A DNA stretch of 46,124 nucleotides, from positions 1 through 46,124 of the forward strand of contig CAINFC010000046.1 of NCBI GenBank assembly GCA_903847975.1, read 5' to 3'. Both the position numbers and the translations under genes were made by a program. This document shows positions 1 through 46,124 of this stretch, in pieces. The notes beneath the pieces are model-generated. The model made no database searches. It was not told where the DNA came from and was given only the letters and a program-made list of their open reading frames with translations. This DNA is from an uncultured Acidobacteriota bacterium. Its GTDB lineage: Bacteria > Acidobacteriota > UBA6911 > CAINFC01. How positions within the stretch are numbered: position 1 is the stretch's first letter; each line of letters opens with the position of its first letter.

Positions 1-3000
1 CTGGTATTCGGAGAAGAGAAGCTCGGCGTGTTGAACGCATTGAGCGCCTCCGCCCGGAATTGCAGCTGCAGCCCCTCCTTGATGCGGAAGTTCTTGAAGA
101 CCGACAAATCCCAGTTATAGAGTCCGTCGTTGCGCAGATCCGGCTGACGGGGGCCCATGTTCCCGAAGGTGAAAGCTGCCGGCTGAGAGAAGGCGGTCTT
201 ATCGAAGTAGGCATTCAGCCGGTCCTGCACTGCCCCGGTCAGCTTGCCGCTCCGCCCGGCGTTGTTGGCCCGGATGGCCATGTTGAAAATGCCGGCGCTG
301 TTCGAAGCGGAGAATCCGAGGGGAGTGCCTGTTCGCAGGTTGACCAGCCCGTTGGCCTGCCACCCGCCCAGGATCAGATCGGTGAGCTTCGACCAGCCGG
401 CCCCCCAATGGCGGCCGCGGCCGAACGGCAAATCATAAATGCCGATGATGACCGCCCGGTGGGCGATGTCGATATCCGTCAGCGCCCGGTCCGCCCGGAT
501 GTTGTAGCTGTCCTGATGCGAGAGCCCGTCGTCGATGTTTTTCGACCAGGTATAAGACATTTGCATTTGCAGTCCCTGGCTGTAGCGCTTGGTGACCGAG
601 ACCTGCAGGGAGTGATAAAAGGAGGAGGAGCCCACCGAATAAATGGGAATCACATCCGTAAACTGCGGGTAGGGGCGCAGCAGCTGGGCGCGGCTGACCT
701 TCTGACCGGCAAGAACTCCAAGGGCATAGGGCGTTCCGTAAAAGGGGTTGTCCACCTGCTCGTTGAGCTTGGATCCCAGCGACATCTGCTTGGGGTCCAG
801 CTGATTCAGGCTCAATCCCCCCTCTTCGTTGCGGTGCAGGTAATAGCCGCGCGATCCGACATAGGCGACCTCCAGCAGGGTATCGAGAGGCAGCTCACGC
901 TGCAGGTTCACGTTGATCTGCCGAGCCTTGGGAGAAAGGCAGTCCTGCGTGGGGGCCTCAATGCTGCTTCCCACCTGGGTCAGCACCCCCTGGGAGGAAC
1001 CGGAAGCCTTGGGAATCCCCAGCGGATACGGATCCTTCAGCAGGTTGTTGGGAGTGATCCCGTCGATGGTCGCCACCCAGGGCGTATCCACGCGGAAGCC
1101 CATGGTGCCCACGGTTCCGGCGGCGGCCATCTGGGAGGGGCCGTACACCACGGAAAAGCCGGCCCGAAGGACCGTTTTCGGCAGAAACTGCCAGCTCAGG
1201 CCGAATCGGGGAGCCAGGTTGTTGGTGTCGGCTTCGAACTGATTGCGGGGTATGCCCTTCACCCCCACAAAAACCAGCCCCCCCCTGGTTCCTGGAATCA
1301 CCTGCGAGAGCGGGGTGGCCGCCTGGGGATCGAAGTAGTTCATGCGGTTGAAGCGCTCGGTGCGCGGCCAGTCCACGTCGTAGCGCAAACCGAGGTTCAA
1401 GGTAAAGGTCTTGGTTACCCGGATGTCGTCCTGAAAATACCAGGCGGTATAGATGCTCTGGGTGGCCACATTCTTATAGCTGGTCTGCAGGTTGCCGCTG
1501 CTGCCGGTCCCGAGCAGCAGGGAGGCAAAGCCGTTGCCCGCGGTGCTGCTGGACTGGCTGGGGTTCGGCCCCTGGGTCATCCCCCGGCCGAAAGAGTAGG
1601 AGCTGGCCGCCCTTCCCTCGAAGACGTTCACCCGCAGCATGCGCAGATCCGTGCCGAATTTCATGGTGTGCCGGCCCTGGGTCCGGGTGAGGGCCGCCAC
1701 CCCGGTGTAGGTCATGAATCCGTTCCGCCGGTGGTCCGACGTTCCCAGCCCGCGATAGTCGCTCACCGTGAAGGTGGGGAACTGCAGGTTGTCGACGGCC
1801 GCATCGATATAGGCCGGCAGGCCCAGGCTGGAGGGAACAAACCCCAGCCCCTGGTTGGCGTAGACGTAGAGCGTGCGGGCAAAGCCGACACGGGTGTTGA
1901 GGATGGTTGTGGGTGAGAGCGTATTCGTATAGTCCACCACGCCCCCGTGGACATGATCCTCCACATTGATCCGCCCTTCGGCGATCCGGATGTTTTCCGG
2001 AAAGAAGGTGGTGGCCTTGTCGTTGTTCAAACGCCGGGAATAGCGCCCGAAAAGCCGCTGCCGGGAGGAGATGTTATGATCCACCCGGAAATCGGACTGG
2101 GTCATGTCCAGGGGCCTGGTGCCGCTGGCGGCCCAGTTGTTCTGGTTGTTGCTCTGTCCGGTGGGGGTGGTGTTGGGCAGCGGATAGTACTTGGCGAGGT
2201 TGACGGCCACCGGGTCAAAGCGGGTCTGGGGTATTTTGTTCCCGGCGAAAACATCGCGGATATAGCCCGATCCACTCGGGTTTCGCCGGGTGGTGAAGGG
2301 GTCATAAATGAGGATCGGCTGTCCGGTGGTGGTTCGGGTCTCGGAAAAATCGCCGGTCCGCTCCAGGGCCGTCGGCACGGAAGCGGTCGTGGAGTCTGCC
2401 CGGCGCTCCCGCAGGGCTTCGACCGAAACCATGAAAAAGGTCTTGTCCTTGAGAATCGGGCCGCTGAACACGCCTCCGAACTGGGATCGCTTGAAGCTGA
2501 GCAGCGGCGCGCCCCGCCGGTTGGAAAAGAAATCGTTGGCATCCAGCGCCGAGTTGCGCAGGAACTCGTAGGCGGTGCCGTGCCACTGGTTGGTGCCGGA
2601 TTTGAAAACCACGTTGAGCACGCTGCCCATGCTGCGGCCGAATTCGGCCGGGTAATCGGCGCTGAGCAGCTTGAACTCCTGAATGGCGTCCACGGAGGGA
2701 AATACGGAGATGCCGGCGAACCCGTTCACTGTCGGGTGGGCGGCAGAAACGCCGTCGATCATGGTGTCCATGGTCCGGGCCCGGGCGCCATTCACCGAGT
2801 AGCGCATTTCCCCGTAGCTGTTGCCGACGGATCCAGTCACTCCCGGGGTCAGGAACACCAGGCTGTACACGTTCCTTGTGTTGAGCGGAAGATTGACGAT
2901 GGCCCGGTTGTCCACGACTTTGGAAAGGGTGGCGTTTTCCGTCTCCAGTCCGCCCAGATCCGCGGTCACGGTGACCGACTCGGCGACTTCGCCGATGGTC

Positions 3001-3320
3001 ATGTGCACGTCGATGCGTGCGGTCTGCTGGACCTGAAGGGTGATCCCTTCCAGGATGAAATGTTTGAATCCCCTGGCGGTAACCTCCATCCGGTAATCTC
3101 CCCGGGGGAGAAGCGGAACGGTGTAGTTTCCGCCGGCATCCGTTGTCGCGGCCGCCGTCGCATTGGTCGCAATGTTTTTCACGAGGATCTCGGCACCCGG
3201 AATGACCGCCCCGCTGGCATCCACCACGATCCCGGTGATGGAGCCCGTGATACTTTGTGCCAGAAGAGGTGCTCCGGTGAACAAGACCGCGGCAAACAGC
3301 AGAAGAATTCTATTTCTCAT
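1..3320 (-). CDS. TonB-dependent receptor, Oar-like (C-terminus outside window)
   Basis: Outer-membrane receptor expected to import large or scarce ligands, probably glycan fragments, using TonB energy. Translation from the ATG at 3318-3320 gives a signal peptide (MRNRILLLFAAVLFTG, cleavage after LLAQ). A carboxypeptidase-regulatory-like domain follows (GSITGIVVDASGAVIPGAE, about residues 22-105), then a plug (DTMIDGVSAAHPTVNG) and a long barrel. The frame stays open to the window edge, about 1,106 codons, ending in the typical C-terminal FRAEALNAFNTPSF. The start is supported by GGGAGG about 7 bases upstream. It is a paralogue of the receptor at 21948-25421 and is transcribed away from the decayed block to its right. 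The ligand cannot be told from sequence. Confidence in the family is high; only the last residues are missing. Confidence 0.93.
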   Translation of the reverse strand, partial: MRNRILLLFAAVLFTGAPLLAQSITGSITGIVVDASGAVIPGAEILVKNIATNATAAATTDAGGNYTVPLLPRGDYRMEVTARGFKHFILEGITLQVQQTARIDVHMTIGEVAESVTVTADLGGLETENATLSKVVDNRAIVNLPLNTRNVYSLVFLTPGVTGSVGNSYGEMRYSVNGARARTMDTMIDGVSAAHPTVNGFAGISVFPSVDAIQEFKLLSADYPAEFGRSMGSVLNVVFKSGTNQWHGTAYEFLRNSALDANDFFSNRRGAPLLSFKRSQFGGVFSGPILKDKTFFMVSVEALRERRADSTTASVPTALERTGDFSETRTTTGQPILIYDPFTTRRNPSGSGYIRDVFAGNKIPQTRFDPVAVNLAKYYPLPNTTPTGQSNNQNNWAASGTRPLDMTQSDFRVDHNISSRQRLFGRYSRRLNNDKATTFFPENIRIAEGRINVEDHVHGGVVDYTNTLSPTTILNTRVGFARTLYVYANQGLGFVPSSLGLPAYIDAAVDNLQFPTFTVSDYRGLGTSDHRRNGFMTYTGVAALTRTQGRHTMKFGTDLRMLRVNVFEGRAASSYSFGRGMTQGPNPSQSSSTAGNGFASLLLGTGSSGNLQTSYKNVATQSIYTAWYFQDDIRVTKTFTLNLGLRYDVDWPRTERFNRMNYFDPQAATPLSQVIPGTRGGLVFVGVKGIPRNQFEADTNNLAPRFGLSWQFLPKTVLRAGFSVVYGPSQMAAAGTVGTMGFRVDTPWVATIDGITPNNLLKDPYPLGIPKASGSSQGVLTQVGSSIEAPTQDCLSPKARQINVNLQRELPLDTLLEVAYVGSRGYYLHRNEEGGLSLNQLDPKQMSLGSKLNEQVDNPFYGTPYALGVLAGQKVSRAQLLRPYPQFTDVIPIYSVGSSSFYHSLQVSVTKRYSQGLQMQMSYTWSKNIDDGLSHQDSYNIRADRALTDIDIAHRAVIIGIYDLPFGRGRHWGAGWSKLTDLILGGWQANGLVNLRTGTPLGFSASNSAGIFNMAIRANNAGRSGKLTGAVQDRLNAYFDKTAFSQPAAFTFGNMGPRQPDLRNDGLYNWDLSVFKNFRIKEGLQLQFRAEALNAFNTPSFSSPNT

Positions 3321-3341
3321 AAAGAAAGGCCTCCCACCTTA

Positions 3342-3397
3342 CCCCCGATGTGAGGGGAAATCAAAAAAAGGAAATGGTTGCGCTCCCCCGATAGGGG
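3342..3397 (-). promoter_or_regulatory. Leader with two CCCC/GGGG stem-loops upstream of the receptor
   Basis: Between the receptor start codon and the AT-rich stretch at about 3398-3412 there are two similar short dyads, CCCCCGATGTGAGGGG at 3342-3357 and CCCCCGATAGGGG at 3385-3397. Either could fold as a hairpin in the 5' leader or act as a repeated protein site. The AT-rich segment just outside them is the likely promoter, but no clean -35/-10 pair is visible. Confidence 0.3.
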
Positions 3398-3506
3398 AAT
3401 ATTAAATTAGAGCCCACCACTGCTGTCAAGCAAAAATCCAAAGGGCCGCGGTTCTCCATGGGAAAAGGGAAAGACCACAGGAAGAAAAAGAAGGACGGGA
3501 AGGAAA

Positions 3507-4712
3507 TTGTTTCGCTGCTTCGCCAAGGTCGGCTGGACCAACGGTCCCTTCGATAACTCCGCGGGCGCCCCGCCCGGACAGGAGCCAGTCAGCCTGCTGC
3601 TGGGTTTGCCGACTTCCGGGTCCTTCGATTACAACACTTCGGAAGCCTCGCAGGCCGGCTACTACGCCCTGTTTCCGCAGGACGAAATCCGCGTCAACCC
3701 TATCGGGGTCAGCGGCATCGCCCGGACGGGTTTCAGCGCTTCAACTCCCATTGCGGTCACCAACGATGGCTACCTGACCCCCTATTCTACGCTGGGCAGT
3801 CTGTTTCCCGCGGGCCTGATCCCGCCGACCGGACCCTCCCAGGGGCTGGCCACCAATCTGGGGCGCAGTGCCTCCCTGTTCAATCCCGACCGGAGCAACG
3901 GCTGTTCCCTGCGCTGGAACTTCCGTTTGCAGCGCGAACTCCCGGGGCGCATTGTCATCGAAGCGGGATATTTCGGCAACCGGGCGGCGCCGGCGCACAG
4001 GGACAACAGCGTGGCGCTCAACTTCGTTCCCGCCAGGTATCTCCGCACCTTGCCGACCCGCGACCAGAAGACCATTGACTATCTCATCGCAAACGTGGCC
4101 CATCCCTTTACCGGGCTCATGCCCGGCACCACGGTCAACGGCAGCACCGTCCAGCGACAGTAGCGGCTGATGGCATCCCCGCTCTTTACCGGCCTCTCCA
4201 AGAGCGGAGTGCCCGAAGGCGGCTCCATTTTTCATGCCATGCAGGCGCGGGCGGACAAGCGCTTTTCCAATGGTACTTTTCATTCTCAACTACCAGTGGT
4301 CCAAGCTGACCCAGTGGTTCAGCCGGCTGGATCCTTCCGACACCTTCCTGGAGCGGGTGGTGCCGGTGAAAACCGTCCCCACAACCTGACGGTGGGCGGC
4401 ATCCGGGACCTGCCCTTCGGCAGCGGCAGGAAGCTGGGGGCCGATGCCCCGCGGGTCATCTGCACCCTCATCTCCGGCTGGAACCTGAACGTGCTGTACC
4501 AGTGGCAGACCGGTCCTCCTCTGGCCTGGGGCAACGGGATCTATTACCGCGGAAAAACTTGCTCTGGAATACCGCTGCGAGTTTTCAACGCATTCAATCC
4601 TGCGTTGTTCGGCGATCCGAACCTCAGCCCGACCTCGTCCACCTTCGGGGTGATTTCCAGCCAGGCCAACAATGCGCGGCAGGTACAGATGGCGCTGCGT
4701 CGGGTGTGGTAG
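3507..4712 (+). pseudogene. Decayed TonB-dependent receptor fragment
   Basis: Remnant of the barrel of an Oar-type receptor. The first open stretch (3507-4163) reads like the middle and late barrel of the receptor at 21948-25421: SLLLGLPTSGSF, RLQRELPGRIVIEAGYFGN, NFVPARYLRTLPTRDQKTIDYL and PFTGLMPGTTVNGSTV each have a close counterpart there. A TAG and a frame change follow, then a second stretch (4170-4712) with HAMQARADKRFSNG, DLPFGSGRKLGADAP, SGWNLNVLYQWQTGPPLAWGN and the usual end of the family (FNAFNPALFGDPNLSPTSSTFG). The entire signal peptide, regulatory domain and plug are missing. About 40 residues are lost between the WGN segment and FNAF. It cannot make a working receptor. Confidence 0.85.
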
Positions 4713-4783
4713 ATTAAGAGTGGCAAGAGACAAGCAAACTGCAAGAAGGAGGAGTTGACCGTGAAAAAGGGAGTGAGGAATTC

Positions 4784-6172
4784 ATGGTAAGGATGCCCCG
4801 AAGGACTTTTCTGGCCGGCGGCAGCGTCGCCCTGTCGTCCGGGCGGGCGGCACACGCAAAGGCTTCCAGGCCGAACATCATCTTTATCCTGGCGGATGAC
4901 CTGGGATATGCCGACACCGGCTGCTTCGGCCAGAAGCGAATCCGCACGCCGAACATCGACCGCCTGGCGGCGGAGGGTACGCGTTTCACCCAATGCTACT
5001 GCGGGTCGGCGGTTTGCGCCCCGTCGCGCAACACCCTGATGACCGGACAGCACACCGGCCACACCCGCATCCGCGGCAACGCGCCCCGGGTGGGCGGCAT
5101 TCCGGCGGTCTTCGAGGAGCCCTCGCGGCGGCTTTCCCTGGAGGCCGAAGACGTTACCGTGGCCGCCCTGCTGAAAAAACAGGGCTATGCCACGGGGCTG
5201 TTCGGTAAATGGGGCATGGCGGAGCCCGGGGCTCCGGGGGCTCCGGAAAAGAAGGGATTCGACGAGTGGATCGGCTATTTCAACCAGGACCACGCGGTTT
5301 ACTACTACACTCCTTACCTGTGGCACAACGGGCGGAAAATGCTGCTCGAAGAAAACCGGGACGGGCGGCGGGGAGTCTACTCCAACGATCTTTTCACGCG
5401 GCATGCCCTGGATTTCATCGAAAAGCAGAAGCAGGGCCCATTCTTTGCCTACCTGGCCTACACCATTCCCCATGCCAACTACGAAGTGCCGGATCTTGGG
5501 GAATATGCAGGCCGGGACTGGCCCGCGGAGGCCAAAATATTCGCCGCCATGGTCAGCCGGCTGGACGGCTACGTCGGGCAGATCCTGGATCAGCTGAAGA
5601 AACTGGGCATCGACGGCAATACCATCGTCTTTTTCTGTTCGGACAACGGAGCACCCCGCAAACCGTGGGGAGATCTGTTCCGCAGCAGCCTCGATATGCG
5701 CGGGAAGAAAGGCACACTCTACGAAGGGGGCATCCGCACCGGGATGGCGGTCCGCTGGCCGGGCCGGGTGGCCGCCGGAAGGAGCAGCGAGGCGCTCTGG
5801 TACTTTCCCGATTTTCTGCCCACGGCGCTGGATCTGTCCGGTGCTCCTGCGTTTGCCGTGGCGGACGGGATTTCGGTTCTGCCCGCAATCCTTGGAAAAA
5901 AGCAGGATCTGTCCGGGCGCTGGCTCTACTGGGAATACCCGGAAAAGAACAGCTACAGCCAGGCTGTCCGCCGGGGGGCCTGGAAAGCGGTGCGCACCGG
6001 CTGGGGCGAGCCATTTGCGCTCTATAACCTGGCGGAGGATCCCGGCGAGCAGAAGGATCTGGCCGCCGCTCATCCGGAAATCGTCGCCGCAGCCGAGGCA
6101 TATGCCCGGTCGGCGCGGGTGGAGTCGCCTCACTGGCCCTCCGAAAAATCAAAATCCGATCCAACCCGGTAA
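4784..6172 (+). CDS. Secreted sulfatase, Cys-type (family S1)
   Basis: Sulfuric-ester hydrolase, likely removing sulfate from a glycan. The N-terminus MPRRTFLAGG resembles a Tat signal (RR-x-F-L), so periplasmic export is likely. Metal ligands are visible at D38-D39 (ILADDLGYAD). The sulfatase signature CAPSR sits at C78, the Cys converted to formylglycine, followed by NTLMTGQHTGHTR. FGKWG and the late metal motif SDNGAP are also present, and the C-terminus has LYNLAEDPGEQKDLA. At 462 aa it is full length for the family. ATG 4784 has GAGTGAGG just upstream; ATG 4793 is an equally possible start. A better ribosome site (AAGGAGG) precedes a GTG at 4761 that is out of frame, which may mark an old frameshift. 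No functional maturase is seen nearby. It is the only intact gene in a block of decayed ones. Confidence 0.93.
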   Translation: MVRMPRRTFLAGGSVALSSGRAAHAKASRPNIIFILADDLGYADTGCFGQKRIRTPNIDRLAAEGTRFTQCYCGSAVCAPSRNTLMTGQHTGHTRIRGNAPRVGGIPAVFEEPSRRLSLEAEDVTVAALLKKQGYATGLFGKWGMAEPGAPGAPEKKGFDEWIGYFNQDHAVYYYTPYLWHNGRKMLLEENRDGRRGVYSNDLFTRHALDFIEKQKQGPFFAYLAYTIPHANYEVPDLGEYAGRDWPAEAKIFAAMVSRLDGYVGQILDQLKKLGIDGNTIVFFCSDNGAPRKPWGDLFRSSLDMRGKKGTLYEGGIRTGMAVRWPGRVAAGRSSEALWYFPDFLPTALDLSGAPAFAVADGISVLPAILGKKQDLSGRWLYWEYPEKNSYSQAVRRGAWKAVRTGWGEPFALYNLAEDPGEQKDLAAAHPEIVAAAEAYARSARVESPHWPSEKSKSDPTR

Positions 6173-6268
6173 GGATTGCCGGAAAGCGTTTCCAGAAACA
6201 GGAAAGGAGGAGTTTCCGCAGGGACCATTCGGACCGAAGCCGGACATCTTTTTCGAGGAGCCGCGCCT

Positions 6269-6403
6269 ATGCGCGATCGCAGGCAGGCGATGGCGGCCTT
6301 GCTTGCCGGCTCCGGGGTGCTGCGCGGCCAGGCCGCGAAAACCAAGCCGCGCAAGGTTCGGTTCCTTGTAGCCGACGAAAAAACACCGTATGACCTCGAA
6401 TAA
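6269..6403 (+). CDS. Small leader-like ORF, probable gene remnant
   Basis: A 44-codon ORF with a good ribosome site (GAGGAG 7 bases before ATG). Its start, MRDRRQAMAALLAGSGVLRGQAA, looks like a twin-arginine or hydrophobic export signal followed by the beginning of a mature protein (KPRKVRFLVADEKTP). It stops after 44 residues and overlaps the start of the aldolase pseudogene (ATG 6390). The simplest reading is the 5' end of a lost exported protein, fused by deletion to what follows. I do not recognise the parent gene. Confidence 0.4.
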   Translation: MRDRRQAMAALLAGSGVLRGQAAKTKPRKVRFLVADEKTPYDLE

Positions 6404-6883
6404 ACGGAAAGAGTGCTCGGGGGCCGTCGTGCCGATGGTCATTCCTTTCTCCGCGGAGGGGAATATCGATTTCACGGCGGTGGAGAGACTGATCGGCAAC
6501 TTCATGGCTAACGACATCTGTCCGCTGGTGCTGGGAACCACCGGGGAATGCGCCTCGATTCGCGATACGGACAAGGCAGCGCTTCTTCGGTTTCTTTCCG
6601 ACCGGTTTCGCGACCGGACCGGAATCTTCGTGGCGATATCCGACAACTGTTTGCGCAAATCGGTGGAGCTGGCCAGGCTGAATTTTGACCTCGGGATCGA
6701 CCGGAATGTGGCCCTGCTGCCCCATTCGAATCGCTTCCGGCGCTGAAAGTGATGCTCGAGGTGGCGGGTCTGTGCGCCAGGACGGCGATTTCTCCTTTTA
6801 CGGAGCTGCCGCCGGAAGAAGTGGAGCAGGTTCGAAGGAGCACGGCGGAAATAATCGAAAAGTACCATCTGTCCTGGGTTTGA
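6390..6883 (+). pseudogene. DHDPS/N-acetylneuraminate lyase-type aldolase, internally deleted
   Basis: Broken relative of the aldolase at 20955-21884. The N-terminal part is clear (SGAVVPMVIPFSAEGNIDF, LVLGTTGECASI, SDNCLRKSVELA, NVALLP) and stops at 6746. In another frame the family C-terminus resumes at about 6727 (ESLPALKVMLEVAGLCART, then SPFTELPPEE, ending EKYHLSWV and TGA at 6881-6883), matching SESLTALKLMLQVAGLCGKT to KYKLSWI of the intact gene. The segment carrying the catalytic Tyr and Schiff-base Lys is deleted (roughly 450-500 bp) and the join is out of frame, so there is no activity. The two copies differ clearly at the nucleotide level, so the duplication is not recent, or they are separate homologues. 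Confidence 0.9.
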
Positions 6884-6982
6884 ACGGTTCGACAATCACA
6901 ATATCTTCGGCGGCCTGGGCTCCGCGGTGGCGGAAGTCATCGCCGAAAAGGCGCCGGCCCGGCTGCGGCGCATTGGCATGCC
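6884..6982 (+). pseudogene. Scrap of transketolase C-terminal subunit
   Basis: Immediately after the stop of the aldolase remnant lies a piece that reads FDNHNIFGGLGSAVAEVIAE and then KAPARLRRIG. This corresponds to the C-terminal domain of the transketolase subunit at 30696-31658. From 6891 to 6977 it matches 31437-31523 at 84 of 87 bases, far closer than the neighbouring aldolase remnant is to its relative. Past this point the sequence is unrelated. It has no start of its own and is a fragment left by deletion or recombination. Confidence 0.85.
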
Positions 6983-7016
6983 GTACCTTATCTTATTGCT
7001 TTTCCGGGGGCAGTAT

Positions 7017-7460
7017 TCATGCCAACTTCTTTACAATTTTTTTATATACGAAGCTCGCAATCACTATGCCAGCCAACAGGGCAAAGGCCTGGTAACAGCT
7101 CCGCAGCCAATCCGGATTTCCGAAATCTATTCCTATTATCTTCCCTAAATCCATCAAACCGTCAGGGATCGAAGCGGCGACGAAAAAGGAGGGAATGAGC
7201 GCCAGCATCTTCTTAAAGATTAGGGTTCTGTCTTTCAGGACATGCCGGGACGCCCCGGGAAGGCGCGCGTTCCAGCAAAAGTAGAAAAGGTATAAAAACA
7301 CGATTCCCCCCAGCAGCGACAAAGGGACCGCCCAAAGCATTCTGACCGGATCCGGCACGTGTCTGCTGCAGTGGGCTAGATTCACAGTAAAGCAGAAAAG
7401 ACTAAAGGCTAAGGAAAACAGAGCCAAGAAAATGAAAACACCAGATCTTCTCATTCCCAT
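7017..7460 (-). CDS. Small hydrophobic membrane protein, unknown function
   Basis: About 147 residues with four likely membrane spans: SGVFIFLALFSLAFSLFCF, MLWAVPLSLLGGIVFLYLFY, LALIPSFFVAASIPDGLMDL (weaker) and CYQAFALLAGIVIASFVYK. A basic loop lies between the second and third spans, and the protein ends in a lysine-rich tail (KKIVKKLA). I chose ATG 7460 because the first span begins just after it. The frame stays open upstream only through a TTG at 7529 and hydrophilic sequence; ATG 7454 is also possible. No family is recognised. It lies downstream of the GH95-like gene on the same strand, with about 105 bp between, so co-transcription is possible. Confidence 0.65.
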   Translation of the reverse strand: MGMRRSGVFIFLALFSLAFSLFCFTVNLAHCSRHVPDPVRMLWAVPLSLLGGIVFLYLFYFCWNARLPGASRHVLKDRTLIFKKMLALIPSFFVAASIPDGLMDLGKIIGIDFGNPDWLRSCYQAFALLAGIVIASFVYKKIVKKLA

Positions 7461-7566
7461 TTCCCCGCAGGTGTCGTTTTGCGGTCCCGCGGCGATCGAG
7501 TCGAAGTGCGGCACCAGGCTATGAATCAACGTTCGTGGTTCATCCGCGATCGCCTGAGGGTCCCCT

Positions 7567-9951
7567 TTAATCCTTCCCGCCCAATCCCGGCAGCCGGATC
7601 CGGTAATGGTTGCTGCCGTGACTTTCGGGAAGTGCGGGCAGCCTGGGGGGATCGCCCGTGTGCAGCAGAGCGATTTCTCCCTTTCTCAAATGGAGTTCGA
7701 AGACCCCTTCTCCTACCCTCTTCATCGAGATCCCATGGTTGGCGGTTAGTCGCACGCTCTGGCCCTCCATGCCCGGCTCGATCCGACAGGGCGAACCTGC
7801 CAGGCTTTCCACTCTCACCCATCGGGTCGCACCGTTTCTCCGCTCGGCGCTGACCAGGAATGCGCCCTGTGCGCGGAGGTTGTGAAAGACCAGGTCCTTC
7901 CAGCAACCGGGCACGGCCGGGAATACCTGTATGCGATCGCGCCAACTTTGTAAAAACATGTAAGAGACAGATTGCAGGAAGAGCATCGGACTTTCAAAGA
8001 CCGGCCCCAGCTCCCGATAAAAGGTGTTGGGCTGCACGACCGGAAATTTGCCGCGGGTCGTGCCGGCGAGGAACTCGCGAATCCAACGGTAGGCCTGATC
8101 CCCCTGGCCAAGCGATGAATACATACAGGAGGCGGCCGTGTAGGTAAAGCCGGTGCGCGCCTTCCTGTCCGCCGGCAGGGAGAGCCAGCGGTCGAGAGAC
8201 GTAGCTACCGTTTGCCGGAATTCCGGCTGCCGTCCGTCCACCAGGTGAAGCGGGTAGATCATCATCAGATGGGAGTAGTGCCGGTGACCCTCCTCCAGAC
8301 GAAATTCGGAGGAGATCCGATACCCGGTCTCGTCCTGCGGGTATTCCGCCAGGTTATCGAGAACCTCTTTCCAGCGCCGGGCCGCAGGCTCTTCGACCTG
8401 CAGGAGCTGTTTCAACCACAGCAAAGTTTCCAACCCCCACCGCAAGAGAGAGAGTTCATAGTTGGAGTTCGTAAGCCCGATTCCCCTGGTCATCCATTCG
8501 TCCGCCGGCGCATATTCGGGAGAGCGGGAATATCGAAGTTCCAACCGCCCGCCGGCTCCTGCGACCAGGCGCTCCGGCCGGATCATGCCGTTGACCGACA
8601 TCCGCAACAGCGGATAAAGGCCGCCGCGCAGGAAGCGATCCTCCATGGTGTATCGGTAATAGTTCAGAAAGTCGAGGCAGGCCCACACCAGGTGCGCACT
8701 GCCTCCGAAGTGACTCGCGCGGGTACCCCTCTCAGGCAGGACGTGAATCGGGAGCTCAAAGGATCCCGCCTGCCCGATGCTAAGCCAGTCGTATTGCCGC
8801 TGTGGCGAGTGAAGGATGTTGCGGTCCAGGTGCATAAGGAGAGGCTTTACGAAATCGACCCGATTGATCGTGAAAGGGACTTCGTAGGTGGCCTGCACGT
8901 TCAGATCCCAGGTGTGAAAGGGGTACTGGGTTTCGGCGGTTTCGGTAGACCAGGGACCGAGATTATCCACCAGGGGTCCCGCCGGGCGAAGTGCCGTGGC
9001 CAGCTTGTAAATCTGGATCCAGTAGTAACTCTCGGTATCGGTTTCCGGGATGGAAACGAAGCTTCGGTTGTAATAGGCATGCCACCAGCGACGGTGCTCG
9101 TGGATCAGCCGTTCCGGCCCCAGTTGCCAGGCGGTTTTCAGAGATCCGAGGGCATCGTCTTGCGACCCAAGATGGATGCGCGGGTCGCCGGTGCTTACCC
9201 ATCTTTTGCCGGCATCATTGCCGATGGCGGTGAACAGCCATCGATGCCGGGGCGATTTCCGCAGCTCACGACTCGCAATGGCTACATGTGTCCTGTCCTT
9301 GAGAGAAACCGTATGAAGAGTGATTGCCCCCTCGTGGGTAACGGCAACAGGAGTTCGGCCGGAGTTATGCCATCGGAACTCGAATCGCACCTCCTCTTCA
9401 CCGAATGCCTCCGCTTCGACGAGAATGACATTTTCCCGGCTCGGAATGAGACTGCGCCAGCGTACGCTTCCCCGCTTCGTCTTCATCTCTCCGCCGGCTT
9501 CCGCGCGATACAGGTCCAGACGGCCGGGGCCGCTCAGGATTTCTCCCTTTGGGATCAACACAATTCTCCCGATCGGAACTCTGGATGGCGCCCCATCTTT
9601 CGTTGGGGTGTTCCGGTCGTATACGTCTGCCCGACCCAGATCAATCCGCAATCCTTCCAGTTGTTGGCGCTCATCGCCGGCCCGGGTCTCGCAGTAGATC
9701 ATGCTGCCAAGAAGACCGTTGCCGAGGAACAGCCCTTCGTACCAGTTCGTGCCCGGCCGGTCCCAGAGAAGATCATGCCGGGCCAGAAAACTCTGCCAGT
9801 CCACCCGGACTGGCGGAGGCGCGGATCCGAACCCGGTTGCAGCGCCCATCCACAGCCCGGCTAGAGTCGGTAAAAAATGCACCCGAAGCCGTTGACTCAC
9901 GCTGCACAGAGCCTTAAAAAAAACGCCGATGCTGTCGGATAATTCACGCAT
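7567..9951 (-). CDS. GH95-like glycoside hydrolase, secreted
   Basis: Putative exo-alpha-glycosidase; GH95 members remove alpha-L-fucose or alpha-L-galactose. Family-like landmarks in order: WYEGLFLGNGLLGSMIY (the N-terminal LGNG motif), a beta-sandwich domain to about residue 270, then a six-hairpin barrel with WDLNVQATYEVP, corresponding to the Asn-rich substrate strand. EEGHRHYSHLMMIYPL is the GH95 HRHxSHL signature, and a C-terminal domain follows (QVFPAVPGCWKDLVFHNLRAQGAF, ESLAGSPCRIEPG). At 794 aa it is in the normal size range. The annotated ATG has no good ribosome site. An in-frame GTG just before SQRLRVHFLPTLAGLW would give a more ordinary signal peptide. It is divergent from the regulator at 10813. 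Specificity within or near GH95 is inferred; the catalytic residues were not all mapped. Confidence 0.8.
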   Translation of the reverse strand: MRELSDSIGVFFKALCSVSQRLRVHFLPTLAGLWMGAATGFGSAPPPVRVDWQSFLARHDLLWDRPGTNWYEGLFLGNGLLGSMIYCETRAGDERQQLEGLRIDLGRADVYDRNTPTKDGAPSRVPIGRIVLIPKGEILSGPGRLDLYRAEAGGEMKTKRGSVRWRSLIPSRENVILVEAEAFGEEEVRFEFRWHNSGRTPVAVTHEGAITLHTVSLKDRTHVAIASRELRKSPRHRWLFTAIGNDAGKRWVSTGDPRIHLGSQDDALGSLKTAWQLGPERLIHEHRRWWHAYYNRSFVSIPETDTESYYWIQIYKLATALRPAGPLVDNLGPWSTETAETQYPFHTWDLNVQATYEVPFTINRVDFVKPLLMHLDRNILHSPQRQYDWLSIGQAGSFELPIHVLPERGTRASHFGGSAHLVWACLDFLNYYRYTMEDRFLRGGLYPLLRMSVNGMIRPERLVAGAGGRLELRYSRSPEYAPADEWMTRGIGLTNSNYELSLLRWGLETLLWLKQLLQVEEPAARRWKEVLDNLAEYPQDETGYRISSEFRLEEGHRHYSHLMMIYPLHLVDGRQPEFRQTVATSLDRWLSLPADRKARTGFTYTAASCMYSSLGQGDQAYRWIREFLAGTTRGKFPVVQPNTFYRELGPVFESPMLFLQSVSYMFLQSWRDRIQVFPAVPGCWKDLVFHNLRAQGAFLVSAERRNGATRWVRVESLAGSPCRIEPGMEGQSVRLTANHGISMKRVGEGVFELHLRKGEIALLHTGDPPRLPALPESHGSNHYRIRLPGLGGKD

Positions 9952-10709
9952 GCTTGCCGGAAGCGTACGATCTCACTCCTGTTTGCCCGCCCGCACCGGT
10001 TCCGAAACACGGAGCCGGAGAAGACAGCACATGGGTTGCAGGAAGGAAGTCGGGCCTTACGGGAGTTGGGGCCGGAAACTGGTTCATGGGCTTATCGACC
10101 ACCCGGTAAGTTTAGGACGCCGCCGGGGAAAAAACAAGCGGAAGTCAGGACAGGCCATTTCGAATGGTGCTCAGAAAAATGCTCCGAAAAATGCCGCGGA
10201 TTGCGGAGAAACCGCCCCATCCGCCGACGCGGCGATCGAGCCTGCTTCATTCGGCCCAAGGGGCATGGCTGACAGGTTCGTAAAAAGTCCCTTCTCCCTT
10301 CCCTAACACACGGATGGCTTCTTTCTTCCTTCCGGATCTTCCCGTCATCCGGTGAGAAGATAGGGCATACAGGAAGAAAGGAAGAGCGGGAAGAAATGCG
10401 GAAGGGCTGGTCAAAGGAAGAGGGTAACTTCTTGCCGCTTCCTCATTAAGGATTCACCTTTCCGTAAGCCGTAAACATTAACAGGCTCCTTTGCTGCAAG
10501 AGCAAAAGTTGCAGGGAACGGTCGTTTTTCCGCGGCAGACCGGGGGTGCCTCTGTCTTGAGGCGTGCCCGGGCATTCGAGGTGTGGGTCGGTAGGCCAAT
10601 ACGATGTGCAGAAAAACGACACCTCCTTCCCGCCGGCTTTCCGGTTGGAGTTCGGAAGGGAAAGGGAGGGAATCGATCTTTCGGGGGCGGTCCGGACCCC
10701 ATCGAATTA
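9952..10709. other. Intergenic region, about 0.76 kb, no convincing gene
   Basis: Only short frames without family resemblance or ribosome sites are present. Around 10324-10382 several short arms can pair (CCGGAT with ATCCGG, ATCTTC with GAAGAT, TTTCTTCC with GGAAGAAA), which would make a branched RNA structure. On the minus strand about 10410-10480 carries a motif that recurs near 33711-33850 and 34084-34115 (see repeat entries). The divergent promoters of the GH95-like gene and the regulator must lie in or next to this region. Confidence 0.5.
10417..10479 (-). repeat. Dispersed intergenic repeat, copy A
   Basis: Read on the minus strand this contains GGAAAGGTGAATCCTT followed by ATGAGGAAGCGGCAAGAAGT. 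The first half matches 34084-34115 (about 29 of 32 bases). The second half resembles two segments at 33711-33740 and 33822-33850 (consensus ATGAGGAAGnnGCAAnAAGT). All copies are in non-coding gaps flanking the large locus. The function is unknown. Confidence 0.5.
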
Positions 10710-10752
10710 TGGTATACTGGGACGGCCTGAGAGATTTACGGTTGCACGTGCA
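10710..10752 (+). promoter_or_regulatory. Probable promoter and operator of the IclR gene
   Basis: An extended -10 element TGGTATACT lies at 10710-10718. No good -35 is visible, as is usual for extended -10 promoters. About 25 bases downstream is a perfect 10-bp palindrome, TGCACGTGCA (10743-10752), in the expected 5' leader before the regulator. IclR proteins often repress their own gene, so this is a candidate autoregulatory site. The link to the protein is inference. Confidence 0.45.
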
Positions 10753-10812
10753 GCAAAATCAACCCGCCAGGGTTTTGAGGAAGCCCGTAACAGCCGACCT
10801 TGATCGTCATCA

Positions 10813-11712
10813 ATGGATGCTTTCTCACAGAAGCCACGAAAGATATCAATGCCAAGTAGAACCACGGAGAAAAGCCGCCGGCGAAGACCGAAGGTCCCGT
10901 CGGGCGGGGATCGCGAGCCGACCCGGCTTTCAACGATTGACAACTATTCCAAACCTATCGGTCGTGCGCTGGAGGCTCTGGACTGCTTCGAGGATGGTTT
11001 TACAACGCTTAGTCTGGTGGAGATCAGCAAGCGAAAAGGATTTCCCGAATCCTCGCTGTTTCGTTCCCTGGTGACGCTGGAGGCGCATGGTTACCTCATC
11101 CGCTCAGCAGATGGGGCCTACCAGCTGGCCCCGAAACTCCTCTTCGGAAAATTGTACGACCGGGCTCACAAGATTCGAGACCTGGTCCGCCCCTTCCTGA
11201 AGGAATTGAACATCCTCCTGAACGAGACGGTCAGCATGGGCTATCTGTTCCAGGACCGGATCGAAGTGGTCGACACTCTGGAAGCCATTCAGGAGCTTCG
11301 CCGTACCAACACTCTGGGGCGGGTCCTGCCGCCGCATTGCAGCTCTATCGGAAAAGCGATCCTGGCTTTTCAGGAGCGCAGCGACGTGGAACGTATCTTG
11401 CGTATTAACGGATTATCCCGGCGTACCGATAAGACCATTACCGACCATGTCCAGCTGCTGCAGGAATTTGAGCGGATCCGCGCGAACGGATACTCCGTGG
11501 ACCGGGAAGAATCCGTACCTGGAGGAATATGCTTCGGAGCACCGCTGTACGACGGACGGCTCAAGGTTGTGGCGGCCATCAGCAGTTCTGCGCCGCTGTT
11601 CCGGGTTACTCCGGAACGGGAGCCGGAAATCATCCGGGTGGTCATGGAAACAGCCCAGGCGGCATCAAAAGCGATTATTGCCGCTACCCCTCACGCCCCG
11701 TCCCAGTCCTGA
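10813..11712 (+). CDS. IclR-family transcriptional regulator
   Basis: DNA-binding regulator that probably controls the sugar locus downstream in response to a small sugar acid or related metabolite. Residues about 45-105 form the winged helix-turn-helix (SKPIGRALEALDCFEDGFTTLSLVEIS, FPESSLFRSLVTLEAHGYL). Residues about 120-285 form the IclR effector domain, with VDTLEAIQELR, PPHCSSIGKAILAF, NGYSVDREESVPGGICFGAPLYD and VVAAISSSAP, all typical of the family. At 299 aa it is slightly long because of a basic N-terminal extension. The start could instead be ATG 10849 (MPSRTTEKS), which would remove 12 residues. It is divergent from the GH95-like gene and 47 bp upstream of the LamG protein. It is the only transcription factor in the window. 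Confidence 0.93.
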   Translation: MDAFSQKPRKISMPSRTTEKSRRRRPKVPSGGDREPTRLSTIDNYSKPIGRALEALDCFEDGFTTLSLVEISKRKGFPESSLFRSLVTLEAHGYLIRSADGAYQLAPKLLFGKLYDRAHKIRDLVRPFLKELNILLNETVSMGYLFQDRIEVVDTLEAIQELRRTNTLGRVLPPHCSSIGKAILAFQERSDVERILRINGLSRRTDKTITDHVQLLQEFERIRANGYSVDREESVPGGICFGAPLYDGRLKVVAAISSSAPLFRVTPEREPEIIRVVMETAQAASKAIIAATPHAPSQS

Positions 11713-11759
11713 GTCCTCCCCAAGAGAAATCGCACTTTGGCGGAAATCTGTTATTCCTA

Positions 11760-13898
11760 ATGAAGCACGTGCTTTGGTTTGCCTGGTTCCTGCTGACGTC
11801 CTCCTTTTTCACAGCTTTATGGTCGGCCGACAGAACCCCAACCGCGTGGTGGAAGTTTGATGTGGCCGCCGGGGACATGGTCGTGGATACCTTCCATCCG
11901 CAGCGGGGGGGAGATAAGCTACACGGCTATTATGATTATATCGATGGCATTTCCGGCTTGTGTCTCCGTTTCGACGGTCAAACGACCAGCGTTGTCCGGC
12001 GTTCAGCGGACGCTCCGATTTTAAATCATTCCTTCACCTTGGAAGCCTGGGTGGCTCCCCAAACCTACGCCTGGGACTGGAGCGCTATAATAAATCAGGA
12101 AAAAGGCCATCAGGCCGGCTGGTTTTTCGGCATCGATGTCGCCGGCCATGTTGGGTTGCACCTTGCTCTCGACGGGAAGTGGGTTGAGTGCAACTCTCAC
12201 AACTCCATACCTTTGCTAAGGTGGTCTCACCTTGCGGCTACGTTTGACGAGGAAGATGGGCTTCGGGTTTATATGAATGGAGAGATTGCCGGGATTCTGA
12301 ATATTCGCGGCATGATGGCCGTTGCCGAGGGTACGGACCTGCTCCTGGGGAAAAACCTTTCCCAAACCTCTCCGCGCTACTGCGAAGCCAAGGCTGCCAG
12401 GAGCATTCTGTCCGATATGGTTTTTGACGGCCTGATCGATGAGGTCAAAATTTACGATACGGCCTTGGATGCCGCTGGAATTAAAAATCTCTATTCCGCG
12501 GTTGCGGTTCGTCATCCGCAGCCCCTCCAATACCGGCTTATGCCTACCGGACCCCGGGGAACCGCACATTTCGGCGCTTACTATACTCGTTTGGATTATT
12601 CGGAGTCCTGGGATCGCATCCGGCGCCTAGGGGATGTGGCCGACATTCTGGTTCGCTTCGACCAACACCCGGTCAATTATCTGTTTTGGAACGGAACGAA
12701 TTACGGGGGGGTCTGGGTAACGGAGAACGGCCGGTTGATGGGGGATCAAAGTCTCGAGCGGGCCAACCAGGGAAAGTCCGTTTGGGGCTGTCCGGAGCAT
12801 ATGTCCGACAAGCAGGCCCGCTATTCCTCCGTTCGAATCCTGGAGAGCAATGAATCCCGAGTGGTAATTCACTGGCGCTATGCCCTCACCGATATCAAAT
12901 ACAACATTTTCGGCGAAAACCCCAATTCCAGATGGGGGGAATGGGCGGAGGAGTATTACTATATTTACCCCGATGCGGTTGCAACCCGGCACCAGATCCT
13001 CTATAGCCAATTCCTGAGCCATGAGTGGCAGGAATCCATCCCGCTGCATCAACCCGGAACTTTTCCGGAGGACAACATCGAAGACGAGGCTTTGATCCTG
13101 GCAAATCTTGAGGGTCATACCCAGTCCTTTTCCTGGGTTGAACAACGCCTGAAAATGACCATTACGGATGCCAGCATGCAAATTGTAAATCTGAAATCGA
13201 AATACCGACCCTTTCTGATTCTTCAGCCCCGAGCCGGAATGCGCGTGATGCCGGGGGTCGATTTTTCCGTGCGAGGTACGCACTATCTCTGGTGGAATCA
13301 TTGGCCGGAGGCCCAGATACCCAGCGACGGTACCGAAGCGCATGCTCCGGATAAACCTTCCCACAGTTCCCTTGGGCAAAGCATCGAGCATTCGCCTGTC
13401 CTGCTGCATGAACCAGGTAAAAGAGATTTTTCCGATGCGCGAAATACCGGTATCTTTCACGACACGAAGAGGAGCACCTTTTCCGCCCTTCACCTTACCG
13501 GATTGACCGACCAGCCGATTGCAGAACTGCTGCCGCTGTCACGCTCCTGGAACTATCCCGCGGAAATGAGACGGATCGCTGGTCCGTTTGAATGTTCCGG
13601 CTACGATAAAGTACAGCGGGCTTATTTGTTGTCCCGTTTGGGGGCCGGGAAGCCGGCGGCACTGCAAATGGAGGTTTCCGCTTCTCCCGCTTCTCCTCTG
13701 GTCCATCCTGCTTTTGTCATCCGAAACTGGGGCGAAGCGAAACCCCAACTGATTCTCGACGGCCAAGAAATAAAGCCCGGCAAGGATTTCCGCATAGGTC
13801 GGCGTAATCAGCCGGAAAGCTCCGATTTGATCGTCTGGATCAAAATGAGGGCAACTGAGCCGGTAAGGATCACCCTGAACCCTGTCGTTGTCCCATGA
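11760..13898 (+). CDS. Secreted LamG/concanavalin-type protein of unknown activity
   Basis: About 712 residues. A signal peptide (MKHVLWFAWFLLTSSFFTALWSA) is followed by a LamG/concanavalin-like jellyroll (about 20-215): AWWKFDVAAGDMVVDT, FTLEAWVAPQTYAWDWSAIINQ, WSHLAATFDEEDGLRVYMNGEIAG, and LIDEVKIYDTALDAAGIKNLY at its end. The remaining 500 residues are rich in aromatics (YLFWNGTNYGGVWVTENGRL, SRWGEWAEEYYYIYPD, YLWWNHWPEAQIPSDGT) and may form a large beta-structured catalytic or binding domain. I do not recognise a named family there. I chose ATG 11760 because the frame further upstream overlaps the regulator gene and lacks a signal peptide. Its place between regulator and glycosidases suggests it binds or cuts the same glycan. 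Confidence 0.82.
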   Translation: MKHVLWFAWFLLTSSFFTALWSADRTPTAWWKFDVAAGDMVVDTFHPQRGGDKLHGYYDYIDGISGLCLRFDGQTTSVVRRSADAPILNHSFTLEAWVAPQTYAWDWSAIINQEKGHQAGWFFGIDVAGHVGLHLALDGKWVECNSHNSIPLLRWSHLAATFDEEDGLRVYMNGEIAGILNIRGMMAVAEGTDLLLGKNLSQTSPRYCEAKAARSILSDMVFDGLIDEVKIYDTALDAAGIKNLYSAVAVRHPQPLQYRLMPTGPRGTAHFGAYYTRLDYSESWDRIRRLGDVADILVRFDQHPVNYLFWNGTNYGGVWVTENGRLMGDQSLERANQGKSVWGCPEHMSDKQARYSSVRILESNESRVVIHWRYALTDIKYNIFGENPNSRWGEWAEEYYYIYPDAVATRHQILYSQFLSHEWQESIPLHQPGTFPEDNIEDEALILANLEGHTQSFSWVEQRLKMTITDASMQIVNLKSKYRPFLILQPRAGMRVMPGVDFSVRGTHYLWWNHWPEAQIPSDGTEAHAPDKPSHSSLGQSIEHSPVLLHEPGKRDFSDARNTGIFHDTKRSTFSALHLTGLTDQPIAELLPLSRSWNYPAEMRRIAGPFECSGYDKVQRAYLLSRLGAGKPAALQMEVSASPASPLVHPAFVIRNWGEAKPQLILDGQEIKPGKDFRIGRRNQPESSDLIVWIKMRATEPVRITLNPVVVP

Positions 13899-14354
13899 AA
13901 CGGCAGACCGGAACGTCATGGATAAGGGCCAACGGTTGGATCGGTCCGGGACGAGCCGGATCTGCTTTGGCCTCACACCATCCGGACTACCTCGAATGCA
14001 CCAGGAATTGCTGTGCGGAGCCAGCGGGACAGCGAAGCTGACGAGGACAAATCGGCGGTGATCTCCGAAACGTGGCGAAGACGCCCTCGCCGATAGCCAT
14101 GAAGACTTCGACAAGGGGCCTCTGAGGCTTCCTTATTTTATATATTTTCGGTACCGAGACCGAATTTCGCCAACCTCTCTTCGTTGGTACCAGGTGCCTT
14201 CCCGGATATCACCTCTCGTTTCGGCTACCTGGCAGCCAGTCATTCCCTTCCCGTCCTGCCCGGATAGTCTCCCACAATTGACATTTTTTGAATAATAATG
14301 TTGACTATTTCCAATATTTAATATATTTTTCATAATATAACAAATGGAGGGTTA
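13899..14354. promoter_or_regulatory. 456-bp intergenic region with AT-rich promoter and GGTACC palindromes
   Basis: No gene is seen. A perfect 10-bp palindrome TCGGTACCGA (14148-14157) is followed by an extra half-site ACCGAA. A second palindrome TGGTACCA (14185-14192) lies with its centre 36 bp away. Both could bind a dimeric regulator. From about 14278 the DNA becomes very AT-rich with TTGACA- and TTGACT-like hexamers and several TATTTA/TATAAT-like boxes, ending in a clear ribosome site (GGAGGG) before ATG 14355. This is the likely main promoter of the sialidase-GH2-lactonase-transporter operon. Confidence 0.5.
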
Positions 14355-15479
14355 ATGTACTCTTGGCGACCTTTTGTTTTCGTTTATGCATTTTCAATCT
14401 TAGGGATCTGCTTATTTTTCATTACCACTTCTGCTCTTGCCGCGGATCGGTCCATGAAAAACGTAATGGTCACCGGGGATCCGGGAAGATTCAGCGGCTG
14501 GCCGGCCAACAATGGCGCCTGGATCTGGGGAAAAGAGATCGCTGTAGCTTTCACCCTGGGCTATTACGAGGCGAATGTGGATAATCATTCCATCTCCAAA
14601 AAGCGGCCGTCCGTGACCGCAATCGGCCGGAGCAAGGATGGCGGCGAAACCTGGACGATGGAAGAGCACCCGGAGCTCGATAACAGCAAGGCGATACCAA
14701 GCCCCGGTGGGATTGATTTTTCTCATCCCGACCTGGCCCTGCGGTGCAGCGGTAATCGTTTTTACGTTTCCTCCGATCGCGGCAGGACCTGGCAGGGGCC
14801 CTTCGCTCTCGGAGATTTTGGAATGGGGCTCAAGCTGACGACTCGCACCGATTACCTGGTCGAGAGCCGGGACAGTGCTTTGCTGTTCCTCTCCGCCGAG
14901 CGACCGGGCGTGCAGGCTGCCGGCTACAAGGACCGCGCTTTTGTGGCCCGAACCCGAGATGGCGGGAAAACTTTCGAATTCGTTTCCTGGATCAACGATC
15001 AACCTCAGGCGGTGCGCGGGGTTATGCCTTCCACGGTGCGCGTCTCGCCGACGGAGCTGGTTTCGGTGTTGCGTCGCCGGTACGATATCGAGCAGAAGTC
15101 GGAAAATCAGATCTGCTGGCTCGACGCCTTCGGTTCCGGGGATAACGGAGCCTCCTGGCAACAGCTGGCCCGCGTAGCGTATACGGACTTGGGCGGGCGT
15201 AACGGCAATCCGCCCAGTCTGGTTGGTCTGAAGGACGGAAGGCTTATTGTTACGTATGGATTCCGAGGCATACCCTATGGAATTCGAGCGAAGATCAGTT
15301 CCGACAACGGAAAAACCTGGGGCCCTGAGATTATTTTGCGCGATGATGCCGGGACTTGGGACCTCGGGTATCCACGTTCCGTAGTGCGCCCCGACGGGAT
15401 AATCGTGACGATCTATTACTTCAACACGGCACAGAGACCGGAGCCGCACATTGAAGCCACGATTTGGAGCCCAAATTAA
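14355..15479 (+). CDS. Exported sialidase-like BNR/Asp-box beta-propeller protein
   Basis: About 374 residues with a signal peptide (FAFSILGICLFFITTSALAA-like hydrophobic run). A six-bladed propeller is suggested by Asp-box repeats S-x-D-x-G-x-T-W: SKDGGETW, SSDRGRTW, TRDGGKTF, SGDNGASW and SSDNGKTW. Such propellers occur in sialidases (GH33) and in several other glycosidase and lyase families, so the substrate is open. I could not confirm the arginine triad that defines true sialidases. The ribosome site GGAGGG lies 4 bases before ATG. Its TAA is followed directly by the ATG of the GH2 gene, so the two are almost certainly translated from one mRNA. Confidence 0.82.
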   Translation: MYSWRPFVFVYAFSILGICLFFITTSALAADRSMKNVMVTGDPGRFSGWPANNGAWIWGKEIAVAFTLGYYEANVDNHSISKKRPSVTAIGRSKDGGETWTMEEHPELDNSKAIPSPGGIDFSHPDLALRCSGNRFYVSSDRGRTWQGPFALGDFGMGLKLTTRTDYLVESRDSALLFLSAERPGVQAAGYKDRAFVARTRDGGKTFEFVSWINDQPQAVRGVMPSTVRVSPTELVSVLRRRYDIEQKSENQICWLDAFGSGDNGASWQQLARVAYTDLGGRNGNPPSLVGLKDGRLIVTYGFRGIPYGIRAKISSDNGKTWGPEIILRDDAGTWDLGYPRSVVRPDGIIVTIYYFNTAQRPEPHIEATIWSPN

Positions 15480-17300
15480 ATGAGAGGACGCTTCGTCGAC
15501 TTCCTTTTTTTTCGAATATTTTTTCTATTTTTTGCCTGTTCGGTCGCGTCCCCGGCACAGCCGGTACCTCGTGCGGAACACCCTCGACCGGATTTCATGC
15601 GGTCGGGTTGGGTGACGCTCAACGGAGTGTGGGAGTTCGAATTTGACGATCAGGATATAGGGATCGCCGCTGGGTGGTACCTGCCAGGTCACAACTTCTC
15701 CCGGACCATTACGGTCCCGTACTGCTTCCAGAGTCGGCGGAGCGGAATCGGCGATCCGTCACCCCATGATGTGGTTTGGTATCGGCGTAACCTGTCGATC
15801 CCGCCGGACTGGAAAGGAAGTCGTATCTTGCTGAATTTCGGGGCGGTCGATTATGAGGCCGGCGTCTGGATCAACGGACAAAAGGCAGGATCCCACTCCG
15901 GCGGGCACGTCGGCTTTTCCCTGGATATTACCGCCTACCTCAAGCCTGCCGGCAACGTGGTTGTTCTGCGGGCCTGGGATCCAACGACAGACCGGTCTCT
16001 GCCGCGCGGGAAGCAATATTGGCGGCCCGACTCCCAGGGGATTTGGTACACCAGGACTACCGGAATCTGGCAACCCGTCTGGCTGGAAACAACCGGTTCG
16101 ACCTTTCTCCGGGGGCTGAGGATTCTATCCGATATCGACCGCTCGGATGTGCGGGTCGAGGCCCATTTGAGCCAATTGGATTCCGATTTGATTCTGCGTG
16201 GAGAAGTGAGGTTCGATGGCCGTTGGGAGGGACAAGTGGAAGTTCCCTGCCGGAGCGATCGTCCGATTGTTCCACTACACCTTGAGGGGCAACGGCTGTG
16301 GTCTCCCGAGCGCCCCAACCTTTACGACCTCCGATTGGAATTGATATCGGGCGGTAAAGTCCTGGATCGAGTGACCAGTTATTTCGGACAACGAAAAATC
16401 AGCGTCGGCAGCGACCGGATTTATCTGAACAACTCTCCCTACTATCCTAGAATGGTCCTCGATCAAGGTTACTGGCCGGAAAGCCTTCTTACGCCGCCAA
16501 GCGAGGAGGCGATCCAGTTCGATATCCGGATGACCAAAGCTTTCGGCCTGAACGGGGTCCGCAAACACCAGAAGGTGGAAGATCCTCGCTGGCTCTATTG
16601 GGCCGACAAAATGGGCCTGCTGGTCTGGGGTGAGATGGCCAATGCCCAGGACTACAGCGATACATACGTGGCTCGTTTTTCCGCGGAGTGGCAGGAAATC
16701 CTCGCCCGAGATTTTAATCATCCTTCCATCATAACCTGGGTCCCGATCAATGAAAGCTGGGGAGTGCGCAATATTCAAAACGACCGCGCGCAACAGGACC
16801 ACGCCAAATCGATGTACTACCTGATCCGATCCCTGGACCCGACTCGCCCGGTAATCGACAACGACGGATGGGAACACACCGACGCAACCGACCTCATGAC
16901 GCTGCACGATTATGCGAAGACCGGTGAAGAAATGACCGAAAAGTACAAGATCCTCGAGAAGGATCGAACCCGGATTCAACGGAAAGGGAGGGAGGCCTTT
17001 GCCCAGGGATATAGGTACAACGGGGCCCCCATTCTGATGACCGAGTTCGGCGGGATCGCTTTCCGCATTGGTGCGTCCGGAAAAGCCAATGAGTGGGGAT
17101 ATTCCGGGATCGAGCCGACCCGAGAAGCATTTTTAAACCGCCTGGACGGGCTGATCAAGGCCTTAAAGTCCAATCAGGCGATTGCCGGGTGGTGCTATAC
17201 GCAACTGACCGATGTCGAGCAGGAAATCAATGGCCTGATGACCTATGATCGAAAACCCAAAGCCGATCCTGCCGAGATTGCAAAAATCCTCAGCCAGTGA
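15480..17300 (+). CDS. GH2-family glycoside hydrolase (beta-galactosidase/beta-glucuronidase type)
   Basis: Retaining beta-glycosidase, exported by a signal peptide (FFRIFFLFFACSVASPAQ). Domain order is standard for GH2: a sugar-binding jellyroll (about 35-200; SGWVTLNGVWEFEFDD, VVWYRRNLSIP, WINGQKAGSHSGGH), an immunoglobulin-like domain (about 205-300), and a TIM barrel (about 305-600). The acid/base is E425 in PINESWG and the nucleophile is E522 in LMTEFGG, both conserved. At 606 aa it is a compact member. The exact sugar (galactose, glucuronate, mannose) cannot be assigned by eye. It starts on the base after the stop of the sialidase-like gene. Confidence 0.9.
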   Translation: MRGRFVDFLFFRIFFLFFACSVASPAQPVPRAEHPRPDFMRSGWVTLNGVWEFEFDDQDIGIAAGWYLPGHNFSRTITVPYCFQSRRSGIGDPSPHDVVWYRRNLSIPPDWKGSRILLNFGAVDYEAGVWINGQKAGSHSGGHVGFSLDITAYLKPAGNVVVLRAWDPTTDRSLPRGKQYWRPDSQGIWYTRTTGIWQPVWLETTGSTFLRGLRILSDIDRSDVRVEAHLSQLDSDLILRGEVRFDGRWEGQVEVPCRSDRPIVPLHLEGQRLWSPERPNLYDLRLELISGGKVLDRVTSYFGQRKISVGSDRIYLNNSPYYPRMVLDQGYWPESLLTPPSEEAIQFDIRMTKAFGLNGVRKHQKVEDPRWLYWADKMGLLVWGEMANAQDYSDTYVARFSAEWQEILARDFNHPSIITWVPINESWGVRNIQNDRAQQDHAKSMYYLIRSLDPTRPVIDNDGWEHTDATDLMTLHDYAKTGEEMTEKYKILEKDRTRIQRKGREAFAQGYRYNGAPILMTEFGGIAFRIGASGKANEWGYSGIEPTREAFLNRLDGLIKALKSNQAIAGWCYTQLTDVEQEINGLMTYDRKPKADPAEIAKILSQ

Positions 17301-17347
17301 TCTACCGCTCAAAAATGGAAGGGGCAGAAAAAAGGGCCGTACCGCGT

Positions 17348-18232
17348 ATGCATATCGATGCGCATCAGCACTTCTGGCGATATAACCCAGGACATCATGT
17401 CTGGATGACGGAATCGATGCGTGTCCTGCAGCGCGACTATCTCCCGGATGAACTCCTGCCGCTGCTGCAGACCCTGGGTTTTGACGGTACCATAGCGGTA
17501 CAGGCCCGGCAAACGGTGGAAGAAACCGAATGGCTGCTGCAGCTGGCGGAAGCGCACGATTTCATTCGAGGGGTTGTGGGCTGGGTAGATCTGTTTTCAC
17601 CCGGTTTGATACCCACATTGGAGAAGTATGCGAAATATCCCAAATTCGTCGGTGTCCGGCATGTGGTTCACGACGAGCCGGATGACGATTTCATGCTGCG
17701 GCTGGGGTTCCGCCGCGGCATCTCCAGGCTCCTCGCCTTCGGGCTGACGTACGATTTGCTGCTCTACCCGAGACACCTGCCGGTGGCGGTAAAGCTGCTC
17801 CAGGAATTCCCGGAGCAGCCTTTCGTTCTGGACCATATCGCCAAACCCGCAATTCGCGACGGTCAAATGAATCCCTGGAGAGAACAACTGATACGGCTGG
17901 CGGAGTTTCCGAATGTTTTCTGCAAACTTTCGGGCATGGTGACAGAAGCAAAATGGAAACAATGGCGCCCGGAAGACTTTCACCGCTACCTTGATATCGT
18001 GCTGGATGCTTTCGGCTCCGATAGGGTTATGATCGGCTCCGACTGGCCGGTATGCTCGCTTTCGGGAGATTACTCGTCTGCGATGCGGATTGTAATGGAC
18101 TACATCCAACCGCTATCGGCCGAGGCCCGCGAAAACATCCTCGGCGGCAACTGCGCGCGATTCTATCAACTCGGCACTTCGATGCGCCCTTCCTGGTTCC
18201 AAACGAAGGCGGCGGCTGTGTGGGTTGATTAA
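17348..18232 (+). CDS. Amidohydrolase, L-fuconolactonase/L-rhamnonolactonase-like (COG3618)
   Basis: Predicted sugar lactonase that opens an aldono-lactone, for example L-fucono-1,5-lactone, to the free acid. The N-terminus MHIDAHQHFWRYNP carries the H-x-H metal motif and is typical of the family. Further matches are YLPDELLPLL, DGTIAVQARQTVEETEWLL, GVVGWVDLFSP, VGVRHVVHDEPDDDFM, PFVLDHIAKP (metal-site His), NVFCKLSGMVTEA, MIGSDWPVCSLSGDY and ILGGNCARFYQL. At 294 aa it is full length. I chose ATG 17348, where family members begin. The frame is open back to a GTG at 17297 overlapping the GH2 stop, and ATG 17315 is also possible. It is followed by a symporter and a sugar dehydrogenase, which fits an oxidative sugar pathway. 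Confidence 0.9.
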   Translation: MHIDAHQHFWRYNPGHHVWMTESMRVLQRDYLPDELLPLLQTLGFDGTIAVQARQTVEETEWLLQLAEAHDFIRGVVGWVDLFSPGLIPTLEKYAKYPKFVGVRHVVHDEPDDDFMLRLGFRRGISRLLAFGLTYDLLLYPRHLPVAVKLLQEFPEQPFVLDHIAKPAIRDGQMNPWREQLIRLAEFPNVFCKLSGMVTEAKWKQWRPEDFHRYLDIVLDAFGSDRVMIGSDWPVCSLSGDYSSAMRIVMDYIQPLSAEARENILGGNCARFYQLGTSMRPSWFQTKAAAVWVD

Positions 18233-18261
18233 CGACGGAACCAGGGGGCGCAGGTAGGACC

Positions 18262-19953
18262 ATGTCGACATTGGATATCATCGTTATTGCGATTTACCTG
18301 ATCGGCATCACTACGTTTGGAATCCGGGTCGGCTACCGCCGCAACGCCTCCACCGACCATTATTTTCTGGCCGACAAGTCGCTGGGATGGTTCACTGTCG
18401 GGGCGGCGGTGTTTACCTCCAACATCTCGACGATTCATCTGGTGGGTCTGGCAGCCGGGGGGGCCAAGGATGGAATGGTGATCGGCAACTTCGAATGGAT
18501 GGCCTGTTTCACACTTATCCTATTGGCCCTCCTGTTTGCGCCGTTTTACATCAACTCCGGGGTCCATACCTTGCCCGAGTTCATGGAACGTCGCTATGGT
18601 GCCGCGGCACGAACTTTCCTGGCTTTCATCGGCCTGATCGGGGCGCTGTTGATCCATATCGGCATCAGCCTCTTTGCGGCGGCCAAGATCTTCGAAAGTT
18701 TTCTAGGTGTGCCGATGGCGGCCACGATTCTGGTGCTTTCTCTTTTCACCGTCGCCTACACGGCGCTGGGCGGGCTGAAGGCGGTAGTGATGACCGAAAA
18801 TATCCAGGTGTGTCTTTTGATCGGCGGAGCCGCCCTGATTACCATCCTGGGTCTTTGGGCTCTGCCGGCGGCGGGGGTCCGTGATGTGGCCGCCTTCCGG
18901 GCGGCGGTCATGCCGGGGCAATTAAACATGCTTCAACCGGTGGTCAATGCCCAAGGCCATCTCAACGAGTTCTCCTGGTTGAGCGTACTGCTGGGTTATC
19001 CGATTTTAGGGATTTGGTACTGGTGCGCCGACCAGACGCACGTCCAGCGTATTCTCGGTGCCCGAAGCATCAAGGCGGGGCAGAATGGGGCCCTGTTTGC
19101 CGGCTTTCTCAAGATTACTCCCGTCTTCCTCATGGTTTTTCCCGGCGTGATTGGATATGTACTTTGGCGGAAGGGGGCCATTCAGCTGCCTCACCTGCCG
19201 GGAACCGACACTCCGGATTACAACACCCTTTTGCCGACCTTGATTAATTACCTGGTGCCGGTGGGAATGAAAGGCCTGCTGGCCGCCTGCATGGCTGCCG
19301 CCCTGATGAGCTGCATGGCCGCCGCGCTGAACAGCTGCGCCACGCTGATTTCCATGGATATCGTCAAGCGCTTGCGTCCGGATACTCCGGACCATCGGGT
19401 GGTGACCATCGGACGTTTCGCAACCGGCGCTATTATGTTGCTGGCCATGCTCTGGTCCACCCAGGGGGATCAATTCGGGACGATTTTTGAAGCGATCAAC
19501 AAGATCCCGATGACGTTTGCTCCTGCAGTTACTACCGTTTTTATCCTGGGAGTCATGTGGAAGCGCGGCACCCGACAGGCGGCCATGATAACCCTCTACA
19601 CCGGTTCGCTCATCGGGGTGATCTACTTCGTCCTCGACTTGCCGAATGTGGGCAAGGCGATCCTGGGTTCTGACCGGGTCCGGGCCGGCTTTAGCGGACT
19701 GGTGACGGACCCGGTCCAAGGGTTGGGAATCCCCTTTATGCTCGTTGGGCCCCTGATTGCGGCGCTGTGCCTCTTTCTTTATGTCGTTACCAGCCTGGCG
19801 ACGCCCGCCATGGATCGCAAGGAGGTTTCCCAAGTGTGCTGGAATCATCCGCTGGCATTTCTTCAGGGCCGCATCGAGGGCGCAAGCGACCCTCGATTGG
19901 TAACGCTCCTTCTGCTGTCTGTGGTTGGCAGCCTTTATCTTTGGATGAGATAA
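18262..19953 (+). CDS. Sodium:solute symporter, SSS family (SGLT-like)
   Basis: Inner-membrane transporter predicted to import a sugar or sugar derivative with sodium. The 563-residue protein has about 14 hydrophobic spans. It shows the family start (IDLIV-like LDIIVIAIYLIGITTFGIRVG), the early motif DHYFLADKSLGWFTVGAAVFTSNISTIHLVGLAAGG, YTALGGLKAVVMTENIQVCLL, WCADQTHVQRILGARS, and AACMAAALMSCMAAALNSCATLISMDIVKRL in the sodium-site region. GGTAGGACC precedes ATG. The gene sits 29 bp after the lactonase and 2 bp before the aldo/keto reductase, so it is part of the same operon. The large SGLT-type form favours a sugar over an amino acid. Confidence 0.92.
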   Translation: MSTLDIIVIAIYLIGITTFGIRVGYRRNASTDHYFLADKSLGWFTVGAAVFTSNISTIHLVGLAAGGAKDGMVIGNFEWMACFTLILLALLFAPFYINSGVHTLPEFMERRYGAAARTFLAFIGLIGALLIHIGISLFAAAKIFESFLGVPMAATILVLSLFTVAYTALGGLKAVVMTENIQVCLLIGGAALITILGLWALPAAGVRDVAAFRAAVMPGQLNMLQPVVNAQGHLNEFSWLSVLLGYPILGIWYWCADQTHVQRILGARSIKAGQNGALFAGFLKITPVFLMVFPGVIGYVLWRKGAIQLPHLPGTDTPDYNTLLPTLINYLVPVGMKGLLAACMAAALMSCMAAALNSCATLISMDIVKRLRPDTPDHRVVTIGRFATGAIMLLAMLWSTQGDQFGTIFEAINKIPMTFAPAVTTVFILGVMWKRGTRQAAMITLYTGSLIGVIYFVLDLPNVGKAILGSDRVRAGFSGLVTDPVQGLGIPFMLVGPLIAALCLFLYVVTSLATPAMDRKEVSQVCWNHPLAFLQGRIEGASDPRLVTLLLLSVVGSLYLWMR

Positions 19954-19955
19954 CC

Positions 19956-20936
19956 ATGCAGTACAACCCATTAGGTCAGACTGGTTTGATCGTTTCCCGC
20001 CTGAGCTTCGGAGCATCCGCTTTAGGCGGGGTCTATGGTCCGGTGGATGAAGCGGAAGGGATTCGAGCGGTTCGCACGGCTCTGGACTTGGGTATCAATT
20101 ACTTCGACGTGGCTCCCGCCTACGGGGGTACGCTTGCGGAGACCGTTCTCGGTAAGGCTCTCCAAGGTGTTCCCCGGGAGGACTACTACCTTTCCACCAA
20201 GGTCGGCAAGTACACCACGCCGGGCGGATATGGCGATGACACCCTCGATTTTTCCCGTGGCCGAATCCGGGCCTCGATCGAAGAAAGTTGCCGTCGACTG
20301 GGTACCGATTACTTCGATATCGTCCACCTTCACGATTTCGAATACCAGCATCGACGCCATACCGAGCGGGCGTTGAGCGAGGGTTTGTCCGCCCTGATCG
20401 AACTGAAGTCGCAAGGGCGAATCGGAAACGTCGGCTTTGGTATTTACCCCATGGACCTTTGGCATCGTATTTTCGATTTGCTGCCGGCGGATGCCGCTTT
20501 GGTTCACAATCACTACACGCTGAACGATACACGGGCGGTCGAGCTTCTGCCGGCGGCAAAACAGAAAGGGATCGGTATTATTAACGGATCTCCTTTTGGC
20601 AGCGGCTTGTTCAGCGGCCGGGAGGCTCCGGATTGGCACCCTGCCACGAGGGTGGACCGATGCCTTTTCCGAGCGGCATCCTCCTGGTGCGAACAGCGCG
20701 GCGAGCCGATAACCAAACTGGCCCTGCAGTTTGCCAGCCAGAACCCGGAGTTTCCGACCACTCTGTTCAGCAGTGCCCGCCCGACATCGGTTCGACAGAA
20801 TGTGGCCTGGTGGGGCGAACCCTATGATCCGGTTCTGTTCGCCGAGGTCCGGGCCATTCTGTCCCCGGTGATAAACAAGCAATGGGATTACGATGTCGCC
20901 GTTGAGCGGATCCTCTATCCGGAAGACGCCCATTAA
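19956..20936 (+). CDS. Aldo/keto reductase, L-fucose/aldose dehydrogenase-like
   Basis: NAD(P)-dependent enzyme of 326 residues that probably oxidises a free aldose to its lactone, feeding the lactonase upstream. The AKR tetrad is visible: D51 and Y56 (YFDVAPAYGG), K82 (STKVGKY) and H126 (VHLHDFEY). Other family features are NPLGQTGLIVSRLSFGASALGGVYG, IEESCRRLGTDYFDIV, VGFGIYPMD, GIGIINGSPFGSGLF and NPEFPTTLFSSARPTSVRQN. This arrangement, with a short GGYG loop after the lysine, is the L-fucose/L-galactose dehydrogenase type rather than a general aldehyde reductase. I chose ATG 19956, 2 bp after the symporter stop with GGATGAG upstream. The frame is open further upstream only inside the symporter gene. 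Confidence 0.9.
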   Translation: MQYNPLGQTGLIVSRLSFGASALGGVYGPVDEAEGIRAVRTALDLGINYFDVAPAYGGTLAETVLGKALQGVPREDYYLSTKVGKYTTPGGYGDDTLDFSRGRIRASIEESCRRLGTDYFDIVHLHDFEYQHRRHTERALSEGLSALIELKSQGRIGNVGFGIYPMDLWHRIFDLLPADAALVHNHYTLNDTRAVELLPAAKQKGIGIINGSPFGSGLFSGREAPDWHPATRVDRCLFRAASSWCEQRGEPITKLALQFASQNPEFPTTLFSSARPTSVRQNVAWWGEPYDPVLFAEVRAILSPVINKQWDYDVAVERILYPEDAH

Positions 20937-20954
20937 GGGAGGGCGGAAAAAAAC

Positions 20955-21884
20955 ATGAAAAGAAAAACAGAGAAAAAATACTCGGGGGTTATCGTGCCGA
21001 TGGTCACTCCGTTTACGAAGGATTGGAAAATCGATTCGCAGGCGGTGGAGAGATTGGTTCATAACTTTGTTGCAAATCATATTTCCCCTCTTGTCCTGGG
21101 CACAACGGGCGAGTGCGCCTCCATTCACGACGAAGACAAAATGGATCTGCTTCGATTTCTGGCGAGGTCCTTCCGGGATAAAACCAAAATTTATGTGGTC
21201 ATTTCCGACAACTGTTTCCGGAAGTCGGTGGAACTCGCCAAGCAGTATTTCGATTTCGGCATCGAGCTGAATGTAGCCTTATTGCCCAACTATTATCCTC
21301 TCAATCGGACCCAGATTCGAAAATACTTCGAGGACCTCGCCGAGAGGATTCCCGGAAAGCTTTTCATCTATAACATTCCCGCAACGACGGGTATTTCCAT
21401 CCCGCTGGACATTATCCAGGCGCTGAGTCTGCACGAAAAAATTGTAGGTCTGAAGGACTCCGAGCAGGACCTGCAGCGGCTGGACCAATCGATCGAAATG
21501 TGGAAGGACCGGAGCGACTTTTCCCATTTTGTCGGTTGGGGTGCCCAATGCCTCAATGGCTTAAGGAAAGGGTCGGATGGAATCGTGCCCAGTACGGGCA
21601 ATTTCTGTCCTTCCATCTATTGGAAATTGTACCAAGCGGCTTTAAATGAAGAAAGGGACCAAGGGCAGGAAGCGCTCGATATCACCATGGAGGTTGCCGC
21701 GATTTATCAGAACGGCAGAATTCTGAGCGAATCCCTGACCGCCTTAAAGTTGATGTTGCAGGTCGCTGGATTATGCGGCAAAACGGTACTGCCTCCCTTT
21801 ACCGATCTACCGGAAGAGGAGGAAAAGGAAGTGATACGCAAGACGAAAGAAACGATCGAAAAATACAAGCTTTCCTGGATTTGA
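20955..21884 (+). CDS. DHDPS/N-acetylneuraminate lyase-family aldolase
   Basis: Class I pyruvate-type aldolase of 309 residues, likely cleaving a 2-keto-3-deoxy sugar acid to pyruvate and an aldehyde (L-lactaldehyde if the substrate is 2-keto-3-deoxy-L-fuconate). It has SGVIVPMVTPF at the start, the pyruvate-binding LGTTGEC (49-54), the catalytic Y139 (FIYNIPATTG) and the Schiff-base K167 (IVGLKDSE), all in the right order. A ribosome site GGGAGG lies upstream of ATG. It is placed 18 bp after the sugar dehydrogenase and 63 bp before the TonB receptor. A deleted relative lies at 6390-6883. True dihydrodipicolinate synthase is unlikely in this setting. Confidence 0.9.
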   Translation: MKRKTEKKYSGVIVPMVTPFTKDWKIDSQAVERLVHNFVANHISPLVLGTTGECASIHDEDKMDLLRFLARSFRDKTKIYVVISDNCFRKSVELAKQYFDFGIELNVALLPNYYPLNRTQIRKYFEDLAERIPGKLFIYNIPATTGISIPLDIIQALSLHEKIVGLKDSEQDLQRLDQSIEMWKDRSDFSHFVGWGAQCLNGLRKGSDGIVPSTGNFCPSIYWKLYQAALNEERDQGQEALDITMEVAAIYQNGRILSESLTALKLMLQVAGLCGKTVLPPFTDLPEEEEKEVIRKTKETIEKYKLSWI

Positions 21885-21947
21885 TCAAGGACCGAACTCC
21901 AGGTGTGCTTTTCAAAGAAAAAATCATAAATCTTGGGAGAAAAAAAC

Positions 21948-24900
21948 ATGAATAAACCCACCTTTGAAACTCAAGGATTCCCGATCGGCAGGAGCGCTTG
22001 CTTTTGGCTGCTTCTCTTTTGGATAATCGCTCCCTGGGGTTGGGCCCAGGAGTATCGGGGAAGCATCAATGGCAGGATTGTGGATCCGCAGCAGAAGGTA
22101 ATACCGGGAGTAACCATTACTCTCACCGAAATCAATACCGGAGCTAAATTCGAAACCGTTTCCAGCGGGGACGGACAGTTTACCGTACCCTTTCTTCTGC
22201 CCGGTAGGTACAAGGTGGAGGTGGAACAAACGGGATTCAAGCACTATGTTCGCGAAGGTGTCCGGGTGAGCACCAACGACCGTGTATCGGTGGACATTGT
22301 CCTTGAGTTGGGCGGATCCAACGAGACGGTGACGGTTTCGGCCGATGCGCCGCTGGTCAATACCTCCAACGCTTCTACCGGTCAGGTCATCAATTCGCGT
22401 CAGGTGGAAGATATGCCCCTCATGGGAAGAGCGCCCTACGCGCTGGCCCAGTTGTCGTATGGAGTTACTCCGCGCGGAACGAATGCCTTAACCCGCCCCT
22501 TCGATAATGGCGCCAACGCAGATTTCTCGATTGGCGGAGCCCCCAACCGCGGGAACGAGCTGCTGCTGGACGGCCAGCCGAATATTTCCGAAGACGGCTC
22601 CATGGGCTGGTCGCCCCCGGTGGATGCTTTGCAGGAGGTGAAGGTCGAGACTTTTCAGTCGGATGCATCCTACGGGCATACCGGCGGAGGAACGATCAAC
22701 GCCGTTACGAAAGCCGGGACGAACAAATATCACGGGACGCTGTACGAGTTCAACCAGGTCTCCGCGCTGCAGGCCGCCAGTTTTTTTAATAACCGCGTCG
22801 GCCGGAAAAAGCCGGTTACTTCCTGGAACCAGTATGGCGCCACTATTGGCGGTCCGGTGGTTATCCCGAAATTGTTCCGCGGCCAAAACAAGCTCCTGTT
22901 CTTCTTCGCCTTCGAGGGGATTAAAAACAAATCCCCGGAGGAAGGCTTTGTGACCGTTCCTACCATGGAACAGCGCAGGGGAGATTTCTCCAAGCTGTTG
23001 GCGCTGGGCAACAACTACCAGCTGTATAATCCTTTTACCGGAGTGGTGAGCGGCACACGGGTCCAACGACAGCCGTTTCCGGGAAACATCATTCCCCAGA
23101 ACCTGATCAGTCCGGTAGCGACAAAAATGCTTCCCTTCTGGGGAGAACCGAATGTGCCCGGCAGTGTGGACGGTACCAACAACTATTATTATTCCGGAAA
23201 AGGGATCGACGATTTCGACAGCGAGCTGGGCCGCCTGGATTACAATATCAGCGATCGGAACAAGCTTTCCTACAACTTCCGCCACAACGACCGGCTGCTG
23301 ACCACCGGCAACCGTTTTAATACCCCCTCTACCGGATACCATCTCAACGAGATTAATTGGGGGTCGTCGCTGGACCATGTGTACACGCTTACACCGACGA
23401 CGGTGCTCAACACCCGGTTTAATTGGAATCGCAAAACGGAGTTGCGTACGCAAATGGGCGACGGCACGGACTATCTTGCCCAGATGGGCTTCCCGACCAA
23501 TGTCGTCAATGCCGCAACCCGAAAAATGTTTCCCGGTGTTTCGGTGAGCGGGTACGAAACCTTCGGATATGATTCCGGCCGTACCCAGCGCTACGACAAT
23601 TTTCAGATTTTTTCCACCCTGAACAAGGTTTGGGGAAAACACATGGTGAAGATCGGCACTGACTTGCGTCAGCAGAATTATGGCCGGTACCAATGGGGCC
23701 AGGGTGCGGGCAGCTACAGTGTCTCCACAGATTGGATTCGAGGGCCGTACAACAACTCGGCCGCTCCGCCGATGGGCGGCGGGATGGCCAGCCTGCTTCT
23801 CGGGACGCTGACTGGCGGCAGTTTCGTTGCGCCGCCTGCTCAGTCCAGCCAAAGCCGCTACCTGTCCGTCTTCGTGCAGGACGATTTTCGGCTCAACAAC
23901 AGCCTTACCCTGAACCTGGGTCTCCGCTACGAGCGCGAATTTGCGCCGACCGAGCGGTATAATCGCATACTGCGCGGGTTCGATCCCGTCGTGGCCAGCC
24001 CGATCAGTGCGCCGGCGCTGGCGGCCTATACGAAAAACCCTATTCCCGAAGTTCCCGTTTCCCAGTTTAAAACGGTGGGCGGGCTTCTCTTCGCCGATTC
24101 CAGCAACCGGTCGCCTTACGATACGAGTGCCAAAAATTTCAGCCCGCGGCTCGGCTTCGCCTGGAAACCGGCAGGCATGGGCGGGAAAAACGTTTTACGC
24201 GGCGGGTTAGGGCTTTTCTATACGCCGAACGAATTCGGCGGGACGGCCATCGACCAGACCGGATTCACCTCGTCCACGCCCATCGTAAGCACGCTCGACG
24301 GAGGGTTGACTCCGGCTGCGACGCTTGCCAATATCTTTCCGACCGGCTTCCTGCCGGCCACGGGTTCGTCCCTGGGAATATCCCAGAATCTTGGGCAAGG
24401 TGCCAGCTATTATATCCCTTTGGTGAAAAACGGTTACGCCATACGCTGGAATCTGGATGTGCAGCGCGAACTTCCCTGGGATATGGTTTTGCAGATGGGG
24501 TACCAGGGCAACCATGCGGTTCATCTGATGAACAGTTATTCGCAAAACTTCGTTCCGGCCAAATACCTGAGCACTTCTCCGGCACGCGACCAGGCGACGA
24601 TCGATTACCTTGCCGCCAATGTCACCAATCCCTTTGCCGGATTGCTACCGGGAACCAACCTGAACGGCAGCACGGTGTCGAGGTCCCAATTGTTGTATGC
24701 CTACCCCCAATATACCGGGGTTACCAGGCGGTTTGTTCCCGAAGGAAGTTCGGTCTTCCACATGTTCCAGGCCAGAATCGAGAAGCGCTTCTCCAATGGC
24801 CTTCAATTCCTGGGAAATTTCCAGCGATCGAAAATGATCACACGAACCAGCCGGTTGAATAACGCCGATCTTCAAATGGAAAAAGTGATTGCCAATGAGG

Positions 24901-25421
24901 ATCGACCGCAACGCATTGCGGTGAGCGGCAGCTACGATCTGCCTTTCGGGAAAGGCAAGCCCTTCGCCGCTCATGCCGGCCGCGGATGGGATGCCGTTCT
25001 GGGCGGGTGGGCGGTCAACTTTATTTACCAGCAGTTGTCGGGACCTCCACTCAGCTGGGGGAACATCATTCGCTATGGAACGGATATCAAGCTGAATCCC
25101 AGAAATATCGATCAGGCGTTCGACACCACCATGTTCAACCGTAATTCCAGCCAGCAGTTAGCCAGCAATTTGCGAACCTTCCCCTCCCGATTTTCCAATT
25201 TGCGGCAGGACGGACAAAACAACTGGGATTTTTCCATTCTCAAGAACACCCGAATTACCGAATCGCTGAAACTCCAATTTCGCGGTGAATTTTTCAATGC
25301 GTTCAATCATGTGCTCTTCGGCGCTCCGGACACTTCTCCCACCAGCGGCAGTTTCGGGAAGATCACCAGCCAGATCAATACGCCCCGGTACATTCAGTTG
25401 GGATTGAAACTGATTTTTTAG
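21948..25421 (+). CDS. TonB-dependent receptor, Oar-like
   Basis: Outer-membrane importer, 1,157 residues. The signal peptide (CFWLLLFWIIAPWGWAQ) is followed by a carboxypeptidase-regulatory-like domain (GSINGRIVDPQQKVIPGVTITL to about residue 110) and a plug: VTVSADAPLVNTSNASTGQVI, LLLDGQPNISEDGSMGW and ALQEVKVETFQSDASYGHTGGGTINAVTKAGTN. A full beta-barrel ends in FFNAFNHVLFGAPDTSPTSGSFG and IQLGLKLIF with a terminal aromatic, as outer-membrane barrels do. I preferred ATG 21948 (GGGAG 9 bases upstream) over the in-frame TTG at 21933. It lies within a run of catabolic genes, so it likely brings in the oligosaccharide those genes handle. It is the best full-length relative of the remnant at 3507-4712. 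Confidence 0.95.
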   Translation: MNKPTFETQGFPIGRSACFWLLLFWIIAPWGWAQEYRGSINGRIVDPQQKVIPGVTITLTEINTGAKFETVSSGDGQFTVPFLLPGRYKVEVEQTGFKHYVREGVRVSTNDRVSVDIVLELGGSNETVTVSADAPLVNTSNASTGQVINSRQVEDMPLMGRAPYALAQLSYGVTPRGTNALTRPFDNGANADFSIGGAPNRGNELLLDGQPNISEDGSMGWSPPVDALQEVKVETFQSDASYGHTGGGTINAVTKAGTNKYHGTLYEFNQVSALQAASFFNNRVGRKKPVTSWNQYGATIGGPVVIPKLFRGQNKLLFFFAFEGIKNKSPEEGFVTVPTMEQRRGDFSKLLALGNNYQLYNPFTGVVSGTRVQRQPFPGNIIPQNLISPVATKMLPFWGEPNVPGSVDGTNNYYYSGKGIDDFDSELGRLDYNISDRNKLSYNFRHNDRLLTTGNRFNTPSTGYHLNEINWGSSLDHVYTLTPTTVLNTRFNWNRKTELRTQMGDGTDYLAQMGFPTNVVNAATRKMFPGVSVSGYETFGYDSGRTQRYDNFQIFSTLNKVWGKHMVKIGTDLRQQNYGRYQWGQGAGSYSVSTDWIRGPYNNSAAPPMGGGMASLLLGTLTGGSFVAPPAQSSQSRYLSVFVQDDFRLNNSLTLNLGLRYEREFAPTERYNRILRGFDPVVASPISAPALAAYTKNPIPEVPVSQFKTVGGLLFADSSNRSPYDTSAKNFSPRLGFAWKPAGMGGKNVLRGGLGLFYTPNEFGGTAIDQTGFTSSTPIVSTLDGGLTPAATLANIFPTGFLPATGSSLGISQNLGQGASYYIPLVKNGYAIRWNLDVQRELPWDMVLQMGYQGNHAVHLMNSYSQNFVPAKYLSTSPARDQATIDYLAANVTNPFAGLLPGTNLNGSTVSRSQLLYAYPQYTGVTRRFVPEGSSVFHMFQARIEKRFSNGLQFLGNFQRSKMITRTSRLNNADLQMEKVIANEDRPQRIAVSGSYDLPFGKGKPFAAHAGRGWDAVLGGWAVNFIYQQLSGPPLSWGNIIRYGTDIKLNPRNIDQAFDTTMFNRNSSQQLASNLRTFPSRFSNLRQDGQNNWDFSILKNTRITESLKLQFRGEFFNAFNHVLFGAPDTSPTSGSFGKITSQINTPRYIQLGLKLIF

Positions 25422-25432
25422 TAGAAACGAAT

Positions 25433-28249
25433 ATGAATATGAAAAAGAGAACAATTCTTTGGACACTTGCCCTGGCGGCCATGGTCCTGACCCTGTTCGG
25501 CCAGGTCCGCCGTCCGTCCGCTGTGGCCAACTCGCTGGGCATGACGCTGGTGCCCATCGAAGCCGGAGTCTTCCCGATGGGTAATGCCGGCAAGCGGGAT
25601 CTGTGGAACGAACAACCGGTCCACGAAGTTACTATCTCGCAGCCGTTTTTCATTGCCGAAACGGAAGTGACCATCGATCAGTTTCGACAATTCAAACCGG
25701 ACTTTGAAGGAACATCCGCCTATCGTCCGTATGCGGCAGGAGTAAGCTGGCACGATGCCGTCGCCTTCACGGAATGGCTCAGCAAAAAGGAAGGCAAGCC
25801 ATATCGTCTGCCGACGGAGGCCGAATGGGAATATGTGGCCCGGGCCGGAACGGAGGACATCCAGGCCCAGGCCAAAGGAAAAATCGACACTCCCAATGCC
25901 TGGCAGGTGAAAAACATGCTGGCCGGGCCGCGGGAATGGTGTCTGGACTGGTTTGGGGAATACCCGGAAGGCAAGCAGGTCGATCCGGTGGGCCCGGCTG
26001 CCGGCCATGTGAAAATCGTTCGTGGCGGAACCCTGGATCTCGAGGAGAGAAACCGGGGGGAAGTGGATTTCGAACGGGCTCAGGTGCGCCTGGCCATGCC
26101 GCCTTCCTTCGGTCCCTTCGGGAAGCCGGCGATGAATAAGGTTTCCGGCGATGGCGATCGGCCCGGGCTGCTGGGAGTCTGGTTCCGCTCGCTGGACTTC
26201 CGGAATCCCCAGGAAGCGGATCTGCTTTCCAGGCTGAACAACAGCTGGAGCAACGATCCACGGGCCGGCGGGCGATGGTCGGCCCGTTGGCGCGGCTTTC
26301 TCGAAGCTCCCTACAGCGGCCAGGTGACCATCACTGCGGAAACGGGAAGCGGATTAACCCTGCACCTCTCGGACCAGTTGCTGATCGACAGCAGCGCCAG
26401 TCCCCCCATCCTCTCCGCTTCGGTGCGCATGGACCAGGGCCGCAAATACCCGATGGTGCTTGCCTTTTCCCGCAGCGGCGGGTCGGCCTTCCGTTTCGTC
26501 TGGGAATGGCCGGGTCAGAGCCGCGAGTTGATTCCCGGTGCCAGTCTTTCCCATACCGTCGAAGAAGAAAAGCTGGCCAAAGCCGAGGCCAAGGCCGAAA
26601 AGGCTCCCGGGTATCACCCCATCGGATTCCGTGTCGTACAAGCGGCCATGCCGGCTTCCCAGCCGTTTCCTGTCGAATCGCCCTACGTCCAGCAGGGGGT
26701 GAAGCCATTCACGGAATCCGTTCTGGTCGCACCGGACATGAGCAAGCCTTACTATCGGAAACGTCACCTGTTACCGACCCCTTTGGAAAACAGTCCCAAT
26801 GAGGCCATCGATGCATTGGCCATGCACCCTTCGTTCCGGCGCCACAATCATAGCCCGGGTATGGACGTCCTTCCGAACGGGGACATCTTTCTCGTTATCT
26901 ATACGTCTTACTCCGAGTACGAGCCCGGGGTCTCCCTGATCGCCACCCGGCTGCGCTTTGGGGCCGAGGAGTGGGATATGCCGTCCCGGTTCCTCGATTT
27001 TGTTGGAGTAAATGATCATGCGCCCCTGGTTTGGAATGACGAGGGGACCATCCGCGTTTTTTGGGGGAATCCCCAGATGGCGGAAGGAGGCTTTCCTTTT
27101 CAGTGGACGACTTCCCGCGATAACGGGGCCAGCTGGGATCCGATCCGGTTCCCGAACTTCATCGGCAAAATCGGAAGTCACTCGCCGCAGCCTATCAATA
27201 CCGCCTTTCGCGGGCCGGATGGGAAGTGGTACCTGTCGAGCGACGGATCGGGGGGCGAATCCGTTCTTTGGGAAAGTCCGGATGGCGGCCGGACCTGGCG
27301 CGATCCGGGGGCGCGGAGCGCCGGGCGGCATACCAGCTTCGCCCTGTTGAAAGACGGAAGGATTCTGGGTATGGGCGGAAAGAACACCCATATCGAGGAA
27401 TATATGCCCAAGGCTGTTTCCCGGGATGGCGGCAAATCGTACGAAGTTTCCAAAACGCCGTTTCCCCGGCAGGGGAGCAACCAGCGTCCGATGCTGATCC
27501 GCCTCAAGAGCGGCAAGTTGCTATTTGCCGGCGACTTCGTTTACCACAATGACGGGTCGCAACCCAAAGAGGTCAGCCATTTGGGAAGTTACGTGGCCCT
27601 CTCGGAGGATGAGGGCGAAACCTGGACCATCAAGCCGCTCCTCGGGGCGCAAATCCATGAAGACAGCGATCGCGCTGAGACCATGCGGGGCCCCACCCTT
27701 GGCTACTCGGTGGCCCGTCAGGCGCCCAACGGCATGATCCACCTGATTACCACCATGAACAATCCCTGTCTGCACTTTGAGTTCAACGAGGCCTGGATTC
27801 GTGACAACCGACCGGGGCAGCGGTCCGATGCCGAGTTAATGGCCTCCCAGGCCAGGACGATCGCCGGTATCGGCAAACAGGAAATGCTCTGCCCGGACGG
27901 CAAATCGAAGGTCGTCTGGAGCGGCGGTATCGCCGACGACGGTCGGTATCTGCTGGACGGAACAGAGACCTGGTTCTACGATACCGGTCAAAAACAGAGG
28001 GAGGCGGTCTACAAGCTAGGCAAAAAAAGCGGAACGGAAAGCTTCTGGTCGCGAGAGGGAAAGTTGCTCTGGTCCTGGGAATACCAGGGTCGGGGACCCG
28101 CGGTATGGCGCCAATGGTGGCCGAACGGACAAATGAAGTCCGAATCCGGCTGGAGAGGAATGAAAGCCCACGGCGCGTCCAGGCTTTGGGATCCTTCCGG
28201 GAAATCGATCGTCGAAACGAAGTTCAATTCCGGAAAATTATCCAACTGA
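25433..28249 (+). CDS. Exported FGE-like + PA14-like + sialidase + MORN fusion protein
   Basis: A 938-residue mosaic. After a signal peptide (ILWTLALAAMVLTLFGQ) comes a formylglycine-generating-enzyme-like domain (about 33-205: GMTLVPIEAGVFPMGN, EVTIDQFRQF, GVSWHDAVAFTEWLSKKEGKPYRLPTEAEWEYVARAG, IVRGGT). The late part of this domain is degenerate and the Cys pair used by true maturases is not apparent, so it is probably structural or binding. Next is a PA14-like sandwich (about 235-385: LLGVWFRSLD, WSARWRGFLEAPYSGQVTITAE). A sialidase-like propeller follows (about 440-800: HNHSPGMDVLPNGDI, TSRDNGASW, SPDGGRTW, SRDGGKSY, SEDEGETW). MORN-type repeats close it (WRQWWPNGQMKSESGW). It starts 11 bp after the receptor. 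The enzymatic activity is probably in the propeller; the substrate is unknown. Confidence 0.85.
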   Translation: MNMKKRTILWTLALAAMVLTLFGQVRRPSAVANSLGMTLVPIEAGVFPMGNAGKRDLWNEQPVHEVTISQPFFIAETEVTIDQFRQFKPDFEGTSAYRPYAAGVSWHDAVAFTEWLSKKEGKPYRLPTEAEWEYVARAGTEDIQAQAKGKIDTPNAWQVKNMLAGPREWCLDWFGEYPEGKQVDPVGPAAGHVKIVRGGTLDLEERNRGEVDFERAQVRLAMPPSFGPFGKPAMNKVSGDGDRPGLLGVWFRSLDFRNPQEADLLSRLNNSWSNDPRAGGRWSARWRGFLEAPYSGQVTITAETGSGLTLHLSDQLLIDSSASPPILSASVRMDQGRKYPMVLAFSRSGGSAFRFVWEWPGQSRELIPGASLSHTVEEEKLAKAEAKAEKAPGYHPIGFRVVQAAMPASQPFPVESPYVQQGVKPFTESVLVAPDMSKPYYRKRHLLPTPLENSPNEAIDALAMHPSFRRHNHSPGMDVLPNGDIFLVIYTSYSEYEPGVSLIATRLRFGAEEWDMPSRFLDFVGVNDHAPLVWNDEGTIRVFWGNPQMAEGGFPFQWTTSRDNGASWDPIRFPNFIGKIGSHSPQPINTAFRGPDGKWYLSSDGSGGESVLWESPDGGRTWRDPGARSAGRHTSFALLKDGRILGMGGKNTHIEEYMPKAVSRDGGKSYEVSKTPFPRQGSNQRPMLIRLKSGKLLFAGDFVYHNDGSQPKEVSHLGSYVALSEDEGETWTIKPLLGAQIHEDSDRAETMRGPTLGYSVARQAPNGMIHLITTMNNPCLHFEFNEAWIRDNRPGQRSDAELMASQARTIAGIGKQEMLCPDGKSKVVWSGGIADDGRYLLDGTETWFYDTGQKQREAVYKLGKKSGTESFWSREGKLLWSWEYQGRGPAVWRQWWPNGQMKSESGWRGMKAHGASRLWDPSGKSIVETKFNSGKLSN

Positions 28250-28262
28250 GCGAGGACCTACC

Positions 28263-29795
28263 ATGTCGAACCTTCGGTTGCCGGATCTGATCATCGTGGT
28301 TCTGTATATGGCCTCCATGGTCTATATAGGAATTCGTTTTGCCCGTCGGCAGACTTCCACCGAAACGTATTTCGTGGCCCAACGGTCGATTCCCTCCTGG
28401 GCAATGGGAATCTCTTTGTTCGCCACGATTATTACCAGCGTTACCTATGTGGCCTATCCCGGCTCGGCCTATGCCGGCGACTGGTCGAATCTGGTGCCCG
28501 GTTTCCTGATTGTCCTGGTCCTGATGCTGGTGGGGGCGGTCATTGTTCCTTTCTACCGGGAAGCGGTAGGCATGAGCGCCTATGAGTTTTTCGGAAAACG
28601 ATTCGGTAAACCGGCGCGGCTGTACAGCGCTCTGGCATTCGCCTTGGCCCACTTTTCCAAGATGGGATTCATCTTTTACACTCTGGCCCTGGTGGTCAGC
28701 AGCATGACCGGGTGGCCGCTGGATCAGGTAATTCTCTGGGTGGGGGCCATCACTATTTTCTACAGCCTGATCGGCGGGCTGGAGGCGGTTATCTGGACCG
28801 AGGTGGTGCAGGGTATCCTAAAATCAACCGGTGCCCTGATCTGCCTGGGATATCTTTTTCTTTATACGCCGGGCGGACCTTCCGCTGCCTTCCGGGTGGC
28901 ATGGGACAACGATAAATTCAGCCTGGGCAGCACGGCCTTCGATTTCACCAAACCGACGATCGTCGTGCTGATTTGCTACGGCTTTTTCTGGTACCTGCAG
29001 AAATACGTGGCCGACCAGACCGTGGTGCAGCGTTACCTGGTTGCCAAGAGCCATAGGGAGGCGTTGCGGGGGATCCGCCTGGGTGCTTTGCTCTGTATAC
29101 CGGTGTGGGCCCTGTTTATGCTGGTCGGAACGATGCTCTGGTCATTTTATAAGCTGACCGGCGAGCCACTGCCGGCACACATTACCAAGGCGGATCAGGT
29201 GTTTCCTCATTTTCTGACCACCCACATTCCGGCCGGTATGGCCGGCCTGTTTATCGCCGCCCTGATGGCGGCTGCCATGTCCGGTTTGGCCTCGGATCTC
29301 AACTGCCTGGCCGTGGTTTGCGTGGAGGACTTTTATGGTTTTTTCCGGAAAGGTTCCAGCGATCGTCGCCGATTGAATATTGCCAAAATCATTGTCGGGA
29401 TTACCGGGATGTCGGCCGTGGCCACCGGGCTGCTGCTGGCTCACACACGGGGGACGGCGCTGACCATGTGGTTTACGGTGTCCTCCATTGCCTCAGGCGG
29501 GCTTGCCGGGATGTTTCTCCTGGCCTTTCTGGTCAAGCGGGCCAATCGCCAGGGACTGTATATCGGTATCCTCGCCTGTATCCTTTTCACCGCCTGGGCA
29601 ACGCTGACCTCCGGGGCTCAGCCGGTTCTGGATCTTGCGCCATTCAAATGGGGACTGCACGATTTCATGATCGGGGTTATCGGCCACCTGGTTCTTCTGA
29701 CGGTCGGTTATTTGGCCAGCTGGTTTTTTCCGCCGGAGCGGGAGGTGACAGGAATGACGGTGTGGGAGTGGATGAAAGCCCGAAGAACGAAATAG
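28263..29795 (+). CDS. Sodium:solute symporter, SSS family (second copy)
   Basis: Inner-membrane sodium-coupled importer, 510 residues and about 13 spans. Typical segments are LPDLIIVVLYMASMVYIGIRFARRQTSTETYFVAQRSIPSWAMGISLFATIITSVTYVAYPGSAY, YSLIGGLEAVIWTEVVQGIL, YLQKYVADQTVVQRYLVAKSHREALRGI and FIAALMAAAMSGLASDLNCLAVV. It is only distantly similar to the symporter at 18262-19953, so the two probably take up different compounds. GAGG precedes the ATG, 13 bp after the fusion-protein gene, and the split transketolase follows 24 bp later. Transport of a sugar or sugar acid is inferred from these neighbours. Confidence 0.92.
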   Translation: MSNLRLPDLIIVVLYMASMVYIGIRFARRQTSTETYFVAQRSIPSWAMGISLFATIITSVTYVAYPGSAYAGDWSNLVPGFLIVLVLMLVGAVIVPFYREAVGMSAYEFFGKRFGKPARLYSALAFALAHFSKMGFIFYTLALVVSSMTGWPLDQVILWVGAITIFYSLIGGLEAVIWTEVVQGILKSTGALICLGYLFLYTPGGPSAAFRVAWDNDKFSLGSTAFDFTKPTIVVLICYGFFWYLQKYVADQTVVQRYLVAKSHREALRGIRLGALLCIPVWALFMLVGTMLWSFYKLTGEPLPAHITKADQVFPHFLTTHIPAGMAGLFIAALMAAAMSGLASDLNCLAVVCVEDFYGFFRKGSSDRRRLNIAKIIVGITGMSAVATGLLLAHTRGTALTMWFTVSSIASGGLAGMFLLAFLVKRANRQGLYIGILACILFTAWATLTSGAQPVLDLAPFKWGLHDFMIGVIGHLVLLTVGYLASWFFPPEREVTGMTVWEWMKARRTK

Positions 29796-29819
29796 AATTT
29801 CTGCCGGAGGCGAGGATTG

Positions 29820-30695
29820 ATGGAAAGTGAAATGGAGAAAATACGGAAACTGGAAGAGATCGCCAACCGCATCCGGATCCATGTGGTGAAGATGATCGGC
29901 TGTTCCGGTATCGGGCATGCCGGCGGGGCGGTATCCATGGCGGAGATTCTCTCGGTGCTCTACTTTCAGGAAATGCGGCTCGATCCGCTCCGTCCGGACT
30001 GGGACGACCGCGATCGCTTCATTCTGTCCAAGGGACATGGCTGCCCGGCCCTGTATGCCACGCTGGCCGAGGCGGGCATCATTCCGATGGACCTTCTGCC
30101 GACCCTGCACGAAACGGAAAGCCCCCTGCAAATGCATCCGGAGCTGGGGATTTGCCCGGGCATCGAGATGAGCACTGGTGCGCTGGGCCAGGGATTATCG
30201 GCGGGAATCGGCATGGCCCTGGGGGCGCAGTGGAAAAGGAAGGATTTTCGGGTCTACGTGCTCATCGGCGACGGGGAGTCGGCAGAAGGCCAGGTTTGGG
30301 AGGCGGCGATGTTTGCCGGTCACCGGCGGCTCGACAACCTGACGGCCATTCTTGACTATAACCGGTTCAGTCTCACCGGCCGTGTCGAAAAGGTCATGCC
30401 GCTGGAGCCCTTAAGCGACAAGTGGACCGCATTCGGATGGCATGTGGTCCGGGTCGACGGTCATTCTGTAACCGGTCTGATCCAGGCTTTCCGCCTGGCC
30501 CGCGAAGAAAAGGGACGACCTACCCTGATTGTGGCCGATACCATCAAAGGGCGCGGGATTTCTTATGTGGAAAACACGGCCTCCAGTCATTCGATTTCCA
30601 TGACCGCTACGGAGCTGGCCGGCACGCTCCGGGAACTGGGTTGCTCGCCCGGGGAGATCGAACACGCGGTATCCGTGAGGAAGGAGTATCGTTAA
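29820..30695 (+). CDS. Transketolase, N-terminal (TPP-binding) subunit
   Basis: First half of a two-gene transketolase, 291 residues. It binds thiamine diphosphate through GDGES (150-154) and the matching N181 (ILDYNRF). It also has SGIGHAGGAVSMAEIL near the start, FILSKGHGCPALYATLAE, HPELGICPGIEMSTGALGQGLSAGIGMA and a late IKGRGISYVEN. I chose ATG 29820 with GGAGG 9 bases upstream. The stop TAA abuts the GTG of the second subunit. Split transketolases of this form transfer two-carbon units and are known both as stand-alone pentose enzymes and as dedicated enzymes of rare-sugar pathways (AptAB for apulose phosphate, SqwGH for sulfo-sugars). Which applies here is unknown. Confidence 0.92.
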   Translation: MESEMEKIRKLEEIANRIRIHVVKMIGCSGIGHAGGAVSMAEILSVLYFQEMRLDPLRPDWDDRDRFILSKGHGCPALYATLAEAGIIPMDLLPTLHETESPLQMHPELGICPGIEMSTGALGQGLSAGIGMALGAQWKRKDFRVYVLIGDGESAEGQVWEAAMFAGHRRLDNLTAILDYNRFSLTGRVEKVMPLEPLSDKWTAFGWHVVRVDGHSVTGLIQAFRLAREEKGRPTLIVADTIKGRGISYVENTASSHSISMTATELAGTLRELGCSPGEIEHAVSVRKEYR

Positions 30696-31658
30696 GTGGA
30701 AAACCAACTGGCCCCTCGCGACGTCCTCGGGCAAACGCTGATCGAATTGGCCGAGGAGGATTCTTCTATTGCTGTCCTGGATGCCGACTTCTGCACCGCC
30801 TCCAAAATCACCGCTTTCCGGGACCGCTTTCCGGATCGCTTCATCCAGGTGGGCATCGCCGAACAGAACATGATGAGTATGGCCGCGGGGCTGAGCACCG
30901 TGGGTTTCACCTGCTTCGCTTCGACAATCTGCGCTTTTTGCTCCCGACGGGCTTGCGATCAGGTGATGACTTCCATCGCCCTTCCCAACCTGAATGTTAA
31001 GATTATCGGCCTGTATGCCGGGCTCTTTGTCGGCAAAAACGGCGCTTCGCACCAGTCCCTGGAAGATATCGGCATCATGCGCTCCATGGCCAACATGACG
31101 GTGGTCCAGCCGCTGGACGCGCGGGAAACAATCCAGGTGCTGCGTTACGCCGCCCGGCACCGCGGGCCGATGTACATGCGCATCGGCCGCGATCCGCTTC
31201 CGCAGTATGTTCCGGACGACTACGTGTTCCGGCCGGGCGGCAGCATCACCCTGCGGCCCGGCGGAGATGTGGCCCTCCTGGCCTACGGGGATCTGATGCC
31301 GCAGGTGATGTCGGCGGCGGAGGGCCTGGCGTCGAAAGGGATCCAGGCCCGGGTTGTCAATATGAGCTCGCTGAAGCCGATCGATGAAGAGGCGGTTCGG
31401 GCGGCCGCAAGGGAAACCGGGCGAATCGTAACGGTCGACAACCACAATATCTTCGGCGGCCTGGGCTCCGCGGTGGCGGAAGTCATCGCCGAAAAGGCGC
31501 CGGCCCGGTTGCGGCGCATCGGCGTGCGCGACGTCTTCGGCAAATCGGGAACCAACGCGGAAATGCTGGCCAGGTTTCATCTTCGTGCCGATGATATCGA
31601 AAAGGAAGTACGGGACTTCCTGGGCCCACGATTCCATGCCGGAAACGCTCCTGGATAA
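30696..31658 (+). CDS. Transketolase, C-terminal subunit
   Basis: Second half of the split transketolase, 320 residues. The pyrimidine-binding domain carries the catalytic glutamate E56 (VGIAEQNMMSMAAGL), preceded by IAVLDADFCTASK. The segment GLFVGKNGASHQSLEDIGIMRSM supplies active-site His and loop residues. The C-terminal domain begins at about 190 (GDVALLAYGDLMPQVMSAAEGL) and includes IVTVDNHNIFGGLGSAVAEV. The start is GTG 30696, directly after the TAA of the partner gene with AAGGAG upstream, indicating coupled translation. Part of its C-terminal domain is repeated as a 99-bp scrap at 6884-6982. Confidence 0.92.
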   Translation: MENQLAPRDVLGQTLIELAEEDSSIAVLDADFCTASKITAFRDRFPDRFIQVGIAEQNMMSMAAGLSTVGFTCFASTICAFCSRRACDQVMTSIALPNLNVKIIGLYAGLFVGKNGASHQSLEDIGIMRSMANMTVVQPLDARETIQVLRYAARHRGPMYMRIGRDPLPQYVPDDYVFRPGGSITLRPGGDVALLAYGDLMPQVMSAAEGLASKGIQARVVNMSSLKPIDEEAVRAAARETGRIVTVDNHNIFGGLGSAVAEVIAEKAPARLRRIGVRDVFGKSGTNAEMLARFHLRADDIEKEVRDFLGPRFHAGNAPG

Positions 31659-31745
31659 CACATTCTGGAACCGGCTCCCGGGAGAAGCGTCGATAGCTGT
31701 CATGATGACTATTTTTTTTCAGGGATTCTTGCCAAAGAGTCTGCC

Positions 31746-33578
31746 ATGAAACGAACCACGCTCCGGAGGCGGGACTTTTGGAAAACCGGCATGGCCGGAA
31801 CCACGGTTGCCCTGTCCCCATCCTTCGATGGCCGGCCGGTGGGGACGACTTGTCCTGCCGTGAGCCGCCTTGCCGGGGCCGCATCGGAGGGGGAAACACG
31901 GGAAGGGACCGTCGTCCGATCGGATATGGCCCAGTGCAAGCCCGCCAAGAATCTGACGCGCCACTTCGAAAACGACAGATGGCAATTGATCGACTACGAG
32001 ACCACGAATGGTGTCAAGGGTGTCATGGCATCGGCCCGGCCGGACCACACGTGCGGGGAGCTGACGCTATCTCTGGACGTGAAAGGAATGTACCGACTCT
32101 ATCTTGGTATCCACCTGACAAAATCGCACTATCCCGGAGATTCCCCTTATGGACAGCTTGAGGTGAAGCTTTCCCGGGATGCCGGGTTTCGGAGAGTCGG
32201 TCCGGAACACGATACGGTCGACGAGGATGGAAGCAACAAGTTTGGAGGGGAAGGGCCGGATATCAACCGGGTCATAACGGAAGCCTATTGGAAGACGGCC
32301 GACCTTACCGGGCAAGCGCTGTCGTTTCGTCAGCCCCAATATCCCTACAACCGCCCGGAGCATGCGAACATATCCAATCTTTCGTACGTAAAACTTGAGC
32401 CGTTGACCGATCGGGAGAAGGAGGAGTGGCAGGAGAACCAGCCGCGGGAAGAGACTCGGAAACTGGCACTGATTTCCTGTACAGGTCAATATACGGGTCA
32501 TACGCATGGAACCTATTCCTTCCATCCAACTTCCCGCCTGTGGTTCCAGGATGAATTCGAACCCTTCTTGCATTCCGACATCAAGATATTTATCTTCGAA
32601 GCGCTGCGGGGCAACTTCTGCCTGTACCGGACCGGAATTGGCGAGGTAGGCACTCCGGACAATCGCTGGCAGCGGGATTGGTTAGATCCTTTGGCGGAGT
32701 TTACAAAACGGGCCCACGACAACGGTATGAAAATATTCGCCGGGATGCGCTTTATCGGGCCGCAATATCCTATGAACGTTGCGCCTATCGCCTGGGCCCG
32801 CCATTATTGGAAACACCCTGAATGGACCAGGCGCAATCAGGAAGGCGTTCCCCTGGCCGGCTGGAGTCTGGCTTATCCGGAAGTCCGCCGATACTGGCTG
32901 AGTCTCTTGCGTGAAGCGCTTGACTACGGGATCGACGGGATTCAACTCCACCTGAATCGATCGGAGCCGTACGTTTTCTTTGAGGAACCGGTGGTGGAAT
33001 CTTTTCGGGCAAAATATGACCAGGACCCCCGTCGGCTGTCCATACGCGATCCTCGCTGGGTGGCCCACTCGGCGGGGTACGTTACCCGGTTCGTTCGTGA
33101 GGTGCGTGAGTTGGTGGATGAAAAGCCGGGTCGTGAACTCGGGGTAACGGTCTCCGGCCGGAAGAATGGCCAGGAAGCGCACTACCAGGAGAACCATTGT
33201 GACGTGGAGGTCTGGTTGCGCGAGCGCCTGGTGAATTACCTTATGCCCACCCCTTACCTCCATACGGCGCTTCTCCAGAAATGGCGTAAGATGGGCGGTA
33301 ATGGTATACAAATATGGCCCGATCTGATGCCGCGAGCGCAATCGGCGGCTGCCTACGCCCGACTGGCAAAGAAGTACTATGAGGCCGGCGCGGACGGCCT
33401 CTGTTTGTGGGATGGGGAACGGCGCACCGCGAGAATCAGCGAGTGGGCTGCGGTACAGAGACTGGGCCACATCCGGATGCTGGATCGACTCATGGAGCAG
33501 GCCCCTTCTTATTATCGGGCCTCTGCTCTCAAATACCTCGGCGGCTTTGACGTGAGATGGTCTTTCAAGGATGGTTGA
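31746..33578 (+). CDS. Tat-exported family 10-like TIM-barrel glycoside hydrolase, unassigned
   Basis: About 610 residues. The start RRRDFWKTGMAGTTVALSP is a twin-arginine signal, so the protein is probably folded before export. Residues about 50-220 look like a beta-rich ligand-binding domain (CGELTLSLDVKGMYRLYLGIHL, YGQLEVKLS, NISNLSYVKLEPL). Residues about 240-600 look like a TIM barrel related to GHL10-type putative glycosidases: KIFIFEALRGNF, HDNGMKIFAGMRFIGP, YPEVRRYWLSLLREALDYGIDGIQLHLNRSEPYVFFEE, YVTRFVREVRELVDEK and YYEAGADGLCLWDGE. Acidic residues at D and E of the GIDGIQL and CLWDGE strands are candidate catalytic groups. It closes the plus-strand locus and no close named family is recognised. 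Confidence 0.75.
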   Translation: MKRTTLRRRDFWKTGMAGTTVALSPSFDGRPVGTTCPAVSRLAGAASEGETREGTVVRSDMAQCKPAKNLTRHFENDRWQLIDYETTNGVKGVMASARPDHTCGELTLSLDVKGMYRLYLGIHLTKSHYPGDSPYGQLEVKLSRDAGFRRVGPEHDTVDEDGSNKFGGEGPDINRVITEAYWKTADLTGQALSFRQPQYPYNRPEHANISNLSYVKLEPLTDREKEEWQENQPREETRKLALISCTGQYTGHTHGTYSFHPTSRLWFQDEFEPFLHSDIKIFIFEALRGNFCLYRTGIGEVGTPDNRWQRDWLDPLAEFTKRAHDNGMKIFAGMRFIGPQYPMNVAPIAWARHYWKHPEWTRRNQEGVPLAGWSLAYPEVRRYWLSLLREALDYGIDGIQLHLNRSEPYVFFEEPVVESFRAKYDQDPRRLSIRDPRWVAHSAGYVTRFVREVRELVDEKPGRELGVTVSGRKNGQEAHYQENHCDVEVWLRERLVNYLMPTPYLHTALLQKWRKMGGNGIQIWPDLMPRAQSAAAYARLAKKYYEAGADGLCLWDGERRTARISEWAAVQRLGHIRMLDRLMEQAPSYYRASALKYLGGFDVRWSFKDG

Positions 33579-33632
33579 AAAAGGCCATGGCTTTGGAAGG
33601 ACACGCGTTAACCGGTACACGACTGTTGTTCG

Positions 33633-33652
33633 CCCGGCCATCAATTGCCGGG
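33633..33652 (+). terminator. Hairpin downstream of the locus, weak terminator candidate
   Basis: CCCGGC (33633-33638) can pair with GCCGGG (33647-33652) across an 8-base loop, 55 bp after the last stop codon of the large locus. No T-run follows, so intrinsic termination is doubtful. Confidence 0.25.
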
Positions 33653-33710
33653 TTGGCTCCAGCACGGGGCAAGTCCCTGTCGGGAAGGCAGAACCTTACA
33701 ATACATACTT

Positions 33711-33850
33711 ATTGCAGCTTCCTCATCGACGAAAGTCGTTTTGAGTACAGCCTTCAGGCTGCGCGCTGCGAGCAGGTTTCCGCTTGTGCCAAGCAAGCTT
33801 GAACTCTGAACGAAGAATACTTTTTGCACCTTCCTCATCCTTGATGGCCC
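33711..33850 (-). repeat. Dispersed intergenic repeat, copies B and C
   Basis: On the minus strand GATGAGGAAGGTGCAAAAAG (near 33822-33850) and GATGAGGAAGCTGCAATAAG (near 33711-33740) share a common core about 100 bp apart. The same core is in copy A at 10417-10446. No coding function is apparent. Confidence 0.45.
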
Positions 33851-34083
33851 GACAAAAAGTCCTGTAAACCCCCGAGGGGCGGTATAATTCCAGCTCAGGG
33901 CAAAGCCCCGGAAACAAGGATGTATTTTGAGATAAGCCCTGAAGCTCCGCTACACTCCACCCCAGACATATGAGTTGTTGTGTCAGCGGCCCTACCGCCC
34001 GCCATGCAAATACAAATCCTTCCTGGTCTTCTCTTCCTCCCGGATTTTTCCGCAAGTATACGGAATTTCATGATCAAGGCAGA

Positions 34084-34115
34084 AAAGGATTCACCTTTCC
34101 ATAAGCTGCAAACAT
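34084..34115 (-). repeat. Dispersed intergenic repeat, copy D
   Basis: Minus-strand sequence containing GGAAAGGTGAATCCTT, matching 10447-10479 at about 29 of 32 positions. The core AAGGTGAATCCTT is itself a small inverted repeat (AAGG/CCTT). Confidence 0.5.
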
Positions 34116-34328
34116 TGGATGGCGAGATCGTCAATTCCTGCCCGGCCGGCTCGGTTCGGGATAATCAGGCCGCGGGGCCTGGCCGCATCCAGCGTCATGT
34201 ATACGTTTCAGGACCGGGAAAACGGCCTGTGGCCGGGGGGTAGCCGCCCCATATGACCAGATAGGAGGATTGTCAAGGCGGAGGCCATGGGCGGCCGGGA
34301 CCAGGGAAGCGCTGGCCCCGGGCCATCC

Positions 34329-36780
34329 TTAAAAGCGCCGGAACCGATAATAGACGGCCGGCAGAACCACCATGTTCAGGAACGTCGAGCTAAGCAGGCC
34401 GAACAGAATGACCAGCGCCATCGGCGCCTGGATCTCATTTCCCGGCTTTCCGGTCCCAAGGGCCAGGGGCAGCAGGGCCAGGCTGGCCGTCAGGGCGGTC
34501 ATCAGAATGGGAGCCAGTCTTTCGGTCGCTCCGCGGGTCACGGCATCCCGCAGATCGGCTGCGCCTTCCACCTCCCGGATATGCCGGATGTGGGAAACCA
34601 GGAGAATCCCGTTGCGGGCGGCGATGCCGAACAGGGCGATGAATCCGATCCAGCCGGCGATGGAAAGAATGCCGCCGCCGAGGTAGATCCCAACCACCCC
34701 GCCGATCAGCGCCGAGGGCAGGTTCAGCATGACAATGGTGGCATCGGGAGTCGAACGGAAGGCCACCACCAGCAGGCCGAAGATGCCGAGGAGTACTACA
34801 ACCCCCAGGATTTCCAGGACCCGGGATGCCGAAGCCTGACTTTCGAACTGCCCGCCATACTCCACCCGGTATCCGCGGGGAAAATCCACGCTTTCTTTCA
34901 CGCGTCTGCGGATGTCGTGGACCCCATCGACCAGCGACCTTTCGGAAACATTGCAGGAAACCACCAATCTTCGCTGCACCGCCTCGCGGGCCATGTAGTT
35001 CGGACCGCGGTCTTCCTCGACATGGGCCAGAGCTTTCAGCGGCACCTTCGGACCGGCGGGCGTCGACACCAGGCTGTTTCGAATCGATTCCAAATCCTCG
35101 CGCACCTTGTCTTCATAGCGCACCACCATATCGAAAGCCACCTGCCCTTCCAGGACCCGGCCGATTCGCTTGCCGGCAAAGGCCATTTCGATGGCATCCG
35201 CGGCCTGTCCGGCCGACATTCCATATTGGGTCAGGGCTTGCCGGTCGAACCGGACCCGGAGCATCGGAATATCGGCCTGCTGCTCGACATTCAGATCCAC
35301 CACCCCCTCTACCGCAGCCATAACCCGCCGGACCTTGGCCGCCAGCGAGCGTAAAACCGAGAGGTCATCCCCGAAAATCTTCACGGCTACATTGGACCGG
35401 GTTCCGGACAGCATGTGATCGATGCGATGGCTGAGCGGCTGTCCGATATCGAAATTCATGCCGGGGATCATGGCGAGGCGCTGGCGGATATCGCACAGTA
35501 TCTCCTCTTTGAACCGTTCTTTCATCCGCAGGCCGATATCGATTTCAGCGGACTCCACACCCTGCACATGCTCATCCAGCTCCGCCCGCCCGGTTCTGCG
35601 GGCGGTTTCGGTCACCTCCGGTACTGCAAGCAGAATCTCTTCAATCCGTTTTCCCAGCCGGTCCGATTCCGCCAGGCTGGTGCCCGGAAGGGTTACCGCG
35701 CGGATGGTCAGCATCCCTTCGTTGAACGGCGGCAGAAAGGCGTGTCCCATCCGGGTAAAGGAAACCACCGCTCCGGAAAGCAGCAGGAGGGACAGGAGGA
35801 TGCAGAGCCAGGGGTGATTCAGCGCCAGTCGCAGCGAAGGCCGATACAGCTTCTTCAGCAGGCGCACCAGCAGCGCTTCGCGGTCGCGGAGCACTCCTTT
35901 CAATTTCGGCAGCAGCAGAGAGCACAAGGCGGGGGTGACGGTCAGGGCGATGACCAGCGAAGCGCCCAGGGCTACGAGATAGGCAAATCCCAGGGGCCGC
36001 CGCCGCCGGCCTTCCACGCCGGTCAGAAAAAACAGGGGAGAAAAAACCAGACCGATGATGACGGTGGCATAGACGATCGAACCGCGGACTTCCCGGCTGG
36101 CTTCGTAAACCACATCCAGCGGTTTGGCCCGGCGATCCTCCGGGAGTCGGGCATTTTCGCGAAGACGGCGAAAGACATTTTCCACGTCGATGACCGCGTC
36201 ATCCGCCAGCGCCCCTACGGCAATGGCCAGCCCGCCCAGGGTCATCGTATTGACGGTGATCCCGAAATAGCGCATGACACCCAAAGCGGTCACCAGCGAC
36301 AGCGGGAGTGCCAGAAGGGTAATCACCGCAGCCCGGGTGTTGTCCAGGAAGAGCACGACGATCAGCACCACCAGCAGGCCCCCGTCGCGCAAGGCGGCGG
36401 TGGCGTTTCGAATCGCCATTTCGATAAAATCCGACTGCCGGAAAATATGCCTGGAGATCTTCATCCCCTCCGGCAGATTGGACTGCAAGTCGTCTGGCAC
36501 CTGGTCCAGCGCCCGGGTCAGGTCGAGGGTGTTGGCCTCCGGCTGTTTCAGGATCCCCAGGACAACGGCCGGTCTGGCATTATGGGATCCTTCTGCTCTT
36601 TTTATGGTTTCCCCGACGCGAAGCCGGGCCACCTGGAAAAGGAGCACCGGCTGAGACATGCGGATAGCCACCGGAATACCGGCAATGTCCTCCGTGGTGG
36701 TGACTCTCCCCAGGCCCTGGATCAGGATTTCCTCTCCCCCGCGCACCCAGAAGCCGGCCGAGGCGTTGCGGTTTCCTTGG
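34329..36780 (-). pseudogene. Heavy-metal/cation RND efflux pump (CusA/CzcA type), N-terminus deleted
   Basis: Inner-membrane proton-driven pump remnant of about 815 residues; intact CusA/CzcA proteins are about 1,030-1,050. It begins abruptly at NRNASAGFWVRGGEEILIQG and continues with SDFIEMAIRNATAALRDGG, VVLIVVLFLDNTRAAVITLLALPLSL, GGLAIAVGALADDAVIDVENVFRRL, FSPLFFLTGVEGRRRRPLGFAY, GTRSNVAVKIFGDDL, YGGQFESQ, LPSALIGGVVGIYLGGGILS and GIAARNGILLV, to the normal C-terminus. The first membrane span and the first part of the porter domain (about 220-270 residues) are missing. At about 36780 it joins out of frame to a piece of a periplasmic adaptor. The open frame that continues upstream to 36926 is out-of-frame adaptor sequence. 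It is probably not functional. Confidence 0.85.
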
Positions 36781-37092
36781 CGCAGGGACGGCGCGCTCCG
36801 CCAGAAGACCTTCCTGTCTTTCCCGGATCCTGGTGGCCTGCCGGAGATCGGTTTCTCTCTGGGAAAGCTCCAGCTCCAATCCGGCACGGTCCTGCGGCGT
36901 GGGAGTGAAGGCCGCCAGGCTGACAAATTCCACGACTTTTCCGTTTCTTTCCCGCTGCAGGGTGACTTGAGCTTTCGCCAGGGGACGGAAATTTTGCAAT
37001 TCGGTCAGAGGAACGGAAAAGGGAGCATTTTCACCTTGAAGCAAGGTCGGGTACTCCATGAAGAGTTCGGTGCGGTCGCTCCGCAGGGTCAT
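36781..37092 (-). pseudogene. RND periplasmic adaptor (CusB-like) fragment
   Basis: Short remnant reading LRSDRTELFMEYPTLLQGEN, SVPLTELQNFRPLAKAQVTLQ, then FTPTPQDRAGLELELSQRETDLRQATRIRERQEGLLAERAVPA. The first part is the N-terminal domain typical of adaptors with the TDRTELFMEYP motif. The second is half of the alpha-hairpin coiled coil. There is no signal peptide, and the lipoyl and barrel domains are gone. The two parts themselves seem to be joined by a deletion. The piece then runs directly into the pump remnant. Two successive deletions have collapsed an adaptor-pump operon. Confidence 0.8.
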
Positions 37093-37128
37093 TGGGTCCG
37101 GGGGTCCGGCCCGGCAGGTGCGCCGGAA

Positions 37129-37551
37129 TTACTTCATCTGTTCTTTCAGTTCCACGAGGAGCCAGGCATCTTCCCGGTCCTTCCTGGCCCGGTGGAGGAT
37201 GGTGATGCCGCGAATCCGGTTGTAACGCTTGCCGTTGGCGAACTCCTGCTTGCGCTCCTCAGCAAGGCAGCTTTCCAGGATGGGTCTTTCCGCCTGGTCG
37301 CCGAAATAAAAAGTGGTCCGGAAAGTGCCTTCCGCCAGGGACAGCCAGAAGATGGTCTTTTTCTTACGGGTGACTTTCATCAGCCAGCTTTTCCCGTCCC
37401 GGTAGTATCTCCACTCCGGGGAAAAATCGGGATGACGCATTCGGATTCCTTCAAAAAAGAGGTCCCACAATTTTCGGTTTTTTCCGAGGCAGGCATAAAC
37501 AACCTCTTCGGTCGGAAATTGATTTTCATCCTTGAGGACTGGCGCTTCCAT
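37129..37551 (-). CDS. DUF3788-family protein
   Basis: Cytoplasmic protein of 140 residues, function unknown. Family features seen are LWDLFFEGIRMRHPDFSPEWRYYRDGKSWLMKVTRKKKTIFWLSL, then GTFRTTFYFGDQAERPIL and a basic C-terminus ending VELKEQMK. I chose ATG 37551 because GGGAG lies 8 bases upstream and the family starts there. The frame remains open upstream to 37758 without resemblance to anything. It is followed closely by the collapsed efflux genes on the same strand and is divergent from the small membrane protein at 37798. Confidence 0.8.
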   Translation of the reverse strand: MEAPVLKDENQFPTEEVVYACLGKNRKLWDLFFEGIRMRHPDFSPEWRYYRDGKSWLMKVTRKKKTIFWLSLAEGTFRTTFYFGDQAERPILESCLAEERKQEFANGKRYNRIRGITILHRARKDREDAWLLVELKEQMK

Positions 37552-37797
37552 GGTGATGCTCCCTGCTGCTAAATCGATTTGGTATCCTGCGTTTCCGATT
37601 CCTGCGGGATGATTTCGCTCTTTTTTCCCACACCGAAAGGTTACCTCACCGGATATTTTCCTGCCGGCTTCCGCCGGGAATTGACTCTTCCAGGGCGACG
37701 CGGTTATAGTGGCAGGATTACCGGGAAGAGAAATGGTGCCTTGCTCTTCCGTGTGCAATTGGTATTGTATCGATCGGAAATAAGGAGAGAGACGGAA

Positions 37798-38067
37798 GTG
37801 AACGGGTGGTTGACAGCGGGATGGATTCTGGCTCTGGCGGCTGCTATGTGGGCCCTGGACCGCTTCGCCACCTGGATGGAGTCCAGGGGCTGGATTTACT
37901 GGCGGAAGAGCCGCGGCTACTCCGGCAGGCTGGGGGGTGCTTTCCTGGAGGTGCAGTCACTGCTGGAGCCGCAAACGAGGCACATCATCGAAGCCCGGCA
38001 GGAAAAAAAGCGGAAAGAAACCCGCGCCGGAGACCCTCCGTCGCCCGGTTCTCCAACTCCTTCCTGA
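37798..38067 (+). CDS. Small membrane-anchored protein, DUF6191-like
   Basis: 89 residues from a GTG start with AAGGAG 9-10 bases upstream. There is one N-terminal membrane span (GWLTAGWILALAAAMWAL), then RGWIYWRKSRGYSGRLGGAFLEVQSLLEPQTRHIIEARQEKKRKE and a Pro/Ser-rich tail. The YWRK and LEPxxRHxIEA pattern recalls the DUF6191 family, for which no function is known. It is divergent from the DUF3788 gene (246 bp between starts) and convergent with the secreted protein at 38105. Confidence 0.65.
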   Translation: MNGWLTAGWILALAAAMWALDRFATWMESRGWIYWRKSRGYSGRLGGAFLEVQSLLEPQTRHIIEARQEKKRKETRAGDPPSPGSPTPS

Positions 38068-38104
38068 TACCGCTTCCGGCCAGCTTTGCCCGGCGGTCGG
38101 GTGC

Positions 38105-39508
38105 CTACCGGCGGACCGTCGGCAGGTATACCGGCAGCATCTGCTGGGCCAGAAGCAGCTCCATGCTGCTGGAATTATGGTAGGCGATGGAAGCCAGTCC
38201 ATTGCCGCTGATCTCCAGGCTGGCGTGCCATCCGACCTGATTGTATAGCAGGCCGCGGTTGCCGTTATCGACCACTTCGCACACCCAGGTCTGGAAAAGA
38301 TCGGGGGCCGGGCCGCAGTTGCCGATGCCGGTGGTCGGGTAGGCGATTTTCAGAATACTGTTGCCGTGGGGGCCGACCGCCCGGTAGGCGATGACCGGGC
38401 TGCCGCCGTATGCCTCGAGCGAAACAGCCATTTGATAGGCAGGAATGTCGCCAACATGACCGATATTGTCGCACTGCCAGGCGGATGTAGAGCAACCCGT
38501 GCCGCCGCTGCCGACATAGCGCGCGTACCTCAGCTGGTTGGTGCCGTAATCGAAGTAGGCGACGGCCATGGAAGGGGAGGAGCAGGACAGGCATCGCTTG
38601 ACATAAAGCGACATGTTGTTGCCGGAATAAAAACTGTTGTCCAGCACATAGCACTCCCAATACTTGCTGCCGCATCCGATGGAAGAATCGAGGCCGGTAT
38701 ATTCCGCAATTTCCAGCTGGCCCCGATGGCCCTGGTAGGCGATTCGCGGGTAATCGTTGGAATTCAGCCCGAGAGAAGTGTAATTGCCGGTGTTGTAGGT
38801 GGTGAAGTCCGGATTGACCCGGAAGCACTTCCAAGCCGGGCTGCAGTCGCCGCCGCTGCCGACCCACCAGGCATACTGCAGCGCGCTCTTCGGGGAGCCT
38901 CCTGAAAAAATGTTTTGATAAGCCACAACAGGATGGTTTTGCTGGTTGAAAGCCAGGGAGTTGTATTGTCCCACCGTGGTGGCGCCCGTGTTATCGAAGT
39001 AGCCACCATTTAAAATGCCTCCCGTATTCCATGTGGCGATCAGCTGGTTCAGGGTCGTGTCGCGATAAGCCCATCCGTATCCTCCGGGGAAGGTGTCGAC
39101 GGAAACATGGGTGCCGGCATTGTGGTCCGCTGAGGAAAGAACCCGGCAGACCCAATCGGACGCCGGACTGCAGGCGGCGCCCAGCACGCCGGAGGCCGCG
39201 TTGGTAGCCATCTTCAAATTCGTATTGGTGGCATCGTAGTAGCCGATGTAAAGCCCGCCTGTCGTCCGATCCAGACCGAGCGAGGCATATTGCCCGACGC
39301 TGCCGGTCGAATCGATCCGCCGGATGACCCAGGGGGCGGAGGAGCGAAAAGCCGCAATGGCGTCGGGAGTCGCGGGCTTTGCTTCGGCAGTACCGCTTGC
39401 GGCCTTCCAGAGTGCGACCAGGGCACCCGCAAGCAGCAGGCAAAAGCAAAGGCACAGCAGGAGTATTTTTCGGAAACCGGATTGCAAGAGAATTCCAGAG
39501 GAACGCAT
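38105..39508 (-). CDS. Secreted or membrane-anchored Cys-repeat protein, probable beta-propeller
   Basis: 467 residues from ATG 39508 (AAGGAG 5 bases upstream). A hydrophobic N-terminus (ILLLCLCFCLLLAGALVALW) anchors or exports it. The rest is built of about 60-residue repeats, each with a segment like SLGLNSNDYPRIAYQ, SLAFNQQNHPVVAYQ or SVSLEAYGGSPVIAYR, followed by Cys-x(4-12)-W-x(1-3)-Cys. The pairs are CSPASDWVC, CSPAWKC, CGSKYWEC, CSTSAWQC and CGPAPDLFQTWVC. The regular YxxLGLD...P.IAY pattern resembles propeller blades, and the Cys pairs would form disulfides outside the cytoplasm. I recognise no named family. It is not obviously linked to its neighbours. Confidence 0.75.
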   Translation of the reverse strand: MRSSGILLQSGFRKILLLCLCFCLLLAGALVALWKAASGTAEAKPATPDAIAAFRSSAPWVIRRIDSTGSVGQYASLGLDRTTGGLYIGYYDATNTNLKMATNAASGVLGAACSPASDWVCRVLSSADHNAGTHVSVDTFPGGYGWAYRDTTLNQLIATWNTGGILNGGYFDNTGATTVGQYNSLAFNQQNHPVVAYQNIFSGGSPKSALQYAWWVGSGGDCSPAWKCFRVNPDFTTYNTGNYTSLGLNSNDYPRIAYQGHRGQLEIAEYTGLDSSIGCGSKYWECYVLDNSFYSGNNMSLYVKRCLSCSSPSMAVAYFDYGTNQLRYARYVGSGGTGCSTSAWQCDNIGHVGDIPAYQMAVSLEAYGGSPVIAYRAVGPHGNSILKIAYPTTGIGNCGPAPDLFQTWVCEVVDNGNRGLLYNQVGWHASLEISGNGLASIAYHNSSSMELLLAQQMLPVYLPTVRR

Positions 39509-39636
39509 AACTTCTCCTTTTCCCCCCACGCGTGGGGCGCTACAGCTTTTTCACTCTGGTGAAAAATTACCAGGGATGCTCCCGGAAAGCAACCGGTGGC
39601 CCCGGGTGTTTCATTTTTGCCGCAACGGAACGGTGG

Positions 39637-39894
39637 CTACCACTCCTTCGACCGGGTGCGCAACCCTTCGGAGATTCGACGGCAAATGGGCACCCTCATC
39701 GCCGATGCGTTGTAACCGACCGCATTTTCCGGTCCGACGGCTCTTTCCAACCTCAGGCGCACCTCGAATCTCCACAGCGTATGCCCCTCTTTCGTCAAAA
39801 GCTCCCGCAGAAGCATTAACGCCTGGAAAATATTTTTCCGGCAACGATAGAAGGATTCGATCGCCTCCGGCATTCCGGCTTCTCCCTCTATCAT
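39637..39894 (-). CDS. Small hypothetical protein
   Basis: 85 residues from ATG 39894 with a good ribosome site (GGAGG 4 bases upstream). The sequence is mostly helical and basic (EAIESFYRCRKNIFQALMLL, RELLTKEGHTLWRFEVRLRLERA, MRVPICRRISEGLRTRSKEW). No domain is recognised. It lies between the secreted protein and the integrase fragment, at the likely left edge of the mobile region. Confidence 0.45.
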   Translation of the reverse strand: MIEGEAGMPEAIESFYRCRKNIFQALMLLRELLTKEGHTLWRFEVRLRLERAVGPENAVGYNASAMRVPICRRISEGLRTRSKEW

Positions 39895-39955
39895 GGCTCC
39901 TCCTGTTTCCGGCAGAAGATACCGCCGCCCGCGAAAAGCTTGCCGTTTATATCGC

Positions 39956-40136
39956 TCTTTTGCGCCTTCCGGAGGGCGGCCTGGGCCATTTCCAGGGTGG
40001 AGCAGGTCTACCGGATGTAAATGCTCCGGTACCTGGTGTCGACCGCCCACCGGTTTTCACGCCTGCGGATGCCCCGATGCCGGATCGGTTTGCGCGACTT
40101 GATTCTGGCGGTTTGAGTGGATTCCTTTTCGGTCAT
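39956..40136 (-). pseudogene. Tyrosine integrase N-terminal fragment
   Basis: Nearly identical to the first 60 codons of the integrase at 43348-44421 (ARIKSRKPIRHRGIRRR, RWAVDTRYR, CSTLEMAQAALRKAQK). It carries an in-frame TAG where the intact gene has a Trp codon, and the catalytic domain is absent. The same 106-bp spacer and promoter separate it from the hsdM copy on the other strand. Confidence 0.9.
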
Positions 40137-40184
40137 CCTGCGATTTTATTTCAATTTTCCCTTTTGCAAAGGCAGCATCCCTTA

Positions 40185-40214
40185 TTGACCCGCCTTAGGG
40201 CCGGCCGTTAGAAT
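40185..40214 (+). promoter_or_regulatory. hsdM promoter, left copy
   Basis: TTGACC (40185-40190) and TAGAAT (40209-40214) with an 18-base spacer, conserved in position in the right copy. Confidence 0.6.
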
Positions 40215-40242
40215 AGCAGCATTGTTGATATTTGGAAAACCT

Positions 40243-41578
40243 ATGGCCAATCCCAATCTCTCTTCGTTCATCTGGTCGGTGGCCGATTTGCTGCGCGGTG
40301 ACAACAGCAGTCCGAATATGGTAAGGTCATTCTGCCCTTCACCGTGCTGCGGCGCTGGACTGCGTGCTGGAGCCTACCAAAGCGGCGGTGTTAGCCGAAA
40401 AATCGCTCCGCGAGGCTGCCGGGATGAATCCTGAACCGTTCCTGCTGAAAAAATCAGGGCAGCTCTTTTTCAACACCTCGCCGCTCGATTTGAAGAAGCT
40501 CATGGGGGACCAGGACAACATCGGCGAGAGCATCCGCGCTTATATGCAGGGCTTCTCCCCGGCGGTGCGCGATATTTTCGAGCGCTTCGATTTTCACACC
40601 CAGATCGACCGGCTCGCCAAGGCCGGGCTGCTCTACCTGGTCACCGAGAAATTCGCCGGCATCGACCTGCACCCCGATGCGGTCAGCAACAGCCAGATGG
40701 GCCTGATCTTCGAGGAGCTGATCCGCGAGTTCGCCTAGCTTTCCAACGAAACCGCCGGGGAGCACTTCACCCCGCGGGACGTCATCCGGCTGATGGTCAA
40801 CCTGATCCTGATCCTGATCGAGGATGACGAGATCCTCACCCGGCCGGGGGTGGTCCGCTCGCTCTACATGCTTTCCACCCCCCCCTTCGGGGTGGAGTGG
40901 AAGAAGATCGAGCGCGAGATCCGCAAGGAGGCCGAGGAGAAGGGCACCAGCGGGCGTTTCGGGCCCGGACTGTCGCGGGTCAGCGACGGCTCGCTGCTCT
41001 TCCTGCTGCACCTGGTCTCCAAGATGAGGCCGGCCAAGGATGGCGGCAGCCGCTTCGGGATCGTGCTGAACGGCCCCCCTCTTTTTACCGGCGGGGCCGG
41101 CTCGGGGGAAAGCGAGATCCGCCGCTATGTGCTGGAAAACGACCTGATCGAGGCCATCATCGGGCTGCCGACGGACATGTTCTACAATACCGGCATCGGC
41201 ACCTATGTCTGGATCCTCACCAACCGCAAGAGCCCGCCACGCCGGGGGAAGGTGCAGCTCATCGATGCCGGCGGCTTCCGGCAGAAGATGCGCATAAGCC
41301 TGGGTAGCATGCGCAAGGAGCTCAGTGCGGAACAGATCGAGGACATTACCCGCATCTTCGGGGAGTTTGCCGAGGTAACCCGCGACGGGGTGCCCGTCTG
41401 CCGCATTTTCCGAAACGAGGATTTCGGCGACCGCACGATCACCGTGGAGCGGCCGGAGCGGGATGAAAAAGGAAACCCGGTGCTGGTAGCCAAGGGGAGG
41501 GGAGAGGGCAAGCCTCAGCCGGACGCCGCGCCGCGCGACACGGAAAACTTGCCCCTCGGGGAGGATGTCGAGGACTAA
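40243..41578 (+). pseudogene. hsdM: Type I restriction-modification methyltransferase subunit HsdM, decayed copy
   Basis: Close copy of the hsdM at 44528-46015 with several lesions. There are two single-base deletions at about 40303 and 40352, and a GAG-to-TAG stop at 40736-40738. A 6-bp in-frame expansion (ATCCTG repeated) lies at about 40805. A 219-bp in-frame deletion at 40867/40868 removes the SAM-binding DPTAGTGGM region and is flanked by CTAC on both sides in the intact copy. The catalytic NPPF has become TPPF. The C-terminus stops early (LPLGEDVED), although it extends further than the right copy into normal HsdM sequence (DTENLPL). It cannot methylate DNA. Confidence 0.93.
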
Positions 41579-41964
41579 TTCCGGCGGGAGGAGATGGCTC
41601 TCAGCGCCTGGGGTGAGATCGTTCGAGAAGAATGGTTGCGATCCGGGCCACTCCGCAAGGAGGTCCGGTTGGCGGAGTTTGTCATCATGCCGAATCATTT
41701 TCACGGCATCGTCTGCATCGAAACGCCGAAAGGTGGAAGAACCGAAGCCACCCGAACCCTCGGCTCGATAGTCCGTGGTTTCAAAGCCGCGGTTACCCGA
41801 AGAATCCGCATGCAAAGCGACCGACCGGAAGCCGAAGTATGGCAGCGCAACTTCTATGAGCACGTGATTCGCAACCAGGAAGACTACGAGCGCATTGCTG
41901 CCTACATCCTCGACAATCCCATAAACCGGGAAAAAGACGACTACCACAAAACAACCGAAACCCA

Positions 41965-41977
41965 GGTTGGGCCAACC
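41965..41977 (+). repeat. Short perfect dyad at the 3' end of the RAYT fragment
   Basis: GGTTGG-G-CCAACC, 6-bp arms with a 1-base centre, inside the 3' end of the transposase fragment. It is the kind of palindrome linked with RAYT elements. Confidence 0.5.
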
Positions 41978-41990
41978 ACGGAATGGCCGA

Positions 41991-42017
41991 GTTGCCACCC
42001 AGCAATCGAAACACTTG
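41991..42017 (+). repeat. 27-bp direct repeat, left copy
   Basis: Begins GTTGCCACCC and ends ATCGAAACACTTG. It matches 42199-42225 at 24 of 27 bases, 208 bp apart. Confidence 0.7.
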
Positions 42018-42019
42018 TA

Positions 42020-42040
42020 GGGGCGTGCGGCGCGCGCCCC
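42020..42040 (+). repeat. REP-like hairpin
   Basis: GGGGCG (42020-42025) pairs with CGCCCC (42035-42040) across a 9-base GC-rich loop, preceded by TGTA. This is the form of REP hairpin often found near RAYT genes. A half version (GGGGCGCGCGCG) recurs at about 42124. Confidence 0.65.
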
Positions 42041-42198
42041 AAACCAGCGAAGTAACCAAACCAAACGACCGAAAGAATCAGGTGGAAGACAAGTAAAATG
42101 GGTGAACACGAATCAACCGAATGGGGCGCGCGCGGGAAAACAACCGATCAACCAGACAAAACCCGATGGGCATGATGGGTCACCCACGAAAAAGCCGG

Positions 42199-42225
42199 GT
42201 TGCCACACAAAAATCGAAACACTTG
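42199..42225 (+). repeat. 27-bp direct repeat, right copy
   Basis: Partner of 41991-42017. It ends where the HsdR C-terminal remnant begins, so the pair may frame the REP-bearing insertion. Confidence 0.7.
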
Positions 42226-42228
42226 GAA

Positions 42229-42477
42229 TCGGAAACGCTGCGCCAGCAGGCGGCCGGCAACAGCAAGGAGCAGTTTGCCCATTCCCCCGATTTTCATTCG
42301 GAGTTCATGAATGCCGTCATGGGGGCCCAGGACGCCCACACCCAGATGAGCACACAGACGTTGAACTCCAAAGCGGTGCAGGAGGGGATGAAGCATATCC
42401 TGCTCCAGCATTCCGGCCTCTGGGAAGCGCTCCGCGCCGCGGCCGCCAGCCAGAAGTCGCCTTCTTTGGTCGAGTAA
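42229..42477 (+). pseudogene. hsdR: Type I restriction enzyme HsdR, C-terminal fragment
   Basis: Reads ETLRQQAAGNSKEQFAHSPD, then HSEFMNAVMGAQDAHTQMSTQTLNSKAVQEGMKHILLQHSGLWEALR. This is the conserved last ~80 residues of HsdR motor/endonuclease subunits. The upstream nuclease, helicase and linker domains are absent. It shows that the left module once carried a full hsdM-hsdS-hsdR operon, of which the middle (about 4 kb) was lost. Confidence 0.85.
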
Positions 42478-42495
42478 GTCCGGTTTCCGGGCGCC

Positions 42496-42542
42496 TTGTT
42501 TCCGAAAGGTTTCTTTGGGTATGATATATTGTAATACCAAAG
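42496..42542 (+). promoter_or_regulatory. Promoter and operator of the toxin-antitoxin pair
   Basis: TTGTTT (42496-42501) and TATGAT (42520-42525), 18-base spacer. An imperfect palindrome TTTGGGTAT (42514-42522) ... ATACCAAAG (42534-42542) covers the -10, with 8 of 9 positions able to pair counting one wobble. Ribbon-helix-helix antitoxins usually repress their own operon at such sites. Confidence 0.6.
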
Positions 42543-42552
42543 GCGGTCCCAT

Positions 42553-42795
42553 ATGAGCACGGCAAAAGTAGCCATTACCATAAGAGAAGATTTGCTCGAT
42601 CAGCTGGATGATCTCGTTCGGTCCAAAATCTTTCCAAACCGGAGCAAGGCGGTTCAGGAAGCGGTCGAAGAGAAACTGGCACGATTGAAACGCAGCCGGC
42701 TGGCCCGGGAATGTGCCAAGCTGGATCCTAAGTTTGAACAGGCGCTCGCCGAAGAGGGTTTTTCCGCGGAAAAAGACGAATGGCCCGAATATTGA
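42553..42795 (+). CDS. Ribbon-helix-helix antitoxin (MazE/NdoAI-like)
   Basis: 80 residues. The N-terminal ribbon-helix-helix DNA-binding domain is clear ([34 protein letters not shown]). The C-terminal tail ([27 protein letters not shown]) is acidic and aromatic, as in antitoxins that thread through a MazF dimer. Its last 16 bases overlap the toxin gene, so expression is coupled. The pair would stabilise the island on the chromosome. Confidence 0.92.
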
Positions 42796-43118
42796 GAGGC
42801 GACATTTTCTGGGCGAATCTCGACCCGGCGCAAGGGCGGGAGCAATCCGGTGAGCGTCCTGTTTTGATCTTGAGTCAGGAAGTATTCAATGATCGTTCCG
42901 GCACCGTGATTGCGATGGCATTGACCAGTCAACCGCAAAGAGCCGGCTTCCCGCTCACCTTGGAATTATCCGGTTCCGCACTCCCCAAGAAATCCTGGGT
43001 AAAGATCAGCCAAATCAGGACTCTCTCCGTGGAACGCTTGGGGAAAAAAATCACTAAAATTTCAGCCGAAGAGATCGACCGTATCGTGGAAGGGCTGATC
43101 GAGATTATCGGATGCTAA
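42780..43118 (+). CDS. MazF/PemK-family mRNA endonuclease toxin
   Basis: 112 residues. Canonical start [32 protein letters not shown], with the conserved Gly-Arg-Glu loop and RPVLIL strand. Then [21 protein letters not shown] and [20 protein letters not shown], which holds the family's S/T-Q-I-R-T catalytic region, and [10 protein letters not shown] at the end. It is full length and intact. The MazF family cleaves mRNA at short motifs to stop growth when the antitoxin is lost. An intrinsic terminator follows. Confidence 0.95.
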
Positions 43119-43150
43119 CCCTGGCCGGAATAGGAACGGGGAGGGGAATG

Positions 43151-43186
43151 CCCCAACAGCCTGAAAGGCATGCTGGTTGGGGTTTT
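43151..43186 (+). terminator. Intrinsic terminator after the toxin gene
   Basis: CCCCAAC-AGC (43151-43160) pairs with GCT-G-GTTGGGG (43172-43182), a 7-bp stem extended by 3 bp across a bulge, followed by TTTT. It lies 33 bp after the toxin stop. Confidence 0.75.
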
Positions 43187-43202
43187 CCAATCGGGAAAGG
43201 GA

Positions 43203-43250
<48 letters not shown>

Positions 43251-43327
43251 CGACCATTCATATTTCCAACTCCATATCTGTTATTATATCAGCACATTAT
43301 GGATTTTTCAAAAATTATTCATCCGGC

Positions 43328-43347
43328 AATGCCGACCCAATGCCGAC
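43328..43347 (+). repeat. Tandem 9-bp repeat abutting the integrase stop
   Basis: AATGCCGAC occurs at 43328-43336 and 43339-43347, an 11-base period (one helical turn), between the attachment fragment and the integrase stop. This placement suits integrase arm-type or directionality-factor sites. Confidence 0.45.
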
Positions 43348-44421
43348 TTATTCCGGGAAAAGTTTTTTGCTCAAATTCTCGACCGCTGCCTTCTTGTGCG
43401 CCCTGGACAGGTGCGAATACCTGGAGGTCATTGAGGGGGATTTATGTCGCAGCTGGTCCTGAACGGTTCTCAAATCGGACCCGGTCATGATCAGCCACGA
43501 GGCGCAGGTGTGCCGGAGGTCATGAAAGTGGAAATCCTTGATGCCTGATTTTCTCAGGGCATTTTTCCATTGCCGTTTTATATCCATCGGCTTTCCGGTT
43601 TTTCCTGGAAAAAGGAGCGGGCCGCTACGGTTAGCCATGACCTTTTTTAAGATGTCGACGGCACGATCCGGGAGGGTTACCGCTTCCGGCTCGCCGCTCT
43701 TCGGGTCGGGGAGGAGCAGGATCTTTTCTTTTAAGAGCACCTGGTCTTTGCGCAGTCCGAGGATCTCGCTTTTCCTCATGCCGGTTAAAATGGCCAGCTC
43801 CACAATGGGCCTGATCGCAGGGGCACAAGCATTCAGCAGTCGCTCGACTTCCCCTTGCTCCAGGAAGCGATTGCGTCCGGGGCCTTCTTTGCTGGGTCTG
43901 ATTCCCAGCACCGGATTCGCCGAAATCTCTTCTTTTTCAACGGCGAGCTGAAACATCCTTCGTAAAACACCCAGCATCCGGTTGACCGCTACGGCGCCGC
44001 CTTTCTCGGAATGGGAAGTCGGGGTGTAGTTGTCCTTCCAGGCCTGAATGCTCTTCTTGTTGATGTTCTTCAGGTTGGTATCCTTGCCGAAGTGCCCTTC
44101 CAGTATCGACACCATGGAGCGGACATTTTGGATGGACTTCAGCCGGTTCTTCTCGCAGTGTGCCAAATACTCCGAGCACAGCTTCCCGAAGGTCCATTTC
44201 GGGTCTTTAGGCTTATCCAGAAAGCGGCCCTCATCGATATCCTTTTGCGCCTTCCGGAGGGCGGCCTGGGCCATTTCCAGAGTGGAGCAGGTCTCCCAGA
44301 TGTAAATGCCCCGGTACCTGGTGTCGACCGCCCACCGGTTTCCGCGCCTGCGGATGCCCCGGTGCCGGATCGGTTTGCGCGACTTGATTCTGGCGGTTGG
44401 GATTGGTTCCTTTTCGGTCAT
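43348..44421 (-). CDS. Tyrosine recombinase / phage-type integrase
   Basis: Site-specific recombinase, 357 residues, likely moving the island at tRNA-Lys. An N-terminal arm-binding region (about 1-70) precedes the SAM-like core-binding domain (about 75-165; TFGKLCSEYLAHCEKNRLKS, VNRMLGVLRRMFQLAVEKEEI). In the catalytic domain R216 (TGMRKSE), K241 (PKSGEPE), H300 and R303 (HFHDLRHTCASW), H326 (LRHKS) and the nucleophile Y335 (SRYSHLS) are all present. The gene is intact, so the element may still be mobile. It is divergent from hsdM with 106 bp between. Its N-terminal part is repeated as a pseudogene at 39956-40136. Confidence 0.95.
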   Translation of the reverse strand: MTEKEPIPTARIKSRKPIRHRGIRRRGNRWAVDTRYRGIYIWETCSTLEMAQAALRKAQKDIDEGRFLDKPKDPKWTFGKLCSEYLAHCEKNRLKSIQNVRSMVSILEGHFGKDTNLKNINKKSIQAWKDNYTPTSHSEKGGAVAVNRMLGVLRRMFQLAVEKEEISANPVLGIRPSKEGPGRNRFLEQGEVERLLNACAPAIRPIVELAILTGMRKSEILGLRKDQVLLKEKILLLPDPKSGEPEAVTLPDRAVDILKKVMANRSGPLLFPGKTGKPMDIKRQWKNALRKSGIKDFHFHDLRHTCASWLIMTGSDLRTVQDQLRHKSPSMTSRYSHLSRAHKKAAVENLSKKLFPE

Positions 44422-44469
44422 CCTGTGATTTTATTACAATTTTCTATTTTGCAAAGACAGCATCGCTCA

Positions 44470-44499
44470 TTGACCCGCCTAAGGGCCGGCCGGTAGAAT
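44470..44499 (+). promoter_or_regulatory. hsdM promoter, right copy
   Basis: TTGACC (44470-44475), 18-base spacer, TAGAAT (44494-44499); the same layout as the left copy, which supports it as a real promoter. Confidence 0.6.
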
Positions 44500-44527
44500 A
44501 GCAGCATTATAGATATTTGGAAAAATT

Positions 44528-46015
44528 ATGGCCGATCCCAATCTCTCTTCGTTCATCTGGTCGGTGGCCGATCTGCTGCGCGGCGACTACAAGCAGTCCG
44601 AATACGGCAAGGTCATCCTGCCCTTCACCGTGCTGCGTCGGCTGGACTGCGTGCTGGAACCCACCAAGGCGGCGGTGCTGGCGGAGAAGAAGATCCGTGA
44701 GACGGCCGGGATCAACCCCGAACCGTTCCTGCTGAAAAAATCAGGGCAGCTCTTTTTCAACACCTCGCCGCTCGATTTGAAGAAGCTCATGGGCGACCAG
44801 GACCACATCGGCGAGAACCTCCGCGCCTATATGCAGGGCTTCTCCCCGGCGGTGCGCGATATTTTCGAGCGATTCGATTTTCACACCCAGATCGACCGGC
44901 TGGCCAAGGCCGGGCTTCTCTACCTGGTCACTGAGAAATTCGCCGGCATCGACCTGCACCCCGATGCGGTCAGCAACAGCCAGATGGGCCTGATCTTCGA
45001 GGAGCTGATCCGCAAGTTCGCCGAGCTTTCCAACGAAACCGCCGGGGAGCACTTCACCCCGCGGGACGTCATCCGGCTGATGGTCAACCTGATCCTGATC
45101 GAGGATGACGAAATCCTAACCCGGCCGGGGGTGGTCCGCTCGCTCTACGACCCGACGGCGGGAACCGGGGGCATGCTCAGTCTGACGGAAGAGCATCTGG
45201 CGGCCATGAACCCCAACGCCCGGCTGGTGCTTTACGGGCAGGAGCTGAACCCCGAGTCCTACGCCATCTGCAAGGCGGACATGCTCATCAAGGGGCAGGA
45301 CATCGCCAACATCATCTTCGGCAACACCCTATCGGCCGACGGGCTGCCCGGCAAGCGCTTCGACTACATGCTTTCCAATCCCCCCTTCGGGGTGGAGTGG
45401 AAGAAAATCGAGCGCGATATCCGCAAGGAGGCCGAGGAGAAGGGCTACAGCGGGCGCTTCGGGCCCGGACTGCCGCGGGTCAGCGACGGCTCGCTCTTGT
45501 TTCTGCTGCACCTGGTCTCCAAGATGCGGCCGGCCAAGGACGGCGGCAGCCGCTTCGGGATCGTGCTGAACGGCTCGCCTCTTTTTACCGGCGGGGCCGG
45601 CTCCGGGGAAAGCGAGATCCGCCGCTATGTGCTGGAAAACGACCTGGTCGAGGCCATCATCGGGCTGCCGACGGACATGTTCTACAACACTGGCATCAGC
45701 ACCTACGTCTGGATCGTCACCAACCGCAAGAGCCCGGTGCGCCGGGGGAAGGTGCAGCTCATCGACGCCGGCGGCTTCTGGCAGAAGATGCGCAAAAGCC
45801 TGGGCAGCAAGCGCAAGGAGCTCAGCGCGGAACAGATCGAGGACATCACCCGCATCTTCGGGGAGTTTGGCGAAGTAACCCGCGACGGGGTGCCCGTCTG
45901 CCGGATTTTCCGCAACGAGGATTTCGGCTACCGCACCATCACCGTGGAGCGGCCGGAGCGGGACGAAAAAGGAAACATGGTGTTATATGACCGCGCATAT
46001 ATAAGAGGACAATAA
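44528..46015 (+). CDS. hsdM: Type I restriction-modification methyltransferase subunit HsdM, C-terminally truncated
   Basis: N6-adenine methyltransferase subunit, 495 residues. The N-terminal helical domain ([15 protein letters not shown] to about 165) is followed by the Rossmann methylase domain with [15 protein letters not shown]-binding DPTAGTGGM (208-216), [12 protein letters not shown] and catalytic NPPF (284-287). It follows the family normally as far as [22 protein letters not shown], then ends in [12 protein letters not shown]. Intact HsdM proteins continue for a further C-terminal helical region that contacts HsdS; the left copy retains some of this. The truncation coincides with AT-rich DNA from about 45982. 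The catalytic core is intact, but assembly with HsdS is doubtful. Confidence 0.9.
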
Positions 46016-46124
46016 CGCTTATAACCCTTGTGCCATAACTGGCTCTCGCCAGATAAAACTACTATTTATTCTCAAAAGGTTGATTTTACTACTTGTTTCA
46101 ATGAATTCCCCCAGGTTATAATAC
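45982..46124. other. AT-rich sequence interrupting hsdM, probable insertion boundary
   Basis: Composition drops sharply from GC-rich hsdM to AT-rich DNA. A perfect stem-loop CTGGC-TCTC-GCCAG lies at 46039-46052. TTATAACC (46019-46026) and GGTTATAA (46114-46121) form an inverted pair. The remainder is outside the window, so the element cannot be named; an insertion sequence or small non-autonomous element is possible. Confidence 0.5.

Follow-up and report, generated by a model that had tools for sequence, protein, structure and literature searches.

A candidate dedicated split transketolase with a SqwGH-like substrate site in a glycan operon of an uncultured Acidobacteriota bacterium

Results

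Gene organization of the locus

The window, as we call the whole analysed stretch of 46,124 nucleotides, corresponds to contig C46 in a genome of 8.13 Mb with 99.1% completeness. Three real open reading frames lie at 28263-29795, 29820-30695 and 30696-31658, where the preliminary description had placed them. They encode an SSS symporter (SSS2; PF00474, 144 bits) and the transketolase subunits TktN (Transketolase_N, PF00456, 189 bits) and TktC (Transket_pyr and Transketolase_C, 114 and 110 bits), and follow each other head to tail on the plus strand with gaps of 24 and 0 bases. The TAA stop codon of TktN (30693-30695) abuts the GTG start codon of TktC (30696), which has AAGGAG upstream. For TktN the most likely start is the ATG at 29820 with GGAGG upstream, the alternative being 29817. 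Reading frames, domains and spacing thus agree with the earlier claim of a two-subunit transketolase just after a symporter in a glycan locus.

From 14355 to 33578 every gene is on the plus strand and the gaps are very short, from which we infer an operon. Its order is BNR protein (14355-15479; PF13088), GH2 glycosidase (15480-17300; PF02837/PF00703/PF02836), COG3618-type amidohydrolase resembling sugar lactonases (17297-18232; PF04909), SSS symporter 1 (SSS1, 18262-19953; PF00474), aldo-keto reductase (AKR) of the L-galactose dehydrogenase family (19956-20936), DHDPS-family (class I pyruvate) aldolase (20955-21884; PF00701; 4xky, E=6e-37), Oar-like TonB-dependent receptor (21933-25421; PF25183, 610 bits), a fusion protein (25433-28249), SSS2, TktN, TktC and a GHL10-type putative glycosidase with a Tat-like signal (31746-33578; PF02638). 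Just upstream, on the same strand, are an IclR-family regulator (10813-11712; PF01614/PF09339) and a secreted LamG-domain protein (11760-13898; PF13385) whose start is uncertain from its start codons; a GH95 gene and a sulfatase lie further upstream. This gene content suggests a cluster for the uptake and breakdown of a complex sugar polymer. At the right end of the window (40793-46015) a fragment of an N6 methylase, a fragment of an IS200-like transposase and an HsdM type I methyltransferase are located.

The fusion protein, earlier called sialidase-type, combines FGE-sulfatase-like, PA14, BNR and MORN domains. Its BNR part (26801-27820) is predicted, from domain model and fold match, to form a sialidase propeller, and to this extent the name stands. 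However, where a sialidase has its first catalytic Arg (RIP motif), all members of this family carry His, so that sialidase activity is not implied. A canonical sialidase was therefore rejected in spite of the matching fold, as the first Arg of the triad is absent.

Active site of TktN and TktC

The pair has the features of a split transketolase, namely separate ThDP-binding and Pyr/C subunits, a GDG-N motif and intact catalytic Glu and His. The residues of TktC were read against the Carboxydothermus hydrogenoformans and human transketolases and are related here to E. coli TktA numbering. TktC keeps Arg8 and Arg162 (Arg358 and Arg520 in TktA) as well as the catalytic Glu56 and His119 (His473). 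Four positions of the substrate site are replaced: Ser385 by Ala35, Phe434 by Ile78, His461 by Tyr107 and Asp469 by Asn115, the last preceded by Lys114. TktN retains the GDG-N motif and the histidines, while the position of Arg91, which in TktA forms a salt bridge with Asp469 (PMC5073344), is His97. The state R-S-H-E-D-H-R of housekeeping enzymes predominates in a set of 113 homologues. The phosphate-site motif RSFHR of housekeeping enzymes thus reads RAIYR in the window and RAFDR in SqwGH (PMC11659671), the latter two agreeing at three of five positions.

Some of these positions have been altered in E. coli TktA by engineering (H461S, D469T, S385Y, R520Q; PMC5073344, PMC12016104); the window enzyme is natural, carries other side chains and keeps the counterparts of both Arg358 and Arg520. 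Changes at D469, S385 and R520 let TktA accept unphosphorylated aldehydes (PMC5073344). In the variant R358I/H461S/R520Q, cleavage of 5-keto-gluconate yields tartaric semialdehyde (PMC12016104), so keto-acids become substrates when His461 is changed along with both Arg. Because Ser385, Phe434, His461, Asp469 and Arg91 are replaced and the two Arg kept, the variable partner of TktN/TktC is most likely unphosphorylated and probably anionic, or else an aldehyde that is L-configured at the carbon adjoining the carbonyl. The two retained Arg suggest either an anionic end or a phosphorylated co-substrate. The unphosphorylated substrate of the preliminary description is thus favored by the residues, much as in SqwGH; its joining of an aldose route to the transketolase stands as a proposal only.

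Other transketolases of the genome and phylogeny

The same genome encodes two intact full-length transketolases, on contigs C149 and C275, and a further split pair on contig C216, so the window genes are not its only transketolase genes. With these two full-length enzymes in the genome, and with the motif RAIYR instead of RSFHR, a housekeeping role of the window pair was ruled out. The pair on C216 (L135:7722-10334) is very divergent, is followed by an apparent family 2 glycosyltransferase and is possibly biosynthetic.

The nearest solved structures are the chains of the alpha2beta2 split transketolase of C. hydrogenoformans (6yaj/6yak; E 4e-90 and 8e-84), which, unlike the window pair, retains the RSFHR motif and the GEDG loop. 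No relative with more than 46% identity over the length of TktC was found class-wide, phylum-wide (396 genomes) or GTDB-wide (84,980 species), the last scan being a non-exhaustive one with six exact seed peptides of one protein that may miss distant or seed-poor relatives. A literature search for the exact phrase "split transketolase" returned nothing.

A maximum likelihood tree of 40 rows was calculated with AptAB of E. coli SE15 (locus tags from PMC13001218) and with two SqwGH references (L253, L256) chosen by context: their genomes encode SqvB (PF16161), and a split transketolase adjoins a FucI-like SqvD in them. The TktC proteins of both references carry RAFDR and have Asn in place of Asp469. 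The clade of AptAB, supported at 100/99, does not contain the window pair, and the window pair is also placed outside the housekeeping split and fused enzymes. A group supported at 93/87 unites it with a related pair from another genome (L148, see below) and the two SqwGH references; within this group it lies outside the two references, and the same four rows stay together at 82/70 when the active-site columns are masked. The support is moderate and concerns long branches (1.0 for the window). Together with the two full-length enzymes, the trees bear out the earlier idea of a dedicated, non-housekeeping split transketolase, and of the known dedicated enzymes they bring SqwGH, with moderate support, and not AptAB close to it.

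Like the window pair, AptAB, which acts on apulose-4-phosphate, is a dedicated split transketolase of a sugar operon, and E. coli with the apiose cluster grows on apiose (PMC13001218). In contrast to TktC, AptB of E. coli SE15 lacks the Arg8 equivalent and carries Asn in place of His461 as well as Pro-Leu in the GEDG loop, and the partner of AptAB, an FGGY apulose kinase, is absent from the window operon. Membership in AptAB was ruled out by the separate clade and these residues.

The likeness to SqwGH is closer: both are split two-gene enzymes of catabolic operons in which the phosphate-site Ser is replaced by Ala and Asp469 by Asn while both Arg are kept. Since SqwGH is the nearest characterized family in the tree, one could take TktN/TktC for a true SqwGH acting on a sulfosugar from sulfoquinovose, but we consider this highly improbable. 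At His461 the window enzyme has Tyr where SqwGH has Asp, and Phe434 is Ile. Neither SqvB (PF16161), SqvD nor SqwI was detected in the window by Pfam and NCBIfam scans, no sulfoquinovosidase-type gene is annotated in the operon, and the pair resides in a TonB/symporter glycan operon without SqvB, SqvD, SqwI or SqwF partners. A true SqwGH was rejected on account of the motif and these missing genes. Judged by the features compared, the window pair appears SqwGH-like in its pocket and is neither SqwGH nor AptAB.

It would also be conceivable that TktN/TktC is an ordinary transketolase for phosphorylated sugars, a spare or flux-boosting copy whose altered residues reflect drift. The cofactor motif and both phosphate-site Arg are indeed retained, and split transketolases with assorted substrate sites are scattered through catabolic loci of the phylum. 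We nevertheless regard such a copy as unlikely, given that five substrate-site residues have changed together across TktN and TktC whereas the catalytic Glu and His and the residues for the cofactor are preserved, that two full-length housekeeping enzymes are present and that the pair groups with SqwGH.

Oxidative aldose route of the operon

The nearest matches of the AKR are L-galactose dehydrogenases (9w6y/7lh6, E about 1e-76), and the best PDB match of the COG3618 lactonase is 4dlf (E=1e-56), an L-fucono-lactonase. With the aldolase in the same plus-strand run, these enzymes would constitute an oxidative aldose route beside the transketolase, as the preliminary description had supposed, and its remark that kinase, isomerase and epimerase are absent holds for the operon. 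A sugar-acid dehydratase was likewise not found in the operon; the genome holds 22 enolase-superfamily (MR_MLE) matches elsewhere.

These enzymes point to one specific alternative, an oxidative L-fucose or L-galactose route in which the AKR yields a lactone, the lactonase an aldonate, a dehydratase encoded elsewhere its dehydrated form and the DHDPS-family aldolase pyruvate and L-lactaldehyde or L-glyceraldehyde, the aldehyde then serving as the transketolase substrate. The upstream GH95 gene and the MR_MLE matches are consistent with it, and loss of Asp469 relaxes the acceptor configuration in engineered TktA. Against it, the operon lacks the dehydratase, the two retained Arg suit an anion better than lactaldehyde, and relatives of the SSS2 operon in other genomes (below) point to a C4 acid. 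Lactaldehyde is normally oxidized or reduced, and we know of no use for a 5-deoxyketopentose. We thus give this alternative little probability.

Related loci in other genomes

Orthologues of the IclR regulator were found with 69-70% identity at the related locus (L148 in genome G029), 65% on another contig of that genome (C309) and 48-50% in seven genomes of f18, a family of the same phylum and a different class. At L148 the IclR gene is divergent from a split transketolase whose TktC has the same Ala, Tyr and Lys-Asn. Its TktN has lost metal-binding residues (Asp of GDG to Val, Asn to Lys) and its TktC is frameshifted. This transketolase looks decayed and was therefore used for linkage only and not as a working orthologue. 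An HpcH/HpaI aldolase and an Ldh_2 dehydrogenase are its neighbors but do not share an operon with it. Contig C309 combines IclR with GHL10 (56-60%), SSS2 (47%), two BNR fusions and sulfatases, and no transketolase is found beside this cassette. The same holds for a paralogous cassette of the window genome on contig C18 (L189:7227-11687), where a BNR fusion (79%) and SSS2 (89%) are located near another sulfatase.

In all seven f18 genomes (L210, L211, L214, L238-L241) the IclR orthologue co-occurs with SSS2 (47-59%). The operon order there is DtnK-like kinase, PdxA-like protein, SSS2, HpcH/HpaI aldolase and Fe-ADH (which in L211 falls at the limit of the analysed sequence or past it), with no transketolase, and in most genomes a BNR (sialidase-fold) fusion, a TonB receptor and IclR are nearby. 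The names of the first two are approximate, since the kinase comes nearest to D-threonate kinase among NCBIfam models without reaching its cut-off, and the PdxA-like protein passes the general PdxA cut-off but not that for D-threonate-4-P dehydrogenase. A pyruvate aldolase seems to act on the cargo of the f18 SSS2, with a C4 acid as an intermediate, and the operon has the appearance of an undescribed pathway for sugar acids. Taken together, the loci are most simply read as one IclR regulon for one class of sugar acids in which the downstream chemistry has been swapped, with a C4-acid route in f18 and the transketolase in the window.

Discussion

Proposed function of TktN/TktC

On balance, and by a modest degree, we favor TktN/TktC as a dedicated SqwGH-like ketol transferase that handles an unphosphorylated, probably anionic fragment of a sugar imported by the operon. 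The subunits would form one ThDP-dependent alpha2beta2 enzyme with the active site between them and would serve the imported sugar or sugars instead of the pentose phosphate pathway. A ketol (C2) unit would move, in either direction, between glyceraldehyde-3-P/xylulose-5-P and the unphosphorylated fragment. As first-ranked partner we propose the product of the pyruvate aldolase of the operon, a C4 aldehyde acid of the tartaric-semialdehyde type whose counterpart in the reaction would be a 5-keto-hexonate, or L-lactaldehyde or L-glyceraldehyde if the aldolase acts on the L-fuconate/L-galactonate series. The second-ranked partner would be a ketose or keto-acid taken up by SSS2, which would donate the ketol unit in the way that sulfofructose does for SqwGH. 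Several points count against the proposal: the grouping with SqwGH has moderate support and a long window branch, L148 as the sole other transketolase found with this site and regulator looks decayed, the C309 and C18 cassettes have no transketolase beside them, and the same genome holds a DUF1537-PdxA pair elsewhere. An outlet for hexuronates via UxaB was rejected, as PF08125 (UxaB-type reductase) has no match in the genome; a tagaturonate product would therefore need another outlet. The pathway that uses TktN/TktC appears to be undescribed.

A specific form of this proposal, which we regard as a rather long shot, is that the regulon serves to break down a 3-deoxy sugar acid such as Dha (3-deoxy-D-lyxo-heptulosaric acid), whose only known source in plants is the pectin RG-II (PMC12168206). 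The pyruvate aldolase would release a C4 aldehyde acid, which in f18 would be reduced to D-threonate and converted to DHAP by DtnK and PdxA. In the window genome a natural acid-sugar transketolase would instead add a ketol unit to form a 5-keto-hexonate. This idea draws on the stereochemistry of Dha, which by hand bookkeeping is compatible with D-threonate for the one route and D-tagaturonate for the other, on the aldolase with D-threonate-type enzymes and on the sialidase-fold hydrolase, whose first catalytic Arg is missing. The lack of a UxaB-type reductase for a tagaturonate product speaks against it. In the literature on RG-II and Dha we found no described catabolic pathway for Dha, though one may still exist.

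If the favored ketol-transferase function is correct, TktN/TktC would join AptAB and SqwGH as one more specificity class among naturally occurring dedicated split transketolases, and nature would already have altered the positions at which TktA was engineered to take keto-acids and unphosphorylated aldehydes. Through the IclR/SSS2/sialidase-fold regulon, which recurs, what appears to be an undescribed catabolism of sugar acids in the phylum can be approached in concrete, testable terms.

Further split transketolases in the phylum

Three other loci (L149, L150, L211) hold a split transketolase of the AptAB clade together with an FGGY kinase, a FucI-like isomerase, an ABC or RhaT-like transporter and GH95, GH29 or GH78 genes, possibly an apiose-type pathway with a FucI-family isomerase. 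L143, L146 and their relatives (L044-L050) form a class-specific clade in which His461 is Ser and which adjoins an SDR and a GH43 xylosidase-like gene, in L143 also a 6PGDH-like dehydrogenase. Tyr-type split transketolases at L142, L111 and L147 have DegT aminotransferases, URO-D family proteins or a DHDPS aldolase as neighbors; of the two tandem split pairs at L111, one has Ala, Tyr and Asn as in the window.

Follow-up and report, generated by a model that had tools for sequence, protein, structure and literature searches.

The 0.9-kb stretch between positions 41579 and 42477 is a real chimera, in which the end of a type I hsdM gene, a fragment of a REP-associated transposase (RAYT), a REP hairpin and the last codons of hsdR lie one after the other on the forward strand. 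The window analyzed here is the whole of one contig (C46, 46,124 bases) from a genome whose 326 contigs total 8.13 Mb (completeness 99.12%), for which the nearest relatives available for comparison belong to the same class. The explanation that we prefer, with moderate confidence, is that a REPtron inserted into hsdR and that a single short-homology deletion later took out the middle of the operon. The features concerned are the following:

39957..40136, reverse strand: remnant of the 5' part of an integrase gene, a copy of the beginning of the intact one at 43348-44421
40243..41590, forward strand: hsdM pseudogene of unit 1, with HsdM_N and N6_Mtase domains, aligned with copy 2
41591..41926, forward strand: RAYT fragment (NF047646; alignment to L030, L031 and L032)
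41943..42017, forward strand: 75-nt direct repeat, copy 1, ending with the 27-bp repeat 41991-42017
42017..42040, forward strand: REP, with a GTAG head (42017-42020) that overlaps the stem foot and a CT (42014-42015) just 5'
42122..42133, forward strand: 12-nt inverted match to the REP 3' arm
42151..42225, forward strand: 75-nt direct repeat, copy 2, ending with the 27-bp repeat 42199-42225, with a CT at 42222-42223 and abutting hsdR
42226..42477, forward strand: last 83 codons of hsdR with the stop, with homologues in 50 of 80 named hsdM-relative loci
42553-42795, forward strand: RHH antitoxin-like ORF of unit 1, downstream of the hsdR tail (below the cut-off with RHH_1, E 0.0013)
42780-43118, forward strand: PemK/MazF-like toxin ORF of unit 1, downstream of the hsdR tail (PemK_toxin, E 5.2e-30)
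43201..43250, reverse strand: 50 bp that match the 3' portion of the tRNA-Lys gene on contig C65 with 100% identity

Between 39957 and 46015, two related integrase-hsdM units lie in tandem and adjoin the tRNA-Lys-derived 50-bp match, which is taken as an att site between the two. Rfam scored 43204-43272 as a whole tRNA (33.9 bits), and ARAGORN called no tRNA there. On contig C65 (locus L060, 1475-2760), the intact tRNA-Lys gene is followed by what appears, by eye, to be an integrase gene on the opposite strand. When regions of the window were compared with each other, 39957-41590 matched 44242-45985 at about 92%. The integrase remnant was called from the alignment of 39957-41166 with 44242 onwards (also about 92%), its right limit (40136) being estimated by offset, and the intact copy at 43348-44421 is an integrase (Pfam PF00589, E 2.9e-33). 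The hsdM copies of the two units show a dN/dS of 0.18 (49 synonymous and 31 nonsynonymous differences) and thus diverged mostly as working genes, so that an in-place tandem duplication is not favored and the separate arrival of two related islands fits better. In unit 2, hsdM is itself broken at ~45984, near codon 486, by an insertion sequence that is repeated at contigs C44 and C40. This element (45980-46124) has a terminal inverted match, the contig ends inside it, and its ORF on C40 is presumably IS630-like. Completing unit 2 as an intact sister copy failed, since the rest of its hsdM was found nowhere else in the genome. Elsewhere in the window, a 93-nt direct repeat occurs at 6889-6981 and 31435-31527 (96% identical, 24.5 kb apart).

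The hsdM gene of unit 1, which starts at ~40243 and is identical to hsdM copy 2 at 1194 of 1301 positions, is dead. Two 1-nt deletions (~40306 and ~40354) shift its frame, codon 166 is a TAG, 219 nt are deleted at ~40864, and a TAA stands at 41576-41578. As these lesions are independent of the chimera and hsdM itself is broken, no methylase was spared, and the proposal of the first-pass annotation that only the restriction half of the operon was lost does not hold. Position 41578 had also been read as the natural end of hsdM; the TAA stands where most of the relatives shown have a Tyr codon, and hsdM homology extends past it to ~41590. In HsdM relatives (71-88% identical over the best segment of the protein), the C-terminus reads like EDVEAYFKREVLPHAPDAW, and the window reads EDVED, the stop and the retained FRRE, with RAYT sequence from 41591, so that about 59 codons of the tail are lost (counted on L067). 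DNA comparison of 41200-41700 with the 80 loci gave 85 matches: 35 end at 41589 or 41591, 6 reach 41600 or 41610, and 44 stop earlier. This left junction (41590/91) lies inside coding sequence, without a REP or any known signal, and shows a putative GAG microhomology of 1-5 nt, the length of which depends on the ancestral sequence. In L082 (a Verrucomicrobiales MAG), a GIY-YIG domain sits in frame within HsdM after LPHAPD (Pfam E 2.7e-13), a few codons from the point that corresponds to the left breakpoint, on a single 3-kb contig.

At the other end of the stretch, the HsdR C-terminus that had been described there was recovered at 42226-42477 with its homologues in 50 of the 80 loci, and it aligns with HsdR tails at 48-72% identity. 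In 36 DNA matches, hsdR homology starts at 42224 in 12, at 42226 in 11 and later in 13; two matches to Azospirillum plasmids both begin at 42224, and a plasmid search returned four records, which match the hsdR part only. The left landmark was found in 76 of the 80 loci, the right one in 50 and both in 49, and in these 49 the distance from the hsdM breakpoint to the hsdR-tail landmark is 4324-9068 bp (median 5707), while the same two landmarks are only 635 bp apart in the window. The loss of several kilobases of hsdS-hsdR, previously put at about 4 kb, is therefore well founded. Within 41920-42226, no hsdS or hsdR remnant was found, the matches being weak (best E 0.07). The locus is thus like type I hsdMSR in the identity of its HsdM and HsdR tail to those of relatives, and unlike it in having no hsdS, an hsdM broken at several points and only 83 codons of hsdR, so that the intact hsdM, hsdS and hsdR of a type I restriction-modification system are not present. 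A class-level search of 38 genomes, including this one, gave no intact ancestor of the island and no relative of the whole segment. A chimera made during metagenome-type assembly, to which the 326 contigs and the end of this contig in a repeated insertion sequence might point, is very unlikely, given that both junctions are clean and lie on one contig and that the segment from the RAYT to the 27-bp repeat is unique in the genome, which leaves no repeat to misjoin at 41591.

The fragment between the two genes matches NF047646 (REP_Tyr_transpos) with E 4.5e-19. Its 68.8 bits fall short of the curated 80-bit cut-off, which is consistent with truncation, since the fragment spans profile positions 44-133 of 146. 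Against Pfam Y1_Tnp it also stays below the cut-off (E 3e-4, 21.3 versus 23 bits). It is not full-length: about 46 N-terminal residues are absent in comparison with L030, the fragment starting at about residue 47. Its HUH motif reads HFH (41696-41704) and three candidates for the catalytic Tyr follow (41855, 41885 and 41903). The earlier identification of a RAYT-like fragment stands. A frame without stop runs from 41579 to 42055, through the REP hairpin; a REP is present only on the 3' side of the fragment, the left side being gone at the hsdM junction.

Searching the genome with NF047646 (E up to 1) gave seven matches, namely, one above the cut-off, the window fragment (41648-41926) and three longer proteins (E 2e-6 to 4e-5), the remaining two being weak. 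The full-length RAYT for which the first-pass annotation recommended a search therefore exists (locus L177, contig C213). It is bordered on both flanks by another palindrome, AGAGTACAGCCTTTAGGCTG-like, so that the sole RAYT above the family cut-off does not pair with the REP of the window, and TAGGGGCG is not in the loci (~3 kb each) of the other five matches. The fragment is not a copy of the C213 gene either: besides the different palindromes, a search of the genome with the fragment (E 1e-3) returned only itself.

A RAYT is no standard member of such operons, as the fragment matches only one of the 80 loci (L127, E 1e-3). A profile search found a Y1-type transposase in three of the 80 (L127, L091 and L132), all among the 49 with both landmarks. 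In L127 (a Gammaproteobacterium MAG, which had served to train one of the two transposase profiles and not the other), a RAYT (NF047646 E 1.2e-39) with its own GTAG palindromes lies just upstream of the full hsdR start, and ahead of this RAYT is a short stretch that reads like an hsdR start. An IS200/IS605-type transposase separates hsdM from the hsdR tail in L091, and L132 has a weak Y1-type ORF and then a second hsdM 3' end. With two of these three matches weak or IS200-like, insertion at this place is uncommon.

The hairpin GGGGCG...CGCCCC (42020-42040), which had been noted before, is real, with a 9-bp stem and a 3-nt loop (GGC) that only 3 of 200 shuffles fold as well. The GGTTGG/CCAACC dyad mentioned alongside it is present as letters, but folds no better than chance (equaled by 58 of 200 shuffles; z -0.56). 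As had been anticipated, the hairpin recurs in the genome: exact copies of its 20-nt core number 12, the one in the window included, and allowing up to three mismatches on both strands gave 57 raw matches versus 3 for a reversed-pattern control. Because the core is nearly self-complementary, many sites were counted twice, and merging left 39 sites on 27 contigs, again with the window copy; some of the sites with three mismatches may be chance. Among the sites listed, not all carry GTA before the stem. The window hairpin itself has the GTAG head, the palindrome and the many genomic copies of a GTAG REP. The word GTAGGGGC lies close to where the RAYT ORF ends (on either strand, from 60 nt before to 240 nt after that point) in 9 of 30 loci with a RAYT (29 from other genomes and L127) and the reversed word in none, indicating that the REP of the window belongs with this kind of RAYT.

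Five pairs of REP hairpins, 115-117 nt apart, are found elsewhere in the genome, which is like the inverted REP pairs known as REPIN or BIME. In the window, the 12-nt match at 42122-42133 is perhaps a truncated second REP. Unlike a REPIN or BIME, the window copy thus has a second arm of at most 12 nt and a spacer not clearly related: in eight comparisons of the spacer between REP and 12-nt arm with the paired REPs of the host, the best score was 13; in one comparison 2 of 500 shuffles reached the score, and in each of the remaining seven 17 to 114 of them did so. The window hairpin was therefore rejected as a full copy of the paired element, since the hairpin matches (26 to 32 nt) and the spacer does not.

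The 27-bp direct repeat (24 of 27 identical) had been correctly recognized at 41991-42017 and 42199-42225. It forms the end of the longer 75-nt repeat (56 of 75 identical; local alignment score 58, reached by 0 of 1,000 shuffles). The expectation that it might recur in the genome was not borne out, both copies found at up to three mismatches being in the window, and viral_contigs held no match to the exact pattern, so that a wider mobile element is not supported. Copy 2 of the 75-nt repeat stops exactly at the right junction, like a repeat unit cut by a deletion. This would agree with two deletions flanking a REPtron that formerly lay between hsdS and hsdR, of which one would have taken hsdS together with the hsdM tail and the beginning of the RAYT, and the other the right side of the REP and most of hsdR. 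Although L127 has such a layout, with its RAYT at the hsdS-side edge of hsdR, both deletions must have ended within a unit of less than 1 kb, and we consider this course of events unlikely, if still a serious candidate.

The right junction (42223-42226) adjoins a CT that resembles the CT beside the REP: copy 1 of the repeat ends in CACTTG and continues into the REP as CACTTGTAG, and copy 2, which has the same six letters at its end, continues into hsdR. According to the parts of PMC8266576 on which we draw, TnpAREP cleaves in vitro at a CT located 5' or 3' of the REP, such cleavage next to REPs is reported for three REPtrons, and the strand joined by TnpAREP must end in C. Judged after the fact, the position of the CT at the right junction is suggestive of, and compatible with, RAYT cleavage, and the junction is also compatible with simple microhomology (TG or TTG). 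RAYT cleavage could have taken place at the CT on the 5' side of another REP that is now lost, the free end being joined to hsdR. In favor of this, the letters where copy 2 meets hsdR are those that immediately precede the REP in copy 1, the homology of 12 of the 36 hsdR matches begins right after the CT, and both the cleavage site and the terminal C would fit TnpAREP; CT is, however, a common dinucleotide, the comparison is post hoc, and the left junction has no REP or known signal, which makes this rather improbable. A shade more doubtful is the broader claim that the junction would be a fossil of RAYT cleavage, by which a domesticated REP-spreading transposase deleted the neighboring operon. 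The fragment that remains is N-terminally truncated, so the enzyme must then have been whole or have acted in trans, and the parts of the literature on which we draw describe no RAYT that makes adjacent deletions.

The middle of the operon could likewise have been lost by homologous recombination, either of two REPs or of the two copies of the 27-bp repeat, and REPs are repeated in this genome. Such recombination would be expected to leave one REP or repeat at the junction, though, whereas the left junction is coding and without REP, the hairpin is separated from the right junction by ~185 bp and from the left one by ~430 bp, and both 27-bp copies are still there; we regard it as highly improbable. 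REP-REP recombination in particular was rejected, as neither breakpoint (41590/91, 42223-42226) falls in a REP hairpin. The first-pass annotation had attributed the deletion to RAYT or REP activity or to recombination between REPs; the last of these falls away, and RAYT activity is conceivable at the right junction only.

For the preferred explanation, an insertion into hsdR and one later deletion, the locus would be a dead type I operon (hsdM-hsdS-hsdR) in the more decayed of the two tandem integrase-hsdM units. A REPtron, consisting of a RAYT gene and GTAG REPs, would have entered hsdR, with its right edge at 42223-42226. A deletion would then have joined the FRRE of hsdM (41590) to about residue 47 of the RAYT (41591), probably by illegitimate recombination with little or no homology, and the DNA lost in it would comprise hsdS, the tail of hsdM, most of hsdR and the REPtron's left end. 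Both junctions are placed to within a few bases; the two events, their order and their mechanism are what we infer, and a single deletion is preferred on grounds of parsimony. The RAYT at the hsdR start of L127 is a precedent for the insertion, and among the loci compared there is no exact precedent for one inside hsdR so close to its end. In the literature on RAYTs together with restriction-modification or with hsdR, we found nothing on the subject, which does not prove that nothing exists.

The closest REPtron for comparison is REPtron Sm of Stenotrophomonas maltophilia (group 3 type, GTAG REPs), in the REPSm of which GTAG precedes a perfect palindrome of 16 nt whose arms are separated by 3 nt (PMC8266576, in the part cited here). 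The window shares with it the HUH motif, the REP family profile and a GTAG with a perfect palindrome and a 3-nt loop directly downstream, as well as a REP that is repeated in the genome, partly as inverted pairs. It differs in that the RAYT lacks the N-terminus and the left REP, only a truncated gene stands beside the REP, and the other RAYT of the genome above the cut-off goes with another palindrome.

The product of these events is most likely inert DNA, and the scar, although real, looks like ordinary gene decay. It provides a well-mapped case of the decay of a type I restriction island, in which related units accumulate at a site derived from a tRNA, their reading frames break, transposable pieces are caught and the middle is lost. 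If RAYT cleavage were true, REPtrons would be local deletion makers and the feet of REPs predictable breakpoints. Should the junction at a CT by a REP prove to be a rule, such a deletion signature would offer a genomic test, which would matter all the more because the movement of REPs by RAYTs in cells is still unclear.
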